Positions 1-64,000 of a stretch of DNA of 64,000 nt are shown piece by piece. The stretch covers positions 1 to 64,000 of the forward strand of contig RJVL01000004.1 of assembly GCA_003755025.1 (NCBI GenBank), read 5' to 3'. This stretch comes from Diaphorobacter nitroreducens (lineage in GTDB: Bacteria; Pseudomonadota; Gammaproteobacteria; Burkholderiales; Burkholderiaceae_C). The notes beneath the pieces were generated by a model. It did not search any database, had not been told where the DNA came from, and saw only the letters and a list, made by a program, of their open reading frames with translations. The stretch's first letter is position 1; every line of letters starts with the position of its first letter. Both the position numbers and the translations under genes were made by a program.

Positions 1-39
1 AATTGCAATCAGGGCAAGAGCGATGACAACGAAGCGCAT
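1..39 (-). CDS. Partial cassette ORF, N-terminus of a signal-peptide protein
   Basis: Reading the minus strand from an ATG at 37-39 gives MRFVVIALALIAI, which looks like the start of a signal peptide or membrane helix, and it runs off the left edge. It lies just beyond the attC junction at 50-56, where the next integron cassette would begin, so it is probably the first codons of the next cassette gene. Only 13 codons are visible and no clear ribosome binding site is seen. Confidence 0.35.
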   Translation of the reverse strand, partial: MRFVVIALALIAI

Positions 40-49
40 GGTGGGTAAT

Positions 50-108
50 GGCTAACGCCCTGAGTTCAGCCGCCGCCGTAGGCGGTCGGCTGCGACGAAT
101 TGTTAGCC
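50..108 (-). other. attC recombination site of the Excalibur cassette
   Basis: On the minus strand the site begins with GGGCTAAC and ends with GTTAGCC. An imperfect inverted repeat lies between them (GCCGACCGCC...GGCGGCGGCT), giving the roughly 60-bp hairpin of an integron attC. The core GGCTAAC (plus strand, 50-56) marks the junction with the next cassette to the left. This site differs in sequence from the other four attC sites, suggesting a separate cassette origin. Confidence 0.8.
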
Positions 109-121
109 CCAATGGCTTGAT

Positions 122-412
122 TTATTTGCACCACTGCTGCTCGCACGGGACACCATCATTGTTCCCGTCCATTTTTGTGCCCGGGCAATTTTTAAGAAAG
201 AAGGTGGCTTCTTCACAAGAAGTCATTTGAGAGCAATGGGTTCGTCCATCGCACTGAAATTTTGGTGTTAGATCAATGCTTCGGTTTCTCCTGGAAGAAC
301 CACTTGAAATATCAATTTCTTGAAATTGCTGTGCTGGGCGTTGAGATTGGTATTTTTCATAGCCCTTCCAAACGCCAAAGGCGAGCAGAGCAATGAGAAG
401 GATACGGAACAC
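122..412 (-). CDS. Membrane-anchored Excalibur-domain protein in an integron cassette
   Basis: The protein has 96 residues. Residues 1-16 form a hydrophobic N-terminal segment followed by Lys, either a signal anchor or a signal peptide. Residues about 53-95 fit the Excalibur calcium-binding motif, with cysteines in CDGRTHCSQMTSCEEA and NCPGTKMDGNNDGVPCE; the DGNNDGVPCE part is the EF-hand-like loop. The start is GTG at 412, with AGGAG a few bases upstream on the minus strand; an overlapping ATG at 414 is out of frame. It is the only cassette here with a recognisable product and is oriented away from intI, as expected for expression from an integron promoter. Role unknown; it is probably an exported small calcium- or wall-associated protein. 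Confidence 0.8.
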   Translation of the reverse strand: MFRILLIALLAFGVWKGYEKYQSQRPAQQFQEIDISSGSSRRNRSIDLTPKFQCDGRTHCSQMTSCEEATFFLKNCPGTKMDGNNDGVPCEQQWCK

Positions 413-429
413 ATTCTCTCCTGTTGACT

Positions 430-488
430 GGCTAACGGCCCAGGTAAGCCGCCCGCCGCAGGCGGGTCGGCTTGAACGCAGAGTTAGA
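430..488 (-). other. attC site (262-bp cassette, copy 1)
   Basis: On the minus strand GTCTAAC (488-482) and GTTAGCC (436-430) flank an inverted repeat containing CCGACCCGCC and GGCGGGCGG. The distance to the next junction gives a cassette of 262 bp. Together with its neighbours this is a typical short attC of the kind common in chromosomal integrons. Confidence 0.88.
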
Positions 489-697
489 CCCGAAGGCCAA
501 CAGGGAGCGCCCAGAATTGGACAAGCGCGCAGCCCACGAAAAAGCGCTGGGCCACGAGAGCGGCGCAGCGCTGCAAGATTGATAGCTGGTAGCGCTTGAT
601 ACGCAAGCGCTGGGGGCCAAAAAGGCGTGAAAGCCCTTAAAACAGGGCCGAGCGCTGGAACAAGTGGCTGCGCGCATAGAGCGGGTGATGGGACTAA
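436..697 (-). mobile_element. Integron cassette without clear gene, 262 bp (copy 1)
   Basis: The cassette lies between the attC cores at about 435/436 and 697/698. It contains one copy of the interspersed repeat (581-625) and its attC. A minus-strand reading frame of about 81 codons runs through the attC and ends in a peptide that is simply translated attC, so I do not call it a gene. The sequence is clearly related to the next cassette of identical length, though with many substitutions. Confidence 0.7.
581..625 (+). repeat. Interspersed repeat in 262-bp cassette 1
   Basis: TGATAGCTGGTAGCGCTTGA, then TACGCAAGCGCTGGGGGCCA and AAAAG: a full copy with central hairpin. Confidence 0.8.
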
Positions 698-751
698 CGG
701 CCAAGGTAAGCCGCCCGCCGCAGGCGGGTCGGCTTGAACGCTGGGTTAGAC
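692..751 (-). other. attC site (262-bp cassette, copy 2)
   Basis: GTCTAAC (751-745) and GTTAGTC (698-692) on the minus strand bound a hairpin nearly identical to that at 430-488. Confidence 0.88.
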
Positions 752-959
752 CCGAAGGCCAAAAGGGAGCGCCCGGACTTGGACAAAGGCGCAGCCCACG
801 AAAAAGCGCTGGGCCACGAAAGCGGCGCAGCGCTACAAGAATGATAGCTGATGGCGCTTGCTGCAAAAGCGCTGGAGGCCAAAAAGACTTCAAAGCCCGT
901 GGAACAGGGCCGAGTGCTGGAACAAGTGACTGCGCGCATAAAGCGGTTGATGGGACTAA
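698..959 (-). mobile_element. Integron cassette without clear gene, 262 bp (copy 2)
   Basis: It has the same length and layout as the cassette at 436-697 and diverged sequence. It includes an interspersed repeat copy at 842-886. An 81-codon minus frame (694-939) again ends in translated attC. It is probably a non-coding cassette, or one with a tiny unrecognised product. Confidence 0.7.
842..886 (+). repeat. Interspersed repeat in 262-bp cassette 2
   Basis: TGATAGCTGATGGCGCTTGC, then TGCAAAAGCGCTGGAGGCCA and AAAAG: same orientation relative to attC as in the neighbouring cassettes. Confidence 0.8.
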
Positions 960-1013
960 CGGGCTAGGTAAGCCGCCCGCAGTATGCGGGTCGGCTTGAG
1001 CGCCGGGTTAGAC
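954..1013 (-). other. attC site (279-bp cassette, copy 1)
   Basis: GTCTAAC (1013-1007) and GTTAGTC (960-954) on the minus strand enclose the inverted repeat GACCCGCATACTGCGGGC. From the second base of its right half onward it is identical to the attC at 1233-1292. Confidence 0.88.
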
Positions 1014-1238
1014 CCAAAGCGCAAAAACGAAAGTGACCGCACAGGCCACGGACTACGAAAAAAATAGCTGCTTGCGCTTGCTGCACAAGGGTTAGAGGCC
1101 AAAAAGGATTGAAACTGGCGCAACCCACGCAGGCGAAGCCCGAGCGAACGCCAAACACCCAGCGGATAAACGCTTGCGAGGGTAAATGGCGTTTGAATAT
1201 TCATGGGCCGAAATGAGCAGGAATAAAAAGCAGGCTAA
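960..1238 (-). mobile_element. Integron cassette, 279 bp (tandem copy 1)
   Basis: This cassette is repeated immediately afterwards (1239-1517). I find one base difference between the copies (T at 1092, C at 1371). It carries an interspersed repeat copy at 1062-1107. A minus frame of 82 codons (956-1204) ends in translated attC; whether it is expressed cannot be told. Confidence 0.75.
1062..1107 (+). repeat. Interspersed repeat in 279-bp cassette copy 1
   Basis: AAATAGCTGCTTGCGCTTGC, then TGCACAAGGGTTAGAGGCCA and AAAAGG. Confidence 0.8.
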
Positions 1239-1292
1239 CGGGCTAGGTAAGCCGCCCGCAGTATGCGGGTCGGCTTGAGCGCCGGGTTAGAC
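1233..1292 (-). other. attC site (279-bp cassette, copy 2)
   Basis: GTCTAAC (1292-1286) and GTTAGCC (1239-1233) on the minus strand bound a 60-bp hairpin. It is the attC of the cassette nearest to attI. Confidence 0.88.
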
Positions 1293-1517
1293 CCAAAGCG
1301 CAAAAACGAAAGTGACCGCACAGGCCACGGACTACGAAAAAAATAGCTGCTTGCGCTTGCTGCACAAGGGCTAGAGGCCAAAAAGGATTGAAACTGGCGC
1401 AACCCACGCAGGCGAAGCCCGAGCGAACGCCAAACACCCAGCGGATAAACGCTTGCGAGGGTAAATGGCGTTTGAATATTCATGGGCCGAAATGAGCAGG
1501 AATAAAAAGCAGGCTAA
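1239..1517 (-). mobile_element. Integron cassette, 279 bp (tandem copy 2, attI-proximal)
   Basis: This is the first cassette after attI, a near-exact duplicate of 960-1238. As the attI-proximal cassette it should be the most recently inserted. The near-identity suggests a recent duplication or re-insertion. Confidence 0.75.
1341..1385 (+). repeat. Interspersed repeat in 279-bp cassette copy 2
   Basis: Same as at 1062-1107 except for one base (C at 1371). Confidence 0.8.
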
Positions 1518-1632
1518 CTAGAATTAGATCTCTGCATGCTATCGACCCGCCGCGGCCTAAGTCAAGCAGGCTGTCAAGCCTCTCCATAAACGCCCATGGC
1601 AGCGGTAATTTAGACCGCCTAAAATTTCACGG
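1512..1632 (-). promoter_or_regulatory. attI region between the cassette array and intI
   Basis: The last core site GGCTAAC (1512-1518) marks the attI/cassette junction. From there to the intI start at 1633 there is about 115 bp of unique sequence, the usual location of attI and, on the minus strand, of a cassette promoter. I could not pick out convincing -35/-10 boxes or a LexA site. Confidence 0.65.
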
Positions 1633-2631
1633 ATGGATGCGCCTTCCGTTTCACGCCAACCCGCCGTGCGACAGCCGCCTCGGCTGCTGGAGTCGATGCG
1701 TGAGCGCATCCGGGTGCTGCACTATTCCATTCGCACCGAGCAGGCTTACGTGGATTGGGCGCGCCGTTTCATCTTGTTCCATGACAAGCGCCATCCGCGC
1801 GAGATGGGGGCACCGGAGGTCACCGCTTTTCTGACCCACCTGGCTGTTGAGCGCAATGTGTCCGCCTCTACGCAGAACCAAGCCAAGGCCGCCATTTTGT
1901 TTCTCTACAAAGAGGTGCTGCAGCAAGACTTGCCCTGGCTGGATGAGATTGTTTCGGCCCGCAAGGCGCGCCGCCTGCCGGTGGTGTTGACGCAGCGCGA
2001 AGTGCGCGAGCTGCTGATGCACCTGCAGGGCACGCAGTGGCTGGTTGCCTCGCTGCTGTACGGCACGGGGATGCGCATTCTGGAGGCACTGCGCCTGCGC
2101 GTGAAGGATGTGGAGTTCGAACGGCGTGAACTGATCGTGCGCGAAGGCAAGGGGAACAAGGATCGTGTGACCGTCCTGCCCGAGAATCTGATCACACCGT
2201 TGCGCGAGCAGATGGAGCGCGCCCGTGCGCTGCACCGCAAGGACTTGGATGCGGGTCTTGGTGCCGTGTGGTTGCCTGATGCGTTGGCCATAAAGTACGC
2301 GAATGCAGCCACGGCCTGGGGATGGCAGTACGTATTCCCCAGCGCGGTGCGTTCGGTGGATCCGCGCTCGGGCGTGCAGCGGCGCCATCACCTGCTGGAG
2401 CAGTCGGTGCAGAAGGCCGTGGCGTTGGCAGCGCGCCGCGCGGGCATCGACAAGCCCTGCACACCGCATGTGCTGCGGCATTCTTTTGCCACCCACATGC
2501 TGCAGGCAGGTTACGACATCCGTACCGTGCAGGAGTTGCTGGGTCACAAGGATGTGAGTACCACCATGATCTACACCCATGTCTTAAACAAGGGCGGGCG
2601 CGGCGTGTTGAGCCCGCTCGATACGCTATGA
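1633..2631 (+). CDS. intI: Integron integrase IntI
   Basis: This is a tyrosine recombinase of 332 residues that inserts and excises cassettes at attI/attC. An N-terminal SAM-like DNA-binding domain spans about 20-105 and the catalytic domain about 115-325. The catalytic residues are visible: Arg148 (GTGMRILE), His279 and Arg282 (HVLRH), His305 (LLGH) and nucleophile Tyr314. The IntI-specific extra segment ([18 protein letters not shown], about 214-231) separates it from XerC/D. The length is normal and the frame is intact, so it could be active. The adjoining attC array supports the call. Its stop codon overlaps the rarA start (ATGA). Confidence 0.95.
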
Positions 2632-3956
2632 GTCGCGCTTCCCCGCTGGCCCACCAGCCCTTGGCCGAACGCCTGCGTCCGCGTTCGCTGGCCGAGGTCA
2701 TTGGCCAGCAGCATGTGCTGGGGCCGGGAATGCCGCTGCGGCTGGCGTTTGAATCGGGCCGCCCGCACAGTTGCATCCTGTGGGGGCCGCCCGGCGTGGG
2801 CAAGACCACAATTGCGCGCCTGATGGCCGAGGCGTTCGATGCGCAGTTCATCAGCATCAGTGCCGTGCTGGGCGGCGTGAAGGACATCCGCGATGCCGTG
2901 CAGCTGGCCGAGAGCGCACGCGACGGGCTGATGCAGCAGCGCACCATCGTCTTCGTGGACGAGGTGCACCGCTTCAACAAGAGCCAGCAGGACGCGTTCT
3001 TGCCGCATGTGGAAAGCGGCCTGTTCACTTTCGTAGGGGCGACCACCGAGAACCCTTCGTTCGAGGTCAACTCGGCCCTGCTGTCGCGTGCCGCGGTCTA
3101 TGTGCTGCAGCCTCTGGGCAGCGACGACTTGAAGCAAATTGTGGCCAAGGCCCAGGCGCTGCAAGCGCTACCAGCTATTGAAAATGCAGCGCTGGAGCGT
3201 CTCATCGCCTATGCCGACGGGGATGCGAGGCGCCTGCTCAACACGCTGGAAACCCTGGAGGTCACCGCAAGCCAGGCGGGCATCGAGCGCATCGAAGACG
3301 CCTGGCTGCTGCAGGTGCTGGGCGAGCGCATGCGCCGCTACGACAAGGGTGGCGAACAGTTCTACGACACCATCAGCGCGCTGCACAAGTCGGTGCGCGG
3401 CTCCGATCCTGATGCTGCGCTGTACTGGCTGGTGCGCATGCTCGACGGCGGGGCGGACCCCCGCTATATGGCGCGGCGCATCGTGCGCATGGCCTGGGAG
3501 GACATCGGTCTGGCCGATCCGCGCGCCATGCAGATCGCGCACGACGCTGCGCAGACCTACGAACGCCTGGGCAGCCCTGAGGGCGAGCTCGCGCTGGCGC
3601 AGGCCGTGATCTACCTTGCCGTGGCGCCCAAGAGCAATGCGGGCTACATGGCCTACAACAAGGCCCGCGCCTTCGTGAAGCAGGACGGCACGCGCCCCGT
3701 GCCGCTGCACCTGCGCAATGCGCCCACCCAACTCATGAAGCAGTTGGACTACGGCAAGGACTATCGCTACGCGCACGACGAAGAGGGCGGCTTTGCCGCG
3801 GGCGAGAACTACCTGCCCGATGGCATGGATCCGCCAGGCTTTTACGCACCGGTGACGCGCGGGCTGGAGATCAAGATCGGCCAGAAGCTCGATGAACTGC
3901 GCGCGCGCAACGCGGCAGCGCAGCGTGGCCCCGACGACGTGCCCCCAGACGCCTAG
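2628..3956 (+). CDS. rarA: Replication-associated recombination protein A (AAA+ ATPase)
   Basis: The protein has 442 residues and belongs to the RarA/MgsA/WRNIP1 family, clamp-loader-like ATPases that act at stalled replication forks. Walker [10 protein letters not shown] lies near residues 53-61 and Walker [10 protein letters not shown] near 107. The C-terminal half, with [20 protein letters not shown], is the MgsA tetramerisation region. The ATG overlaps the intI stop by four bases, so it is translationally coupled to the integrase or has a promoter inside intI. Residues about 175-187 are encoded by an inverted copy of the interspersed repeat, still in frame. The chosen start gives the family's usual N-terminus ([17 protein letters not shown]); the longer upstream reading frame overlaps intI. 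Confidence 0.95.
3151..3186 (-). repeat. Interspersed repeat copy inside rarA
   Basis: GCGCTGCAAGCGCTACCAGCTATTGAAAAT is split here as an inverted copy of the ATAGCTG...GCGCTTG repeat. It is kept in frame within the rarA coding sequence. Confidence 0.6.
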
Positions 3957-4312
3957 GCTTCGAGTGGCTTCTTGTGTGAGGGGCTAGCGGCGGGCCGACC
4001 ACGGTCCCGTTGCACGGCTTTGTTCAGCCCAATCCATGGCCGTTGGGAATAAGCGCATTCCCTGATCGCGTCGCAATCATCAATATTTCTAATGCGCGTG
4101 GCACCCGCCTGATGCGCCCTCCAATCAAGGGAAAACCCCGTCCAAACGTGGTAGGGACGGCGTGTTTCCTCTGACTACAATTTCTTCACAAACCCGCGCA
4201 GACCCTTGCCTGGCGGGTTTTTTGCTAGATGGCGAACGGGCCCACAAGGCTGCATCGATTCGCGGTGCTTGGCTGGTGTGCACGTCAATAGTCGATACAA
4301 AGGACTCAACAT
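3957..4312. other. Intergenic region between rarA and livH
   Basis: There is no gene in these 356 bp. It holds the hairpin terminator at 4191-4223, and a TACAAT at 4176-4181 could be a -10 element but lacks a good -35. AAGGAC before the livH ATG is the ribosome binding site. Confidence 0.6.
4191..4223 (+). terminator. Rho-independent terminator or leader hairpin before the liv operon
   Basis: AACCCGC (4191-4197) pairs with GCGGGTT (4213-4219), followed by a T run. It could end rarA transcription or attenuate the liv operon; it lies only about 90 bp before livH. Confidence 0.6.
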
Positions 4313-5242
4313 ATGGACATCTTGCTGCAGCAGATCATCAATGGTCTGGTTCTGGGCAGCATGTACGCCTTGATAGCCTTGGGCTACACCATGGTGTACG
4401 GCATCATCCAGCTCATCAACTTCGCGCACGGGGAAGTGCTCATGGTCGGCGCGCTGACCAGCTGGAGCTGCATCGGCCTCATGCAGGAGGCCATGCCGGG
4501 CGCGCCCGGCTGGCTCATTCTGCTGCTGGCCACGCTGATCGCCTGCGTGGTGGCGGCGGTACTCAATTTCGCCATCGAAAAAGTCGCCTACCGGCCGCTG
4601 CGCAACAGCCCGCGCCTGGCCCCCTTGATCACCGCCATCGGCATGTCGATCCTGCTGCAGACGCTGGCGATGATCATCTGGAAGCCCAACTACAAACCGT
4701 ACCCCACGCTGCTGCCCACCCAGCCGTTCCAGGTGGGCGGCGCGGTGATCACCACCACCCAGGTGCTGATCCTGGGCGTGACGGTGGTGGCGCTGGCTTC
4801 CATGGTCTACCTGGTCAACTACACACGGCTGGGCCGCGCCATGCGCGCCACGGCAGAGAACCCGCGCGTGGCCGCGCTCATGGGCGTGAAGCCCGACATG
4901 GTGATCTCGGCCACCTTCATCATCGGCGCGGTGCTGGCCGCCATCGCCGGCATCATGTGGGCCTCCAACTACGGCACGGCGCAGCACACCATGGGCTTCT
5001 TGCCGGGGCTGAAGGCGTTCACCGCGGCGGTGTTCGGCGGCATCGGCAACCTGGCTGGCGCCGTGGTGGGCGGACTTCTGCTGGGGCTCATCGAGGCCAT
5101 CGGCTCCGGCTACATCGGCACCCTCACCGGGGGCGTGCTGGGCAGCCACTACACCGACATCTTCGCCTTTATCGTGCTCATCATCATCCTGACGCTGCGC
5201 CCCTCGGGCCTGCTGGGTGAGCGTGTGGCCGACCGCGCCTGA
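4313..5242 (+). CDS. livH: Branched-chain amino acid ABC transporter permease LivH
   Basis: This is an inner-membrane permease of 309 residues, first gene of a livHMGF set. Hydrophobic helices run the whole length, and the N-terminus (QIINGLVLGSMYALIALGYTMVYG) is the LivH signature. EVLMVGA and the ENPRVAALMGV cytoplasmic loop are typical. It imports leucine, isoleucine, valine or related amides together with LivM, LivG and LivF. AAGGAC lies upstream of the ATG. No periplasmic binding protein gene is in the operon, so the receptor must be encoded elsewhere. Confidence 0.94.
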   Translation: MDILLQQIINGLVLGSMYALIALGYTMVYGIIQLINFAHGEVLMVGALTSWSCIGLMQEAMPGAPGWLILLLATLIACVVAAVLNFAIEKVAYRPLRNSPRLAPLITAIGMSILLQTLAMIIWKPNYKPYPTLLPTQPFQVGGAVITTTQVLILGVTVVALASMVYLVNYTRLGRAMRATAENPRVAALMGVKPDMVISATFIIGAVLAAIAGIMWASNYGTAQHTMGFLPGLKAFTAAVFGGIGNLAGAVVGGLLLGLIEAIGSGYIGTLTGGVLGSHYTDIFAFIVLIIILTLRPSGLLGERVADRA

Positions 5243-5255
5243 GGAGCCAACGACC

Positions 5256-6332
5256 ATGAAAAACCACAAGATCCAATGGATCCTGGGCGGCATTGCGCTG
5301 CTGGTTCTGCCCCTGGTGCTGCAGTACTTCGGCAACGCATGGGTGCGCATCGCCGATTTGGCCCTGCTGTACGTGATGCTGGCGCTGGGCCTGAACATCG
5401 TGGTGGGTTACGCCGGCCTGCTCGACCTGGGGTACGTGGCCTTCTATGCCGTGGGCGCCTACATGTTCGGCCTGCTGGCCTCGCCGCACCTGGCGGACAA
5501 CTTCGCGTGGTTCGCCGCGCAATTCCCCACCGGGTTGCACATGTCGCTGTGGATGGTGATCCCGCTGGCCCTGGTGCTGGCGGCATGCACCGGCGTGCTG
5601 CTGGGCATACCGGTGCTCAAGCTGCGCGGCGACTACCTGGCCATCGTGACGCTGGGCTTTGGCGAAATCATCCGCATCTTCATGAACAACCTGGACCACC
5701 CGGTCAACATCACCAACGGCCCCAAGGGCCTGGGGCAGATCGATTCGGTGAAGATCTTCGGGTTGGACCTGGGCAAGCGGCTGGAGCTGTTCGGCTACGA
5801 CATCAACTCCGTCACGCTGTACTACTACCTGTTCCTGTTCTTGGTGCTGGTCACCATTTTGGTGTGCTATCGCCTGCAGGATTCGCGCATCGGGCGCGCG
5901 TGGATGGCCATCCGCGAAGATGAGATCGCCGCCAAGGCGATGGGCATCAACACGCGCAACATGAAGCTGCTGGCCTTCGGCATGGGCGCTTCGTTCGGCG
6001 GCGTGGCCGGCGCCATGTTCGGCGCGTTCCAGGGCTTCGTCTCGCCCGAGTCGTTCAGCCTGATGGAGTCGGTGATGATCGTTGCCATGGTGGTGCTGGG
6101 CGGCATCGGCCACATTCCCGGCGTGATCCTGGGTGCCGTGCTGCTGTCCGCGCTGCCCGAGGTGCTGCGCTACGTGGCCGGCCCGCTGCAGGCGATGACC
6201 GACGGGCGCCTGGATTCGTCCATCCTGCGCCAACTGTTGATCGCCTTGGCCATGATCATCGTGATGCTGCTGCGCCCGCGGGGCCTGTGGCCCGCGCCCG
6301 AGCATGGCAAGAGCCTTGCGCAGAAGTCCTGA
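5256..6332 (+). CDS. livM: Branched-chain amino acid ABC transporter permease LivM
   Basis: This is a polytopic permease of 358 residues that pairs with LivH. GLNIVVGYAGLLDLGYVAFYAVGAY near residues 45-70 (split signature NIVVGYAGLLDLG) is diagnostic of LivM. The ATG at 5256 follows GAGGAG and lies 13 bp after the livH stop; a longer frame that starts inside livH is not needed. The C-terminus MLLRPRGLWP matches the family ending. Confidence 0.94.
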   Translation: MKNHKIQWILGGIALLVLPLVLQYFGNAWVRIADLALLYVMLALGLNIVVGYAGLLDLGYVAFYAVGAYMFGLLASPHLADNFAWFAAQFPTGLHMSLWMVIPLALVLAACTGVLLGIPVLKLRGDYLAIVTLGFGEIIRIFMNNLDHPVNITNGPKGLGQIDSVKIFGLDLGKRLELFGYDINSVTLYYYLFLFLVLVTILVCYRLQDSRIGRAWMAIREDEIAAKAMGINTRNMKLLAFGMGASFGGVAGAMFGAFQGFVSPESFSLMESVMIVAMVVLGGIGHIPGVILGAVLLSALPEVLRYVAGPLQAMTDGRLDSSILRQLLIALAMIIVMLLRPRGLWPAPEHGKSLAQKS

Positions 6333-6353
6333 CACCACCGGTAGAGCAACAAC

Positions 6354-7136
6354 ATGGCAGATACATCGAAAGAAGTGGTGCTGAAGGTCGCGGGCATCTC
6401 CAAGCGTTTTGGCGGCCTGCAGGCGTTGTCCGACGTGGGCATCACCATCCAGCGCGGCCAGGTCTATGGCCTGATCGGCCCCAACGGCGCGGGCAAGACG
6501 ACGTTCTTCAACGTCATCACCGGCCTGTACACGCCCGATGCGGGCAGTTTTGAACTGGCGGGCCAGCCCTACGAGCCCCGCGCTGTGCACCTGGTGGCCA
6601 AGGCGGGCATTGCGCGCACCTTTCAGAACATCCGGCTGTTCGCCGACATGACGGCGCTGGAGAACGTGATGGTGGGGCGGCACATCCGCACGCATTCCGG
6701 GCTCTTCGGGGCCATCTTCCGCACCAAGAGCTTCAAGGAGGAGGAGGCGGCCATCGCCAAGCGCGCGCAGGAGCTGCTGGACTACGTGGGCATCGGCAAG
6801 TACGCCGATTTCAAGGCGCGCACGCTGTCGTACGGCGACCAGCGCCGCTTGGAGATCGCGCGCGCCCTGGCCACCGATCCGCAACTGATCGCGCTGGACG
6901 AACCCGCCGCCGGCATGAACGCCACCGAGAAGGTGCAACTGCGCGAGCTGATCGACCGCATCCGCAACGACAACCGCACCATCTTGCTCATCGAGCATGA
7001 CGTGAAGCTTGTGATGGGCCTGTGCGACCGTGTCACGGTGCTGGACTACGGCAAGCAGATTGCCGAGGGAACCCCTGCCGACGTGCAGAAGAACGAAAAA
7101 GTGATCGAGGCCTATCTGGGCACCGGCGGGCACTGA
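6354..7136 (+). CDS. livG: Branched-chain amino acid ABC transporter ATPase LivG
   Basis: This cytoplasmic ATPase has 260 residues. Walker A is GPNGAGKTT, the signature LSYGDQRRLEIARAL, Walker B LIALDEPAAGMN and the switch His is in LLIEHDVKLV. The C-terminal DYGKQIAEGTPADVQ and the GLYTPDAG stretch are typical of LivG rather than LivF. It lies 21 bp after livM in the same operon. Confidence 0.94.
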   Translation: MADTSKEVVLKVAGISKRFGGLQALSDVGITIQRGQVYGLIGPNGAGKTTFFNVITGLYTPDAGSFELAGQPYEPRAVHLVAKAGIARTFQNIRLFADMTALENVMVGRHIRTHSGLFGAIFRTKSFKEEEAAIAKRAQELLDYVGIGKYADFKARTLSYGDQRRLEIARALATDPQLIALDEPAAGMNATEKVQLRELIDRIRNDNRTILLIEHDVKLVMGLCDRVTVLDYGKQIAEGTPADVQKNEKVIEAYLGTGGH

Positions 7137-7148
7137 AGGACGCAAGAC

Positions 7149-7877
7149 ATGGCCGAAAAATCCAACAAAGTTCTATTGCAGGTCAAGGGCCTGAAGGTGG
7201 CCTACGGCGGCATCCAGGCCGTCAAGGGGGTGGACTTCGAGGTGCGCGAGGGCGAGCTGGTTACGTTGATCGGCTCCAACGGGGCGGGCAAGACCACCAC
7301 CATGAAGGCCATCACCGGCACACTGGGCATGAACGATGGCGACATCGAGTACCTGGGCCAGAGCATCAAGGGCAAGGGCGCGTGGGACCTGGTCAAGCAG
7401 GGGCTGGTGATGGTGCCCGAGGGGCGCGGCGTGTTCGCGCGCATGACCATCACCGAGAACCTGCTCATGGGCGCCTACACGCGCGACGACAAGGCGGGCA
7501 TTGCCGCCGACATCGAAAAGATGTTCACCATCTTCCCGCGCTTGCGCGAGCGCAAGGACCAGCTGGCGGGCACCATGTCCGGTGGCGAGCAGCAGATGCT
7601 GGCCATGGGCCGCGCGCTGATGAGCCAGCCCAAGGTGCTGCTGCTGGACGAGCCCTCCATGGGCCTGTCGCCCATCATGGTGGACAAGATCTTCGAAGTG
7701 GTGCGCGACGTGTATGCCCTGGGCGTGACCATCGTGCTGGTGGAGCAGAACGCCAGTCGCGCGCTGGCGATTGCCGACCGCGGCTACGTGATGGAGTCGG
7801 GCTTGATCACCATGGCCGGCGGGGGACGGGATCTGCTCAGCGATCCGCGCGTGCGCGCCGCCTACCTGGGTGAGTGA
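7149..7877 (+). CDS. livF: Branched-chain amino acid ABC transporter ATPase LivF
   Basis: This ATPase has 242 residues and is the LivG partner. Walker A is GSNGAGKTT, the signature MSGGEQQMLAMGRAL and Walker B VLLLDEPSMGLSP; VPEGRGVFARMTITENL is characteristic of LivF. It is the last gene of the liv operon, 12 bp after livG. Confidence 0.94.
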   Translation: MAEKSNKVLLQVKGLKVAYGGIQAVKGVDFEVREGELVTLIGSNGAGKTTTMKAITGTLGMNDGDIEYLGQSIKGKGAWDLVKQGLVMVPEGRGVFARMTITENLLMGAYTRDDKAGIAADIEKMFTIFPRLRERKDQLAGTMSGGEQQMLAMGRALMSQPKVLLLDEPSMGLSPIMVDKIFEVVRDVYALGVTIVLVEQNASRALAIADRGYVMESGLITMAGGGRDLLSDPRVRAAYLGE

Positions 7878-7930
7878 AAGGGCGGCCGCTGGCCGCTGGA
7901 ACAGGCACCGCTGCGGCGGTGCTTTGTTTT

Positions 7931-7977
7931 TTATAGCTACCAGCGCTTGATGGATATGCGCTAGAGTGTGATTTGGC
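7931..7977 (+). repeat. Interspersed repeat copy
   Basis: TTATAGCTACCAGCGCTTG followed by a GCGCTAGAG half matches the repeat consensus. It fills the gap between livF and the DUF486 gene. Confidence 0.75.
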
Positions 7978-7996
7978 TTATAAAATCCGCCGCGCC

Positions 7997-8359
7997 ATGC
8001 ACGCTCTGCAATCCCTGCCCATCCCCCTCCAGACCATCCTGCTGCTGGTTGCCAGCAACATCTTCATGACCATGGCCTGGTACGGCCACCTGAAGAACCT
8101 GGCCACCGCCCCGTGGTACGTGGCGGCGCTGGTGAGCTGGGGCATCGCCCTGTTCGAATACCTGTTGCAGGTGCCGGCCAACCGCATTGGGCATACGCAG
8201 TTCAGCGTGGGGCAGCTCAAGATCATGCAGGAGGTGATCACGCTGACGCTGTTCGTGCCCTTCGCCGTGTTCTACCTGAACGAGCCGCTCAAATGGGACT
8301 ACCTCTGGGCGGGTCTGTGCCTCGTCGGGGCGGTGTATTTCATCTTCCGCAGCGCGTAG
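7997..8359 (+). CDS. DUF486 (DMT-like) small membrane protein
   Basis: The protein has 120 residues and four predicted membrane helices. It matches the DUF486 family, half-sized relatives of drug/metabolite transporters (NIFMTMAWYGHL, EYLLQVPANRIGH and FAVFYLNEPLKWDYLWAG are family-typical). The ATG at 7997 is preferred over an upstream TTG at 7973 that would extend into the repeat element. No strong ribosome binding site is seen. Substrate unknown. Confidence 0.85.
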   Translation: MHALQSLPIPLQTILLLVASNIFMTMAWYGHLKNLATAPWYVAALVSWGIALFEYLLQVPANRIGHTQFSVGQLKIMQEVITLTLFVPFAVFYLNEPLKWDYLWAGLCLVGAVYFIFRSA

Positions 8360-8466
8360 GAGCCGAGCCGCGCAGGCCCTGCCGGGGGGCGCCGGTCTCT
8401 GCGCATCCGCTTTGACCTGGTGCGCCGGGCGGCTGTCTGGCGCCGGTTAAACTCGCGGTTTTCGCA

Positions 8467-8505
8467 GATTTGTCACGTCTTGGTCATCTCTGCGTCACAT
8501 ATATC
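8467..8505 (+). promoter_or_regulatory. Putative triple Pho box upstream of the phoU-like/pit operon
   Basis: GTCAC, GTCAT and GTCAC begin at 8472, 8483 and 8494, exactly 11 bp apart, which is the geometry of PhoB-binding direct repeats (consensus CTGTCAT). TATATC (8500-8505) could be the -10. The site lies 30 to 60 bp before the phoU-like start. Whether PhoB activates or represses here cannot be told. Confidence 0.6.
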
Positions 8506-8531
8506 GCCAGAAGGTTCGATCAGGAGTCGGC

Positions 8532-9179
8532 ATGTTGTTTGGAAAGCTGTTGCCCCGCGAGGGCAATTTTTTCGAGATGTTCAACCAGCATGCAGACCGC
8601 ATCGTCGAGGCCGCGCGGGCGTTCTCGCAACTGGTGGCGAACTACAGCGACACCCACCTGCGCGACCAGTACAACCAGGACGTGGACAACGCCGAGCGCG
8701 CCGCCGACCGCGTGACGCACGAGGTCAACCGCACGCTGCACAAGACCTTCATCACGCCCATCGACCGTGAGCAGATCCACTCGCTGATCAACACCATGGA
8801 CGACGTGGCCGACCTGATCCAGGACTCGGCCGAGACCATGGCGCTGTACGACATCCACCACATGACGGACGAGATCACCCGCCTGACGGACCTCAGCCTC
8901 AAGTGCTGCGAGCGCGTGCAGGACGCGGTGAAGCTGCTGTCGCGCATTGCAGATCCGGCCGTGGCCGAGGCCGCGCTCAAGACCTGCGAGGAAATCGACC
9001 GCCTGGAGGGCGACGCCGACCGCGTGCTGCGCAGCGCCATGAGCAAGCTGTTCCGCGAGGAGCCGGACGTGCGCGAGGTCATCAAGCTCAAGGCCATCTA
9101 CGAGCTGCTGGAGACCATCACCGACCGCTGCGAAGACGTGGCCAACCTCATCGAGGGCATCATCCTCGAGAACTCCTGA
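8532..9179 (+). CDS. DUF47 PhoU-like phosphate transport accessory protein
   Basis: This is an all-helical cytoplasmic protein of 215 residues from the DUF47/PhoU-like family, which is encoded next to Pit transporters and is thought to modulate them. ETITDRCEDVANLIEGII at the C-terminus carries the E/D-rich metal-binding helix typical of PhoU relatives, and NTMDDVADLIQDSAE is the matching repeat in the first half. pit follows after 59 bp. A Pho-box-like repeat precedes it. Confidence 0.92.
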   Translation: MLFGKLLPREGNFFEMFNQHADRIVEAARAFSQLVANYSDTHLRDQYNQDVDNAERAADRVTHEVNRTLHKTFITPIDREQIHSLINTMDDVADLIQDSAETMALYDIHHMTDEITRLTDLSLKCCERVQDAVKLLSRIADPAVAEAALKTCEEIDRLEGDADRVLRSAMSKLFREEPDVREVIKLKAIYELLETITDRCEDVANLIEGIILENS

Positions 9180-9238
9180 GGCGCGGCCGCAGGCCTGCGC
9201 TTCGCATCCCTGGCAGGGCTCGCCCCCTCATTCCCAGC

Positions 9239-10249
9239 ATGGAAACAGTACAAACCGCCCTGTGGATCGTGGTCGTGCTCGTGGCGCTCGCCATCGTGTT
9301 CGACTTCATGAACGGGTTCCACGACGCCGCCAACTCCATCGCCACCGTGGTCTCCACGGGCGTGCTCAAGCCCACGCAGGCCGTGGTCTTCGCGGCCTTC
9401 TTCAACTTCGTCGCCATTTTCGTGTTCCACCTGAGCGTGGCGGCCACCATCGGCAAGGGCATCGTGGACCCGAGCGTGGTGGACACCCACGTGATCTTCG
9501 GCGCGCTGGTGGGGGCCATCACCTGGAACGTCATCACCTGGTACTACGGCATCCCCAGCAGCTCATCGCATGCACTGATCGGCGGCATCGTGGGCGCGGT
9601 GATCGCCAAGACCGGCGCGGGCGCACTGGTGGCCAGCGGCATCTTCAAGACCGTGGCCTTCATCTTCGTGTCGCCCATGCTGGGTTTCCTGCTGGGCTCG
9701 TTGATGATGCTGATCGTGGCCTGGGTCTTCCGTCGCACCAGTCCGAACCGCGTGGACAAGTGGTTCCGCCGGCTGCAGCTCGTCTCCGCCGGGGCCTACA
9801 GCCTGGGCCACGGCGGCAACGACGCGCAAAAGACCATCGGCATCATCTGGCTGCTGCTGATCGCCACGGGCTACGCCTCGGCGGGCGATGCCTCGCCCCC
9901 CATGTGGGTCATCATCTCGTGCTACGCGGCCATCGGCATGGGCACCATGTTCGGCGGCTGGCGCATCGTGAAGACCATGGGCCAGAAAATCACCAAGCTC
10001 AAGCCCGTGGGGGGCTTCTGCGCCGAGACCGGCGGCGCGATGACGCTGTTCATCGCCACTGCGCTGGGCATCCCCGTATCGACCACCCACACCATCACGG
10101 GCGCGATCGTGGGCGTGGGTTCCACCCAGCGCGCCAGCGCCGTGCGATGGGGTGTGGCCGGCAACATCGTCTGGGCGTGGATCCTGACCATCCCCGCCAG
10201 CGCCTTCGTGGCGGCGATCGCTTATTGGGTGAGCCTGCAGCTCTATTGA
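9239..10249 (+). CDS. pit: Low-affinity inorganic phosphate transporter Pit
   Basis: This is a polytopic membrane protein of 336 residues from the PiT family, taking up phosphate (as a metal-phosphate complex) with protons. The duplicated PiT signature is present: FDFMNGFHDAANSIATVV near the N-terminus and AYSLGHGGNDAQKTIGII in the second half. GIPSSSSHAL and GIPVSTTHTI are the matching internal repeats. The ATG at 9239 starts directly before the first helix; the much longer open frame upstream overlaps the DUF47 gene and is rejected. Confidence 0.95.
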   Translation: METVQTALWIVVVLVALAIVFDFMNGFHDAANSIATVVSTGVLKPTQAVVFAAFFNFVAIFVFHLSVAATIGKGIVDPSVVDTHVIFGALVGAITWNVITWYYGIPSSSSHALIGGIVGAVIAKTGAGALVASGIFKTVAFIFVSPMLGFLLGSLMMLIVAWVFRRTSPNRVDKWFRRLQLVSAGAYSLGHGGNDAQKTIGIIWLLLIATGYASAGDASPPMWVIISCYAAIGMGTMFGGWRIVKTMGQKITKLKPVGGFCAETGGAMTLFIATALGIPVSTTHTITGAIVGVGSTQRASAVRWGVAGNIVWAWILTIPASAFVAAIAYWVSLQLY

Positions 10250-10330
10250 CCTTCGCGGGGCGGCGGAGCCGGTGGGCGCCAGCTTTGCGCCGCAGTGCGC
10301 GGCGCCGCGATCTGCCAGGCTGGAGTGGTT

Positions 10331-10385
10331 TTGCTATCGTTTGAGTAGCTGCTCGCGCTTGTCCATCAAGCGCTGGAGCCTGATC
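10331..10385 (+). repeat. Interspersed repeat copy
   Basis: TTGCTATCGTTTGAGTAGCTG, then GCGCTTGTCCATCAAGCGCTGGAGCC (split across the copy). It lies between the convergent pit and TM2 genes and its central hairpin might serve as a terminator. Confidence 0.75.
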
Positions 10386-10832
10386 TCATTGTGAAATCTT
10401 GCGCGCTTCCTCGATCTGGTATTCAAAGTAGCGCTGGAAGCTGAAGGCAATGCTGGCCATCAGCACGGCCGTGCCCACCAGCAGCGATGTCGCAATGGCA
10501 AACACCGTGAACCAGTGCGTCCGCCCCGGCGCGGCGTCGGGCGCCGCAGCGGGGTTGAAGCGCGCGTTCCACCGCTCGGGCGTCATCAGACCGTAGAGAA
10601 TCGCGCGCAGTGCGCAGCCTGCGATCGTGAATCCCAGCAGCGGAATCAGCATCCAGCTCAGCTGATCGTCCTGCCCCCATTGCTGCACGCGCTGGATGCC
10701 GTACACGCCGAGGGCCGTGGGGATCGGCAGCAGCCAGCCGATCCAGTCGCCCAGTCCGTACAGGTAAAAGCGGTGCATCCCCAGCGGGCCGCCCAGGAAC
10801 GCCAGCCACGCGGCAACAGTCTTGTTCTTCAT
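10386..10832 (-). CDS. TM2-domain membrane protein
   Basis: The protein has 148 residues. The N-terminal TM2 domain has AWLAFLGGPLGMHRFYLY and a second helix near GWLLPIPTALGVYG. Two further helices follow (about 60-80 and 110-132) with a short charged tail. TM2 proteins have no well-defined bacterial function. It lies 22 bp downstream of the GNAT gene on the same strand. Confidence 0.85.
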   Translation of the reverse strand: MKNKTVAAWLAFLGGPLGMHRFYLYGLGDWIGWLLPIPTALGVYGIQRVQQWGQDDQLSWMLIPLLGFTIAGCALRAILYGLMTPERWNARFNPAAAPDAAPGRTHWFTVFAIATSLLVGTAVLMASIAFSFQRYFEYQIEEARKISQ

Positions 10833-10854
10833 GGCCGCGATTATTGGCGCGCCT

Positions 10855-11376
10855 TCATTCGGGGGCGGTGGTATCGCCCGCGCCCAGGGGCTTTTCCATG
10901 AGCACGATGTCGCGCCAGGCGCCGAACTTCCAGCCCACGGAGCGCATCACGCCCACATCGGTGAAACCTGCGGCCCGGTGCACGCCGATGGAGCCCGCAT
11001 TGGCCGAGTCGCCGATCACTGCCAGGAGTTTGCGTACGCCGGCGGCCTCGGCCTGCACGGCGAGGGCCTCCAGCAACTGCCGTCCCAGGCCCCGGCCGCG
11101 TGCCGCGTCGGCGACATAGATCGAATCCTCGGCCGAGAAGCGGTAGGCCGGGCGGGGCTTGAACCAGTTGCAGTAGGCAAAGCCCAGGACCTGGCCCGCT
11201 TCTTCGGCCACCAGGTAGGGCAGGCCCTTGGCCAGCACATCCGCGCGCCGCGCCGCCATGTCCAGCGCCGTGGGCGGGTCGATCTCGAAGGTGCCCGTGC
11301 CGTGCAGCACATGGTGGGTGTAGATGGCGGTGATGGCGGCGACGTCTTCGTCCCGGCTGGCGCGGATGAGGGGCAT
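10855..11376 (-). CDS. GNAT-family N-acetyltransferase (phosphinothricin acetyltransferase-like)
   Basis: The protein has 173 residues. MPLIRASRDEDVAAITAIY is the start typical of the Pat/Bar subgroup, the acetyl-CoA loop is RGRGLGRQLLEAL, and NAGSIGVHRAAGFTDVG is the C-terminal GNAT motif. It probably acetylates an amino group of a small molecule such as methionine sulfoximine or phosphinothricin; substrate not provable here. The ATG at 11376 is chosen because the longer frame runs through the rpsP promoter region and into rpsP. It diverges from rpsP. Confidence 0.88.
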   Translation of the reverse strand: MPLIRASRDEDVAAITAIYTHHVLHGTGTFEIDPPTALDMAARRADVLAKGLPYLVAEEAGQVLGFAYCNWFKPRPAYRFSAEDSIYVADAARGRGLGRQLLEALAVQAEAAGVRKLLAVIGDSANAGSIGVHRAAGFTDVGVMRSVGWKFGAWRDIVLMEKPLGAGDTTAPE

Positions 11377-11393
11377 CTTTTTTGTGTTGTGGA

Positions 11394-11399
11394 TATAAT
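11394..11399 (+). promoter_or_regulatory. Probable -10 element of the rpsP operon
   Basis: A perfect TATAAT lies about 105 bp upstream of rpsP in the gap to the divergent GNAT gene. No good -35 is visible at normal spacing, so the call rests on the -10 and on position. Confidence 0.45.
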
Positions 11400-11503
11400 C
11401 GCGGACTTTGCAGCGTGTCGCTGGCCGGGTGGCCAAGTCGCGTGTCTCAAACGCCGCAAAACAGAGCGCAGCCACTGCTGTGTAACCACCCGAAGGATTC
11501 ATT

Positions 11504-11755
11504 ATGGTCGTGATTCGACTCTCCCGCGGCGGCTCCAAGGGCCGTCCGTTCTTCAACATCGTCGTTGCCGACAAGCGCGTGCGCCGCGACGGCCGCTTCA
11601 TCGAGCGCCTGGGCTTCTACAACCCTTCCGCCAAGGAAGGCGAAGAAGGCCTGCGCATCGCCCAGGACCGCCTGACGTACTGGAAGGGCGTGGGCGCACA
11701 ACCCTCTCCCACCGTGGACCGTCTGATCAAGCAAGCCGCCCAGAAGGCCGCCTGA
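11504..11755 (+). CDS. rpsP: 30S ribosomal protein S16
   Basis: The protein has 83 residues, the usual S16 length. [20 protein letters not shown] (start), [15 protein letters not shown] and [15 protein letters not shown] are S16 hallmarks. It assembles early in the small ribosomal subunit. It is the first gene of the rpsP-rimM-trmD-rplS cluster. Confidence 0.97.
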
Positions 11756-11775
11756 TCGTTCGCACTCCCGAAAAG

Positions 11776-11816
11776 GGCGGGCTCCGTTGGTGCAACTGAC
11801 GGACCCCGCCTTTTTT
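11776..11816 (+). terminator. Hairpin with T run between rpsP and rimM
   Basis: GGCGGG-C-TCCGT pairs with ACGGA-C-CCCGCC (11776-11787 with 11799-11810), followed by TTTTTT. It would partially terminate after rpsP, lowering expression of rimM-trmD relative to S16. Confidence 0.7.
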
Positions 11817-11844
11817 CTTTGCCTCACCCTCCCATCCCGCCGCC

Positions 11845-12417
11845 ATGCCTCAGCTGCCTGTCCTGGAAACCGCCGAACTGCCCTCCGACGCCGTGGAGGT
11901 GGGCCGCATCACCGATGCCTGGGGCGTGAAAGGGTGGTTCAAGGTCCTGCCCTACAGCAGCAACCCCGAGGCCCTGCTCGCCGCCAAGTCCTGGCTGTTG
12001 CAACCGGCGGAAAAGGGCGCCAAGAGTTTTTTTACCGGCACCGTGCTGCTGCCCATCCGGCAGGCGCGCACGCATTCGGACTCCGTGGTCGCCTGGGCGC
12101 AGGGTGTGGACGACCGTGACGCAGCAGAGGCGCTGCGCGGCGCGCGCATCTTCGTGCCCCGCGCCAACTTCCCGGTGGCGGGCGATGACGAGTACTACTG
12201 GGTGGACCTGATCGGCCTGCCTGTGGTCAACCGCGAGGGCGTGGCGCTGGGCACCGTGCGCGACCTGCTGCCCACGGGGCCGCAGACCACGCTGGTGCTA
12301 GCCTACGAGCACGAAGGCAAGCCGCACGAGCGCATGATTCCCTTTGTGTCGGCCTATGTGGACAAAGTGGACCTGGCGGGGCGCTGCATCATTGTGGACT
12401 GGCAACCCGACTATTGA
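11845..12417 (+). CDS. rimM: Ribosome maturation factor RimM
   Basis: The protein has 190 residues. It has the N-terminal RimM domain (VEVGRITDAWGVKGWFKV) and a C-terminal PRC-barrel (DEYYWVDLIGLPVVNREG). It binds S19 in the 30S head during assembly. It lies between rpsP and trmD as usual. Confidence 0.95.
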   Translation: MPQLPVLETAELPSDAVEVGRITDAWGVKGWFKVLPYSSNPEALLAAKSWLLQPAEKGAKSFFTGTVLLPIRQARTHSDSVVAWAQGVDDRDAAEALRGARIFVPRANFPVAGDDEYYWVDLIGLPVVNREGVALGTVRDLLPTGPQTTLVLAYEHEGKPHERMIPFVSAYVDKVDLAGRCIIVDWQPDY

Positions 12418-12435
12418 GGCGGTTGTCCGCGTGCC

Positions 12436-13203
12436 ATGCGTTTCGATGTCATCACCCTGTTTCCCGAGCTGTTCGAGCCGTTTCTTGCCAGCGGCGTGAC
12501 GAGGCGCGCCTACGCGTCGGGCCAGGTAGAGGTGCGGCTGTGGAACCCGCGCGACCATGCGGAGGGCAACTACCGCCGCGTGGATGACCGGCCCTTTGGC
12601 GGCGGCCCCGGCATGGTCATGCTGGCCGAGCCGCTGGCGCGCTGCCTGGCCGCCATCCGCGCCGATCGTGGCGAGGCCGAGCAGGCGCGGGCGCCCCTGG
12701 TGCTGTTCTCCCCCATCGGCCGCCGGCTGGACCATGCCGCGGTGCAGGACTGGTCCGCTGGCGTGGGTGCCATCTTGCTGTGCGGACGCTACGAAGGCGT
12801 GGACCAGCGTTTCATCGACGCCTACGTGGATGCGCAGATCAGCCTGGGCGACTTCGTGCTTTCGGGCGGCGAGATCGCGGCCATGGCGCTGCTGGACGCC
12901 GTGGCGCGCCTGCAGCCGGGCGTGCTGCACGACGAGGGCAGCCATCAGCTCGACAGCTTCAACCCCGCGCTGGACGGGCTGCTGGACTGTCCGCACTACA
13001 CGCGCCCCGAGGAATGGGCCGGCCGCGCCGTGCCCGCGCCGCTGCTGTCCGGCCACCATGCGCAAATCGAGCGCTGGCGGCGCGATCAGCGCCTGCTCAT
13101 CACCGCGCGCCACCGCCCGGACCTGCTGCAGGCCGCGCGCGAGCGCGGGCAGCTCACGCGCGCGGACGAGGCCCTCTTGGCGCAAAACGCAAGCTTGCTA
13201 TAA
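12436..13203 (+). CDS. trmD: tRNA (guanine-37-N1)-methyltransferase
   Basis: This SPOUT methyltransferase has 255 residues and makes m1G37 in tRNAs to prevent frameshifting. [29 protein letters not shown], the knot region [15 protein letters not shown] and [10 protein letters not shown] are all present. It follows rimM by 18 bp. Its TAA stop lies inside the likely -10 box of the rplS promoter. Confidence 0.96.
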
Positions 13204-13204
13204 T
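13177..13204 (+). promoter_or_regulatory. Putative rplS promoter overlapping the trmD stop codon
   Basis: TTGGCG (13177-13182), 16 bp spacer, TATAAT (13199-13204). The trmD TAA stop is part of the -10. It would give L19 its own transcription in addition to read-through from rpsP. Confidence 0.55.
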
Positions 13205-13316
13205 CGCCTGTTCTCGATCCTCTGGCCGGCCGCTGTGGGCCTGAACCATAGCCACAAAGGCGCCAATAGGGGCGCCCTGCCAATCCTGGCGCGGACATGA
13301 TCGTCGGAAACCAACC

Positions 13317-13700
13317 ATGAACCTGATCCAGATCCTCGAGCAGGAAGAAATCGCCCGCTTGAACAAGACCATTCCCTCGTTCGCGCCTGGCGATACCGTC
13401 ATCGTGAACGTGAACGTGGTGGAAGGCACCCGCAAGCGCGTGCAGGCCTACGAAGGCGTCGTGATCGCCAAGCGCAACCGTGGCCTGAACAGCGGCTTCA
13501 CCGTGCGCAAGATCTCCAGCGGCGAAGGCGTGGAGCGCACGTTCCAGACCTACAGCCCGCTGATCGCCAGCATCGAAGTGAAGCGCCGCGGCGACGTGCG
13601 CCGCGCCAAGCTGTACTACCTGCGCGAGCGCAGCGGCAAGTCGGCGCGTATCAAGGAAAAGCTGCCTTCGCGCGTCAAGGCAGCTGCAGTGGCCGCATAA
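13317..13700 (+). CDS. rplS: 50S ribosomal protein L19
   Basis: The protein has 127 residues. [31 protein letters not shown] and [16 protein letters not shown] are L19 signatures. It lies at the interface with the 30S subunit. An internal promoter lies upstream and a strong terminator follows. Confidence 0.97.
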
Positions 13701-13728
13701 ATACGGCTGCGCTCACCGCGCGACTCGA

Positions 13729-13766
13729 AACCGCTACAGTGCGAAAGCCTGTAGCGGTTTTTTCTT
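13729..13766 (+). terminator. Rho-independent terminator after rplS
   Basis: AACCGCTACA (13729-13738) pairs perfectly with TGTAGCGGTT (13750-13759) followed by a T-rich tract. Confidence 0.9.
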
Positions 13767-13777
13767 TTTGAACCCCC

Positions 13778-14503
13778 GTGAGTTCTCATCGTCCTGTCGG
13801 CGCGTCCTCTGCGGCGGCCCTGCCTTCGCTGTCCTCGCTGCCTCACTTCGATCCGCGCACCGTGCCGCTCGTAGGGGTGGACGACCATTTACCCGCCGTG
13901 CCCCCGCATGCGCAGACGCCGGAGGCACTGCGCCTGCGCTTTGCCGCGCCGCCGCCCTGGACGCCCGAGGTGCAGCGCGAGAAGAAGTTCGCGGAACGCG
14001 AGCCCGCGCACGCCGCCGTCCTCGTGCCCATCGTGCTGCGCGATCGGCCCACGGTATTGCTCACCGAGCGCACGGCGCACCTGTCCACGCATTCCGGCCA
14101 GGTGGCCTTTCCGGGGGGGCGCACCGATCCCGAAGACCGCGATGCCGCCGCCACCGCGCTGCGCGAGGCGCAGGAGGAGGTAGGCCTGGAGCCGCACTGG
14201 GTCGAGGTGCTGGGCAACCTGTCGATGTATGTGACCGGCACCTCGTTCCTCGTCACGCCGGTGGTCGCGCTGGTGCGGCCGGGCTTCGCGCTCCAGCCCA
14301 ACCCGTACGAGGTGGCTGACGTGTTCGAGGTGCCGCTGGACTTCCTGCTCAACCCCGCGCACCACGAGCGTCACCGGCTGCAGTGGCAAGGCGCGCAGCG
14401 CGAATGGTTTGCCATGCCCTACCAGGACGGCGCGACGACGCGCTACATCTGGGGTGCCACGGCCGGCATGCTGCGCAACTTCTACCGCTTCATGATGGCC
14501 TGA
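13778..14503 (+). CDS. CoA pyrophosphatase (NUDIX, NudL-like)
   Basis: This hydrolase has 241 residues and cleaves the pyrophosphate of CoA and its derivatives. LLTERTAHLSTHSGQVAFPGG (split here as LLTERTAHLSTH and SGQVAFPGG) is the UPF0035/NudL-specific motif next to the Nudix box, whose REAQEEVGL catalytic part follows. Residues 1-60 are a poorly conserved N-terminal extension. The start is GTG at 13778 with no clear ribosome binding site; later GTG codons are possible. Confidence 0.88.
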   Translation: MSSHRPVGASSAAALPSLSSLPHFDPRTVPLVGVDDHLPAVPPHAQTPEALRLRFAAPPPWTPEVQREKKFAEREPAHAAVLVPIVLRDRPTVLLTERTAHLSTHSGQVAFPGGRTDPEDRDAAATALREAQEEVGLEPHWVEVLGNLSMYVTGTSFLVTPVVALVRPGFALQPNPYEVADVFEVPLDFLLNPAHHERHRLQWQGAQREWFAMPYQDGATTRYIWGATAGMLRNFYRFMMA

Positions 14504-14581
14504 AGGGGGGCGCCGCAGCGAGGCTGCCGCGCTGTCGCTCGTGGTGTTGGGCCTTGTAACAAGCGCCAGTATGATTGCCGC

Positions 14582-15568
14582 ATGAGTTTCTTTGCCATCC
14601 TGTTCGCATTGCTGATCGAGCAGGCGAGACCGCTCGCGCGCAGCAACCCCATCCATGCAGGACTGCGTGCCTGGGCGGTGTCGGTGAACCGCAACTTCGA
14701 CGCGGGGCAGTCGCACCACGGCTGGGTGGCCTGGGGACTGGCCGTGCTGGTGCCGCCGCTGGTGGTGTTGGCGGTGCACCTGGCGCTACTGCACTGGCTG
14801 GGGTGGCCGTTCGCCCTGGTCTGGAACGTGGCCGTGCTCTACGTGACACTGGGCTTTCGCCAGTTCAGCCACCATTTCACGGGGATACGCGACGCGCTGG
14901 AGGAGGGCGACGCGGCCGATGCGCGGGCGCGCCTGGCGCAGTGGAAGCAGGTGGAGGTGAGCGAGCTGCCACGCAGCGAGATCGTGCGCCACGTGATCGA
15001 GTACTCGGTGATTGCGGCGCACCGCCATGTGTTTGGCGTGCTGGCGTGGTTCTCCATCCTTGCGGCGCTGGGGTTGGGCCCGACCGGGGCGGTGCTCTAC
15101 CGCCTGGCGGAGTTCGTGTCGCGCTACTGGGGCGCGCGTGCGCGCGAGACGACGCAGCCGCCCAGCGAGTCGCTGCAGCAGGCTGCGGCCCAGGCATGGA
15201 CGGTGATCGATTGGCTTCCCGCACGGCTGACGGCGTTGTCTTTTGCCGTGGTGGGCAGCTTCGAGGAGGCCATCGAGGGCTGGCGCTTCCACGCACAGCG
15301 CTTCCCCAACGACAACGATGGCGTGGTGCTGGCGGCAACCGCCGGGGCCATCAATGTACGCCTGGGCGGCGAGGCGCTGCGCAGCCGCGCAGGTGCGCAG
15401 GTGCAGCCGGGCTTCGAGGTGGACGCCGACATTGGCGACAGCGACAGTACTCCTGGCCGCGAGCCCGAGGTAGGCCACCTGCGCAGCGTGGTGGGGCTGG
15501 TGTGGCGCTCGGTCGTGGTATGGATGCTGCTGCTGGCCTTGCTCACCTTCGCGCGGCTGCTGGGGTGA
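14582..15568 (+). CDS. CobD/CbiB-family membrane protein
   Basis: This membrane protein of 328 residues has helices near 1-18, 55-80, 85-105, 150-175 and 305-325. It resembles the CobD/CbiB/AmpE family (FFAILFALLIEQ start, VSELPRSEIVRHVIEYSVIAAHRHVFG in the middle, FPNDNDGVVLAATAGAINVRLGG later). True CbiB attaches the aminopropanol arm in cobalamin synthesis, but no other cobalamin gene is near and key family residues cannot be checked here. AmpE-like function is equally possible. Confidence 0.75.
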   Translation: MSFFAILFALLIEQARPLARSNPIHAGLRAWAVSVNRNFDAGQSHHGWVAWGLAVLVPPLVVLAVHLALLHWLGWPFALVWNVAVLYVTLGFRQFSHHFTGIRDALEEGDAADARARLAQWKQVEVSELPRSEIVRHVIEYSVIAAHRHVFGVLAWFSILAALGLGPTGAVLYRLAEFVSRYWGARARETTQPPSESLQQAAAQAWTVIDWLPARLTALSFAVVGSFEEAIEGWRFHAQRFPNDNDGVVLAATAGAINVRLGGEALRSRAGAQVQPGFEVDADIGDSDSTPGREPEVGHLRSVVGLVWRSVVVWMLLLALLTFARLLG

Positions 15569-15578
15569 TGCTCCTTAT

Positions 15579-15625
15579 TTAATAGCTGTCAGCGCTTGCT
15601 GGATAAGCGCGGAAGCCAATTTTTA
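15579..15625 (+). repeat. Interspersed repeat copy
   Basis: TTTAATAGCTGTCAGCGCTTG, a short loop, then AAGCGCGGAAGCCAATTTTT. It sits between the convergent CobD/CbiB-like and rsgA genes. Confidence 0.8.
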
Positions 15626-15633
15626 CTTCAAAC

Positions 15634-16602
15634 TCAGTAGGGGCTCTCGCTCAACTCCGCGAACAACTCGCCGTAGATGCGGTAGCGCTGGGGGCTGATG
15701 GCCTGCGCGTCTTGTTCGTCACGCACCTGGGCCTGCACCGCGCACCCGGGCTCGTGCAGGTGGGTGCAGTTGTAGAAGCGACAACCCTCGGCATGGGCTG
15801 CGATGTCGGGCATGTAGCGCGCCAGATCGGTGGGCGCGAGGTGGCGCAATCCAAATTCCTGAAAGCCGGGCGAATCGATGAGCGCCGTGGTGCGCTGCGG
15901 GTCGATCCAGTACAGCGTGGTGGTGGTGGTGGTGTGGCGGCCCGAATTGAGGGCCTGCGAGATCTCGCCCGTCTGTGCCGAGGCGCCGGGCACCAGCAGG
16001 TTGACCAGCGTGCTCTTGCCGGCGCCCGAGGGGCCCAGCACCAGCGTGGTCTTGCCGGCCAGCAGGTGCATCAGCATGTCGCGGTCCACCGCCCCCGATT
16101 CGCTGAGTGACAGCGGCAGCACGCGGTAGTGGTGCTGCGTGTCCTGCTCGCCCCCCATATGGCGGTAGGGCCACAGGCGCTCCCAGGCGCGCGCGAACGG
16201 CTCGACCAGGTCGCTCTTGTTGAGCGCGATCAACGGCGTGATGCGCGCCGCTTCTGCGGCGATGAGAGCGCGCGCGAGTTGGCTTTCGGAGAACACAGGC
16301 TCGGCCGCGATCAGGATCAGCACCTGGTCCAAATTGGCGGCGAATGACTTGGTGCGCACCTCGTCTTGGCGGTACAGCAAGTTGCGCCGTTCCAGCACCT
16401 TTTCGATGGTGCCCTCGTCGCCATGGCCGCGGCCCTGGCCGGGCGCGGCGGGCTGCCACAGCACGCGGTCGCCCACCACGGCCTGGCTCTTCTTGCCGCG
16501 CGGATGGCAGATGCGGCGCTCGCCGCCCGCGCTCTCCACCACGCAATGGCGGCCGTGGCTGGCGACCACCAGGCCTTCAAGGCGCGCAGGGGCTTGGGCC
16601 AT
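15634..16602 (-). CDS. rsgA: Ribosome small-subunit-dependent GTPase A
   Basis: This circularly permuted GTPase has 322 residues and acts in late 30S maturation. An N-terminal OB fold spans about 8-75. G4 ALNKSDLV comes before G1 GPSGAGKST and G3 DSPGF, the order expected for this family, and the C-terminal zinc site has CRFYNCTHLHEPGC. The ATG at 16602 lies four bases after the phhB stop, so the two are likely co-transcribed; the longer frame to 16677 would overlap phhB. Confidence 0.94.
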   Translation of the reverse strand: MAQAPARLEGLVVASHGRHCVVESAGGERRICHPRGKKSQAVVGDRVLWQPAAPGQGRGHGDEGTIEKVLERRNLLYRQDEVRTKSFAANLDQVLILIAAEPVFSESQLARALIAAEAARITPLIALNKSDLVEPFARAWERLWPYRHMGGEQDTQHHYRVLPLSLSESGAVDRDMLMHLLAGKTTLVLGPSGAGKSTLVNLLVPGASAQTGEISQALNSGRHTTTTTTLYWIDPQRTTALIDSPGFQEFGLRHLAPTDLARYMPDIAAHAEGCRFYNCTHLHEPGCAVQAQVRDEQDAQAISPQRYRIYGELFAELSESPY

Positions 16603-16606
16603 GGGC

Positions 16607-16945
16607 TCAGGGTGCGAGCAGTGCATCGATGCGCGTCGCGCAATCGATGTCGGTCGCCGAAATGCCGGCCACATCATGCGTATTCAGGCGCACCACGCAG
16701 CGGCTGTAGTGCACCGACAGATCGGGGTGGTGGTCCTGCGCATGGGCAATGAAGGCCACGGCATTCACGAAGGCCATGGTCTCGTGGTAATTGGCGAAGC
16801 GGTAGGTCTTCTCGATGGCGACATCGGCGCCGTCGCCGGACAGTTGCCAGCCCGGCAGATCGACCAGTTTTGCTACTATTTCAGTAGCTGTCAGCGCGCG
16901 CCTGGTTTGTGTGGACCAGTCTTTCTTGGGGAACATCGAATTCAT
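16607..16945 (-). CDS. phhB: Pterin-4a-carbinolamine dehydratase
   Basis: The protein has 112 residues. It dehydrates 4a-hydroxytetrahydropterin to recycle pterin cofactor. The active-site motif HAQDHHPDLSVHY is present, with FANYHETMAFVNAVAF before it. The start overlaps the M48 peptidase stop by four bases, and rsgA follows directly, indicating an operon. Codons 16-26 resemble a fragment of the interspersed repeat. No phenylalanine hydroxylase gene is in the window. Confidence 0.9.
   Translation of the reverse strand: MNSMFPKKDWSTQTRRALTATEIVAKLVDLPGWQLSGDGADVAIEKTYRFANYHETMAFVNAVAFIAHAQDHHPDLSVHYSRCVVRLNTHDVAGISATDIDCATRIDALLAP
16869..16900 (-). repeat. Interspersed repeat fragment inside phhB
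   Basis: TTGCTACTATTTCAGTAGCTG followed by TCAGCGCGCG matches one half of the repeat. It is in frame with phhB and partly degenerate. Confidence 0.45.
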
Positions 16946-18255
16946 GGCTGCAAGGCCACGGGCAGACGCGCCAGGCGCTCCGTGGCGGGAGGGTGGGAGT
17001 AGTAGAACTTCGCAAACACCGGATCGGGCGTGAGCGTGGAGGCGTTGTCTTCGTAGAGCTTGAGCAGGGCGGACGCCAGGTCGCCGCCGCTGCTCTGGGC
17101 CGCGGCGTAGGCGTCGGCCTGGAACTCATGGCGCCGCGAGAGCTGTGCCAGTACGGGCGTGACGAACAGCGTGAACACGGGCGCTGCAAGCAGGAACAGC
17201 AGCAGCGCCAGCGCGTCGTTGGGCGCGGCGCCGGGCAGGCCGGGCAGCATCAGGTTGGGTTGCACGCCCAGGCCCGTGTAGAACCACGCGCGCGTGGACA
17301 GCCAGCCCAGCAACGCAAAGCCCGCCAGGCTGATGGCGAACATGCCGACCAGGCGCCGCGTGATGTGCTTGTGCTTGAAGTGGCCCAGTTCGTGCGCGAG
17401 CACGGCTTCCACTTCGCCGGGCGACAGCTGTTTGAGCAGCGTGTCGTAGAACACCACGCGCTTGGCCTTGCCCACGCCGGTGAAATAGGCGTTGGCGTGC
17501 GCGCTGCGGCGGCTGCCGTCCATCACGAACAGGCCCTTGGCTGCGAAGCCGCAGCGTTGCATCAGCGCGGTGACGCGCGCCTTGAGCGATTCGTCCTCCA
17601 GCGGCTGGAACTTGTTGAACAGCGGCGCGATGAACAGCGGGAAGACCACCATCAGCAGCAGATTGAAGCCCATCCACGTGCCCCAGGCCCACAGCCACCA
17701 CAGCGGTCCGGCGGCGCCCATGAGCCACAGAATCAGCGCCGCGATCGGTAGGCCGATCACCGCGCCCAGCAGCGTGGACTTGAGCAGGTCGGCCAGCCAC
17801 AGGCGCGGGGTCATCTGGTTGAAGCCGAAGCGCTGTTCGATCACGAAGGTCTGGTACAGCGCGACGGGCAGGTCGATGGCACCCCCGATGAGCACGAAGC
17901 AGGCCAGCAGCGCCAACTGCTGCAGCATGCCACCGCCCAGCCAGGACAGCAGCGCCTGGTTCAGCGCATCCAGCCCACCCAGCAGCGTCCAGCCCAGCAC
18001 CACGGCGGTAGCCAGCGCCATTTCCAGCAGGCCGAAGCGCGCCTTGGCAATGGTGTAGTCGGCTGCCTTCTGGTGCGCGGCGAGCGGAATGCGGTGGGCG
18101 AAGGCCGTGGGCACGGCGCCGCGGTGCTGCGCCACGTGGCGGATCTGGCGCGTGGCCAGCCACAGGCGCAAGGCAAGGCCTGCGAGCAGCAGTCCGGCGA
18201 ACACCAGTGTGGTCAGGTGGGATGGCGAGAGGAGGGAGGCGGAAGGAGGCTGCAT
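16942..18255 (-). CDS. M48-family membrane metallopeptidase (Ste24-like)
   Basis: This polytopic inner-membrane zinc protease has 437 residues. HELGH at about residues 288-292, followed by FKHKH, is the HEXXH active site, and FQADAYAA downstream carries the third zinc ligand. Its size and several N-terminal helices match the CAAX-protease Ste24/HtpX group. It probably takes part in membrane protein quality control. It is the first gene of a run with phhB and rsgA and diverges from orn with 38 bp between. Confidence 0.9.
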
Positions 18256-18293
18256 CTGCGCGCGAGTTTAGGCCATCGGCGACAATTCCCGGC

Positions 18294-18872
18294 ATGTCTG
18301 ACACTGCCAACCCTACTGCTCCCGCGCTTGCCAAATCCGACCAGAACCTTGTCTGGCTGGACTGTGAAATGAGCGGCCTCAACCCCGAAACCGAACGCCT
18401 GCTGGAGATCGCCGTGGTCGTCACCAGTGCCGACCTCACGCTGCGCGTCGAAGGGCCGGTGTTCGCCATTCACCAGGCGGACGCGGTGCTGGACGGCATG
18501 GACGCCTGGAACAAGGGCACGCATGGCCGCAGCGGCCTCATTGACAAGGTGCGGGCCTCCACGGTCACCGAGGCCGATGCCGAGCGCGAGCTGCTCGCCT
18601 TCCTGTCGCGCTATGTACCCAAGGGCGTGGTGCCGATGTGCGGCAACAGCATTGGGCAGGACCGGCGCTTCCTGGTGAAGTACATGCCCAAGCTGGAGGC
18701 GTTCTTCCACTACCGCAATGTTGACGTGAGCACGCTGAAGGAGCTGGCCAAGCGCTGGAAGCCCGAGGCCTACAGCTCGTTCAAGAAGGCGCAGCGCCAC
18801 ACGGCCCTGGCCGATGTGCACGAATCCATCGACGAACTACTGCACTACCGCACGCATCTGCTGGCCGTTTGA
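18294..18872 (+). CDS. orn: Oligoribonuclease
   Basis: This DEDDh 3'-5' exonuclease has 192 residues and degrades two-nucleotide RNAs, including pGp[12 protein letters not shown] carries the first Asp/Glu, [14 protein letters not shown] the second Asp and [13 protein letters not shown] the His/Asp. The ATG at 18294 is the family start; the longer frame overlaps the divergent promoter region and the M48 gene. Confidence 0.95.
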
Positions 18873-19154
18873 TCCCCGTTTGCGGGAAAACCCGAATCGT
18901 GCGACAATTACAGGCTTGCGTGAAAACGACTCCCAAACCCGACTGAAGGTTTGGCCGCATCGCGCAGCCCTTGCGCATCTCCCTTCTCACAATGGGTTGC
19001 GGGCCTTGAACGGTTTCCAGCGTTCCAGTGCCTGCGTCAATGACCCACCCGCCCAGCTCTCACTGCTGGTGCAGGTTTCGTTGGATGGTTGATGTTTTGA
19101 TGAACCACTGACGAAGCCGCCGCGGGTTGCACCCGCGCGCTTCATACATACGAC

Positions 19155-21032
19155 ATGACAGACACCATGCACGTGCAGGGCGAGATCGCGCCTGCCCAAT
19201 CCCCTATGGCCGCTTCGATTGAGGCGCCTGTTTCTCCGACCACCGCCGCGCCCGCTCTGCCCGCCGGCTTCATCGAACTGGGCCTTGCGCCCGAACTGGT
19301 GCAGGCTGTGGCCGACCTCGGCTACACCGAGCCCACGCAGGTGCAGACTCGAGCGATTCCTTTGGCCATGGGCTCGGGCGATGACGCGAGCTTCATCGAT
19401 CTGATGGTCTCCAGCCAGACTGGCAGCGGCAAGACTGCGGCCTTCCTGCTGCCCGTGCTGCACACGCTGATTCGCCAACAGGCCGAGGCCGAAGTCGCTG
19501 AGCGCGCCGCCTTCGAGCGCGCCGCCGCCGAGGCGGCCGCGCGTGGCGAGGCTCCCCCAAAGCGCCCCAAGCGCAAGAACCCCACGCAGGCGCGCAACTT
19601 CAAGGCGGCGACGCCCGGTGCGCTGGTGCTGTGCCCCACGCGCGAACTGGCGCAACAGGTGGCGCACGATGCCATCGATCTGGTCAAGCACTGCAAGGGC
19701 CTGCGCATCGCCAACGTGGTAGGTGGCATGCCCTACCAGTTGCAGATCGCCAAGCTGCAGAATGCCAACCTGGTGGTGGCGACGCCGGGCCGCCTGCTGG
19801 ACCTGCAGCGGTCGCAGCAGATCAAGCTGGACCAAGTGCAGTTCCTGGTGGTTGATGAGGCCGATCGCATGCTGGATCTGGGCTTCTCCGACGACCTGGC
19901 CGAGATCAACCAGCTCACCGCCCAGCGCAAGCAGACCATGATGTTCAGCGCCACCTTCGCGCCGCGCATCCAGCAGCTCGCCATGCGGGTGATGCACGAC
20001 AACGGCGCGTCGGTGAAGAAGATCCAGATCGACACGCCGCAGGAAAAGCACGCCAACATCAAGCAGATGCTGTACTGGGCCGACAACGCGCAGCACAAGC
20101 GCAAGCTGCTGGACCACTGGCTGCGCGATGCCTCCATCGACCAGGCCATCGTGTTTGCCAGCACCCAGGTGGAGTGCGATGGTCTGGCCAATGACCTGCA
20201 GCAGGAAGGTTTCAGTGCCGTGGCTTTGCACGGCGCCCTGAGCCAGGGCCTGCGCAACCGCCGCCTAATGGCGCTGCGCAATGGCCAGGTGCAGATCCTG
20301 GTGGCGACCGACGTGGCCGCGCGCGGCATCGACGTACCGACCATCACCCACGTCTTCAACTTCGGCCTGCCCATGAAGGCTGAGGACTACACGCACCGCA
20401 TCGGCCGTACGGGCCGCGCCGGCCGCGACGGTTTGGCCGTGACCTTTGCCGAGTTCCGCGACCGCCGCAAGATCTTCGACATCGAGGGCTACAGCCGCCA
20501 GCAGTTCAAGGCCGAGGTGGTCGCGGGCCTGGAGCCTACCCAGCGCTTCCCGCAAGGCGGCCGCGCCGACTTCGGCGGTCGTGGCGGGCGTGATGGTCAC
20601 CGTGGCCCGCGCGAGCAGCGCTTTGGCCGCGGCGGCAGCGAGCGCGGCTTTGGTGATCGTGGTGGCTATGGCGACCGTGACCCACGTGGCAGCTTCGGCG
20701 ACCGTGGCGGCTTCAATGACCGTGGCGGCTTTGCCGACCGCGGCCCGCGCGGCGCAGCCCCCCGTTCCGGTGAGGGCTATGGCGCACCGCGCGGTGGCGA
20801 TCGTGGCAACAGCTTCGGCGGCCGCCGCGACGGTGAAGGCTATGGCCGCAAGAGCGGGTTTGGCGAAGCCTCCCGGTTTGGCGACGCCGGCCGCCATGGT
20901 GGTGGCCGCGGTGACGCTGCAGCACCCCGCGCAGACTTTGGCCGCAAGCCCGCGTTTGCCAAGCCGCAGGGCGCGGGCAAGCCGTTCGTACCCCACGGTG
21001 CCGGAAAGCGCCCGGCGCGCAACGACCGCTAA
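19155..21032 (+). CDS. DEAD-box RNA helicase, RhlE-like, with Gly/Arg-rich tail
   Basis: The protein has 625 residues. Core motifs are the Q motif (FIELGLAPELVQAV...PTQVQTRAIPL), SQTGSGKT near 86-94, PTRELAQQV, VVDEADRMLDLG, SATF and HRIGRTGRAG. An Ala/Glu/Arg-rich insertion of about 45 residues separates motifs I and Ia (about 108-152). From about residue 460 the tail is a degenerate series of (D/E)RGG(F/Y)-type repeats, which usually bind RNA and can drive condensate formation. It probably acts in ribosome assembly or cold-adapted RNA turnover. A terminator follows. Confidence 0.92.
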   Translation: MTDTMHVQGEIAPAQSPMAASIEAPVSPTTAAPALPAGFIELGLAPELVQAVADLGYTEPTQVQTRAIPLAMGSGDDASFIDLMVSSQTGSGKTAAFLLPVLHTLIRQQAEAEVAERAAFERAAAEAAARGEAPPKRPKRKNPTQARNFKAATPGALVLCPTRELAQQVAHDAIDLVKHCKGLRIANVVGGMPYQLQIAKLQNANLVVATPGRLLDLQRSQQIKLDQVQFLVVDEADRMLDLGFSDDLAEINQLTAQRKQTMMFSATFAPRIQQLAMRVMHDNGASVKKIQIDTPQEKHANIKQMLYWADNAQHKRKLLDHWLRDASIDQAIVFASTQVECDGLANDLQQEGFSAVALHGALSQGLRNRRLMALRNGQVQILVATDVAARGIDVPTITHVFNFGLPMKAEDYTHRIGRTGRAGRDGLAVTFAEFRDRRKIFDIEGYSRQQFKAEVVAGLEPTQRFPQGGRADFGGRGGRDGHRGPREQRFGRGGSERGFGDRGGYGDRDPRGSFGDRGGFNDRGGFADRGPRGAAPRSGEGYGAPRGGDRGNSFGGRRDGEGYGRKSGFGEASRFGDAGRHGGGRGDAAAPRADFGRKPAFAKPQGAGKPFVPHGAGKRPARNDR

Positions 21033-21056
21033 GCCGGCGGCGCGGACCCCATGACA

Positions 21057-21088
21057 AGCCAGCCCTCTCGTCCGGGGCTGGCTTTTTA
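21057..21088 (+). terminator. Rho-independent terminator after the helicase gene
   Basis: AGCCAGCC (21057-21064) pairs with GGCTGGCT (21076-21083), followed by TTTTATT. Confidence 0.85.
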
Positions 21089-21315
21089 TTGCGCGCCAAC
21101 TCCCCGCGAAGCGCACCGGGGCCGCGCTGCAGATTCGCCACCCTTTCCATCGGAGCCAGGCCCTGGGCCTCTCGAAGGTAGGCCATTGCGGCTTGAGGGG
21201 TGAGCTGCTGGACGTTGCCGTGCACCGAGCCGGCCCGGGGAGGTAGACGCAGAAGCTGCACGACTGCGGCGCCAGGGGCGCCGGTCGTCGCTGCACATGA
21301 GGCCGCGCGCCGCTC

Positions 21316-22551
21316 TCAGCCCACGTGCATGGTGTGGCGGCCGATGTCCGGCCAGCGGTGGTGCAGGTAGATCCAGGACACCAGCCCCACCAGCATCAGC
21401 AGCAGTGAGGCCGCCGCCAGCGCCAGGGCCGAATGCATGACCAGCGGCGCCACTACGCCCGCCACCAGGCCGTTGGCCGTGGCGCCCACGAATGCCTGCA
21501 GCGACGAGGCCATGCCCCGGCGCTGCGGGTACAGGTCCAGCACCAGCAGCGTGACCACGGGCACCATCAGGGCCCAGCCGAACGAGAAAATGCCGATGGG
21601 CCACAGCGCCCACGACACATGCGGCGCCAGCGCCAGGTTGGCGCCCAGGTTGAGCAGCGCCATCGCCAGCATGATCACGAAGCCGTGGCGGATCTGGCGC
21701 TTGGGCGGGATGCGACCGGCCAGCCGGCCGCTGGCCCAGGCGCCGCCCATGATGCCGGCGATGTTGATCACGAAGAACCAGAAGAACTCCGTGGGCCCCA
21801 GGCCCAGCAGCTCACCCAGGAAGGCCGGGGCCGACAGCACGTACAGGAACATGCCGTTGAACGGCACGCCGCTGGCCAGCGCCAGCAGGATGAAGCGTGG
21901 GCTGGTGCCCAGTTCCCAGTAGCCGCGCAGCAGGTGGCCCATGTGGATCGGCTGGCGCTTGTGCACGGGCAGCGACTCGGGCAGCAGGCGCCAGTTGGCC
22001 ACCCACAGCAGCACGCCCACGCCCGTCAAAAACCAGAACACGCTGTGCCAGCCCAGGTGCACCGACAGCCAGCCGCCCACGATGGGCGCGATGGCCGGCG
22101 CCACGCCGAAGAAAATCGTCACCTGCGCCATGACGCGCTGCGCCTGCGTGGGCGGGAACATGTCGCGGATCACGGCGCGCGACACCACGATGCCCGCGCC
22201 GGCCGACAGGCCCTGCAGCGCACGGAACGCTACCAACTGTCCGATGCTCTGCGACAGCGCGCAGCCCAGGGAAGCGAGCGTGAAAACGGCCAGGCCGCAC
22301 AGCACCACGGGCCGACGCCCGAAGCTGTCGGACAGGGAGCCATGGAACAACGTCATGAAGGCGAACGCGAACAGGTAGGCCGACAGCGTCTGCTGCATCT
22401 GCACCGGTGTGGCCTGCAGCGCGCCCGCGATGGCGGGGAAGGCGGGCAGGTACGTGTCGATGGCGAACGGCCCCACCATGCCCAGCAGAGCCAGCAGGAT
22501 GGCCAGTGCCCAGCGCGGCGCGCGCCACAGGTGTTCCGCGTCAGAGTGCAT
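21316..22551 (-). CDS. MFS multidrug exporter, Bcr/CflA family
   Basis: This inner-membrane transporter has 411 residues with 12 predicted helices. GPFAIDTYLPAFPAI in helix 1, GSLSDSFGRRPV in loop 2-3 and RALQGLSAGAGIVVSRAVIRD in helix 4 are characteristic of Bcr/CflA drug-proton antiporters. The ATG at 22551 (MHSDAEHLW) is preferred over a codon 45 bp upstream. Substrate unknown (bicyclomycin, sulfonamides and florfenicol are family precedents). Confidence 0.9.
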   Translation of the reverse strand: MHSDAEHLWRAPRWALAILLALLGMVGPFAIDTYLPAFPAIAGALQATPVQMQQTLSAYLFAFAFMTLFHGSLSDSFGRRPVVLCGLAVFTLASLGCALSQSIGQLVAFRALQGLSAGAGIVVSRAVIRDMFPPTQAQRVMAQVTIFFGVAPAIAPIVGGWLSVHLGWHSVFWFLTGVGVLLWVANWRLLPESLPVHKRQPIHMGHLLRGYWELGTSPRFILLALASGVPFNGMFLYVLSAPAFLGELLGLGPTEFFWFFVINIAGIMGGAWASGRLAGRIPPKRQIRHGFVIMLAMALLNLGANLALAPHVSWALWPIGIFSFGWALMVPVVTLLVLDLYPQRRGMASSLQAFVGATANGLVAGVVAPLVMHSALALAAASLLLMLVGLVSWIYLHHRWPDIGRHTMHVG

Positions 22552-22651
22552 GGTGTGGGAAATCGGGGGAGGGCGCGCAACGCAGGCGCCGTGCAAAGCG
22601 CCGCATTATCGGCCAACCCCCTCGTCCGCGCCCGCGATGGGTGCGTGTGGA

Positions 22652-22711
22652 AGCTATGCTATTGATAGCTGTCAGCGCTTGCTGTGCAAGCGCTAGAGGT
22701 CTAAAAAGCCT
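22652..22711 (+). repeat. Interspersed repeat copy
   Basis: GCTATGCTATTGATAGCTG, TCAGCGCTTGCTGTGCAAGCGC and TAGAGGTCTAAAAAG give a nearly full-length copy with a perfect central hairpin. It lies downstream of the copper chaperone gene and upstream of the MFS gene. Confidence 0.85.
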
Positions 22712-22731
22712 TCAGCCGTACTGGATGAGCC

Positions 22732-23220
22732 TCAATGGCCGCCGTGCGGCTTGCCATGGCCCATGGCCGGCGCGGCCGTGGCGCTGACAGCGCGCACGGG
22801 CGCCTGCAACTCCTGTGTCGTGCGTTGGCCGTCCTTGGCTTCGAAAACCAGCGTCAGGGGCACGGTCGAGCCTTGGGCGACGGGCTGCTTCAGGTCCAGC
22901 AGCATGATGTGGTAGCCGCCGGGCTTGAGTTCCACGGCCTGGCCGGCTGGCAGATCCAGCGCGGGCAGTGGGCGCATCTTCATCACGTTGTCCACGAGCT
23001 TCATTTCATGGACTTCGGTGACGCCGGCCACCGGGCTGCTGGCGCTGACCAGGCGGGCATCCTGCGCGGCCGTCAGGCGCATGAAGGCGCCGGTGGCCTT
23101 TTGCTGCGGCACCGTGGCGCGCACCCAGGCGTCCTGCACGGTGACCTGGGCGTGGGCTGCGCCGGCCACGAGCAGGGTGGCGGCGATTGCGATGCGGGAG
23201 ACGAGCGATTGGGAGAACAT
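22732..23220 (-). CDS. Periplasmic copper chaperone, PCu(A)C family
   Basis: This secreted protein has 162 residues, with a signal peptide ending at about AHAQ (residue 24). The exact copper-binding pattern H-x10-M-x21-H-x-M is present: His71, Met82, His104 and Met106. Such proteins deliver Cu(I) to cytochrome oxidase or other cuproenzymes. The C-terminal MGHGKPHGGH adds possible metal ligands. The ATG at 23220 starts the signal peptide. It lies downstream of the DUF2946 gene on the same strand. Confidence 0.92.
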   Translation of the reverse strand: MFSQSLVSRIAIAATLLVAGAAHAQVTVQDAWVRATVPQQKATGAFMRLTAAQDARLVSASSPVAGVTEVHEMKLVDNVMKMRPLPALDLPAGQAVELKPGGYHIMLLDLKQPVAQGSTVPLTLVFEAKDGQRTTQELQAPVRAVSATAAPAMGHGKPHGGH

Positions 23221-23313
23221 GAAAAATCCTTGAATAAACGATGGGGCAGGCGGGCAGCGCTGCCGTGGTATGCGAGAAGAGTGCGGGTGCACGGTGGCCC
23301 GTGCCCGCCGTTT

Positions 23314-23706
23314 TCAAAACGGTGCGAGGGCGAGTGGCGCCGCAGGCGGGGCGCGCGGCGGGAAAGGCGCGCGGCTGAGCGCCGGTACATGGGTCTGGCG
23401 CACCACATCCGCAGATGGGACATGCGGGAGCTGCTGCAGGCCGCGCCACGGGGGTGCATCCAGAGCGGGCAGCAGGGGCGGCAGGCACAGGGCGCAGTCC
23501 AGCGCATGCGCGGGGTGGGAGGCATCGTTGGTGCCCACCGCGCTGTTGCCGCTGGCGGCAACCCAGCGCTCCTCGCCCGAGGCAGTGCAGACGCGCTCTA
23601 AATGGCCTGCCTGCACGAAGGGCGCTGCCGTCGCCACGCCCAGCGACACGGCAAAGCACGCCAACAACAGGCGTGCCAGGTGATGGGCGTTGCGCAGGAT
23701 GTGCAT
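23314..23706 (-). CDS. DUF2946 secreted protein
   Basis: The protein has 130 residues. A signal peptide (about 1-28) is followed by a His/Cys region with HALDCALCLPPLLP, the DUF2946 mark. The tail is Pro/Ala-rich and probably unstructured. DUF2946 genes often accompany copper-related TonB receptors and PCu(A)C genes, as here, so a periplasmic copper role is likely but unproven. The ATG at 23706 is chosen; the longer frame overlaps the regulator gene antisense-fashion and lacks a signal peptide. Confidence 0.75.
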   Translation of the reverse strand: MHILRNAHHLARLLLACFAVSLGVATAAPFVQAGHLERVCTASGEERWVAASGNSAVGTNDASHPAHALDCALCLPPLLPALDAPPWRGLQQLPHVPSADVVRQTHVPALSRAPFPPRAPPAAPLALAPF

Positions 23707-23783
23707 GCTGGGCGCATTATCGGTGGGTGAGGGCGCGCCGGCCAGCCGCCAGCCACCCAAGTTGCGGTCCCGCGGCCAGAGCG

Positions 23784-24524
23784 TCAGAACGTGCGCGTGC
23801 CGGGCGCGGCGAGTTGTCGCAACTGGTGCGCATCGCACAGGCGCCAGGTGCGCCGCTCGCCGCGGATCCAGCCTTTGGCCTGCCACTGGGCGAGCAGGCG
23901 GTTCAGCGTCTCGGCGCGGATGCCCAGGCGCGCTGCCAGGTGCCGCTGGCTGGTGGGCAGCTCGACCGGCTCGCCGCCCTCGCTGCACCGCGCCACCAGG
24001 TAGGCGGCCAGGCGCTGCTGCGCATTGCTGCTGGTGAGCCAGTCCACCTCGTTCACGCAGTGGTACAGGCGCAGGCTCAGCGATTCCAGCAGCCGCAGCG
24101 CCAGCAGCGGGTGGCGCTCGCACGCCGTGCGCAACGCCTGCCGGGGAATGCGCCAGACCCGCGTGGCGCCTTGCGCGCGCGCCGTCATCGGATAGAGCCC
24201 GTGCGGCATGAACATGGCCGCCTCGGCCACCCACTGCCCGGGGGTGAAACAGTGCAGCATGCGCTCCTCGCCCGTGGCGTCATAGCGCAGCACTTCCACG
24301 GCACCTTGCGCCACCAGCAGGCAGTGGCAGGCGGCTTCGCCTTCGTGGAACAGCGTTTCCCCATCAGAGTGCGTGCGCGCGAGGGCATGCTGGGCCAGAT
24401 CCTGCAATGCCGGCGCCGGCAAGCCCTGCAGCAGCGCGTTCGTGCCCAACAGGCTGCTCGCCTCTCTGAAGCCGCTCTGTTGCGCGTCCGCCGCGCCGCC
24501 CGGGGTCGCGTTGATAAAAGTCAT
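23784..24524 (-). CDS. Crp/Fnr-family regulator (DNR/NnrR-like)
   Basis: The protein has 246 residues. A cyclic-nucleotide-binding-type sensor domain spans about 25-150, a dimer helix follows, and a winged helix-turn-helix lies at about 175-235 (LPTSQRHLAARLGIRAET). The recognition helix has E-T-L-N-R, close to the E-xx-SR of FNR, predicting a TTGAT-type half-site. The N-terminal Cys cluster of oxygen-sensing FNR is absent, so sensing by haem or another ligand, as in DNR/NnrR, is more likely. It diverges from the TonB receptor operon that ends in nnrS. TTGATAAAAGTCAT overlaps its own start codon. Confidence 0.88.
   Translation of the reverse strand: MTFINATPGGAADAQQSGFREASSLLGTNALLQGLPAPALQDLAQHALARTHSDGETLFHEGEAACHCLLVAQGAVEVLRYDATGEERMLHCFTPGQWVAEAAMFMPHGLYPMTARAQGATRVWRIPRQALRTACERHPLLALRLLESLSLRLYHCVNEVDWLTSSNAQQRLAAYLVARCSEGGEPVELPTSQRHLAARLGIRAETLNRLLAQWQAKGWIRGERRTWRLCDAHQLRQLAAPGTRTF
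24511..24524. promoter_or_regulatory. Possible FNR/DNR-type site at the regulator start
   Basis: TTGATAAAAGTCAT has one perfect TTGAT half and a degenerate second half (GTCAT against ATCAA), with the normal 4-bp spacer. It overlaps the start codon of the regulator and could mediate autoregulation. Confidence 0.3.
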
Positions 24525-24564
24525 TTCATATTCCGGTTATGTGGTGGCATGCTTTGAGAATACG

Positions 24565-24581
24565 AATGAATCGCATTTATT
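24565..24581. promoter_or_regulatory. Fur-like inverted repeat before the TonB receptor
   Basis: AATGAAT-CGC-ATTTATT is an inverted repeat with one mismatch pair, in an AT-rich stretch 19 bp before the receptor ATG. It resembles a loose Fur box; a Crp-type site is an alternative. Confidence 0.35.
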
Positions 24582-24599
24582 TCAAATTCTCTCACTTTC

Positions 24600-26753
24600 A
24601 TGCCGCCGCACCACCTTCCTTCCCTTCGCTCCAGTCTTCGTGCATGGACCCGCACGACGGCCCCCGCCCTGGCGCTGCTGTGCCCGCTGGCGATGGCGGC
24701 CGAGCCTGCTCCGGCGCAACTGCCCACGGTGACCGTGCGTGCCGAGGGCGATGCCGATGCGGCCGCGCCGCTGCGCCCCTCCGTGGCGGCGGAGCAGCAG
24801 CGACTGGACCGCGTTCCCGGCGGGACCAACCTGGCCACTCCGCAGCAGGAGACGCGCCTGGCCACGCTGCGCGACGCCCTGGACTACCAGCCGGGCATCG
24901 TGATCCAGGACTTCTTTGGTGCCACGGACCAGCCGCGCCTGTCCATACGCGGGTCGGGCATCCAGAGCAACCCGCTGAACCGCGGCGTGCTGCTGCTGCA
25001 GGACGGACTGCCGCTGAACGACGCCGATGGCTCCTTCATCATCGGCCTGGTGGAGCCGCGCAATGCCGCGTTGGTCAGCGTGCGCCGCGGCGCCAACACG
25101 CTCACGCCGGGCGCGACCACGCTCGGGGGCGAGTTGGACTTCCAGTCGCTCACGGGCGCCGACGAGCGGGGCCGCGTGCGCACCGAGGTGGGCAGCTTTG
25201 GCCGCCAGGCGCTGCAGGGCGCCGTGGGCCTGCAGGGCGCGCAGTGGGATGGGCGCATCAGCGTGAGCGGCGACCGTTACGACGGCTACCGCCACCATTC
25301 GGCGTCGCAGCGCGATGCGCTGCATGCCAACGTGGGGTTCCAGGCCGCCGGCGGGTTCGAGAACCGCACCTACCTGTCGTGGACCGATCTGGACTTCGAC
25401 ATCCCCACCGTCGTGCCCAAGGACCGCGTGCGCACCCAGCCGCGCGGTGTGATGGGCGACGGCGCCACGCCGCAGGACCAGTTGCTCAACGTCTACCGCC
25501 GCGACCCGCGCCGTGAAGCCACGCAGCTGCGCCTGGCCAACCGCTCGCGCTGGGGTGACGATGCGCTGCGCCAGGAGCTGGGCGTCTACTGGCAGGACAC
25601 GGACGACCTGTTCAACAACCAGACCAGCTACACCATCACCCGCAGCCGCACGGCAGGTGCGCAGTGGCAGGCCAGCGGGCAGACGGCCGGTCCCCTGGCC
25701 TGGCGCGCGGCGCTGGGCTGGTCGCGCAGCCGCATGGACCGTGATCTGGATGCCACCAGCCCCGTGAACGGGGCAGCGCTGCAGCGCTTTGGCGCCTATG
25801 ACCTCACGGCCGACAACCTGCAGGCGCTGCTGGCGGCCGACTGGCGCCTGGCGCCGGCATGGACGCTGGTCGGTCAGTGGGGCTGGAGCCACCAGACACG
25901 CGACGCCGCCAGCCGCCTGGACGGCCGCACGCTGCAACAGCAGTGGAGCTTTTCCACGCCCAAGGTGGGGGTGAACTGGACGCCCACGCCGGCCGTGCGC
26001 TGGTGGGCCAACTTGAGCCGCAGCCAGGAGGCGCCCACATTCTGGGAGATCGTCTCCGCCACCGTAGCGCCCAACGCCCCCGCGGCGGCCAGCAGCGAGC
26101 TGGTGCGGCTGGACCTGCAGCGCGCCACCACCTTCGAGGTCGGTGGGCAAGGCCGCTGGGGCGAGGGTGCCCGTGCCCTGCACTGGACGGCTGCCGTGTA
26201 CCGCAGCCAGGTGGCCGGCGAACTCATGAGCACCACCGATGCCAACGGCATCAAGGTGGGCACCTACAACTACGCCGGCGGCACGCGCCACCAGGGCGTG
26301 GAGGCAGGGCTGTCGGGCAGTTGGCCGCTGGGCATGGGCGCACTCGACTGGCGTGGCTCCTGGACGTACAGCGACTTCCGCTTCAAAGACGGCATCTACG
26401 CCGGCAACCGCATCGCCGGCGTGCCGCGCCACTTGATCAATGCCGAGGTGCTGTGGCGCGTCGCCACGGGTGCGGGTGTCTGGCGCATGGGTCCCAGCCT
26501 GCGCTGGATGCCCACCGACACGCCCACCGACCACGCCAACACCGCCGGCAGCGAGCAGGACACCTACGCGCTGCTGGGCTTCAAGCTGGAATGGAAGAGC
26601 GGCCCCTGGACGGCCTACCTGCAGGCCGACAACCTCACCGACCGGCGCTACGCCAGCAGCTATGCCATTCGCAACCAGGCCACGGCCGCGCAGCCGGGCT
26701 ACCTGCCGGGCCTGGGCCGCAACGTGGCGGCGGGCGTGAGCTACCAGTTCTGA
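24600..26753 (+). CDS. TonB-dependent outer-membrane receptor (first of the locus)
   Basis: The protein has 717 residues. A signal peptide (about 1-33, ending LAMAAEP) precedes a TonB box-like LPTVTVRAEG, a plug domain (about 60-190, with RLSIRGSGIQSN and LLQDGLPLNDADG) and a 22-strand barrel ending in aromatic SYQF. It imports a metal chelate or cofactor across the outer membrane. It is the first gene of the run to nnrS, 75 bp from the divergent regulator. The substrate is unknown; iron-complex receptors of the FecA type are the closest by eye. Confidence 0.88.
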   Translation: MPPHHLPSLRSSLRAWTRTTAPALALLCPLAMAAEPAPAQLPTVTVRAEGDADAAAPLRPSVAAEQQRLDRVPGGTNLATPQQETRLATLRDALDYQPGIVIQDFFGATDQPRLSIRGSGIQSNPLNRGVLLLQDGLPLNDADGSFIIGLVEPRNAALVSVRRGANTLTPGATTLGGELDFQSLTGADERGRVRTEVGSFGRQALQGAVGLQGAQWDGRISVSGDRYDGYRHHSASQRDALHANVGFQAAGGFENRTYLSWTDLDFDIPTVVPKDRVRTQPRGVMGDGATPQDQLLNVYRRDPRREATQLRLANRSRWGDDALRQELGVYWQDTDDLFNNQTSYTITRSRTAGAQWQASGQTAGPLAWRAALGWSRSRMDRDLDATSPVNGAALQRFGAYDLTADNLQALLAADWRLAPAWTLVGQWGWSHQTRDAASRLDGRTLQQQWSFSTPKVGVNWTPTPAVRWWANLSRSQEAPTFWEIVSATVAPNAPAAASSELVRLDLQRATTFEVGGQGRWGEGARALHWTAAVYRSQVAGELMSTTDANGIKVGTYNYAGGTRHQGVEAGLSGSWPLGMGALDWRGSWTYSDFRFKDGIYAGNRIAGVPRHLINAEVLWRVATGAGVWRMGPSLRWMPTDTPTDHANTAGSEQDTYALLGFKLEWKSGPWTAYLQADNLTDRRYASSYAIRNQATAAQPGYLPGLGRNVAAGVSYQF

Positions 26754-26763
26754 GGGCGATGCG

Positions 26764-27894
26764 ATGCTGACGAACCCTGTGCAGTCCGTTGACCAGGGCC
26801 GCCGCCGCCTGCTGCAGACCTCGGGTGCGTTCGCGCTCGCCGGGTTGCCGGCATGGGGCGCGGCGGCTCCCGCTGCGCCTGCCGCTCCTGCCGCGCCGCT
26901 GGCCCGCCTGGTGCTGGCCGGGCCGCCAGCCATCGTCTCGGCGCCCCTGATCCACATGGCCGAGACTCAGGCGCTGGCGGGCGTGGCCGAGCGTGTGGAG
27001 TTCACCCCCTGGCGCGACCCCGACCAGCTGCGCGTGATGGCCTTGGGCCGCAAGGCGGATGTGCTGGCCATGCCCAGCAACGTGGCGGCCAACCTCTACA
27101 ACCGTGGCGCGGGCGTCACGCTGCTGAGCATCTCCACCTGGGGCGCGCTGTGGATCGTCACGCGTGATGGCGCGCGGCGCACGCTGGCGGATTTTCGCGG
27201 CGAGGAAATCGCCGTGCCTTTCCGCGGCGACATGCCGGATCTGATGCTGCAACTGCTTACAGCCCGGCAGGGGCTGGACGTGCGGCGCGACTTCCGCGTG
27301 CGCTACGTGCCCACGCCCATGGAAGCCATGCAGTTGCTCATCACACGCCGGGTGCGCCATGCGCTGCTGTCGGAGCCCGCCGTGTCCCTGGCGCTGCGCA
27401 AGACGCAGTCCTTTCCCCTCGGGCTGGTGGCGCCCGAGCTGCACCGCGGCGCCGACCTGCAGCAGGAATGGGGCCGTGTGTTCCAGCGCGCGCCGCGCAT
27501 CCCGCAGGCGGGCATTGCCGCCGTGGGCGCCCTGCGCGGGCAAGGCGCCGCGCTCGCGGCCGTGGACGCAGCCTATGCGCGCTCCGTCGCCTGGTGTCGC
27601 GCCCATCCCCAGGAGTGCGGCCGCATGGTGGCCGCACGCATCGACCTGCTGACCCCCGACGCCGTGGCCGACGCGCTGGCCACCAGCCAGCTGGACGCAG
27701 TCCCGGCGCAGCGGGCGCGCGCCGAGGTCGACTTCTTCTTCCAGCAACTGCTCGCGCGCGACCCTGCGCTGCTGGGCGGGCGGCTGCCCGACTCCGGTTT
27801 CTTCCACTCTCCCGCCCAGCCCCACGCCAGCAATGCGGCGCCAGCGTCCAGCCACTGCGGTCTTTCCTCAGGACGTTCATGCCACACCACTTGA
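26764..27894 (+). CDS. ABC transporter substrate-binding protein (NitT/TauT type), Tat signal
   Basis: The protein has 376 residues. A twin-arginine-like signal GRRRLLQTSGAFAL occurs at about 12-25. The mature part has the SsuA/ThiY-like layout (MPSNVAANLYNRGAGVTLLS, the hinge near VPFRGDMPDLMLQLL, and PMEAMQLLITRRVRHALLSEP). It starts 10 bp after the first receptor and overlaps the second receptor by 16 bp. Its permease and ATPase are probably the genes at 34814 and 35602 in the same run. The ligand is unknown. Confidence 0.85.
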   Translation: MLTNPVQSVDQGRRRLLQTSGAFALAGLPAWGAAAPAAPAAPAAPLARLVLAGPPAIVSAPLIHMAETQALAGVAERVEFTPWRDPDQLRVMALGRKADVLAMPSNVAANLYNRGAGVTLLSISTWGALWIVTRDGARRTLADFRGEEIAVPFRGDMPDLMLQLLTARQGLDVRRDFRVRYVPTPMEAMQLLITRRVRHALLSEPAVSLALRKTQSFPLGLVAPELHRGADLQQEWGRVFQRAPRIPQAGIAAVGALRGQGAALAAVDAAYARSVAWCRAHPQECGRMVAARIDLLTPDAVADALATSQLDAVPAQRARAEVDFFFQQLLARDPALLGGRLPDSGFFHSPAQPHASNAAPASSHCGLSSGRSCHTT

Positions 27895-29831
27895 TCCATG
27901 TGACCCTTTGCCGTCGCCATCCGCTGGCCCTGGCCGCCTTGCTGTGCCTGTCGGGCGCCGCGCGTGCCCAGGCCGCGGCCGAGGCCCCGGCCGCCACCGC
28001 CCTGGCGCCCGTCACCGTGACCGCAACACTGACCGAGCAGGACGCCCGCACGGCGCCCGCCAGCGTCACCGTGATCACCGCGCAGGACCTCGCCGAGCGC
28101 AACGCGGCCGACCTGCTGGACGCCGTGCGCGGCGCGCCGGGCATCACCTTCAGCGCGCGCCAGGTGGGCGGGCGCAAGACGCTCGCGCTGCGCGGGCTGG
28201 AGGGCAAGCACACGCTCACACTCATCGACGGGCGGCGCATCAGCGCGAGCGACGACGTGATCGGCCATTCCGACTACCAGTACGGCTGGCTGCCGGTGTC
28301 GGCCATCGAGCGTGTGGAAATCATCCGCGGGCCGATGTCGGCGCTGTACGGGTCCGAGGCGCTGGGCGGCGTGGTCAACATCATCACGCGCAAGCCGGGC
28401 GACCGCTGGATCGGCTCGCTGGGCTTCAACGCCGCCTTCCCCGCCGGCGGCGAGGCCGCGGCCGAAGGGGGCGCCTCGCTGTTTGCGGCGGGCCCACTGA
28501 ACGACCGGCTGCGCCTGTCGGTGAATGCCGAGTACGCCCACCGCGACGCCGTGGCGCAGCGCGAGGACCCGCGCTACAGCGAGATCGAGGGGCGCAAGCC
28601 GCGCAGCCTGGGGCTGAACGCCGAGCTGGACCTGGCGCCCGGCCACCGGCTGGAGGCCGGCGTGACCGATGGCGAGGAACGGCGCTTTTACGACGACGTG
28701 AGCGGCGCGCGCCCCTATGCCAACCGCTATGACCTCGACCGCCGCCAGACGCACGTGGGGTGGAAGGGCGAGATAGGCGCCTGGAAGGCGCAGGCACGCG
28801 CCTACCGCAGCGAGATCAGCGTGCGCAACAGCCGCACCAACGGCGTCAGCCCCACGCGGGCGCAGGACATGACGGACGATGTGGTGGACGGCCACGCCAC
28901 CACCCGCTGGGGTGGCCACCAGGTCACCGTGGGCGGCGAGTGGCGCAATGAAGAGCTGGTGAATTCCGGCCTGCTGAACGGCCGCGACGACGTGTCGCAC
29001 AAGGCCCTGTTCGTGCAGGACGAGTTCGCGCTGGGCACGAACCTGCTGGCCACGCTGGGCCTGCGCGCGGACCACCACGGCATCTTCGGCTCCGAGCTGA
29101 GCCCCCGCGCCTACCTGGTGTGGGAAGCCAGCCCCGCGCTGGTGGTCAAGGGCGGCCTGGGACACGCCTTCAAGGCGCCCACGCTCAAGCAGATCTCGCC
29201 GAACTACGTGGGCGCCGAGGGGCCGCACACCTTCCGGGGCAACGCCGACATCCAGCCGGAGACCTCCAACTCCTTCGAGATCGGGGCCGACTGGCAGGTC
29301 AGCCCCGCTTGGTCGCTGCGCGCCACCGCGTTCCATACCGAGGTCAAGCAGCTCATCACCTACCGCCTGATCCAGCAGGTGGGCACGCGCCGCACCTACC
29401 TCTACGACAACGTGGACGCGGCGCGCATCCAGGGCCTGGAGGCCGGCTTCACCTGGGCCATCACCGACGCGCTGCGCTGGAGCATGGACGCCACGCTGCT
29501 GCGCACCCGTGACAAGGCCACGGGCGAGCGCCTGTCCGACCGGCCCGACACCAGCGTGGCCTCGCGCCTGGCATGGCGCGTGGCGGGCTGGGACGCGCAG
29601 CTGGGCGCCGAGTACACGGGCCGCCAGACCAGCTCCGGTCAGCGCCTGCCCGCTTACACGCTGTGGAACGCGAGCGTGGGGCGCGCCTGGGCGCTGGGCG
29701 CGCACCAACGTCTGAACCTGCGCGCCGGCCTGGAGAACCTGGGCGACCTGCGCCTGGCGGAGAAGTCCCCCGCGTTCGGCTATGCCGAGCAGGGCCGCCG
29801 CGTCTTCGTGAGTGCGCGGCTGGATTTCTGA
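27879..29831 (+). CDS. TonB-dependent outer-membrane receptor (HmuR/BtuB-like)
   Basis: The protein has 650 residues with a signal peptide ending near ARAQAA (about residue 30). The plug has PASVTVITAQDLAERNAADLLDAV, LALRGLEGKHTLTLIDG and RVEIIRGPMSALYGSEALGGVVNIIT, strongly typical of BtuB/HmuR-type receptors, and the barrel ends in ARLDF. Position directly before a CobN-like gene mirrors hmuR-hmuS of Bacteroidetes, so haem or another tetrapyrrole is the likeliest cargo. The ATG at 27879 lies inside the end of the binding-protein gene with AGGA upstream, indicating translational coupling. Confidence 0.9.
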   Translation: MPHHLIHVTLCRRHPLALAALLCLSGAARAQAAAEAPAATALAPVTVTATLTEQDARTAPASVTVITAQDLAERNAADLLDAVRGAPGITFSARQVGGRKTLALRGLEGKHTLTLIDGRRISASDDVIGHSDYQYGWLPVSAIERVEIIRGPMSALYGSEALGGVVNIITRKPGDRWIGSLGFNAAFPAGGEAAAEGGASLFAAGPLNDRLRLSVNAEYAHRDAVAQREDPRYSEIEGRKPRSLGLNAELDLAPGHRLEAGVTDGEERRFYDDVSGARPYANRYDLDRRQTHVGWKGEIGAWKAQARAYRSEISVRNSRTNGVSPTRAQDMTDDVVDGHATTRWGGHQVTVGGEWRNEELVNSGLLNGRDDVSHKALFVQDEFALGTNLLATLGLRADHHGIFGSELSPRAYLVWEASPALVVKGGLGHAFKAPTLKQISPNYVGAEGPHTFRGNADIQPETSNSFEIGADWQVSPAWSLRATAFHTEVKQLITYRLIQQVGTRRTYLYDNVDAARIQGLEAGFTWAITDALRWSMDATLLRTRDKATGERLSDRPDTSVASRLAWRVAGWDAQLGAEYTGRQTSSGQRLPAYTLWNASVGRAWALGAHQRLNLRAGLENLGDLRLAEKSPAFGYAEQGRRVFVSARLDF

Positions 29832-29850
29832 ACGCTTTGCGCGGGCGGTA

Positions 29851-29904
29851 TTGTTTTGATAGCTGTTCGCGCTTGATACACAAGGGCTGGAGGCCGATTT
29901 GCTT
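29851..29904 (+). repeat. Interspersed repeat copy overlapping the CobN-like start
   Basis: TGTTTTGATAGCTGTTCGCG, then CTTGATACACAAGGGCTGGAGGCC, reads as one copy of the repeat. Its GGAGGCC end serves as the ribosome binding site of the gene starting at 29899. Confidence 0.8.
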
Positions 29905-32900
29905 AAAAAATGGTTGATGGGCCTGATGCTGCTGCTTACGGGCGCGGCGCAGGCGGCATCGGTGCTGTTCATTGCCACGGGCAACGTACCGGCTGGCAAG
30001 TTCCATCAGTTGGCCGAGATCGCGCGCCCGCACGGGCTGACCGTGGAGGTGCGCTTCCTGGGCAGCCTGCCCGCCGACGTGGACGGCGGGCTGTGGCGTG
30101 GGCATGACGCGGTGTTCTTCGACAGCTACCTGCAGGACGAGGTGCGCGCGCGGCTCACGCGCGCGCTGCCCGCCCTGGCAGTGCCGCATGCCTGGCTGTA
30201 CGACGCGCGTCCCGCCTGGGGCGGCGGCCTGCCCGAGGCCGTGGCGCAGCGGCTCGTGCGCTACTACGCCAGCGGCGGGCGCCAGAACTTCGAGGGGTTC
30301 TTCGCCACGCTGGCGGCGCAGCTGCAGGGGCGCGACGCGCTGGCCGCCGCTGCGCCGCCCGTGGTGTTCCCCAAAACCGGCATCTACCACCCGCGCGCGC
30401 CGGGCCTGGTGACGGCCGACCCCGCCGCCTACCTGCGCGCGCAGGGCGTCGACCCCACGGACGGCCAGCGCCGCCCCGTGGTCGCCATCGCCCTGCACCA
30501 GCAGTACATCGCCTCGATGCAGACGGCATTCATCGACGACCTCATCGCGCGCATCGAAGCCGCCGGCGCCACGGCGCTGGCGTTCTACACGCCCATGCTC
30601 GACCCGGGCGGCGTCACGCGCGTGCTGCAGCCCGGCGGCGCGGGCACGCCGGTGCTGGCCGACGTGCTCATCAACACGCAGATCATGTTGAACGCCGACG
30701 AGCGGCGCGCCGAGTTCACGCGGCTGGGCATGCCCGTGCTGCAGGCCATGCCCTACCGGCGGGGCGACGAGGCCCAGTGGGCCGACAGCCCGCAGGGCGT
30801 GGCCCTCATGGACGTGCCCTTCTACCTGGCCCAGGCCGAGTACGCGGGCGTGGTGGACATCCAGGTGGCCGCCGCCACGCGCGCGGGGGACGAGCAGGTC
30901 GTGCCCATCGCCGCGCAGGCCGCCGCCGTCGTCGGCAAGGCGATCAACCTGGTGGCGCTGCAGCGCAAGGCGAACGCCGACAAGCGCATCGCCGTGTTCT
31001 TCTGGAATTACCCGCCGGGGGAGAAGAACCTGTCGGCCTCGTTCCTCAACGTCCCGCGCAGCCTGCAGGCCACGCTGGCCGCGCTGCGCGGCGCGGGCTA
31101 CGACACCCAGGCCGCGGACGAGCAGCCGCTGATCGCGCAGTTGCAGCGCCTGCTCGCGCCCGCCTACCGCGACGATATGTTGGCGCCCTTGCTGCGCGAT
31201 GGTCTGGCCGACCGCCTGCCGATGCAGGAATACCGCGCCTGGCTCGCCACGCTGCCCGCGGCCACGCGCAATGCGCTGCACAAGAGCTGGGGGGCGCCCG
31301 AGGACTCGTCGATGGTGGTGCGCGAAGGCGGCCAGGCGTTCTTCGTCATCCCGCGCCTCATGCTGGGCAAAGTGGCGCTGCTGCCGCAGCCGCCGCGCGG
31401 CGAAAAGTGGGCAGACAAGGAGAAGTCGCTCTACCACTCCACCAGCGCCTGGCCTTCCCACCACTACCTGGCCGTGTACCTGTGGGCGCGGCGGAACGTG
31501 GGCGATGCCTTCGTGCACTTCGGCACGCACGGCAGCCAGGAATGGCTGCCGGGCAAGGAGCGCGGCCTGGCCGTGACCGACCCTGGCATGCTGGCCGTGG
31601 GTGATGTGCCCGTGGCCTACCCCTACATCGCCGACAACATCGGCGAGGCGCAGCAGGCGCGCCGGCGCGGGCGCGCGGTGATCGTGAGCCACCAGACGCC
31701 GCCGTTTCAGCCCGCGGGGCTGCATGCGCAGCTCACCGCGCTGCACGACCTGCTGCACGCCTGGGTGGCGCAGGACGAGGGTGCGGTGAAGGAGCGCATC
31801 GCCGCCGATCTGCTGGGGGGCGCCGAGAAGCAGCGCATCGTGGCCGACATGGGGCTCACCGCCGCGCAGGCGCGCGCCGACTTCGCGGGCTTCGTCAACC
31901 AGTTGCATGCGCACCTGCACGAACTGGCCGAGACCGCCCAGCCCCTGGGCCTGCACGCGCTGGGCACCGCGCCGGCCGACGCGCACCGCCTGGGCACCGT
32001 ACTGCTGATGCTGGGCCGCCCCTACTGGGAGGCTGCCGCGCGCCATGCGGGCACACCGGCCGAGGACATCGACGAAGCCCTGGTGGGCGACTACGAGCGC
32101 ATGGCGCAGACCGTGCCCTACCGCCTGCTGGCGCGCCATCTGCTGGAGGGCGAAGCCGACGACGCGCTGCCCGCGCCGCTGCGAGACCACATGGCCCAGG
32201 CGCGGCAGTGGTGGCAGGCCATCGGCGCACAGAACGAACTGCCGGCGCTGCTCGCCGTGCTGGCGGGGCGGCACCTGCCCACGTCCTACGGCGGCGATCC
32301 GCTCAAGAACCCCGACGCCTACCCGACGGGCCGCAACCTGTATGGCTTCGACCCTTCGCGCGTGCCTACCCCGCAGGCCTGGGAGGCCGGCAAGCAGGCC
32401 GCCGAGCAGCTCATTGCCGCCTACCGCGAACAGCATGGCGGCACCGCGCCCACCAAGGTCACCTTCTCGCTCTGGTCGGTGGAAACCATGCGCCACCAGG
32501 GCCTGCTGGAGGCGCAGGCGCTGTGGCTCATGGGGGTGGAGCCGGTGTGGGACCAGGGCGGGCGCGTCACCGGCATGCGGCTGGTGCCGCGCAAGCAGCT
32601 CGCCCGCCCGCGGGTGGACGTGGTGCTGTCGGCCACCGGCCTGTATCGCGACCATTTCCCCAACGCCATGCAGCAGCTTGCGCGCGCCGCGCAGCTGGCC
32701 GCGCAGGCCGACGAGCCCGACAACCCCGTGGCGGCCAACGCCCGCGCCATCGCCGAGCGGCTGCGCGCGCGCGGCATGGCGGAGGGCGCGGCGCTGCGCG
32801 CGGGCCAGACACGTATCTTCTCTTCCGAGTCGGGCCGCTACGGCACGGGGCTGGACGACGCGGTGCTGGCCACCGACACCTGGCAGGGCAACGCCGAGGG

Positions 32901-33927
32901 CGACCGCAAGCTCGCGCAGCTCTATCTCTCGCGCATGCAGTACGCCTACGGGCCCGACGAGTCCGAGTGGGGCAGCCTGCCTGCCGCGCAACGCGGCGGC
33001 AAGGACGGGACGGGCAACCTCTATGCCGAGCACCTGCGCGGCACGCAGGCCGCCGTGCTCTCGCGCAGCTCCAATACCTACGGCATGCTGACCACCGACG
33101 ACCCGTTCCAGTACCTGGGCGGCATTGCGCTGGCCGTGCGCCACCTCGACGGCAAGGCTCCGCAGCTGCTCATCAGCAACCTGCGCGGGCCGGGCAGCGG
33201 GCGCGTGGAAGGCGCGGCGCAGTTTCTCGCCAAGGAGCTGGCGACGCGCCAGTTCCACCCCGGCTACATCCAGGGCCTGATGAAGGAAGGCTACGCGGGC
33301 ACGCTGCAGGTGCTGGACGCCACCAACAACTTCTGGGGCTGGACGGCCGTAGCGCGTGAGATCGTGCGCGACGACCAGTGGCAGGAGATGGCCGACGTCT
33401 ACGTGCGCGACAAGCACCGCCTGGGCCTGGATGCCTGGTTCGAGCAGCACAACCCGCACGCCCTGGCGCAGACCATCGAGCGCATGCTGGAGGCCGCGCG
33501 CCAGGGCTACTGGCAGGCCGATGCGCAAACGCTGCAGACCCTCAAGAGCCGCTGGCGCGACCTGTCGCGGCGCTTCGACGTGCGCAGCGACAACGCGCAC
33601 TTTGCGTCCTTCGTTGCCGAGGGGGCGCCGCAGGCCGCCGCGATGGGCTTCGGCCTGCAGTCGCCTGCGCGCGCCGCGCGTCCCACGGCAACGCCATCCG
33701 TGGCCCCGCAAGCGCCGACGGTGCCTGAGCCGCAGGCCCCGCCCGATCCGGCCCCCGAACCCGTGCCGCCACCGCCCACGGTAACGGGCATGCGCCTGGC
33801 ACCCGTGGAGCCGGTGCAGCCCCCCCGACCTACGCTGGCCACGGTCGCGCTGGGGCTGCTGCTTGCGGCCATCACCGCGGCGGGCGCCCTGCGCCAGCGC
33901 CGGCGCACCCTTGTTCCATCCCATTGA
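29899..33927 (+). CDS. Periplasmic, membrane-anchored CobN-like chelatase (HmuS-like)
   Basis: The protein has 1342 residues and belongs to the CobN/BchH family of large metallochelatase subunits: HFGTHGSQEWLPGKE near 540-555 and NPDAYPTGRNLYGFDPSRVP near 805-824 are clear CobN signatures. Unlike cytoplasmic CobN, it begins with a signal peptide (LKKWLMGLMLLLTGAAQA) and ends with a Pro-rich linker (about 1255-1300), one membrane helix (about 1311-1331) and RQRRR, so it should sit in the periplasm tethered to the inner membrane. No CobS/CobT or ChlI/ChlD ATPase gene is nearby. The neighbouring ExbB/DUF2149-like pair suggests energy from the proton gradient. HmuS of Bacteroidetes, a CobN-like protein of haem use, is the best precedent. 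The start is TTG at 29899 after GGAGG; ATG at 29917 would lose the Lys-Lys of the signal peptide. Confidence 0.88.
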   Translation: MLKKWLMGLMLLLTGAAQAASVLFIATGNVPAGKFHQLAEIARPHGLTVEVRFLGSLPADVDGGLWRGHDAVFFDSYLQDEVRARLTRALPALAVPHAWLYDARPAWGGGLPEAVAQRLVRYYASGGRQNFEGFFATLAAQLQGRDALAAAAPPVVFPKTGIYHPRAPGLVTADPAAYLRAQGVDPTDGQRRPVVAIALHQQYIASMQTAFIDDLIARIEAAGATALAFYTPMLDPGGVTRVLQPGGAGTPVLADVLINTQIMLNADERRAEFTRLGMPVLQAMPYRRGDEAQWADSPQGVALMDVPFYLAQAEYAGVVDIQVAAATRAGDEQVVPIAAQAAAVVGKAINLVALQRKANADKRIAVFFWNYPPGEKNLSASFLNVPRSLQATLAALRGAGYDTQAADEQPLIAQLQRLLAPAYRDDMLAPLLRDGLADRLPMQEYRAWLATLPAATRNALHKSWGAPEDSSMVVREGGQAFFVIPRLMLGKVALLPQPPRGEKWADKEKSLYHSTSAWPSHHYLAVYLWARRNVGDAFVHFGTHGSQEWLPGKERGLAVTDPGMLAVGDVPVAYPYIADNIGEAQQARRRGRAVIVSHQTPPFQPAGLHAQLTALHDLLHAWVAQDEGAVKERIAADLLGGAEKQRIVADMGLTAAQARADFAGFVNQLHAHLHELAETAQPLGLHALGTAPADAHRLGTVLLMLGRPYWEAAARHAGTPAEDIDEALVGDYERMAQTVPYRLLARHLLEGEADDALPAPLRDHMAQARQWWQAIGAQNELPALLAVLAGRHLPTSYGGDPLKNPDAYPTGRNLYGFDPSRVPTPQAWEAGKQAAEQLIAAYREQHGGTAPTKVTFSLWSVETMRHQGLLEAQALWLMGVEPVWDQGGRVTGMRLVPRKQLARPRVDVVLSATGLYRDHFPNAMQQLARAAQLAAQADEPDNPVAANARAIAERLRARGMAEGAALRAGQTRIFSSESGRYGTGLDDAVLATDTWQGNAEGDRKLAQLYLSRMQYAYGPDESEWGSLPAAQRGGKDGTGNLYAEHLRGTQAAVLSRSSNTYGMLTTDDPFQYLGGIALAVRHLDGKAPQLLISNLRGPGSGRVEGAAQFLAKELATRQFHPGYIQGLMKEGYAGTLQVLDATNNFWGWTAVAREIVRDDQWQEMADVYVRDKHRLGLDAWFEQHNPHALAQTIERMLEAARQGYWQADAQTLQTLKSRWRDLSRRFDVRSDNAHFASFVAEGAPQAAAMGFGLQSPARAARPTATPSVAPQAPTVPEPQAPPDPAPEPVPPPPTVTGMRLAPVEPVQPPRPTLATVALGLLLAAITAAGALRQRRRTLVPSH

Positions 33928-33940
33928 ACCTCGATACACC

Positions 33941-34486
33941 ATGACCAATCCGATCGAATCGGCGATGTACGTCGCCAGCCAGCTTTTCCTCTATCCCGTG
34001 CTCATCGCCATCGCGCTGCTGTTCGTGCATGCGTTCTATGCGCTGGGGGCCTTCGCATGGCAGGCGTGGCAGCGCCACCGGGGCCAGCCCGGGGGGTTTG
34101 AACTGGCCGCCGCGCGGGCGCGCAATCCGGCGCTTTCGCTGATCGACCTGGAGGCGCTGGCCACGAAGCGGCTGGAGTTCGCCCGCATTGCCACCCGCGT
34201 GGCGCCCATGCTGGGCCTGGTGGCCACCATGATCCCCATGGGGCCTGCGCTCATGGCACTGGCCGACGGGCAACTGGCCGACGTCTCGCGCAACCTCATG
34301 GTGGCGTTCTCGGCGGTGATCCTTGCGCTGCTGGCGGCGGCCATCAGTTATGCCGTGGTCAACGTGCGCCGGCGCTGGTATGCCGTGGACCTGGCCCTCA
34401 TCGAACAGCGTGCGCCGGTGCAGCCGCCCGCGCCGGCGCCCGTGCACGACCCCGTGGCCGCGCTGGCGATGGAGGGGGTGCAATGA
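33941..34486 (+). CDS. MotA/TolQ/ExbB-family proton channel protein (HmuT-like)
   Basis: This inner-membrane protein has 181 residues and three predicted helices: about 15-40, 95-118 and 128-155. RIATRVAPMLGLVATMIPMGPAL and LMVAFSAVILALLAAAISYAV match the pore helices of the ExbB/TolQ/MotA family. It lies 13 bp after the CobN-like gene and overlaps the next gene by four bases. With the DUF2149 partner it should form a proton-driven motor, here presumably acting on the CobN-like protein or on TonB. Confidence 0.88.
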   Translation: MTNPIESAMYVASQLFLYPVLIAIALLFVHAFYALGAFAWQAWQRHRGQPGGFELAAARARNPALSLIDLEALATKRLEFARIATRVAPMLGLVATMIPMGPALMALADGQLADVSRNLMVAFSAVILALLAAAISYAVVNVRRRWYAVDLALIEQRAPVQPPAPAPVHDPVAALAMEGVQ

Positions 34487-34812
34487 GCCGCCTGCGCCTG
34501 CTGGACGACACGGAGACGGATGACCCCATCCTCTCGGTCGTCAACCTCATCGATGTGTTCCTGGTCATCATCGCGGCGCTGCTGCTGGCGGTGGCCAACA
34601 GTGCGGTCAATCCCTTTGGCAGCGAATCGGTCACCGTCATCAAGAACCCCGGCCAGCCCAGCATGGAGGTGATCGTGAAGGACGGCCGCAAGATCGACCG
34701 CTACCGCGCCAGCGGCGAGATCGGGGAGGGCGAGGGCGCCAAGGCCGGCGTGGCCTACCGGCTCAAGGACGGCTCCATGGTCTACGTGCCCGAGCCGGGG
34801 GAGGGCGGCTGA
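34483..34812 (+). CDS. DUF2149 protein, ExbD/TolR-like (HmuU-like)
   Basis: The protein has 109 residues. A short cytoplasmic N-terminus is followed by a single helix SVVNLIDVFLVIIAALLLAV, with Asp24 at the position of the proton-carrying Asp of ExbD/TolR (their pattern is PLIDVxLVLL). A periplasmic domain of about 70 residues follows. The ATG overlaps the upstream stop (ATGA). DUF2149 genes are recurrently found with cobN-like and ExbB-like genes. I infer that it is the stator B subunit of the pair. Confidence 0.85.
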   Translation: MSRLRLLDDTETDDPILSVVNLIDVFLVIIAALLLAVANSAVNPFGSESVTVIKNPGQPSMEVIVKDGRKIDRYRASGEIGEGEGAKAGVAYRLKDGSMVYVPEPGEGG

Positions 34813-34813
34813 C

Positions 34814-35605
34814 ATGGGTCTTGCCTGGCGCTGGCTGCGCGGCATTCCCGCGTACCTCTGGAGCGGCTGGGGCGCGGTTGCCAGCCTGCTGCTGTTCGTG
34901 GCGCTGTGGGAGCTGGGCGCGGGCTTGTATGGCCCGCTGATCCTGCCCGACCCGATGACCACCTTCGCCACCCTCTGGGGCCTGGTGCAATCGGGCGTTG
35001 CCTGGCCCGAGCTGGCCGTGACCGCGCGGCGTGCGCTTGCCGGCCTGCTGCTGGCGGTGACCGTGGGCAGTGCGCTGGGGCTGCTGGCGGGGCTGTCGAT
35101 GACGGCCTCGATGATGGCGCGGCCCTGGGTCACGCTGCTGCTGGGCATGCCGCCCATCGCCTGGCTGGTGCTGGCCATGCTGTGGTTCGGCGCGGGGGAT
35201 GGCACGCCGGTGTTCACGGTGTTCGTGGCCTGCCTGCCGGTGGTGTTCATCGGCGCGCTGCAGGGCACGCGCACGCTGGACCACCACCTCAAGGACATGG
35301 CGCGCGCCTATCGCCTGCCCTGGCGCATGCGCCTCACCGATCTGTACCTGCCGCATGTGGCGGCGTACCTCTTCCCCGCGTGGATCACGGCGCTGGGCTC
35401 GTCGTGGAAAGTGGCCGTGATGGCCGAACTGCTGGCCACCAGCGACGGCGTGGGCGCGGCGCTGGCGGTGACGCGCTCGCACCTGGACACGGGCGCATCG
35501 CTGGCCTGGATCTGCGCCGTCGTGGGCAGCCTGCTGGTGCTGGAGTACGCGCTGCTGGAGCCCGTCAAGCGCGAGCTGGAGCGTTGGCGGGGAGCGGGCA
35601 CATGA
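34814..35605 (+). CDS. ABC transporter permease (SsuC/TauC-like)
   Basis: This inner-membrane permease has 263 residues and about six helices. The cytoplasmic coupling loop is DMARAYRLPWRMRLTDLYLPH (the EAA-like loop, split as DMARAYRLPW and RMRLTDLYLPH), followed by YLFPAWITALGSSWKVAVMAE, as in NitT/TauT permeases. It starts one base after the DUF2149 stop and overlaps the ATPase start. It probably works with the binding protein at 26764. Confidence 0.9.
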   Translation: MGLAWRWLRGIPAYLWSGWGAVASLLLFVALWELGAGLYGPLILPDPMTTFATLWGLVQSGVAWPELAVTARRALAGLLLAVTVGSALGLLAGLSMTASMMARPWVTLLLGMPPIAWLVLAMLWFGAGDGTPVFTVFVACLPVVFIGALQGTRTLDHHLKDMARAYRLPWRMRLTDLYLPHVAAYLFPAWITALGSSWKVAVMAELLATSDGVGAALAVTRSHLDTGASLAWICAVVGSLLVLEYALLEPVKRELERWRGAGT

Positions 35606-36435
35606 GCGGCCTGCAGATTGAGGCGCTGCACCACGCCTACGGGCCGGCGATGGTGTTGCAAGGCATCGATTTGCAGGTGCCACCAGGGCGCATCGTTGCG
35701 CTGGTGGGCCCCTCGGGCTGCGGCAAGACCACGCTGCTGCACCTGTGCGCCGGCTTGCTGGCGCCGCAGCAGGGCCGCATCGAGCAGCCCCTGCAGCCCA
35801 CCGCGGTGATGTTCCAGCAGCCGCGGCTGCTGCCGTGGATGACCACCCGCGACAACATTGCACTGGGCCTGAAGGCCCGAGGGGTCGCGCGAGCCGAGCG
35901 CCACCGCCAGGCCGCCGAGATGGCGCAGGCGCTGGGTCTGCCGGTTGCGGCGCTGGCGCAGTACCCGGCCGAGTTGTCGGGCGGCATGCAAAGCCGTGCC
36001 GCGCTGGCGCGCGCGCTGGTACTGGCACCTGCGCTGCTGCTGATGGACGAGCCCTTTGCCGCGCTGGATGTGGGCTTGCGCAGCCAGTTGCACCAGTTGC
36101 TGCTGGCCCGGCAGGCACACACGGGCATGGCCGTGCTGCTGATTACCCACGACCTGATGGAAGCCGTTCGGCTGGCGGACGAGGTGCTGGTGATGGCCGC
36201 ATCGCCGGGCCGCATCGTGGCGCGCTACCACCCGCCCGGCGCGGCGGTAGCGCGTGGCGACGCGCTGGTGCACCGCTGCGCGGCGGAGTTGCAGCAGCAT
36301 CCCGCGGTGCGTGCCGCGTTCGGGTTGCCCGACAGGGCGGGCTCCGCCACGGACGCGGAGGACAGCGTGGCGGCTGCGGGCACGTGGCACGCCACCGCCG
36401 CCATGGTCGGCGGGCCGCAGCGCAGTGGTTGTTGA
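35602..36435 (+). CDS. ABC transporter ATPase (SsuB/TauB-like)
   Basis: This ATPase has 277 residues. Walker A is GPSGCGKTT (about 36-44), the signature LSGGMQSRAALARAL, Walker B LLLMDEPFAALD and the switch His is in LLITHDLMEAV. The ATG overlaps the permease stop (ATGA). The longer open frame upstream lies antiparallel to the domain layout and is rejected. About 40 residues at the C-terminus are a low-complexity extension. Confidence 0.92.
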   Translation: MSGLQIEALHHAYGPAMVLQGIDLQVPPGRIVALVGPSGCGKTTLLHLCAGLLAPQQGRIEQPLQPTAVMFQQPRLLPWMTTRDNIALGLKARGVARAERHRQAAEMAQALGLPVAALAQYPAELSGGMQSRAALARALVLAPALLLMDEPFAALDVGLRSQLHQLLLARQAHTGMAVLLITHDLMEAVRLADEVLVMAASPGRIVARYHPPGAAVARGDALVHRCAAELQQHPAVRAAFGLPDRAGSATDAEDSVAAAGTWHATAAMVGGPQRSGC

Positions 36436-36497
36436 ATTTGATATGAAAAATGCCGCCAGCCATTGCAGGGCAAGCGCGAGCAGCTCCTTTTTTTGAA
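36434..36497 (-). repeat. Interspersed repeat copy directly before nnrS
   Basis: TTGAATTTGATATGAAAAATG, then CAGGGCAAGCGCGAGCAGCTCC, is an inverted, degenerate copy. It occupies the whole gap between the ATPase and NnrS genes. Confidence 0.55.
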
Positions 36498-37718
36498 ATG
36501 AATCACCCCGCGAACCTGCTGCGCAGCGGCCACCCCATCTGGATGTGCGGCATGCGCCCCTTCTTTGTATTGACCATGGCGTCGGCCATCGGCTTGCTGG
36601 GCTGGTGGGCCTTCGTGCTGGCCCTGGGCTGGCCCGTGCCCCGGGTGGTCGGCGGGCCGCTGGTGTGGCATGTGCATGAGCTGGTCTACGGCTTTGCCAT
36701 GGCGGCGGTGGCGGGCTTTGCGTTGACGGCGCTGCCGGAGTTCACCGGCAGGCCTGGCGCCACGCGAAGCCAGTTGCGCGCGCTGGTGCTGCTGTGGCTG
36801 TGCGGTCGGCTGGGGTTCTGGGTGTCAGGCCATGCCGGCGGTGTGGCGTTGTGGCTGGCGGCCGCGGCGCAAGTGGGCCTGCCGCTGGCGCTGCTGGCGG
36901 TGTTGGCACCCGCGCTGCGCAGCCCGCAAGGGCGACGGCACGGGTCGTTTGGCGTGCTGCTGCTGGCTCTGGCAGGAACGGCGGCGGGCTTCTACGCCGA
37001 TGCGCTGCGCGGCATGGCGGGGCTGCGGTGGCTGCATGCGGCGCTGGGCGTGCTCATGTTGCTCATCGTGGTGGCGGCCAGCCGCATTTCGATGCGCATC
37101 GTGAACCGCGCCATCGAGGAGGTCACGCCGGGTGCCGCTCCCTACGTGGCCCGCCCGCCGCGGCGCCACCTGGCGGCACTGTGCATCACGTTGTACACCG
37201 CGGCCGAGTTCCTGCGCCCGGCGAGCGCGCTGGCGGGCTGGCTGGCGCTGGCTGCCTCGGCGGCGGTCTTTCACCTGATGGGTGACTGGCACGTCGGTGC
37301 CGCCCTGTGGCGTCGGCGGTTTCCGCTGCTGCTCTACGCCATGTACGCCTGCATGGCCCTGGGCTATGGCGCGCTGGGGCTGGCGCATCTGGGTGTCCTT
37401 CCCGGCACCGCTGCAGGCCGGCACCTGATGGGCATGGGCACCGTGGGGCTGGGCATTTACGTGGTGATCGCCATCGCCGGGCGTGCCCACGCCGGTCTGG
37501 CACCGGACCCCGGGCGGTGGGTGCCCCTGGGCGCGGCCGCGCTGCTGGTGGCGACGGCCGTGCGTGCGGCCGCTGGCGGGATGGGCGGGGGAGGTGGTTG
37601 GCTGGCCCTGGCGGCTGCAGGTTGGTGCCTGGCCTTCCTGGCGGTTCTGTGGCGCATCGGCCCGCCGCTGTGGCGGCCGCGCAGCGATGGGCGCCAGGGG
37701 TGCGATGGGCCTGAATAG
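36498..37718 (+). CDS. nnrS: NnrS-family haem- and copper-containing membrane protein
   Basis: This polytopic protein has 406 residues and about 12 helices. RPFFVLTMASAIGLLGWW, HVHELVYGFAMAAVAGFALTALPEFTG and HLMGMGTVGLGIYVVIAIAGRAH are NnrS signatures with the conserved His residues. NnrS is linked to relief of nitric oxide stress in denitrifiers and contains haem and copper. Its place at the end of a tetrapyrrole/metal uptake run could mean supply of its cofactors or shared nitrosative control. The ATG at 36498 is preferred over a codon 48 bp upstream that lies within the repeat. Confidence 0.88.
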   Translation: MNHPANLLRSGHPIWMCGMRPFFVLTMASAIGLLGWWAFVLALGWPVPRVVGGPLVWHVHELVYGFAMAAVAGFALTALPEFTGRPGATRSQLRALVLLWLCGRLGFWVSGHAGGVALWLAAAAQVGLPLALLAVLAPALRSPQGRRHGSFGVLLLALAGTAAGFYADALRGMAGLRWLHAALGVLMLLIVVAASRISMRIVNRAIEEVTPGAAPYVARPPRRHLAALCITLYTAAEFLRPASALAGWLALAASAAVFHLMGDWHVGAALWRRRFPLLLYAMYACMALGYGALGLAHLGVLPGTAAGRHLMGMGTVGLGIYVVIAIAGRAHAGLAPDPGRWVPLGAAALLVATAVRAAAGGMGGGGGWLALAAAGWCLAFLAVLWRIGPPLWRPRSDGRQGCDGPE

Positions 37719-37794
37719 GTGGGGAGGAGAAGGCCCGCATCAAACGGGCAAAGGGGCGGGAGAGCCGGGCTGGCGTGGAGCCCAGATCGCCATG

Positions 37795-37825
37795 AAAAAA
37801 GCCGAATCCGCGGTGCGGATTCGGC
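37795..37825 (-). terminator. Rho-independent terminator of the tRNA-Lys gene
   Basis: GCCGAATCCGC (37801-37811) pairs perfectly with GCGGATTCGGC (37815-37825) around a 3-base loop. On the minus strand it is followed by six T. Confidence 0.92.
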
Positions 37826-37836
37826 TTGGCTGTCTT

Positions 37837-37912
37837 TGGTGGGCCCTGAGTGACTCGAACACTCGACCAACGGATTAAGAGTCCGCTGCTCTACCAACTG
37901 AGCTAAGAGCCC
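37837..37912 (-). tRNA. tRNA-Lys (anticodon CTT)
   Basis: The minus strand gives a 76-nt cloverleaf: acceptor GGGCTCT with AGGGCCC, D-arm AGCTCAGTTGGTAGAGC, anticodon loop CTCTTAA (anticodon CTT), T-arm GTTCGAGTC and encoded CCA (37837-37839). Confidence 0.95.
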
Positions 37913-37996
37913 TCTCTTTTCAGAGGTGCCGCGTTGCAGCACAGCCATGGATTATGCACCATTTTTTTCGCCTCGCTGCGACATCGGCCGAAAAAT

Positions 37997-38974
37997 TTAC
38001 ATCAACAGGTGCTCGCCGGCGTTGTCGCCGCCCAGGATCACGTAATTCACCTTGCGGATGTCCATGAGCTTTTTGCCGCCCGAATAGCTGATGGAGCTCT
38101 GGATGTCCTGTTCCATCTCGGTCAGGGTGTCCGCCAGCTTGCCCTTGATGGGCTCCAGGATGCGCTTGCCCTCGACGTGCTTGTACTCGCCCTTGTTGAA
38201 GTCGGATGCCGAGCCGTAGTACTCCTTGTACAGCTCGCCGTCCACTTCCACGGTCTTGCCGGGCGATTCTTCGTGGCCCGCGAACAGCGAGCCCACCATC
38301 ACCATCGTGGCGCCAAAGCGCACGCTTTTGGCAATATCGCCGTGGCTGCGGATGCCGCCGTCGGCAATGATGGGCTTGGTGGCCACGCGCGCGCACCACT
38401 TCAGCGCCGACAACTGCCAGCCGCCCGTGCCGAAGCCGGTCTTGAGCTTGGTGATGCACACCTTGCCGGGGCCGATACCCACCTTGGTCGCGTCCGCGCC
38501 CCAGTTCTCCAGGTCGATCACGGCCTCGGGCGTGCCCACGTTGCCGGCGATCACAAAGGCCGCGGGGATCTTGGCCTTCAGGTACGTGATCATGTTCTTC
38601 ACGCTGTCGGCGTGGCCGTGCGCGATGTCGATGGTGATGTACTCGGGGCAGATGCCCTCGGCCACAAAGCGGTCCACCGTGTCGTAGTCGGGTTGCTTCA
38701 CCCCGAGCGAGATCGATGCGAAGCACCCTTGCGCATGCATGTCCTTGACGAATTGCACGTTGTCCAGGTCAAAGCGGTGCATGACGTAGAAGTAGCCGTT
38801 CTGCGCCAGCCAGGTGCAGATCTTCTCGTCGACCACCGTCTTCATGTTGGCGGGCACCACGGGCAGGCGAAAGCGGCGCCCGCCCAGCTCCACGCTGGTG
38901 TCGCACTCCGAGCGGCTTTCCACGCGGCACTTGCGCGGCAGCAGCAGGATGTTGTCGTAGTCGAAGATTTCCAT
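37997..38974 (-). CDS. guaC: GMP reductase
   Basis: The protein has 325 residues, the usual GuaC length. It converts GMP to IMP with NADPH in purine salvage. It forms a TIM barrel without the CBS domains of IMP dehydrogenase. [17 protein letters not shown] carries the catalytic Cys. [18 protein letters not shown] and [15 protein letters not shown] at the N-terminus are GuaC-specific. The ATG at 38974 matches the family start. A terminator on the same strand (39102-39134) isolates it from the upstream gene. Confidence 0.94.
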
Positions 38975-39101
38975 GAGGTTCCAAGCTCCTGTAGAGGTCG
39001 CGCGCGAGGGATTTCGCGGGCGATGGGGCGCTTGGCTTGCTTTCCGGCTTTTGCGGGCCGCAGGCGTGATGGCCGGGCCGGTCCCTGCAGTGCGCAGGCA
39101 C

Positions 39102-39134
39102 AAAAAAACCGGGCGCAAGAAACTTGGGCCCGGT
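39102..39134 (-). terminator. Rho-independent terminator of the gene at 39166
   Basis: On the minus strand ACCGGGC (39134-39128) pairs with GCCCGGT (39114-39108), followed by seven T. Confidence 0.88.
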
Positions 39135-39165
39135 GATTGATTCTACCCGCCGCGCTGCCTTTGCC

Positions 39166-39882
39166 TTAATGACCCGTGCCGCAGTAGGTGTGTGCGGCGC
39201 CTACCCAGTCGCCACCATCGCCCTGCACCCAGGCCGCCATGCGCAGGCGCTCGGGCTGCGCTCCGTGGGGTATGCGCATGGGGCGTATCTCCAGCCAGCC
39301 GCCCCGCTCCTGTGGGGGGCGCTGTCCCCGCGCGTCCCACACGCCCCGAAAGACATTGCGCACCAGGTGGCGCGTGACCGGGCTGCCCTCGGTGCCTGGG
39401 GGTATTTCCTCCAGCATGAGCAGCGTGACCTGAAGGCGGCGCGGAGTCTTGCCATGCGGGGGAATGAAGCGCAGATGCGCGCCCACGTAGTCCGCCACTG
39501 CGGGCCCGTGGGCCACGCGCAGCAGGGCGGTGGTGGGCAGCGTGGGCAGGCTGCTCACGAAGGTGTCGCTGCGCTGCGGCACCTCGCGTCCCAGTGACCG
39601 CAGACGTTCCAATGCATCGGGCGTGGCCGCGGCAGACAGCGGGGCATCTTCGCCATGCGTGCCGGGCACGATCCAGTCGAGCACCAGCGCATCCCGGCCA
39701 GCAGCCGCGACCGCCGGCGGCTCCGCCCAGCAGCTGGCGCAGTCGGCGTTGAGAAAGCGCTCCACCAGCACCGTGGGCTTGGGCTGGGCGTCGCTGGAGC
39801 AGGAGGCGCGCGGCTGCGCCATCGCCAGGGGCATGGCGAGACAGGCAAGCAGGGTGAGCAGTGGATAGCGCATGGGTGCCAT
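39166..39882 (-). CDS. Secreted protein, possibly thioredoxin-like (DUF1223-like)
   Basis: The protein has 238 residues. A signal peptide (about 1-23, ending PLAMAQ) is followed by VLVERFLNADCASCW, which resembles the start of a thioredoxin fold with a CxxC-like CASC, as seen in DUF1223 proteins. The rest (with DWIVPGTHGEDAPLS, and a C-terminal half rich in Arg/Pro) gives no clear domain. The start is ATG at 39882, nine bases before a second ATG. It diverges from uvrD. Family assignment is tentative. Confidence 0.65.
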   Translation of the reverse strand: MAPMRYPLLTLLACLAMPLAMAQPRASCSSDAQPKPTVLVERFLNADCASCWAEPPAVAAAGRDALVLDWIVPGTHGEDAPLSAAATPDALERLRSLGREVPQRSDTFVSSLPTLPTTALLRVAHGPAVADYVGAHLRFIPPHGKTPRRLQVTLLMLEEIPPGTEGSPVTRHLVRNVFRGVWDARGQRPPQERGGWLEIRPMRIPHGAQPERLRMAAWVQGDGGDWVGAAHTYCGTGH

Positions 39883-39937
39883 GGTTCCACAAAGCCCGAG
39901 CGGCTGCATGCGCCGGTCGCGTTCCTACAATGGCGGA

Positions 39938-42388
39938 ATGCTCCCACACGACCTGTTTTCCGGCGCGCCAGCGCCTTTTGGCACTGGCAATGGTGCCGGC
40001 GCTACCGGGGTTTCGTCCCAGGCGGTGCAGCCGCTGCTGCAAAACCTCAACCCCGAGCAACTGGCCGCCGTGACGCTGCCTGCCGGCCATGCGCTCATCC
40101 TGGCGGGCGCCGGCTCCGGCAAGACCCGGGTGCTCACCACGCGCATTGCCTGGCTGCTGCAGAACGGTCTGGCCACTCCGGGCGGCATCCTGGCCGTCAC
40201 CTTCACCAACAAGGCGGCCAAGGAGATGCTGACGCGCCTCTCAGCCATGCTGCCCATCAATGTGCGGGGCATGTGGATCGGCACGTTCCACGGCCTGTGC
40301 AACCGCCTGCTGCGCGCGCACCACAAGCTGGCAGGCCTGCCGCAGGCCTTCCAGATCCTGGACACGCAGGACCAGCTCTCGGCCATCAAGCGGCTGTGCA
40401 AGCAGTTCAACGTGGACGAGGAGCGCTTCCCACCCAAGCAGCTGGCCTACTTCATCGCTGGCTGCAAGGAAGAGGGCATGCGCCCGCGCGACGTGCCGGC
40501 GCACGATGCCGACACGCGCAAGAAGGTGGAGCTGTACCAGCTGTACGAGGAGCAGTGCCAGCGCGAGGGCGTGGTGGACTTTGGCGAGCTGATGCTGCGC
40601 AGCTTTGAGCTGCTGCGCGACAACGACCCCGTGCGGGCGCATTACCAGCGGCGCTTTGCGCACATTTTGGTGGACGAGTTCCAGGACACCAACAAGCTGC
40701 AATACGCCTGGCTCAAGCAGATGGCGGGCGACGTGGTGGACGGACGCCTGCACACGCAGGGCAGCGTGCTGGCCGTGGGTGACGACGACCAGAGCATCTA
40801 CGCCTTTCGCGGGGCGCGCGTGGGCAACATGCAGGACTTTGTGCGCGAGTTCGACGTGCAGCACCAGATCAAGCTGGAGCAGAACTACCGCAGCTACAGC
40901 AACATCCTGGACTCGGCCAACGCGCTGATCAGCCACAACAGCCGGCGCTTGGGAAAAAACCTGCGCACCACGCAGGGCCCGGGCGAGCCCGTGCGCATCT
41001 ACGAGGCCAACAGCGATCTGGCTGAGGCGCAGTGGATGGTCGATGAGATCAAGCAGCTCGTGCGGGACGGCGAGATGCCGCGCAAGGAGATCGCTGTGCT
41101 CTACCGCAGCAATGCGCAGAGCCGGGTGATCGAATCGGCCCTGTTCAACGCCAGCGTGCCCTACCGCGTGTACGGCGGGTTGCGCTTTTTCGAGCGCGCC
41201 GAGATCAAGCATGCGCTGGCCTACCTGCGCCTGCTGGAGAACCCGCACGACGACACCAGCTTTCTGCGCGTGGTGAACTTCCCGCCGCGCGGCATTGGTG
41301 CGCGCACGCTGGAGGTGCTGCAGGATGCGGCGCGCAGCAGTGGCTGCTCGCTGCACGACGCGGTGAGTGCGGTGCCTGGCAAGGCCGGCACCAACCTGGG
41401 GGCCTTCGTGGCCCTGGTTCAAGTGCTGCGCGAGCAGACGCAGGGCCAGAACCTGCGCGGCATCATCGGCCAGGTGCTGGAATCCAGCGGCCTGCTGGAG
41501 CATTACCGCCACGAAAAGGAAGGCGCGGACCGGCTGGAGAACCTGGACGAGCTCATCAACGCGGCCGAGAGCTTCGTCACCCAGGAGGGCTTTGGCCGCG
41601 ATGCGGTCGCGCTGCCGCTGGACGAGCACGGCAATGCCCTCACGCAAAGCCCGGCCAGCCAGGGGCTGGACCCCGACGCGCCGATGCTGAATGCCCCTGG
41701 CAACGTGGATGCCGACACCGGCGAAACGCTGTCGCCGCTGGCGGCCTTCCTGACCCACGCCGCATTGGAGGCGGGGGACAACCAGGCCCAGGCGGGGCAG
41801 GATGCGGTGCAGCTCATGACCGTGCATGCCAGCAAGGGGTTGGAGTTCGACTGCGTGTTCATCGGCGGCATGGAGGAAGGGCTGTTCCCGCATGAGAACT
41901 CCATGAGCGACCGCGACGGCCTGGAGGAAGAACGCCGCCTGATGTACGTGGCCATCACCCGCGCGCGCAAGCGTCTGTACCTGAGCCATTCGCAGACGCG
42001 CATGCTGCACGGGCAGACGCGCTACAACGTCAAGAGCCGCTTCTTTGATGAGCTACCCGAGGAGGCGCTCAAATGGATCACACCGCGCCAGGCAGGGTTT
42101 GGATCTTTTGCTCCTGATTCAGGAGCTGCTAGCGCTTACCAGTCGGGCGCTAGAGGTCAATTTGGCTTCAAGACCGAAGTGTTCGCCAGTCCCCCCGTAC
42201 CCCCGGTCAAGGCGGCGCCGGGCCATGGCCTGCGCGTGGGGCTGGCGGTGTTCCACACCAAGTTCGGCGAGGGCAAGGTGCTGGCCATCGAGGGCGCGGA
42301 CGCCGACGCGCGGGCGCAGGTGCACTTTCCGCGCCACGGCACCAAGTGGCTGGCGCTGTCGGTGGCCAAGCTCACCATCGTCGAATAA
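39938..42388 (+). CDS. uvrD: UvrD/Rep-family DNA helicase
   Basis: This superfamily 1A helicase has 816 residues. LNPEQLAAV (Q motif), AGAGSGKTR near 55-63, VDEFQDTNKLQY near 246, VGDDDQSIYAFRGA near 279, QNYRS, TVHASKGLEFD near 627 and VAITRARKRLYL are all visible. It unwinds DNA in mismatch and nucleotide-excision repair. Residues about 722-744 are encoded by an in-frame copy of the interspersed repeat in the linker before the C-terminal Tudor-like domain (LRVGLAVFHTKFGEGKV). The ATG at 39938 gives the shortest complete helicase; the upstream frame overlaps the divergent gene. Confidence 0.93.
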   Translation: MLPHDLFSGAPAPFGTGNGAGATGVSSQAVQPLLQNLNPEQLAAVTLPAGHALILAGAGSGKTRVLTTRIAWLLQNGLATPGGILAVTFTNKAAKEMLTRLSAMLPINVRGMWIGTFHGLCNRLLRAHHKLAGLPQAFQILDTQDQLSAIKRLCKQFNVDEERFPPKQLAYFIAGCKEEGMRPRDVPAHDADTRKKVELYQLYEEQCQREGVVDFGELMLRSFELLRDNDPVRAHYQRRFAHILVDEFQDTNKLQYAWLKQMAGDVVDGRLHTQGSVLAVGDDDQSIYAFRGARVGNMQDFVREFDVQHQIKLEQNYRSYSNILDSANALISHNSRRLGKNLRTTQGPGEPVRIYEANSDLAEAQWMVDEIKQLVRDGEMPRKEIAVLYRSNAQSRVIESALFNASVPYRVYGGLRFFERAEIKHALAYLRLLENPHDDTSFLRVVNFPPRGIGARTLEVLQDAARSSGCSLHDAVSAVPGKAGTNLGAFVALVQVLREQTQGQNLRGIIGQVLESSGLLEHYRHEKEGADRLENLDELINAAESFVTQEGFGRDAVALPLDEHGNALTQSPASQGLDPDAPMLNAPGNVDADTGETLSPLAAFLTHAALEAGDNQAQAGQDAVQLMTVHASKGLEFDCVFIGGMEEGLFPHENSMSDRDGLEEERRLMYVAITRARKRLYLSHSQTRMLHGQTRYNVKSRFFDELPEEALKWITPRQAGFGSFAPDSGAASAYQSGARGQFGFKTEVFASPPVPPVKAAPGHGLRVGLAVFHTKFGEGKVLAIEGADADARAQVHFPRHGTKWLALSVAKLTIVE
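42103..42169 (+). repeat. Interspersed repeat copy inside uvrD
   Basis: TTTTGCTCCTGATTCAGGAGC, TGCTAGCGCTTACC and GGGCGCTAGAGGTCAATTTGG form a full-length copy that stays open in the uvrD frame, coding for a Gly/Ser/Ala-rich linker. Confidence 0.8.
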
Positions 42389-42670
42389 GTGCTCGCCCAG
42401 AGACCGCGGCCTTCTGTCTTGCTTATTCAAAAGTAACTTGAAATTTCCCCGACATCGGGAGGCAGCGCGGGCTTCACGCCCAGGGAATGCCGCGTGGGGC
42501 TTGAGACGTATGGGGCCAGCGCATGTCCCTCATCGATTTTTCGGGATAACTTTTGATTACAGGAAACCCCGCTGGCACGCATTGCCGCGAATAAATTGCT
42601 CCTTGGGAATGAACGCCGCCAGCGCCCCTGTGATGCGCGTTCACTGTCAAGCACCACGCAAGGAGTAGAG

Positions 42671-43279
42671 ATGGGGATGGAACACAGAGGAACCCTGGGT
42701 TGGATGGCGGTGGCCATGGCGGCGGTGTGGCTCGCGGGCTGCAAGGATCCGGCGGGCACGGCGGCGGTGCAGGCCTCCACACCGACTCCGGCCACGGTTC
42801 CACCCTCCGCCACGGCTGCGGCGCCGGCGGCGACAGCCACGGCGGCGCCTGCCGCAGCAGCGGTGGTTGCGGCTCCCCCTGGTGCTGCTCCGGCCACGCC
42901 ACGCACCTTGCCGCTGGGCGTGCAAGGCGTGGCACCGGCGGGGGTGACGGTACGCGTCAAGAGCGTGCAGATCGGGGGGGACGCCACGGTGCTGGATGTG
43001 AGCATCTCCTTTGCCAACCGCATCACCGACTCCACCATGCTGGCGCTGGCCGATACCTACCTGCAGGACGAAAGCGGCGCGCGCCTGCACGTCAAGCGGC
43101 CGGACCACAACCGGGACATCACCATCCGCGAAGGCCAGACCCTGGATGGGCAACTGGTTTTCCTGGGCCGCGTGCTGCCCACCGCGCGCACGCTCAAGCT
43201 GGTCTTCAATGACGGCAACGATGGCGACAACATCGTGGCGCCGGGGCTGTCCATGGACCTGCCGCTGCAGGCGGGCTGA
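42671..43279 (+). CDS. Lipoprotein with Ala/Pro-rich linker and beta-sandwich-like domain
   Basis: The protein has 202 residues. A lipoprotein signal ends in the lipobox LAGC (Cys about residue 24). A low-complexity Ala/Thr/Pro linker spans about 30-80 and a C-terminal domain follows (VTVRVKSVQIGGDATVLDVSISFAN...GQLVFLGRVLPTARTLKLVFND) that looks like an Ig-like fold of the DUF4352 kind. AGGAG precedes the ATG. It overlaps the OmpA-like gene by one base, so the two are coupled. Function unknown. Confidence 0.8.
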   Translation: MGMEHRGTLGWMAVAMAAVWLAGCKDPAGTAAVQASTPTPATVPPSATAAAPAATATAAPAAAAVVAAPPGAAPATPRTLPLGVQGVAPAGVTVRVKSVQIGGDATVLDVSISFANRITDSTMLALADTYLQDESGARLHVKRPDHNRDITIREGQTLDGQLVFLGRVLPTARTLKLVFNDGNDGDNIVAPGLSMDLPLQAG

Positions 43280-43980
43280 TGGCGGTGCGGTGTTCGCCAG
43301 CCTGGCGGGCTGTCCTGTGGGCCGCGTGCTGCGCCGCCGTGGCCTCTGCGGCGCAGACATTGGAAGTGCGGCGCAGCAGCCAGTCGCTCGCGGCGACGCC
43401 CACCCATTTGCAACCAGCGGACGCTGCCCCGCTGACCCAATTGCAGCCGCACGTGACGCACGGCGGCCTGGTGCCGCGCGAGACCGAAACCCGGCTGCAG
43501 GCGGCGGCAGGGCCGGCCACGCTGCTGCGCGCGGCCGAGGTGCCGCCGCAGCGGCTGGAGCAGACCCGCGCGCTGCTGGTGGAACTGCAGGCCCAGCCCA
43601 CGCCCGAGCAGGCCATCTCCATCGACCTGCCTGCCGATGTGTTGTTTGACTTTGACAAGGCCGAGTTGCGGGCCGATGCCGCGCGCTCGCTTGACAAGGC
43701 GGCCGAGCTGCTCAAGAGCTACCCCCAGGCGCCCATCGACGTGGTGGGACACACAGACGGCAAGGGGGGCGATGCCTACAACGACGCCTTGTCGCAGCGC
43801 CGCGCCGCCGCCGTCGCCGCCGCGCTGCAGTCGCGCACGGGGCGGCCGATCGCCACGCGCGGCATGGGCAAACGCCAGCCTGTCGCGCCCAATACCACGC
43901 CGGATGGGCGGGACGATCCCGATGGGCGCCAGCGCAACCGGCGCGTGCAGATCGTGATCGGGGCATTGCCGGTGCGGTAG
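43279..43980 (+). CDS. OmpA-family outer-membrane protein
   Basis: The protein has 233 residues. A signal peptide (about 1-25) and a variable middle region precede a C-terminal OmpA peptidoglycan-binding domain (about 115-228) with VLFDFDKAELRADA, VVGHTDGKGGDAYNDALSQRRAAAV and RQRNRRVQIVI. It anchors the outer membrane to the cell wall, probably together with the lipoprotein encoded just upstream (TGATG overlap). Confidence 0.88.
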   Translation: MAVRCSPAWRAVLWAACCAAVASAAQTLEVRRSSQSLAATPTHLQPADAAPLTQLQPHVTHGGLVPRETETRLQAAAGPATLLRAAEVPPQRLEQTRALLVELQAQPTPEQAISIDLPADVLFDFDKAELRADAARSLDKAAELLKSYPQAPIDVVGHTDGKGGDAYNDALSQRRAAAVAAALQSRTGRPIATRGMGKRQPVAPNTTPDGRDDPDGRQRNRRVQIVIGALPVR

Positions 43981-44066
43981 GGGATGGGACGCGGGCCCGC
44001 GCGTCGCTCAGGCGCTGTGGGTCTATGTGGCCTCGCGTGTGCACGGAAGGCCCGGCGTGCGAAGCA

Positions 44067-44101
44067 ATGTCTTGAAGATGTCATGTACACGTCATGCGGG
44101 C
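44067..44101 (+). promoter_or_regulatory. Putative triple Pho box upstream of phoX
   Basis: GTCTT, GTCAT and GTCAT begin at 44069, 44080 and 44091, each 11 bp apart: the direct-repeat geometry of PhoB sites and the same arrangement as before the pit operon. The site is about 60-90 bp before the phoX start. Confidence 0.62.
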
Positions 44102-44160
44102 GCAACAGACGTACTCCAGGATCGCGGGACCTTGATTGCCACTACCGAGTCCAACGACCC

Positions 44161-46311
44161 ATGAACACCACGATCGTTTCCGAGTACGACGACAATGAAA
44201 TCGTCAACCATTCGTCCAACCAGCACATCGACAGCGTCCTGGCCGCGCGCCTGAGCCGTCGCAGCGCCCTCAAGGGCGGTGTCGGCGCCACCACTGCGGC
44301 TCTGCTGGGCGGCGTGAGCCTGAGTGCCTGCGGCGGCGGCAGCGACGATGACGAAACTCCCGCACCCGAGCCGATCCGCCTCAACTTCAATGCCGTCGCC
44401 AAGAGCAACGCCGACCTGGTAACGGTACCCGAGGGTTACCAGGTCAGCATCCTGCACGCCCTGGGCGACCCGATCCACTATGGCGACGAGTCCTGGAAGG
44501 ACGATGGCTCCGAGACGGCCGAGTCCTATGACCGCCGCATCGGCGACGGCCACGACGGCATGTACTACTTCGGCATGTCCGACGACGGTAAGTTCGACCC
44601 CAGCCGCTCCGACCGCGGCCTGCTGTGCGTGAACCATGAGTATGTGGTTGCGCCTTATGGTCTGCATCCCACGGGCCGCATCACGGTGGACGGCAAGCGC
44701 CCGGCCGAGCAGGTGGACAAGGAAATCCGCGCCCACGGTGCCAGCGTGGTGGAAGTCAAGCGCAAGAGCGGCAGCAACGAGATGGAAATGGTGCGCGGCT
44801 CCAAATACAACCGCCGCATCACCTCGGCCACGCCGATGGACTTTGGCGGCCCCGCCGCCGGCAACGCCAAGCTGTTCAACAAGCTCTCGCCGGACGGCAA
44901 GCAGGCCTTCGGGATGAACAACAACTGTGCCAACGGCTATACGCCCTGGGGCACCTACCTGACGTGCGAGGAGAACTTCCTGAACGTCATCGGCCGTGCT
45001 GCTGGCGACGACGCCCAACGCTCCGCCACCGAAATCGTGGCCCTGAAGCGCTATGGCTTGCCCGAGAACCGCAAGAGCCCTTACCTGTGGGACACCGCCG
45101 AGGGCGAGCAGTACCAGCGCTGGAACAGCAAGGTGAGCGCCGCCAGCGCCGCTGAGGACTATCGCAACATCTTCAACACCTTCGGCTGGGTGGTGGAGAT
45201 CGACCCCTTCCGCCCCGACAGCAAGCCCGTCAAGCGCACGGCACTGGGCCGCTTCAACCATGAAGGGGCATGGCCGGCGCCCGCCAAGGCCGGCGAGCCG
45301 ATCGTCATCTACTCTGGCGACGATGCGCGCAACGAGTACGTGTTCAAGTTCGTGTCCGATGCCAAGTGGGACCCCAAGGACATCAACGGCGGCGTGGCCG
45401 CCGGTGCCAAGTACCTGGACAAGGGCACCCTGTACGCCGCCAAGTTCAACAACGATGGCAGCGGCGAGTGGCTGGAGCTGACGTTCGGCAAGAACGGCAT
45501 CGACGCCACCAACGCGCTGTACCCGTTCGCCGACCAGGCCGACGTGCTCATGCACTGCCGCCTGGCGGCCGACGCCCGCGGCGCGACCAAGATGGACCGT
45601 CCCGAGTGGGGTGGCGTGAACCCGTTGAACAACGAGGTGTACATGACCATGACCAACAACTCGCAGCGCACGGCCGCCACGCTGAACGCCGCCAACCCGC
45701 GCGTGGGCAACACCAATGGCCACATCATCCGCTGGAAGGAAGAGGGCGGCCAGGCGGGTACCAAGTTCCAGTGGGACGTGTACCTGTTCGGCGCGCGCAG
45801 CGACAACAAGCAGAGCGAGAACCTGTCGGGCCTGACCGCCGTGAACGATTTCTCCAGCCCCGACGGCCTGCATTTCGACCAGCGCAGCGCCAATGCCGGC
45901 GGCCTGCTGTGGATCCAGACCGACGACGGTTCCTACACCGATGTGACCAACTGCATGATGCTGGCCGCCATTCCCGGCAAGGTCGGCGATGGCGGCAAGG
46001 TCACCACCAAGGAGGGCCAGGCCACGATCATGGGCTCTAAGCCCACCGAGGCCACGGTGCGCCGCTTCCTGGTCGGCCCGTTCGACTGCGAGATCACGGG
46101 CGTGGTGGTCACGCCCGACGGCAAGACGCTGTTCTTCAACGTGCAGCACCCGGGCGAGGACGCTGAGAAGGCCAACTTCGCCACCAGCACCTTCACCAGC
46201 TACTGGCCCGGCAACCAGCCTGGGATCACCAGCAGCCACAAGGGCCTCAAGCGTCCGCGCTCGGCCACCGTGGTGGTGACGCGCAAGGACGGCGGCACGA
46301 TCGGTATCTAA
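44161..46311 (+). CDS. phoX: PhoX-family alkaline phosphatase (DUF839)
   Basis: The protein has 716 residues. A twin-arginine motif LSRRSALKGGVGATTAALL near 31-49 and a lipobox-like LSACGGG mark Tat export. The DUF839 beta-propeller follows, with LLCVNHEYV, TPWGTYLTCEENF (the Cys-Glu-Glu metal site), GRFNHEGAWP, YSGDDARNEYVFKF and SSPDGLHFDQRS. PhoX phosphatases are Ca- and Fe-dependent and release phosphate from esters during phosphate starvation. The Pho-box-like repeat upstream supports this. A terminator follows. Confidence 0.92.
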   Translation: MNTTIVSEYDDNEIVNHSSNQHIDSVLAARLSRRSALKGGVGATTAALLGGVSLSACGGGSDDDETPAPEPIRLNFNAVAKSNADLVTVPEGYQVSILHALGDPIHYGDESWKDDGSETAESYDRRIGDGHDGMYYFGMSDDGKFDPSRSDRGLLCVNHEYVVAPYGLHPTGRITVDGKRPAEQVDKEIRAHGASVVEVKRKSGSNEMEMVRGSKYNRRITSATPMDFGGPAAGNAKLFNKLSPDGKQAFGMNNNCANGYTPWGTYLTCEENFLNVIGRAAGDDAQRSATEIVALKRYGLPENRKSPYLWDTAEGEQYQRWNSKVSAASAAEDYRNIFNTFGWVVEIDPFRPDSKPVKRTALGRFNHEGAWPAPAKAGEPIVIYSGDDARNEYVFKFVSDAKWDPKDINGGVAAGAKYLDKGTLYAAKFNNDGSGEWLELTFGKNGIDATNALYPFADQADVLMHCRLAADARGATKMDRPEWGGVNPLNNEVYMTMTNNSQRTAATLNAANPRVGNTNGHIIRWKEEGGQAGTKFQWDVYLFGARSDNKQSENLSGLTAVNDFSSPDGLHFDQRSANAGGLLWIQTDDGSYTDVTNCMMLAAIPGKVGDGGKVTTKEGQATIMGSKPTEATVRRFLVGPFDCEITGVVVTPDGKTLFFNVQHPGEDAEKANFATSTFTSYWPGNQPGITSSHKGLKRPRSATVVVTRKDGGTIGI

Positions 46312-46369
46312 CCGGCTTGCACGGGAGCTGTCTCTCGCCTTGCGCGCAGGACGGCTCCGCGGCACTTCC

Positions 46370-46393
46370 AACCCGCCTCTGGCGGGTTTTTTC
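46370..46393 (+). terminator. Rho-independent terminator after phoX
   Basis: AACCCGCC (46370-46377) pairs with GGCGGGTT (46381-46388) around a 3-base loop, followed by TTTTT. Confidence 0.9.
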
Positions 46394-46578
46394 TTGCCTG
46401 TTCAGGGCGAGGGTGCGGGTGGAACCTTATTCGCTGAGGAGCAGTGCACCCCAAGCGCACTGTTTGGCTCGGGGCACGCCCGGGTGCGCCGAAGCGCGCG
46501 GGGACTCGGCCCGCTCCGTCGGAATATCTGGAAGCACGGGAACGGGCGGAGCGCCCCGACGACTCCGCTGGCGCAGCT

Positions 46579-47406
46579 TTATGAATCCTGCTCGGGTGGC
46601 GCCGCAGCGGGCGAGTCGCCGTGGTCGTGGTGGGGCGCGTCGAAGCTGTCGCGGAACGTGAACACCACCGACGAGAAGAACATGGCGGCCAGCATCATCG
46701 CCGTCGCCACCATGATGCCGCCGGCCATGCCGGCGCCCAGGCCGATGGCGCTCAGCATCGTGACCAGCAGGCTGATGACCACGCCTGCGCCGAGGAACAC
46801 GCCCATCCACGACAGCCCATACACCGTGAAGGCCCCGAAGTTGCGCAGGCAGGCGACGATGCTGAAAAACAGCGCCTTCACGGGCGGCACGTTGTGCCAG
46901 TGCACCAGGCCAGGAGCGTGCCAGAACAGCAGCGACAGCGGCACGTACAGCAGCAGCGACAGCCACATGGCCGCCTGGAAGCTGCCCGACTCGGCCATCT
47001 CGCGCGTCAGCGGCTCGCCGCCCAGGTACACGCGAGCGAACTGCCCGCCGTCCACCAGGGCCGACAGCCCCATCAGGCCGAGGAAGCCCACGGCGTAGAG
47101 CGCGCCCAGGGTCAGCATGTGGTTCAGCCGCTGCTTGCCGGTGCGAAACGCCACCAGCAGCAGTGCGGGCGTGGGCACGCGGTCCTGGCTGGCCTCGGCC
47201 GCGGCCACCATCATGGCCAGCGTGGCCGAGGGCAGCAGGCCCAGTGCCACGGCGGGGCCGATCAGCGGCAGCATGGTGGCCAGCGACATCGCCGCCATGG
47301 TCATGAAAAACAGCGCGGCCAGCGCCATGGGCTGGCGCCAGAACACGCGAATGCCCAGGCGTACCCATTCCAGGCCCGCGCGCGCGGGGACGATGTGCAG
47401 TTTCAT
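46579..47406 (-). CDS. BPSS1780-family membrane protein
   Basis: The protein has 275 residues and about six helices. VPARAGLEWVRLGIRVFWRQP at the N-terminus and LPLIGPAVALGLLPSATLAMMVAA are typical of this betaproteobacterial family of unknown function. The C-terminal tail is His/Asp/Pro-rich (DAPHHDHGDSPAAAPPE). It is transcribed from the minus strand downstream of thrB and separated from it by 150 bp with no visible gene. Confidence 0.8.
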   Translation of the reverse strand: MKLHIVPARAGLEWVRLGIRVFWRQPMALAALFFMTMAAMSLATMLPLIGPAVALGLLPSATLAMMVAAAEASQDRVPTPALLLVAFRTGKQRLNHMLTLGALYAVGFLGLMGLSALVDGGQFARVYLGGEPLTREMAESGSFQAAMWLSLLLYVPLSLLFWHAPGLVHWHNVPPVKALFFSIVACLRNFGAFTVYGLSWMGVFLGAGVVISLLVTMLSAIGLGAGMAGGIMVATAMMLAAMFFSSVVFTFRDSFDAPHHDHGDSPAAAPPEQDS

Positions 47407-47556
47407 GGATTGGAAATCGAAGGTGGAGCGCCGCGGCAGCGGTGCGGGCGCATGGGGGAATTTACCCCAGTTGCCGCTGCACAGGCCGCAGCGGTGGATG
47501 AAACCAACGGTTATGTGTGGAGTGGCTGTTGCGGGGCGCGCGGCGCACCATGGTGG

Positions 47557-48507
47557 CTACAGAGTCACCGGATGGGCCGCGCGCTGGCGTAGCACGCGCT
47601 CAAAATGTGTGGGGTCGTGGGGCTTGAGCATGGCGGCCTCGCGCGGCAGGTAGAAGTCCCACAGGCGCGAGATCCAGAAGCGCAGCGCCCCGGCGCGCAG
47701 CATGGCGGGCAGCAGGGCGCGTTCATGCGCGGTGAGCGGGCGCACGGCCTGGTAGGCGTCGATCATGGCCTGGGCGCGCGGTGCGGCGTGCGCGCCGGTG
47801 GGCAGGTCGATGCACCAGTCGTTCAGGCACACGGCCAGGTCGAAGAGGAAGGTGTCCACGCCCGCGAAATAGAAGTCGAAGAGGCCCGTGAGTTCCTCGC
47901 CTTCGAACATCACGTTGTCGCGGAACAGATCGGCATGGATGGGGCCGCGCGGCAGCGCTGCGTAGGCGCTGGAGGCCGCCACATGGTTCTGGTAGGCCAG
48001 TTCGGACTGCAGCAGCGCCGCCGGCTCGGCGCCGATGTGCGGCAGTACCACCGGCACGGTCTCGTTCCACCAGGGCAGGCCGCGCAGGTTGGGCTGCTGG
48101 CGTTCATAGCCGCTTGCGGCCAGGTGCATGCGCGCCAGCATGGTGCCCACGGCCGCGCAGTGCGCTTCCTGGGGGCTGAGCTGGCTTTTGCCGCGCAGCT
48201 TGGTGGCCAGCGCAGCGGGCTTGCCGCACACCTGGTGCAGGATCTCGCCATGCTTGTCGGCCTGCGGGTCCGGCACGGGGATGCCCGCGTGCGCCAGATG
48301 CTTCATCAGGTGCAGGTAGAACGGCAGCTGCTCTGCGGTGAGGCGCTCGAACAGCGTGAGTACGTACTCGCCCTGCTCGCAGGTGACGAAGTAGTTGGTG
48401 TTCTCGATGCCGCCCTCGATGCCGCGCAGCTCAAGCAGCTTGCCCAGCTGCAGCCGGCGCAGCAATTCGCGCGCCTCTTTGGTGGAGACTTCGGTGAAAA
48501 CGGCCAT
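47557..48507 (-). CDS. thrB: Homoserine kinase
   Basis: This enzyme has 316 residues and belongs to the aminoglycoside-phosphotransferase-fold type ThrB used by proteobacteria such as Pseudomonas. It phosphorylates homoserine in threonine synthesis. LRGIEGGIENTNYFV is the family nucleotide region. PIHADLFRDNVMF is the catalytic loop and GLFDFYFAGVD the metal loop. No thrC or hom is nearby. Confidence 0.94.
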   Translation of the reverse strand: MAVFTEVSTKEARELLRRLQLGKLLELRGIEGGIENTNYFVTCEQGEYVLTLFERLTAEQLPFYLHLMKHLAHAGIPVPDPQADKHGEILHQVCGKPAALATKLRGKSQLSPQEAHCAAVGTMLARMHLAASGYERQQPNLRGLPWWNETVPVVLPHIGAEPAALLQSELAYQNHVAASSAYAALPRGPIHADLFRDNVMFEGEELTGLFDFYFAGVDTFLFDLAVCLNDWCIDLPTGAHAAPRAQAMIDAYQAVRPLTAHERALLPAMLRAGALRFWISRLWDFYLPREAAMLKPHDPTHFERVLRQRAAHPVTL

Positions 48508-48598
48508 CGGTCAGTACGTCAGTGCACTCGGCGTGCTGAAAAAAGCGGGGGAAGGAGCGGGCGATACGGGCCGCCCAGGAATGCCGCGTTGGCTGCGG

Positions 48599-48967
48599 TC
48601 AGAAATTGCGCAAGTTCCACACGCGCGGTGCGGTCACGGTGTCCGACTCGTTGAAGTTGCCGGGGCGTGCGCGGGCTCCGTCGTTGGAGCGCACTTCATA
48701 CGCGGGCAGCGGCGTGCCGGTCTTGGGTTGCACGGTGATGCTCTGCGTCTGCCCGCCCACGCGCAACTCTTGCACGCGGCTGCCGGCGTCCTCCACCACG
48801 ATGTGCTCTACGCGCTGGTTGTGGCGCCCTTCAGTCTGCTGCTCTCTTTCCAATAGCTGGCCGCGCCCGTCCGTACTGGGCTGAATGGCATTTTGGCTTG
48901 CATTCTGAGCCAGGGCGGGAGCACTGGCCAGGGCCAGCAGCAGGAAGGTGGAGTGGAGAGCGCGCAT
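48599..48967 (-). CDS. Small secreted protein, DUF2782-like
   Basis: The protein has 122 residues with a signal peptide ending at ALAQ (about residue 21). The core VEHIVVEDAGSRVQELRVGG and ITVQPKTGTPLPAYEV fits DUF2782 small periplasmic proteins, which commonly lie between thrB and polA. Function unknown. It is 91 bp upstream of thrB on the same strand. Confidence 0.75.
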   Translation of the reverse strand: MRALHSTFLLLALASAPALAQNASQNAIQPSTDGRGQLLEREQQTEGRHNQRVEHIVVEDAGSRVQELRVGGQTQSITVQPKTGTPLPAYEVRSNDGARARPGNFNESDTVTAPRVWNLRNF

Positions 48968-49003
48968 GGCGCGATTGTAGGCGCCGTGCGCCGGCGTGCG
49001 CGC

Positions 49004-49420
49004 TCAGCGCTGCGGCGGGCAGGTGCTGGCGCTGCAGGCCTGCGTGTACTTGCCGATGAAGGTGCGGAAGTTCTTGCCGAGCTTGCCCATCTCCTCGCAC
49101 ACGTCGCCGCGCGCATCGAAGGCAAAGCCCTGCGTGCCAGCGGCGTTGAACAGCTCCACGCGCGTGAGGCCCAGGCGCGCGAACTGCGCAGGGTCGTGCC
49201 ACTGCTGCGCGCAGATGTTGTGGAAGACGAAGGTGTTGTACACCAGCTCGGTGACCTCGGGCTTGTTCATCTGCGCGCGCAGCACGCCGCCGTCAAACTG
49301 TGCGGCACTGATGCCGTGCAGCGACTTCTGCATCGAAGGCGGCACGTTCTTGAAGTCCGGGTTGGCCCACGCCAGGGTGGTGGTGGCGCAGGCGACGAGT
49401 GCGAGCAGGTGGTGTTTCAT
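49004..49420 (-). CDS. Secreted hypothetical protein
   Basis: The protein has 138 residues. A signal peptide (MKHHLLALVACATTTLAWA) is followed by a region with four Cys (NICAQQW, GDVCEEM, TQACSASTC). No family is recognised. The ATG at 49420 is chosen because the longer frame extends into the divergent polA start. It diverges from polA and may be co-transcribed with the DUF2782-like gene. Confidence 0.7.
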   Translation of the reverse strand: MKHHLLALVACATTTLAWANPDFKNVPPSMQKSLHGISAAQFDGGVLRAQMNKPEVTELVYNTFVFHNICAQQWHDPAQFARLGLTRVELFNAAGTQGFAFDARGDVCEEMGKLGKNFRTFIGKYTQACSASTCPPQR

Positions 49421-49562
49421 GGGGCAGCCTTGGGGAGAGGGGAGGGCGCGGCGCACCGCCGGGCCATGGCGACGGATTGTGCCGCTTTCCACTGCACCTG
49501 CCCGCGTGCGGGGTGCTGATTGCGATGGCGGCCACGGCCGATGAGCGTGGGAGAATTCGCCG

Positions 49563-52331
49563 ATGACACGCCCCAAGACCCTGGTGCTGGTGGATGGCTC
49601 CAGCTACCTGTACCGCGCATTCCATGCCATGCCCGACCTGCGCGCCGTGCCGGGCGATCCCGCCAGCGCACCCACGGGGGCCATCCGCGGCATGATCAAC
49701 ATGCTGCAGGCGCTCAAGAAAGAAGTCCCGGCCGACTACGCCGCCTGCGTTTTCGATGCCAGCGGCCCCACTTTTCGCGATGCGCTGTACCCCGAGTACA
49801 AGCAGCACCGCGCGCCCATGCCCGATGACCTGCGTGCGCAGATCGAGCCCATCCACGAGGTGGTGCGGCTGCTGGGCTGGCCGGTGCTGTGTATCCCCGG
49901 CGTGGAGGCCGACGACGTGATCGGCACGCTGGCTGCTACCGCGGCCGGCCAGGGCATGCAGGTGGTGATCTCCAGCGGCGACAAGGACCTGAGCCAGCTG
50001 GTGAACGAACACATCACCATCATCGACACCATGAACGGCAAGAAGCGGGACGTGGCCGGCGTGACCGCCGAGTTCGGCGTGCCCCCGACGCTTATGGTGG
50101 ACTACCAGGCCCTGGTGGGCGATGCCGTGGACAACGTGCCCGGCGTGCCCAAGGTCGGCCCCAAGACCGCCGCCAAATGGCTCACGGAATACGGTTCGCT
50201 GGATGCGCTGCTGGCCAACGCGGGCGCCATCAAGGGCGTGGCCGGCGAGAACCTGCGCGGGGCGCTGGACTGGCTGCCCACCGCGCGCACGCTGGTCACC
50301 ATCAAGACCGACTGCGACCTGGCGGGCCACCTCGATGGTCTGCCTGCTATCGATGCGATAGCTGTTGGCGCTGAGCAGGCGGACGCGTTGCGCGATTTTT
50401 ATCAAAAGTATGGCTTCAAGAGCCTGGCACGCGCGCTGCCGTCCTCTGTGGCGGCGGACGCTGGCGCCAGCGGAGACCTCTTCGCCACGCCCGACGCCAG
50501 CGCCGTCGCCGTGCAGGCGCAACAGCGCGAGGTGGTCTACGACACCATCCTCACGTGGGAGCAGCTCGACGGCTGGCTCGCGCGCCTGAAGGCCGCGCCG
50601 CTGGCGGCGCTGGACACCGAGACCACGTCGCTGGACGAGTTGCGGGCCGAGATCGTGGGCGTGTCCTTCAGCGTTGAGCCCGGAGCCGCCGCTTACATCC
50701 CGCTGGCGCACAACGGCCCTGACGCGCCGCCGCAGCTGCCGTTGGCCGAGGTGCTGGAGCGCCTGCGCCCCTGGCTGGAAGACCCGGCCTGCCCCAAGCT
50801 GGGCCAGCACGTGAAGTACGACCGGCATGTGTTCGCCAACCACGGCATCCAGGTGCGCGGCTATGCGCACGACACCATGCTGCAAAGCTACGTGCTGGAA
50901 GTGCACAAGCCCCATGGCCTGACCAGCCTGGCCGAGCGCCACACGGGCCGCACCGGCATCAGCTACGAAGACCTGTGCGGCAAGGGGGCCAAGCAGATCC
51001 CGTTTGCACAGGTCCCGGTGGACAAGGCTGCGGCCTACTCGTGCGAGGACTCCGACCAGACGCTGGATGTGCACCGCGTGCTATGGCCCCAGCTGCAGGC
51101 CGACGACAAGCTGCGCGGCATCTACGAGCTGGAGATGGCCTGCAGCGAGACCTTGTTTCGCATCGAGCGCAATGGCGTGCTGATCGACGCGGGCAAGCTG
51201 GCCTCCCAGAGCCACGCGCTGGGCCAGCGCATCCTGCAGCTGGAGCAGGAGGCGTACGCCATCGCCGGCCAGCCCTTCAACCTGGGCTCGCCCAAGCAAT
51301 TGGGTGAAATCTTCTTCGACAAGCTGGGCATGCCCGTGGTGAAGAAGACCGCCACCGGCGCGCGCAGCACCGACGAAGAGGTGCTGGAGAAGCTGGCCGA
51401 GGACTACCCCCTGCCCGCCAAACTGCTGGAACACCGCAGCCTGTGCAAGCTCAAGGGCACCTACACCGACAAACTCAGCACGCTGGCGGACCCGCGCACC
51501 GGCCGCGTCCACACCCACTACGCGCAGGCCGTGGCCGTCACCGGGCGGCTGTCCAGCAACGAGCCCAACCTGCAGAACATCCCCATCCGCACGCCGGAGG
51601 GCCGGCGCGTGCGCGAGGCCTTCGTGGCACCCGCGGGCCGCGTGATTGCCAGTGCTGACTACAGCCAGATCGAGCTGCGCATCATGGCGCACATCAGCGG
51701 CGACGAGGCGCTGCTGCACGCCTTCCGCGAGGGCCTGGACGTGCACCGCGCCACGGCGGCCGAGGTGTTCGGCGTGGCGCTGGACCAGGTCAGCAGCGAG
51801 CAGCGCCGCTACGCCAAGGTCATCAACTTCGGCCTGATCTACGGCATGAGCAGTTTCGGCCTGGCCAAGAACCTGGGCATCGAGACCAAGGCGGCGGCGG
51901 CCTACATCGACCGCTACTTCCAGCGCTACCCCGGCGTGAAGCAGTACATGGAAGAGACCAAGGCCCAGGCCAAGGCGCGCGGCTACGTGGAGACCGTGTT
52001 CGGCCGGCGCCTGTACCTGCCGGAGATCAACTCGCCCAACGGCCCGCGCCGCGGCGCGGCCGAGCGCACCGCCATCAACGCGCCCATGCAGGGCACGGCG
52101 GCCGACCTCATCAAGAAGGCCATGGTGGCCGTGCAGGGCGAGCTGGACGCGCGCAAGCCCGAGGTGCTCATGATCATGCAGGTGCACGACGAACTGGTTT
52201 TCGAGCTGCCCGAGGGCGAGGTGGACTGGCTGCGCCGTGAGATCCCGCGCCTGATGGCCGGCGTGGCCGCGCTGCAGGTACCGCTGCTGGCCGAAGTGGG
52301 CGTGGGGCCCGACTGGGACAAGGCGCACTGA
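49563..52331 (+). CDS. polA: DNA polymerase I
   Basis: The polymerase has 922 residues and all three domains. The 5'-nuclease spans about 1-290 (LVDGSSYLYRAFHAMPDLR). The 3'-5' exonuclease is at about 325-510 with DTETTSLDEL intact. The polymerase spans about 530-922 with motif A DYSQIELRIMAHISGD near 699, motif B RRYAKVINFGLIYGMS near 747 and motif C QVHDELVFE near 873. It acts in Okazaki fragment processing and repair. Residues about 261-271 lie in a repeat-derived stretch between the nuclease and exonuclease domains. Confidence 0.96.
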   Translation: MTRPKTLVLVDGSSYLYRAFHAMPDLRAVPGDPASAPTGAIRGMINMLQALKKEVPADYAACVFDASGPTFRDALYPEYKQHRAPMPDDLRAQIEPIHEVVRLLGWPVLCIPGVEADDVIGTLAATAAGQGMQVVISSGDKDLSQLVNEHITIIDTMNGKKRDVAGVTAEFGVPPTLMVDYQALVGDAVDNVPGVPKVGPKTAAKWLTEYGSLDALLANAGAIKGVAGENLRGALDWLPTARTLVTIKTDCDLAGHLDGLPAIDAIAVGAEQADALRDFYQKYGFKSLARALPSSVAADAGASGDLFATPDASAVAVQAQQREVVYDTILTWEQLDGWLARLKAAPLAALDTETTSLDELRAEIVGVSFSVEPGAAAYIPLAHNGPDAPPQLPLAEVLERLRPWLEDPACPKLGQHVKYDRHVFANHGIQVRGYAHDTMLQSYVLEVHKPHGLTSLAERHTGRTGISYEDLCGKGAKQIPFAQVPVDKAAAYSCEDSDQTLDVHRVLWPQLQADDKLRGIYELEMACSETLFRIERNGVLIDAGKLASQSHALGQRILQLEQEAYAIAGQPFNLGSPKQLGEIFFDKLGMPVVKKTATGARSTDEEVLEKLAEDYPLPAKLLEHRSLCKLKGTYTDKLSTLADPRTGRVHTHYAQAVAVTGRLSSNEPNLQNIPIRTPEGRRVREAFVAPAGRVIASADYSQIELRIMAHISGDEALLHAFREGLDVHRATAAEVFGVALDQVSSEQRRYAKVINFGLIYGMSSFGLAKNLGIETKAAAAYIDRYFQRYPGVKQYMEETKAQAKARGYVETVFGRRLYLPEINSPNGPRRGAAERTAINAPMQGTAADLIKKAMVAVQGELDARKPEVLMIMQVHDELVFELPEGEVDWLRREIPRLMAGVAALQVPLLAEVGVGPDWDKAH
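50345..50375 (+). repeat. Interspersed repeat fragment inside polA
   Basis: TGCTATCGATGCGATAGCTG, then TTGGCGCTGAGCAG, matches the left half of the repeat and remains in frame in polA. Confidence 0.6.
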
Positions 52332-52480
52332 TAGCGCTTGTAGCCCGGTGGCACGGTGGCGCGGGCGGGTCGCATGCGCAAAACGGCCATTGCCGCTACA
52401 TTGGCACGCCATGCCTCCTGGCCAGCGCCGGGGGGCGTCCGTCCCCCAACCCTTGCCACCCTTTGCCAGGAGCCTCCGTC

Positions 52481-53374
52481 ATGCACAGCGATCTCCAGAA
52501 CGACTTCGATGCACTCGTCCCCGGCCGTAGCACGGCAGCGGCCGCCAGCCGCCGCACCGCGCTGGGCGTCATGCTGGGGGCTGGCTATGCCGCCGCGGCC
52601 GCGCCGGTGATGGCGCAGACGGCGGTCTCCACCCCGGCCGACGGGCTCACGGCGGGGGAGGTGCACTTTGCGGTGAACGGCTTTGACGTGCGCGCCTACC
52701 GCGCGGCGCCGCAGGGCAAGACGGGGCTGCCCGTGGTGCTGGTGATTTCAGAGATCTTCGGCGTGCACGAGTACATTGCCGACGTTTGCCGCCGCCTGGC
52801 GCACCAGGGCTACCTTGCCGTTGCCCCCGACCTGTTCGCGCGCCAGGGCGACCCGCGCGCCTACAGTGAAGTCGCCAAGCTCATGAGCGAGCTGGTGTCC
52901 AAGGTGCCCGATGCCCAGGTCATGGCCGACCTGGACGGCGCCGTGCAATGGGCCGGAGCCCATGGCGGTGACCTCCAGCGCGTGGGCATCACCGGCTTTT
53001 GCTGGGGCGGCCGCATCACCTGGCTCTACGCCGCGCATGGCCCGGTGAAGGCCGGGGTGGCCTGGTATGGCCGTCTGGTGGGGCAGGCCAGCGCCCTGAA
53101 TCCCAAGCACCCCGTGGACCTGGCGCCCATCCTCAAGGCACCCGTGCTGGGTCTGTATGGCGAAAAAGATGCCGGCATACCTCTTGACACGATTGATAAG
53201 ATGAAAAGCGCCCTGTCAGAAGGGTCTGCCGCAGCGAAAGCCTCGCGGTTCGTGGTCTACCCGGACGCGCCGCATGCCTTCCATGCCGACTACCGCCCGA
53301 GCTTTCGCAAGGAAGCCGCGCAGGACGGCTGGAAGCGCACGCTGGCCTGGTTCAAGCAGCACGGCGTGGCGTGA
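52481..53374 (+). CDS. Dienelactone hydrolase family protein, exported
   Basis: The protein has 297 residues. An N-terminal SRRTALGVMLGAG (about 29-41) with a hydrophobic stretch suggests Tat export. The alpha/beta hydrolase has the DLH triad: Cys in GFCWGG, Asp in GEKDAGIP and His in PHAFHADY; SEIFGVHEYI supplies the oxyanion Glu. AGGAG precedes the ATG at 52481. Substrate unknown; a typical dienelactone role would be cytoplasmic, so another ester or lactone is likely. Confidence 0.9.
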   Translation: MHSDLQNDFDALVPGRSTAAAASRRTALGVMLGAGYAAAAAPVMAQTAVSTPADGLTAGEVHFAVNGFDVRAYRAAPQGKTGLPVVLVISEIFGVHEYIADVCRRLAHQGYLAVAPDLFARQGDPRAYSEVAKLMSELVSKVPDAQVMADLDGAVQWAGAHGGDLQRVGITGFCWGGRITWLYAAHGPVKAGVAWYGRLVGQASALNPKHPVDLAPILKAPVLGLYGEKDAGIPLDTIDKMKSALSEGSAAAKASRFVVYPDAPHAFHADYRPSFRKEAAQDGWKRTLAWFKQHGVA

Positions 53375-53398
53375 GCCGCGGCAGCCAGCACGCACACA

Positions 53399-53417
53399 AG
53401 CCCTTCGGGGCTTTTTT
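53399..53417 (+). terminator. Rho-independent terminator after the hydrolase gene
   Basis: AGCCC-TTCG-GGGCT followed by TTTTTT, a tetraloop hairpin. Confidence 0.88.
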
Positions 53418-53440
53418 TGATGGCGCGGCGAGAGTTTGGT

Positions 53441-53503
53441 TTTGAATGAAATTGGCATCTAAGCCAATAAGAGAAAGCGCAAGCAGCTATGACATTGATA
53501 GCG
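53441..53503 (-). repeat. Interspersed repeat copy overlapping the ZIP start
   Basis: Inverted copy: TTTTGAATGAAATTGGCATCT, then AAAGCGCAAGCAGCTATGAC and ATTGATAGC. The ATG of the ZIP gene and its first five codons lie inside the repeat. Confidence 0.75.
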
Positions 53504-54319
53504 ATCATCCTGGCCACGTTGGCCGCGGGCATTGGCAGTGTGTGGGTGGCGGCGGCGCTGCTGCGCCTGGGCATGCGCACGCGCCAGCGCGTGGGGCCGC
53601 AGCACCTGCTGAGCCTGGCCGCGGGCGCGCTGCTGGCCACCGCCTTCATGCATCTGCTGCCCGAGGCGTTCGAGAGCCAGGCCAGTGCGCACGACCTGTT
53701 TGCCACGCTGCTGCTGGGGCTGGTGTTCTTCTTCCTGCTGGACAAGGCCGAGCTGTGGCACCACGGCCATGAGCACAGCCCGTCCGAGCGGCACATCCAT
53801 GGCCAGGGCCACCACGACCACCACCCTGACCACGCGCACGACCACCACCATGGCCCGGGCCAGCACGGGCATGGCGGCTGGGCGTTGCTGACCGGCGACA
53901 GCGTGCACTGCTTTGGCGACGGCGTGTTGATCGCCTCGGCCTTCATGGCGGACATGCGGCTGGGCGTGGTGGCCGCGCTGTCGGTGCTGGCGCACGAGGT
54001 GCCGCACCACATCGGCGACCTGGTGGTGCTGCGCCACAGCACCCGCCACCGCAACGCGGCGCTGCTCAAGGTCTCGCTGGCGGGCGCGCTGACGGCGCTG
54101 GGCGGCCTGGTGGGCTACTACCTGGTGGGGCTGTGGGACGGCGGGCTGCCGTATTTCCTGGCCATCGCCTCCAGCAGCTTCGTGTACGTGGCACTGGCCG
54201 ACCTGATTCCGCAGCTGCAAAAACGCCTCTCGGCCGCGCAGACGCTGGCGCAGATCGCCTGGCTGGCGGCCGGCATCGCGGTGGTGACCTTTGTGAGCGG
54301 GCTGGCGCACGCGCATTGA
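53489..54319 (+). CDS. ZIP-family metal transporter
   Basis: This inner-membrane protein has 276 residues and eight predicted helices. A His-rich loop between helices 3 and 4 (about 90-130, with HDHHPDHAHDHHH) is a ZIP hallmark. The metal-binding helices carry HCFGDGVLIASAF and AHEVPHHIGDL. It probably imports Zn(II) or a related divalent metal. The start codon lies within a repeat copy and no good ribosome binding site is seen. Confidence 0.9.
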   Translation: MTLIAIILATLAAGIGSVWVAAALLRLGMRTRQRVGPQHLLSLAAGALLATAFMHLLPEAFESQASAHDLFATLLLGLVFFFLLDKAELWHHGHEHSPSERHIHGQGHHDHHPDHAHDHHHGPGQHGHGGWALLTGDSVHCFGDGVLIASAFMADMRLGVVAALSVLAHEVPHHIGDLVVLRHSTRHRNAALLKVSLAGALTALGGLVGYYLVGLWDGGLPYFLAIASSSFVYVALADLIPQLQKRLSAAQTLAQIAWLAAGIAVVTFVSGLAHAH

Positions 54320-54473
54320 GCACGGCGGGGCGTTCGCCGGTGTGCGCGCCGCGCATGCCTGCCCGGGGAGGACCGCGGCGCCAGTCCAAGGGCCGGCGGC
54401 CGCGCAGAGGGTGCAGGCGTTTAGAGGGTGCGGGCGTGTGGGCGCCTGGAACGCCGTGAACGCCGCAGCCGTA

Positions 54474-55226
54474 TCAACCCGTGGCCAGCGCCTCGCGCAC
54501 CCCGGCCACCTGGCGGCGCGAGACCGGCAGGGGCTCGGTGAGTCCGTGCAGGCGCACGGCCCAGCCTTCGCCCTCCTCGGCGTCGTAATAGCGCTCCAGC
54601 GCGCGCATGGCGCGGCGTGCCACCAGCGTGCTGCGGTGCACGCGCAGAAAGTGGCCCGCGTGGCGCGCCTCCAGGTCGGACAGCGCGCTGTCGATGACGA
54701 AGCTGCGCGTGAGGGTGCGCACCGTCACGTATTTCTGCTCGGCGCGCAGGAACAGCACGTCGTCCAGCGGCACGCGCTCGGTGCGCCCGCGCTCCTGGAT
54801 CAGCAGCACCTCGCAGCTGGGCGCCGGCAGCGGCGAGCGCGTGGGAGCGGCGCTGGGGGCGGCGGCGCGCTGCGCCTTGGCCAGTGCCTGCTGCAGGCGC
54901 TGCAGGCGCACGGGCTTGGTCAGGTAGTCCACGGCATCCAGTTCGAAGGCCGACAGCGCATGGTCCGCGTGGGCGGTCACGAACACGATGGCCGGCGGGT
55001 GCGGCAGGCGCTGGATGTGGTGCGCCAGTCCCAGGCCGTCCTGGCCGGGCATGTGGATGTCCAGCAGTACCACGTCCACCGCGCGGCCGCCGCTGGCCTC
55101 GAGCTGTGCCAGCGCGTCCGCGGCGTGCGCGGCCTCCGTCACGCTGTGGCGGGGGTCGCAGTCGGCCAGCAGCGTGCGCAGGCGGCTGCGGGCCAGGAGT
55201 TCGTCGTCCACGATCAGGATGTGCAT
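54474..55226 (-). CDS. LytTR-type response regulator, AlgR-like
   Basis: The protein has 250 residues. A receiver domain (about 1-120) has ILIVDDELLAR, the phosphorylated Asp in VVLLDIHMPG and the Lys in DYLTKPV. A C-terminal LytTR DNA-binding domain (about 145-250) follows, with RVPLDDVLFLRAEQKYV and FLRVHRSTLVARRA. It follows the sensor kinase gene on the same strand. In Pseudomonas the equivalent pair controls pili and alginate; targets here are unknown. Confidence 0.9.
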   Translation of the reverse strand: MHILIVDDELLARSRLRTLLADCDPRHSVTEAAHAADALAQLEASGGRAVDVVLLDIHMPGQDGLGLAHHIQRLPHPPAIVFVTAHADHALSAFELDAVDYLTKPVRLQRLQQALAKAQRAAAPSAAPTRSPLPAPSCEVLLIQERGRTERVPLDDVLFLRAEQKYVTVRTLTRSFVIDSALSDLEARHAGHFLRVHRSTLVARRAMRALERYYDAEEGEGWAVRLHGLTEPLPVSRRQVAGVREALATG

Positions 55227-55272
55227 GGGGCGTCGACTGTAGTGGATGTGGCGTGCCGCGTGGCCCGGGGAT

Positions 55273-56340
55273 TCAGGGTGCGGGCAGCGAGATGCGCACC
55301 TGGTACAGGCCGCCCTGTACGCCGGCGCTGAAGTCGCAGTCCACGTCGTGCAGCAGGCGCAGGCGGTCGCGCACGTTCGCCTGTGCGATGCCGTGGCCGC
55401 GTGGCGCGTCCTCGGCCGTGGGGCGATCGGTGGGCAGGGTGTTGGTGATGGTCAGCACCACGCGGCCGCCGCGCCGCTCGGTGGCGATGCGCAGCTTGCC
55501 CCCGCGCGCGCTGGGCTCCACGCCGTGCTTGACCGCGTTTTCCACCAGCGGCTGCAGCAAGAGCGGCGGCAGGCGCGCGGCGTTGGCGCGCGCATCCAGC
55601 ACCCATTGCACGCGCATGCGTTCGCCAAAGCGCACCTGCTCGATGTCCAGGTAGCGGCGCGCCAGCACGATCTCTTCCTCCAGTGTGGCGGACTCGCCCT
55701 GCTCCACCAGGGCGTGGCGGAACAGGTCGCTCAGGTCTTCCAGCAGCGCCTCGGCCTTGGCGGGTTCGTCGCGCACCAGGGCAATGGCGCTGTTGAGCGT
55801 GTTGAACAGGAAGTGTGGGCGGATGCGCGCCTGCAACTCGGTCAGGCGCGCGGTGGTGGCGGCGGGCGTGCGCGCGCGGGCGCGCATTTTCAGCGCGGTG
55901 ACCAGCAGCGCCGCCAGCAGCGCGCCGCTGGCGGCGCTGGCCAGCCACGGCGGCGGGGCGCCCGCGGGGCCGCTGGCCAGGGCCAGCATGGCGCAGGCCA
56001 GCAGGCCGGCCAGTGCGCCCAGCAGCACGCCGGCGGCGTACTGCAGCGGCTCCTGAAGGCGCTGCAGCGCCGTCTTGAGGCTGCAGGCCGTGATCAGCCA
56101 GGCGAGGGTGGCCGGCAGCGCGCCGCCCGTGAGCAACGCCAGGCGCGCCAGCCATTCGGCCAGGCTGCCCGCGCCGAACAAGGCGCCCACGCCCAGCACC
56201 AGTTCCACGAACAGCACGGCGCGCAGCACCACGCCCACCTGGCAGGCGTCGAACACCAGCGCGCGGCCGCGTACCGCACTGCGCGGTGCGGCTTCGGGCA
56301 GGGCGGCGGGGCGGGTCGATAAAATTTGCGTCTCTTGCAT
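55273..56340 (-). CDS. Sensor histidine kinase, LytS/AlgZ (FimS) type
   Basis: The protein has 355 residues. Four to six N-terminal helices precede a His_kinase domain with [18 protein letters not shown] (phospho-acceptor His near residue 175) and an ATPase region with [19 protein letters not shown] and [13 protein letters not shown]. It belongs to the unorthodox LytS-type kinases. The ATG at 56340 starts MQETQILS; the longer frame reaches into argH. It diverges from argH, as algZ does in Pseudomonas. Confidence 0.9.
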
Positions 56341-56389
56341 TGCGGCATCCGGGCGTTCCGGGTGTCGAAACCCCCGGATTATTGCCCCC

Positions 56390-57850
<1,461 letters not shown>

Positions 57851-57860
57851 TTGCTCATCA

Positions 57861-57955
57861 AAAATAGGAGCTGGCAGCGCTTGATGTAGGCGGTTTTCAG
57901 TATGTTTTGATGCTGAAACGCTTTACTGGCAGGCGCGAGCAGCTCCTGAATTTGT
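57861..57955. repeat. Head-to-head pair of interspersed repeat copies
   Basis: AAAATAGGAGCTGGCAGCGCT (plus orientation) is followed by an inverted copy containing GCAGGCGCGAGCAGCTCCTG. Together they form a large imperfect palindrome in the argH to Bug receptor gap and could act as a bidirectional transcription stop. Confidence 0.65.
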
Positions 57956-57983
57956 ATCGACCTGCTGCCCCAGGAGAGCCACC

Positions 57984-58958
57984 ATGAACCTGCACCGCCG
58001 CCACCTGCTGGCCCGCGCCCTTGCCGCCAGCGTGCTGCCGGCGTTGCCCGCCTGGGCCGACGGCACCAAGCCGGTGCGCATCCTGGTGGGCTTTCCGCCC
58101 GGAGGCGGCTCGGATGCCATCGCCCGCCTGCTGGCCGACAAGCTCAAGGACGTGCTGGGCGTCCCCGTGGTGGTGGACAACCGACCCGGCGCGGGCGGGC
58201 AGATCGCGGCGCAGGTGCTCAAGGCCGCGCCGGCCGACGGGACCACGCTGTTCCTCACGCACGACCACACCATCTCCATCCTGCCGCTGGTGGTGAAGAA
58301 CCCCGGCTTCGACCCGGTGAGCGACTTCGTGCCGGTGGCGGGCTTTGCCACCTTCGTGAACGCGTTTGCCGTTTCGGGTGGCACGCCCGCGCGTTCGTTC
58401 AACGAGTATGTGCAGTGGCTCCAGGCCGCGCGGGGTGGCCAGGGCGCGGTGGGCGTGCCGGCGCCGGCGTCCACGCCGGAGTTTCTGGTCAAGCTGCTGG
58501 GCCGCAAGTACCGGCTGGACCTGGTGGCCGCGCCCTACCGCGGCAGCGCGCCCATGATCGGCGACATGCTGGGCAACCAGATCGCGGCGGGCGTGGGATC
58601 GGTGCAGGACTTCATCGAGCACCACCGCGGCGGCAAGCTGCGCGTGGTGGGCGTGCTGGGCACGCAGCGCCAGGCCGCGCTGCCCGATGTGCCCACGTTC
58701 GACGAACTGGGCCTCAAGGGCTTCGAGGACCTGCCGTACTACGGCATCTACGCGCCGGCCGGCACGCCCGGCGCTTTCATCGCGCAGTTCTCCGCCGCAC
58801 TGGCGCAGGTGCTGGCGCAGCCCGCGGTGCATGAGCAGCTCACCACCCTGGGCCTCACCGTGGGCCACATGGCGCCCGGGCAACTGGCCGCGCGCCAGAA
58901 GGCCTACACCGCAGCCTGGGCGCGCATCATCCGCAACAGCGGCTTCACGGCGCAGTAG
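57984..58958 (+). CDS. Bug-family tripartite tricarboxylate transporter substrate-binding protein
   Basis: This periplasmic receptor has 324 residues with a signal peptide (HRRHLLARALAASVLPALPAWA). VRILVGFPPGGGSDAIARLLA, VVVDNRPGAGGQIAAQ and LPDVPTFDELGL are Bug signatures. Such proteins are very numerous in Comamonadaceae and Bordetella and bind carboxylates or other small molecules. No TctA/TctB genes are adjacent, as is usual for orphan Bug receptors. AGGAG occurs upstream of the ATG. Confidence 0.93.
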   Translation: MNLHRRHLLARALAASVLPALPAWADGTKPVRILVGFPPGGGSDAIARLLADKLKDVLGVPVVVDNRPGAGGQIAAQVLKAAPADGTTLFLTHDHTISILPLVVKNPGFDPVSDFVPVAGFATFVNAFAVSGGTPARSFNEYVQWLQAARGGQGAVGVPAPASTPEFLVKLLGRKYRLDLVAAPYRGSAPMIGDMLGNQIAAGVGSVQDFIEHHRGGKLRVVGVLGTQRQAALPDVPTFDELGLKGFEDLPYYGIYAPAGTPGAFIAQFSAALAQVLAQPAVHEQLTTLGLTVGHMAPGQLAARQKAYTAAWARIIRNSGFTAQ

Positions 58959-59036
58959 GCGTGCAGTAGCCGCGCGGTAGGGGCGCGGTAGGGGCGCACC
59001 CCGGCCGCTGCCCCGCAGGCCAGCGCAGGCCCGCGT

Positions 59037-61145
59037 TCACGCCAGCGTGCGCACCTGCGGCTCGCGCGCCCACTGGCGCGTCTGCGCGGCGGCGATGAAG
59101 CCCTGCGCGTCGGCCGGGTCCACCACGCCCGCGTCGGGTTCGATGCCGCCGGCCTGCAGGATGGCCTGCGTGCCCTTGCAGGCAGCGATGGCCTTGAGGT
59201 GGCCGAAGGCGTCGCGGAACCAGTCCACCGCCACGGCCTCGCGCGCCAGCTGCGCGCCCATCTCCGGCGACAGCACCGAGGCCACCGCGTCGAACACCGC
59301 CGAGGGCGTGCCTGCCAGCTGCCCGTCGGCAGGCAACTGCGTGCCGTCCTTGAGCAGCGCGCCACCCACCTTGGGCGCGACGATCTTCACCTGCGCGCCC
59401 GCCTTCTCCAGCGCCTTGCGCAGGTTGGCCACGGTGGTGCCGTTGGAGCCGTCGGCCACCAGAATGCCCACGCAGCGGCCCTGCAGCGTGGGCTTCATGC
59501 GGTCGATGATCCGCAGGGCGGGCGAGGGCGGCAGGTCCTGCACCGGCACGGCCAGCGGGGGGGCGGGCGGCAGCTGCGGCAGCGCCAGGCCATCGGCCAC
59601 GCGCTGGGCCAACTCCGTATCGATGTGCAGCAGATGGCCCACCACGCCTTCGCGCACATGCAGCGTCTGTACCTTGGACAGCTCGAACACCAGCGCCGAC
59701 GCCAGGTGCGCCTGCTCCAGCGGGCTCTGGCTGCGGTAGAACATGCGCGCCTGGCTGTAGTGGTCGGCAAAGCTCTCGGGGCGGATGCGCCCCTTGCCGC
59801 TGCCTTCGTCGGTCTGCGCCACGTGCCGAAAACCCGCCGCCTGCGATGCGCGGGGCGAGTCGGCCTGCAGGCTGCTGGGCTCGTAGTTCACGCGGCCCTG
59901 CGGCACGAGCATCTGCATGTGGCCGTCGCGCTGGTTGTGGGCGAAGGGGCACTTGGGCGCGTTGATGGGGATCTGCACGAAGTTGGGGCCGCCCAGGCGC
60001 AGCAGTTGCGTGTCCAGGTAGCTGAACAGGCGCCCCTGCAGCAGCGGGTCGTTGCTGAAGTCGATGCCCGGCGGCAGGTTGGCCGGGCAGAAGGCGACCT
60101 GCTCGGTCTCGGCGAAGAAGTTGTCGGGCCAGCGGTTGAGCACCATGCGCCCGATGGGCCGCAGCGGCACCAGCTCTTCGGGGATGAGCTTGGTCGGGTC
60201 CAGGTGGTCGAAGGGGAACGTGCCGGCCTCTTCCTCGGTGAACAGCTGCACGGACAGCTCCCACTCGGGGTAGTCGCCCGCCTCGATGGCCTCGAACAGG
60301 TCGCGGCGGTGGAAGTCGTTGTCCGCCGCCTGCAGCTTCATCGCCTCGTCCCACACGGTGGACTGAATGCCCAGCTTGGGCCGCCAGTGGAACTTGACGA
60401 AGGTGCTTTCGCCCGCGGCATTCACCAGCCGGAAGCTGTGCACGCCAAAGCCCTCGATCATGCGCAGGCTGCGCGGAATGGTGCGGTCGCTCATGATCCA
60501 CATCACCATGTGCATGGATTCGGGCATGAGCGAGATGAAGTCCCAGAACGTGTCGTGCGCGCTGGCGGCCTGCGGGAAGGCGCGGTCGGGCTCCATCTTC
60601 ACGGCGTGCACGAGGTCGGGGAACTTCATCGCGTCCTGGATGAAGAACACCGGGACGTTGTTGCCCACCAGGTCCCAGTTGCCCTCGGGCGTGTAGAACT
60701 TCACGGCAAAGCCCCGCACGTCGCGCGGCGTGTCCACCGATCCGGCGCCACCGGCCACCGTGGAAAAGCGCGTGAACACGGGCGTGCGCGTGCCGACTTC
60801 GGTCAGTACCCGTGCCGTGGTGTAGTCCGCGAGGGAGTGCGTGAGCTCGAAGAAACCGTGCGCTGCGGAGCCGCGCGCGTGCACCACGCGCTCGGGAATG
60901 CGCTCGTGGTCGAAGTGGGTGATCTTCTCGCGCAGGATGAAGTCTTCCAGCAGCGCCGGCCCGTGCGGCGAGGGGCGCAGGGTGTTCTGGTTGTCGGGCA
61001 CGGCAATGCCCTGCTGAGTGGTCAGCACCGGGTGTTGGCCGGCGGCCTGCTGCTGCAGTTCTCCGGCATGGCCGCGGTAGCTGTCCGCATGGGCCGCGGC
61101 CTGGCGGGCGGGTAGGGGTTGCTTGGTGGCGGGGGTTCGTGGCAT
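59037..61145 (-). CDS. katE: Large-subunit catalase HPII
   Basis: This monofunctional haem catalase has 702 residues, with the long C-terminal flavodoxin-like domain (about 545-695) of clade 2 enzymes. [20 protein letters not shown] holds the distal His, [12 protein letters not shown] the Asn, and [17 protein letters not shown] near 370 the proximal haem Tyr. AAGGAG precedes the ATG. It degrades hydrogen peroxide and is often RpoS-controlled. It diverges from the macroglobulin gene. Confidence 0.95.
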
Positions 61146-61374
61146 GGACGCTCCTTGGGCGAAATGGCGGTGGGTGTTGCACGGGGGCCGCGCTGCGGCG
61201 AGCCGCCATGTTTCGCGCGGTTTTGCGGCGCCTGGGTAGGACTTGCGCCCCTTTGCGCGTCGTCATGCGCCACCGCACGGGACGGGGTCTGCCCAGGCTG
61301 TAAGCGCATGCAACAGCCGCGTGGCGCATGGAGCGCTTTGATACGCTCGGCCAAAGCACTGCAGGGGGGATCTC

Positions 61375-64000
61375 TTGAATACATGGATACGGTGGGTTGC
61401 CGCGGGTGGCGCACTGCTGGCGGGCGGCGCGCAGGCGCTGCAGGTGAGCAGCTTTTCGCCCCAGGGCGAGGTGGCGCAGGTGCGCCAGGTGGTGGCGCGG
61501 TTTGACGCGGCCGCCGTGCGCTTTGGCGACCCACAGGCGCCGGCTCCCTTCACGGTGCAGTGCAGCGACGCCGATGCAGCCAAGGGCACGGGCCGCTGGA
61601 CGGGCGAGCGCGAATGGGTGTTCGACTTCGCGCGCGACCTGCCGCCGGGCGTGCGCTGCACGGCCACCGCCAGGTCGGGGTTCAAATCGGCCTCTGGCGC
61701 AGAGCTGTCGGGCGCGAAAAGCTATCAATTCAATAGTGGCGGCCCGTTTGTCCAGCGCATCCTGCCCGGCACCTACCAGTCCATCGACGAGGAGCAGGTG
61801 TTCGTGCTGCAGCTGAACGGCGCGGCCACGCAGGACAGCCTGCGCAGCCATGCCTGGTGCGCGCTGGACGGCGTGGGCGAGCGCGTGCCTGTGCGCCTGG
61901 TCGAAGGTGCGCAGCGCGGCGACATCCTCAAGGCCCTCGGGCTGGACAAGCGCGCCGCGCAGGCGCCGCTGCAATACGCCACGCTGGCATGCAACCGCCG
62001 CCTGACCTCGGGCACGCGCATGCAGCTTGTCTTTGGCAAGGGCGTGGCCACGCCCAGCGGCGTGGCGAACACGGTGGAAAAGCGCTTTGCCTTCCAGGTG
62101 CGCGAGCCCTTTGCCGTGGAGTTCCAGTGCGAGCGCGAGAACGCCCAGGCCGCGTGCCTGCCGATCCGTCCCATGGTGCTGTCGTTCAACGCACCCGTGT
62201 CGCGCAAGGTGGCGGCGGGCATACGTCTGAAGTCCAGCTACGAAACGCTGCTGCCGCGTTTTGAGGGCGAAGGGGAGGGCACGGCCGCGCAGCCGGGCGA
62301 CACGCTGGTGAATGCCGTGCGCTTCGGCGTGCCGCTGGCCGAGAGCACGTCCTTCACGGTGGAGCTGCCGGCGGACTTTCGCGATGCCGCGGGGCGCGCG
62401 CCGCGCAATGTGGCGAGCTTCCCGCTCAAGGTGGCCACGGGCGGCATGCCGCCGCTGGCCAAGTTTGCGGCGGCGCCTTTTGGCATCGTCGAGCGCTTTG
62501 CCGAAGGCCCGGCCGAGGACCACCCGCCCGCGCTGCTGCCCGTGACGCTGCGCAAGGTGGAACCCGCGCTGCGCGTGCAGGGCCTGCAACCCGCGTCCAC
62601 CCCCGAGGCGCCGGCAGGCCGGGTGCGCACGCTGCAGCCCGGCGGCGATGCGGAGATCATCGCCTGGATGCGCAAGGTGCGCCGCTACCACGGCGCGCTG
62701 GTGGAGCGTGGGCAGGCCCGCAGGGACGGCGTGAGCACCCTGCCCCAGCCGCTGCAGGGGCAGGAGAACAAGGAGTACGTGCAGACCCGCATGCTGTCGC
62801 TGCTGGCCGGCCAGAGCGGCGCCAAGGCGCTGGAGCTGCCCCGCGCCGCGGCAGCGGACCCGCGGCCGTTCGAGGTCGTGGGCATACCGCTGGCGCCGGG
62901 TTTCCATGTGGTGGAGGTGGCGTCGCAGGCGCTGGGCGGCGCGCTGCTGGACGAGCGCCACGGCGCCGGCCGCACCATGTATGTGCGCACGGCGGCGCTG
63001 GTGACCAACCTGGGTGTGCATTTCAAGCTGGGCCGCGAGAACGCGCTGGCCTGGGTGACCACGCTGGACAAAGGGCAGCCCGTGCCGGGCGCGAGCGTGC
63101 GCGTGTCCGATTGCCGGGGCCGCCTGCTGGCCCAGGCGCAGACCGATGCGCAGGGTATTGCGCGCTTTGACGGACTGTCGCCCGAGCCGCCGCGCTGCGG
63201 CGACGCAGACGGCTACGACGACTACGGCGATGGCTCGCAGGCCTACTTCGTGAGCGCGCGCCACCGCGGCGCGGACGGGGTGGAGGATCTGGCCTTTGCC
63301 TGGAGCGACTGGCAGCGCGGCATCGAGCCCTGGCGCTTCAACCTGCCCACCAGCAGCGACCCGCGCCCGGATACCGTGGCCCACACCATCTTCGACCGCA
63401 CGCTGCTGCGCGCGGGCGAGACCGTGTCCATGAAGCACGTGCTGCGTCTGCAGAACCGCCAGGGCTTTGCGCTGCCGCAGGAGCGGCCGTCGGAACTGGC
63501 GATCACCCACGTCGGCAGCGGCCAGCAGTTCACCCAGCCGCTGCAGTGGCGCAAGACGGGCACGGGCGGTCTGTCGGCCACCAGCGAGTTCGCGGTGCCG
63601 CCGGCCGCCAAGCTGGGCCTGTACCAGGTGGAACTGCGCGGCGCTGACGTCAATGGGGGCGAGCGCTCGTTCGAGTCCGGGAGCTTCCGCGTGGAAGAGT
63701 TCCGCCTGCCGGTGCTGGAAGGGCGTATCGCGCCCGCGGACAGCAAGCCGCTGGTGCGCGTGCGCTCGGTGCCGGCCGACGTGCGGGTGGGCTACGTGTC
63801 TGGCGGCCCTGCCGGCCAGTTGCCAGTGCGCGTGTCGGCCATGGTGCGCGGCAAGTTCCTGCAGTTCGGCGACTTCGACGCCTTCAGCTTCCAGCCGCCC
63901 CGCAAGCGCGGCGCGCAGGCGGGCGATGACGACGAGGAGCCCGCGGCGCGGCAGGACACGCGCGTGGTGGCCGACAAGCTGGCGCTCACGCTGGACAAGA
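61375..64000 (+). CDS. Alpha-2-macroglobulin-family protein (partial, 5' part)
   Basis: The frame is open from TTG at 61375 to the window end (875 codons visible), so the gene continues to the right. AGGGGGG lies a few bases before the TTG. A signal peptide (NTWIRWVAAGGALLAGGAQA) is followed by macroglobulin-like MG domains (SSFSPQGEVAQVRQVVARF; later LGVHFKLGRENALAWVTTLDKGQPVPGASV, split for length as LGVHFKLGRENALAWV and TTLDKGQPVPGASV). Bacterial homologues (YfhM-like) trap proteases in the periplasm, often with PBP1C; the thioester and partner gene would lie beyond the edge. Codons about 115-122 contain a repeat remnant. Confidence 0.88.
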   Translation, partial: MNTWIRWVAAGGALLAGGAQALQVSSFSPQGEVAQVRQVVARFDAAAVRFGDPQAPAPFTVQCSDADAAKGTGRWTGEREWVFDFARDLPPGVRCTATARSGFKSASGAELSGAKSYQFNSGGPFVQRILPGTYQSIDEEQVFVLQLNGAATQDSLRSHAWCALDGVGERVPVRLVEGAQRGDILKALGLDKRAAQAPLQYATLACNRRLTSGTRMQLVFGKGVATPSGVANTVEKRFAFQVREPFAVEFQCERENAQAACLPIRPMVLSFNAPVSRKVAAGIRLKSSYETLLPRFEGEGEGTAAQPGDTLVNAVRFGVPLAESTSFTVELPADFRDAAGRAPRNVASFPLKVATGGMPPLAKFAAAPFGIVERFAEGPAEDHPPALLPVTLRKVEPALRVQGLQPASTPEAPAGRVRTLQPGGDAEIIAWMRKVRRYHGALVERGQARRDGVSTLPQPLQGQENKEYVQTRMLSLLAGQSGAKALELPRAAAADPRPFEVVGIPLAPGFHVVEVASQALGGALLDERHGAGRTMYVRTAALVTNLGVHFKLGRENALAWVTTLDKGQPVPGASVRVSDCRGRLLAQAQTDAQGIARFDGLSPEPPRCGDADGYDDYGDGSQAYFVSARHRGADGVEDLAFAWSDWQRGIEPWRFNLPTSSDPRPDTVAHTIFDRTLLRAGETVSMKHVLRLQNRQGFALPQERPSELAITHVGSGQQFTQPLQWRKTGTGGLSATSEFAVPPAAKLGLYQVELRGADVNGGERSFESGSFRVEEFRLPVLEGRIAPADSKPLVRVRSVPADVRVGYVSGGPAGQLPVRVSAMVRGKFLQFGDFDAFSFQPPRKRGAQAGDDDEEPAARQDTRVVADKLALTLDK
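61718..61740 (-). repeat. Possible repeat remnant inside the macroglobulin gene
   Basis: GGCGCGAAAAGCTATCAATTC followed by AATAG resembles one end of the interspersed repeat, in frame. Only about 22 bases match, so this is weak. Confidence 0.35.

Follow-up and report, generated by a model that had tools for sequence, protein, structure and literature searches.

How a CobN-like chelatase that is predicted to lie in the periplasm, where ATP is not expected, could be driven, and on which substrate it acts, are the questions raised by a nine-gene operon of Diaphorobacter nitroreducens. The operon sits within the window analyzed here, a stretch of 64,000 nucleotides (contig RJVL01000004.1, positions 1 to 64,000, forward strand). 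Work on the CobN-like HmuS left open both the role of HmuU/HmuV and the drive of the periplasmic reaction. We give an even chance to the reading that the window encodes an anchored periplasmic CobN-type chelatase, likely powered by ExbB and a DUF2149 protein, which likely strips a tetrapyrrole, haem for example, of its iron.

Organization of the locus

The features of the locus are as follows:

23784..24524, minus strand: divergent Crp/Fnr-type regulator (Pfam cNMP_binding and HTH_Crp_2)
24559..24577, plus strand: putative Fur-like box, AATACGAATGAATCGCATT (14/18 against a consensus)
24600..26753, plus strand: TBDR1, TonB-dependent receptor, remote PqqU/YncD relative
26764..27894, plus strand: SBP, NitT/TauT-like substrate-binding protein, Tat-type (twin-Arg by eye)
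27879..29831, plus strand: TBDR2, TonB-dependent receptor, Cir being the nearest solved relative
29899..33927, plus strand: CobN-like chelatase, TTG start, predicted periplasmic (PF02514, 993 bits; signal peptide by eye)
31516..31533, plus strand: chelatase motif 1, HFGTHG (residue 540), counterpart of the HmuS His-538 motif
33088..33123, plus strand: chelatase motif 2, LTTDDPFQYLGG (LSLDHxxEFMGG in HmuS)
33781..33798, plus strand: chelatase juxtamembrane box VTGMRL, residues 1295-1300
33835..33891, plus strand: chelatase C-terminal hydrophobic anchor, residues 1313-1331
33941..34486, plus strand: ExbB/MotA-like motor subunit (PF01618)
34483..34812, plus strand: DUF2149 protein, ExbD-like, single predicted helix with invariant Asp-24 (PF09919, 99 bits)
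34814..35605, plus strand: ABC permease, NitT/TauT type
35602..36435, plus strand: ABC ATPase, NitT/TauT type
36450..37718, plus strand: NnrS family membrane protein (PF05940, 236 bits)

Profile matches recovered all nine families that the initial annotation had named here, on one strand and tightly joined. The start codons of the nine genes were checked; neighboring genes overlap by 16, 4, and 4 bases or are separated by 1, 10, 13, and 14 bases, with a gap of 67 ahead of cobN. The operon comprises two modules, TBDR1-SBP-permease-ATPase-NnrS (module 1) and TBDR2-CobN-ExbB-DUF2149 (module 2). Since neighborhood comparison found both the five-gene and the four-gene module again in other genomes, the locus is more than a chance arrangement; each module is also found alone in relatives, and where the two are joined, they are either nested, as in the window, or serial.

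Module 2 resembles the hmuYRSTUV locus of Bacteroidota, which encodes a receptor, a CobN-like protein with N- and C-terminal helices and an HFGTHG motif, the ExbB-like HmuU, and the DUF2149 protein HmuV, and which is iron-regulated according to the excerpted text of PMC10434189. The window differs in having no HmuY and no counterpart of the membrane protein HmuT, and in the added ABC/NnrS genes. The core order first read as hmuR-hmuS-hmuT-hmuU is indeed hmu-like, but the gene names needed correction, the counterparts of ExbB and DUF2149 being HmuU and HmuV (excerpts of PMC13227078, PMC10434189, and PMC10100974).

A predicted membrane-anchored periplasmic chelatase

The CobN-like protein, the single CobN of the window genome, passes the NCBIfam model for CobN (NF004644; 1379.5 vs. 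a cut-off of 1248). The periplasmic location first proposed for it is borne out, as a prediction, by a signal peptide recognized by eye and a C-terminal hydrophobic anchor. Together with the lack of a CobS at cut-off (best profile match in the genome 24.6 bits vs. 558.55), these features rule out a cytoplasmic cobaltochelatase CobN. The class I chelatases CobN-CobS-CobT and ChlH-ChlI-ChlD have a large subunit of the same superfamily and are described in the excerpted text of PMC7689651 as working with an ATP-driven AAA+ partner; the window differs from them in the signal peptide, the anchor, and the lack of any AAA+ partner above cut-off. For BchI/ChlI, of which none in the genome exceeded the cut-off, this is a weak test, as Synechococcus elongatus also fails the ChlI cut-off.

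The HFG(T/A)HG motif of HmuS, with its catalytic histidine, is present in the window chelatase as HFGTHG. The second HmuS signature (LSLDHxxEFMGG, with His-1209 and Glu-1212) is missing, and LTTDDPFQYLGG stands instead, with an Asp at the position of the metal-binding His-1209; given this replacement, the metal and the direction of the reaction may differ from those of HmuS. In L049, from another Burkholderiaceae genome, motif 2 reads ISLDHVYEFMGG. The haem ligands of HmuS are Met-79 and His-254. A Met-rich insertion of ~120 residues like that of HmuS was not found, the stretch between aligned blocks of the two proteins being 117 residues with 3 Met in the window chelatase and 278 in HmuS.

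Across the C-terminal part, the two proteins are 33% identical. We refer to the window's class of DUF2149-linked chelatase loci as type A and to its sister class as type B. In a tree in which the HmuS sequence, a fragment, was placed by fragment addition, HmuS and L049 clustered together (support 1.0), and the window chelatase fell apart from them, within type A (support 1.0). Motif 2 and this tree position rule out that the window protein is HmuS itself. The smallest clade holding all anchored chelatases, with a support of 0.534 or 0.757, also includes HmuS as well as controls (BchH or CobN); because the deep branching is not firm in either tree, we do not claim a common origin of the anchored chelatases.

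The ExbB/DUF2149 pair

ExbB adjoins DUF2149 in all 40 bacterial loci, 38 of which have a same-strand CobN, and in all 20 fetched places in archaea, 12 of which have CobN. The window pair is similar to ExbB-ExbD, TolQ-TolR, and MotA-MotB in its ExbB/MotA profile and in a partner with a single helix and an invariant Asp, as expected of an ExbD/TolR-like protein; Asp-24 is conserved in 18/18 aligned DUF2149 sequences, archaea among them. It differs in the proposed load, a C-terminally anchored chelatase, and in the profile of the partner, for which PF09919 alone was reported, with no match to the ExbD profile PF02472. A fold model of the DUF2149 protein (mean pLDDT 60, pTM 0.27) was too poor for use.

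The C-terminal anchor passed the hydrophobicity cut in 31/38 linked bacterial and 12/14 archaeal chelatases, as opposed to 0/20 unlinked CobN/BchH controls. A box, [VI]xGxx[LM], precedes the anchor in 22/38 bacterial and 9/14 archaeal linked chelatases and in 4/4 from other phyla or classes, the strict pattern being absent in 16 of the 38; none of the 20 soluble CobN/BchH controls has it, and 22 of 37 chelatases carried it in a shuffle test with a shuffle mean of 0.38. The window chelatase has the letters VTGMRL a second time, within its body at residue 890.

These sequence patterns point to the chelatase, rather than the receptor, as the likely load of ExbB/DUF2149. Alternatively, the pair could be a dedicated TonB energizer of the outer-membrane receptor, with a chelatase that needs no motor, which we consider unlikely. 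This is the role given to HmuU/HmuV in the excerpted text of PMC10100974 and PMC12583661, and a same-strand receptor occurs somewhere in 35/40 fetched regions; furthermore, B. theta HmuS without its two terminal helices converts haem to protoporphyrin in vitro (excerpt of PMC12583661), an activity that does not strictly require a motor, while the excerpted PMC13227078 does not exclude an effect of HmuT/U/V on HmuS activity. Against a receptor-dedicated role, none of the 40 loci has a receptor within 1.2 kb of the pair (in type A because cobN intervenes), and the window genome has four other ExbD copies, the DUF2149 gene not being among them. On the Trichlorobacter lovleyi plasmid pGLOV01, one operon carries DUF2162-ExbB-DUF2149-CobN followed by a separate, full ExbB-ExbD-TonB set. 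The pair is also retained in methanogens, organisms lacking an outer membrane.

A chelatase within reach was lacking for the pair in 2/40 bacterial and 8/20 archaeal loci. Both bacterial loci encode, 5′ of ExbB, a Sel1-repeat protein that has a comparable anchor and, as judged by eye, a signal peptide; four of the archaeal loci lie near contig ends, and two are beside giant CARDB proteins. We put at slightly under an even chance the broader proposal that the ExbB/DUF2149 pair is an ancient device that does not depend on the outer membrane and acts by pulling on extracytoplasmic proteins via a C-terminal helix and a V-x-G-x-x-M/L box. Its payload would be swappable: an iron chelatase in the window, a corrinoid chelatase in type B, and Sel1-repeat or CARDB proteins elsewhere.

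In the window, TBDR2 would import the tetrapyrrole via TonB together with one of the four ExbD-type systems encoded in the genome, proton flow through ExbB and DUF2149 would be turned into work on the chelatase anchor, and the freed iron would be taken up by an importer. The pair would substitute for the ATP-driven CobS/CobT or ChlI/ChlD motor, an ion motor being proposed because of the lack of ATP expected in the periplasm. If true, this would be the first chelatase run on proton flow rather than ATP, and one motor would cover the bacterial versions for haem, zinc, and corrinoids as well as the unexplained CobN-like clusters of methanogens. While a resemblance between HmuU/HmuV and ExbB/ExbD has been published before (excerpt of PMC10100974), a chelatase drive is the new point of this analysis; no such proposal appeared among the listed matches in excerpts of the open-license PMC literature.

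Regulation and probable substrate

Fur-like boxes occur 5′ of TBDR2 in 11/18 type A loci (none at threshold in the other 7) and 0/17 type B loci, and 5′ of TBDR1 in 9/12 loci, with none in shuffles; AATACGAATGAATCGCATT itself is identical upstream of TBDR1 in L074, and L072 has a closely similar version there. Riboswitches and corrinoid genes mark the type B loci as cobalamin operons, a cobalamin riboswitch being detected in 12 of the 14 scanned. The existence of this corrinoid class speaks against taking DUF2149 (HmuV) to indicate haem transport, a use proposed in the excerpted text of PMC10100974. The riboswitch scan found none in 13 type A loci, L072, or the window, and such control of the window operon was rejected.

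The locus is best read, judging from its genes and upstream boxes, as encoding an iron-regulated periplasmic dechelatase with haem as the probable substrate. It is improbable that the chelatase instead inserts or exchanges a metal in the periplasm or acts on a corrinoid. Its motif 2 is CobN-like (DD, not DH) and the type B sisters are cobalamin operons, yet most type A loci have Fur-like boxes, none of those scanned has the riboswitch, and profile searches found no corrinoid gene in the window operon besides the chelatase.

A zinc substrate, with the operon as the counterpart of PA1922-PA1925 of Pseudomonas aeruginosa, is very improbable. The gene order is identical, namely a Cir-type receptor, a CobN-like protein, an ExbB/ExbD-labelled proton channel protein (ExbD in PMC9431628), and DUF2149, and the Pseudomonas operon, listed without ABC/NnrS genes in PMC9431628, is Zur-regulated and induced by zinc starvation (excerpts of PMC9431628 and PMC4542158). 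However, no site similar to a Zur consensus reached the threshold in the upstream regions of 18 type A loci, 17 type B loci, and 12 TBDR1 genes.

Against iron removal from haem stands the score of TBDR2, which is below the haem-receptor cut-off (185 vs. 317 bits); in its favor, profile searches of the window genome returned no haem oxygenase or HemS.

The ABC/NnrS module

The binding-protein fold, permease, and ATPase identify the importer as NitT/TauT type; among the matches listed, the ABC genes passed the cut-off of none of the NCBIfam models for named transporters. As the SBP fold matches sulfonate, bicarbonate, PQQ, and uncharacterized-ligand binders alike, no cargo is named. PQQ, with two weak matches as its basis, is not claimed, and the likeness to PqqU/PqqT gives no firm indication of the cargo, the fold match being common to sulfonate and bicarbonate binders; TBDR1 was rejected as PqqU (NCBIfam score 84.9 vs. 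a cut-off of 1200 bits). No tie between NnrS and a NitT/TauT importer was found among the listed literature matches (excerpts of PMC6769254 and PMC9409073).

The SBP survey gave 31 matches in 399 genomes, of which 23 neighborhoods were covered and 8 matches left out. A CobN-like gene was present in 8/23 neighborhoods and absent from 15/23, a few of the latter being on short contigs (e.g., L080, L082, and L090). Conversely, module 1 accompanies 4/21 type A chelatase loci of the DUF2149 survey, counting the window. On these counts, the ABC importer is not a fixed chelatase step, and its initial placement downstream of the chelatase in one pathway is not supported in that form. The union itself, noted in the initial annotation, is real and recurrent in betaproteobacteria: a neighborhood survey had been named there as a possible refutation, and it shows module 1 to be independent, but the two layouts in four genera speak against pure accident.

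It is quite possible, if somewhat doubtful, that ABC/NnrS is functionally unrelated to the chelatase and that the nesting is a recombination by-product within a shared iron-regulated operon. Besides the CobN-free loci, two genomes (G119 and G225) have both modules hundreds of kilobases apart, and L043, the closest relative of the window chelatase, is without the ABC module. Set against this are the nested or serial joining in four genera, as well as on a Diaphorobacter plasmid, and the Fur-like boxes in most loci of both modules. More tentatively than for the chelatase, module 1 could be a second iron-regulated importer, of small anionic or metal-binding cargo, with a shared role in iron supply perhaps accounting for the joining of the two modules in certain lineages.

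The divergent regulator, absent from the earlier nine-gene description, shares its promoter region with the operon. An FNR-like candidate upstream, TTGATAAAAGTCAT, was rejected, since its letters open the coding sequence of the regulator. Homologues of this Crp/Fnr-type regulator adjoin TBDR1 in L072, L074, L075, L077, and L079.

Gene Order and Recurrence of the Two Modules

The nine genes on the forward strand of the window (nt. 24600–37718) lie in the order stated in the initial annotation, which our analysis bore out. They comprise module 1, i.e., a TonB-dependent receptor (TBDR1), a NitT/TauT-like binding protein (SBP), a permease, an ATPase and NnrS, and a chelatase module of a second receptor (TBDR2), a CobN-like chelatase (the one CobN relative in the genome), an ExbB-like protein and an ExbD-like DUF2149 protein. 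The flanks of the block carry the following features:

23784–24524, divergent from the block: Crp/Fnr-type regulator
22732–23292, reverse strand, near the regulator: PCu(A)C copper chaperone gene
37840–37912, reverse strand, immediately behind the operon: tRNA gene

tRNA genes are a common kind of integration site. PCu(A)C homologues were also noted near several module 1 loci and loci with the window's order of TBDR-CobN-ExbB-DUF2149 (type A).

A search of 250 same-family genomes for DUF2149 returned 42 matches in 37 genomes, of which 40 were fetched as loci (the remaining two being the window and a match in genome G219), comprising 20 type A loci, 18 with the order ExbB-DUF2149-CobN (type B) and two without CobN. 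The ABC/NnrS genes accompany only four of the 21 type A loci (L033, L042, L044 and the window). The window's SBP has its closest database match, at 99% identity, under the name Diaphorobacter nitroreducens, which places the genome near that species. The SBP gave 31 matches in 30 of 399 genomes searched and is rare in a class-wide sample (4/274 genomes, the window's own counted). Among the 23 SBP neighbourhoods inspected, 20 of them newly fetched, CobN is within reach in eight, either nested between the SBP and the permease (the window, L033, L042, L077, L078 and L079) or in series with module 1 (L072 and L076); in L077 and L078 the far half of the nested layout is cut, and a plasmid record shows it for L077 only. 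NnrS adjoins the ABC genes in 17 of the 20 newly fetched loci; in L077, L078 and L080 the fetched stretch stops before the NnrS position, and the plasmid counterpart of the L077 contig has NnrS beside the ABC genes. Module 1 is therefore a unit of its own, and its union with the chelatase core, which the initial annotation had singled out as distinctive, does recur in other genomes yet is optional. A third receptor lies between CobN and ExbB in L042 and L044 (by eye) and in the plasmid (by annotation).

Neighbours of the ExbB/DUF2149 Pair

ExbB adjoins DUF2149 in all 40 fetched bacterial loci, with CobN on the same strand in the region of 38 and at ≤1.2 kb in 34, and none of the 40 has a receptor within 1.2 kb of the pair, a spacing that in type A is dictated by the gene order. 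The pair could instead energize the receptor in the manner of TonB systems, the role given to its hmu counterparts, HmuU/HmuV, in excerpts of PMC10100974 and PMC12583661. In Trichlorobacter lovleyi pGLOV01, the order TBDR-DUF2162-ExbB-DUF2149-CobN is followed by a separate ExbB-ExbD-TonB-TBDR set, so the TonB task is already filled there; the genome of the window has four ExbD genes.

Methanogens have no outer membrane, which makes archaea the key test of what the pair drives. DUF2149 occurs in 15 of 39 archaeal genomes carrying the methyl-coenzyme-M reductase site, and HmuS + HmuV clusters from Methanomicrobia were previously listed in an excerpt of PMC10100974. In the 20 archaeal DUF2149 places fetched (of 25), ExbB is always beside DUF2149 and CobN is in the region of 12; DUF2162 lies upstream of ExbB in all three loci checked. 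Of the eight CobN-free loci, L238, L242, L244 and L250 are near contig ends, while L236 and L241 have both flanks complete, the latter with an 873-residue protein bearing a C-terminal helix just upstream of the pair. The other two place beside ExbB/DUF2149 a CARDB protein of >2,100 residues with a C-terminal anchor and PQQ-propeller or NosD-type beta-helix domains:

L245, 4133–10846, and L246, 11360–17803 (-): giant archaeal CARDB proteins

A ZnuA-type binding protein lies upstream of the pair in L236 (nt. 7112–8029, Methanococcoides genome), and the methanogen locus L240 has several tandem CobN-like genes around a single pair.

The C-Terminal Anchor and Its Box

The C-terminus of linked chelatases runs from a proline-rich/polar linker through a short box into a hydrophobic helix. 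With the hydrophobicity threshold set at 1.6, 31 of 38 bacterial (>1,100 residues, the window's among them) and 12 of 14 archaeal (>1,400 residues) linked chelatases passed. Both archaeal failures are sequences cut by the region end, six bacterial ones score 1.19–1.56, and the seventh, L033 (genome G224), has a CobN-like frame that stops early and lacks the anchor, with the adjacent genes detected. None of 20 CobN/BchH controls unlinked to DUF2149 passed; their top score was 1.2, so the lowest linked chelatase (1.19) overlaps the controls.

The box, [VI]xGxx[LM], lies 10–23 residues before the helix in 22/38 bacterial, 9/14 archaeal and 0/20 control proteins, and in 4/4 others (Runella, Azospirillum, Trichlorobacter and Pseudoalteromonas, which with Diaphorobacter, whose plasmid chelatase has ISGMRL, are the five plasmid records examined of 159 matched). 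Protein bodies contain the pattern in 43 of 988 50-residue windows, VTGMRL itself recurring once at residue 890 of the window chelatase. Shuffled linkers gave means of 0.38/37 and 0.21/12 vs. the observed 22 and 9, counts that overstate independence because the sequences are related. The stronger point is the agreement between archaeal (VEGYEM) and bacterial (VTGMRL, VKGYKM, VQGQVM, VEGFEM) boxes.

In the two CobN-free bacterial loci, whose genomes gave no CobN match, a Sel1-repeat protein with a signal peptide (by eye) and a chelatase-like end anchor lies ahead of ExbB:

L053, 7806–8684, and L059, 7785–8870 (-): Sel1-repeat proteins

When 4,653 open frames were scored against a profile built from 36 chelatase anchors, these proteins reached 17.4 and 12.4 bits; the only other non-chelatase frame between those scores was an unrelated N-terminal match (14.2), and the next one down scored 11.3. 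Near the Sel1-repeat gene of L053, a further frame carries a 4Fe-4S Fer4_5 domain and by eye resembles NosR.

Given that ATP is not expected outside the inner membrane, that no CobS reached the cut-off in the window's genome and that a proton-channel pair is the chelatase's partner in nearly all loci, we think that ExbB/DUF2149 works the chelatase through its anchor. Class I chelatases are driven by an AAA+ ATP motor (PMC7689651, in part). Against a motor role stands the activity in vitro of HmuS, the haem dechelatase of B. theta (Bacteroidota), without its helices (PMC12583661, in part); if so, the motor's part may lie in turnover, product release or the entry of substrate. An excerpt of PMC13227078 leaves room for an effect of HmuU/V on HmuS.

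Regulation and the Likely Metal

Upstream regions were scanned with what we take to be the Fur-like and Zur-like consensus strings, counting Fur-like sites at ≥14 matches, with 30 single-base shuffles per region as the control. Fur-like sites were found upstream of TBDR2 in 11/18 type A loci (L042 and L044 excluded because other genes precede the receptor there), upstream of TBDR1 in 9/12 loci, and in 0/17 type B and no shuffled regions; no Zur-like site passed the threshold in the scanned regions.

The type B loci resemble corrinoid operons. A profile scan of two type B loci placed CobU/CobP, CobB and CobO above their cut-offs in L055, whose receptor, SBP and permease have the B12 receptor, BtuF and BtuC models as their best or near-best matches, all below cut-off; L062 likewise has CobB. 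Of the 14 type B loci scanned for cobalamin riboswitches, 12 have one (L064 and L070 do not), and none turned up in the window, in L072 or in 13 loci of type A. A periplasmic corrinoid metal step is possible in type B; loci such as L055 present a riboswitch operon with a predicted periplasmic chelatase, CobU, CobB and CobO.

On a Runella plasmid (L273), a TBDR, a urease-accessory-type permease, ExbB, DUF2149 and CobN lie amid hyp hydrogenase genes, which suggests a nickel version. A P. aeruginosa set of the same gene order is Zur-regulated, according to excerpts of PMC4542158, PMC8456098 and PMC9431628. With corrinoid type B, these settings thus indicate that the machine seems to be in use for several metals. 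Our best guess for the window locus is iron, most likely carried as haem; neither haem oxygenase nor HemS was matched in the window's genome.

Compared with HmuS (features from part of PMC12583661), the window chelatase retains HFGTHG but has LTTDDPFQYLGG in place of LSLDHxxEFMGG and lacks most of the methionine-rich insertion. In the tree it is separate from HmuS, which pairs with the chelatase of L049 (genome G015, Burkholderiaceae), a protein that bears the HmuS signature ISLDHVYEFMGG and whose C-terminal part is 57% identical to that of B. theta HmuS.
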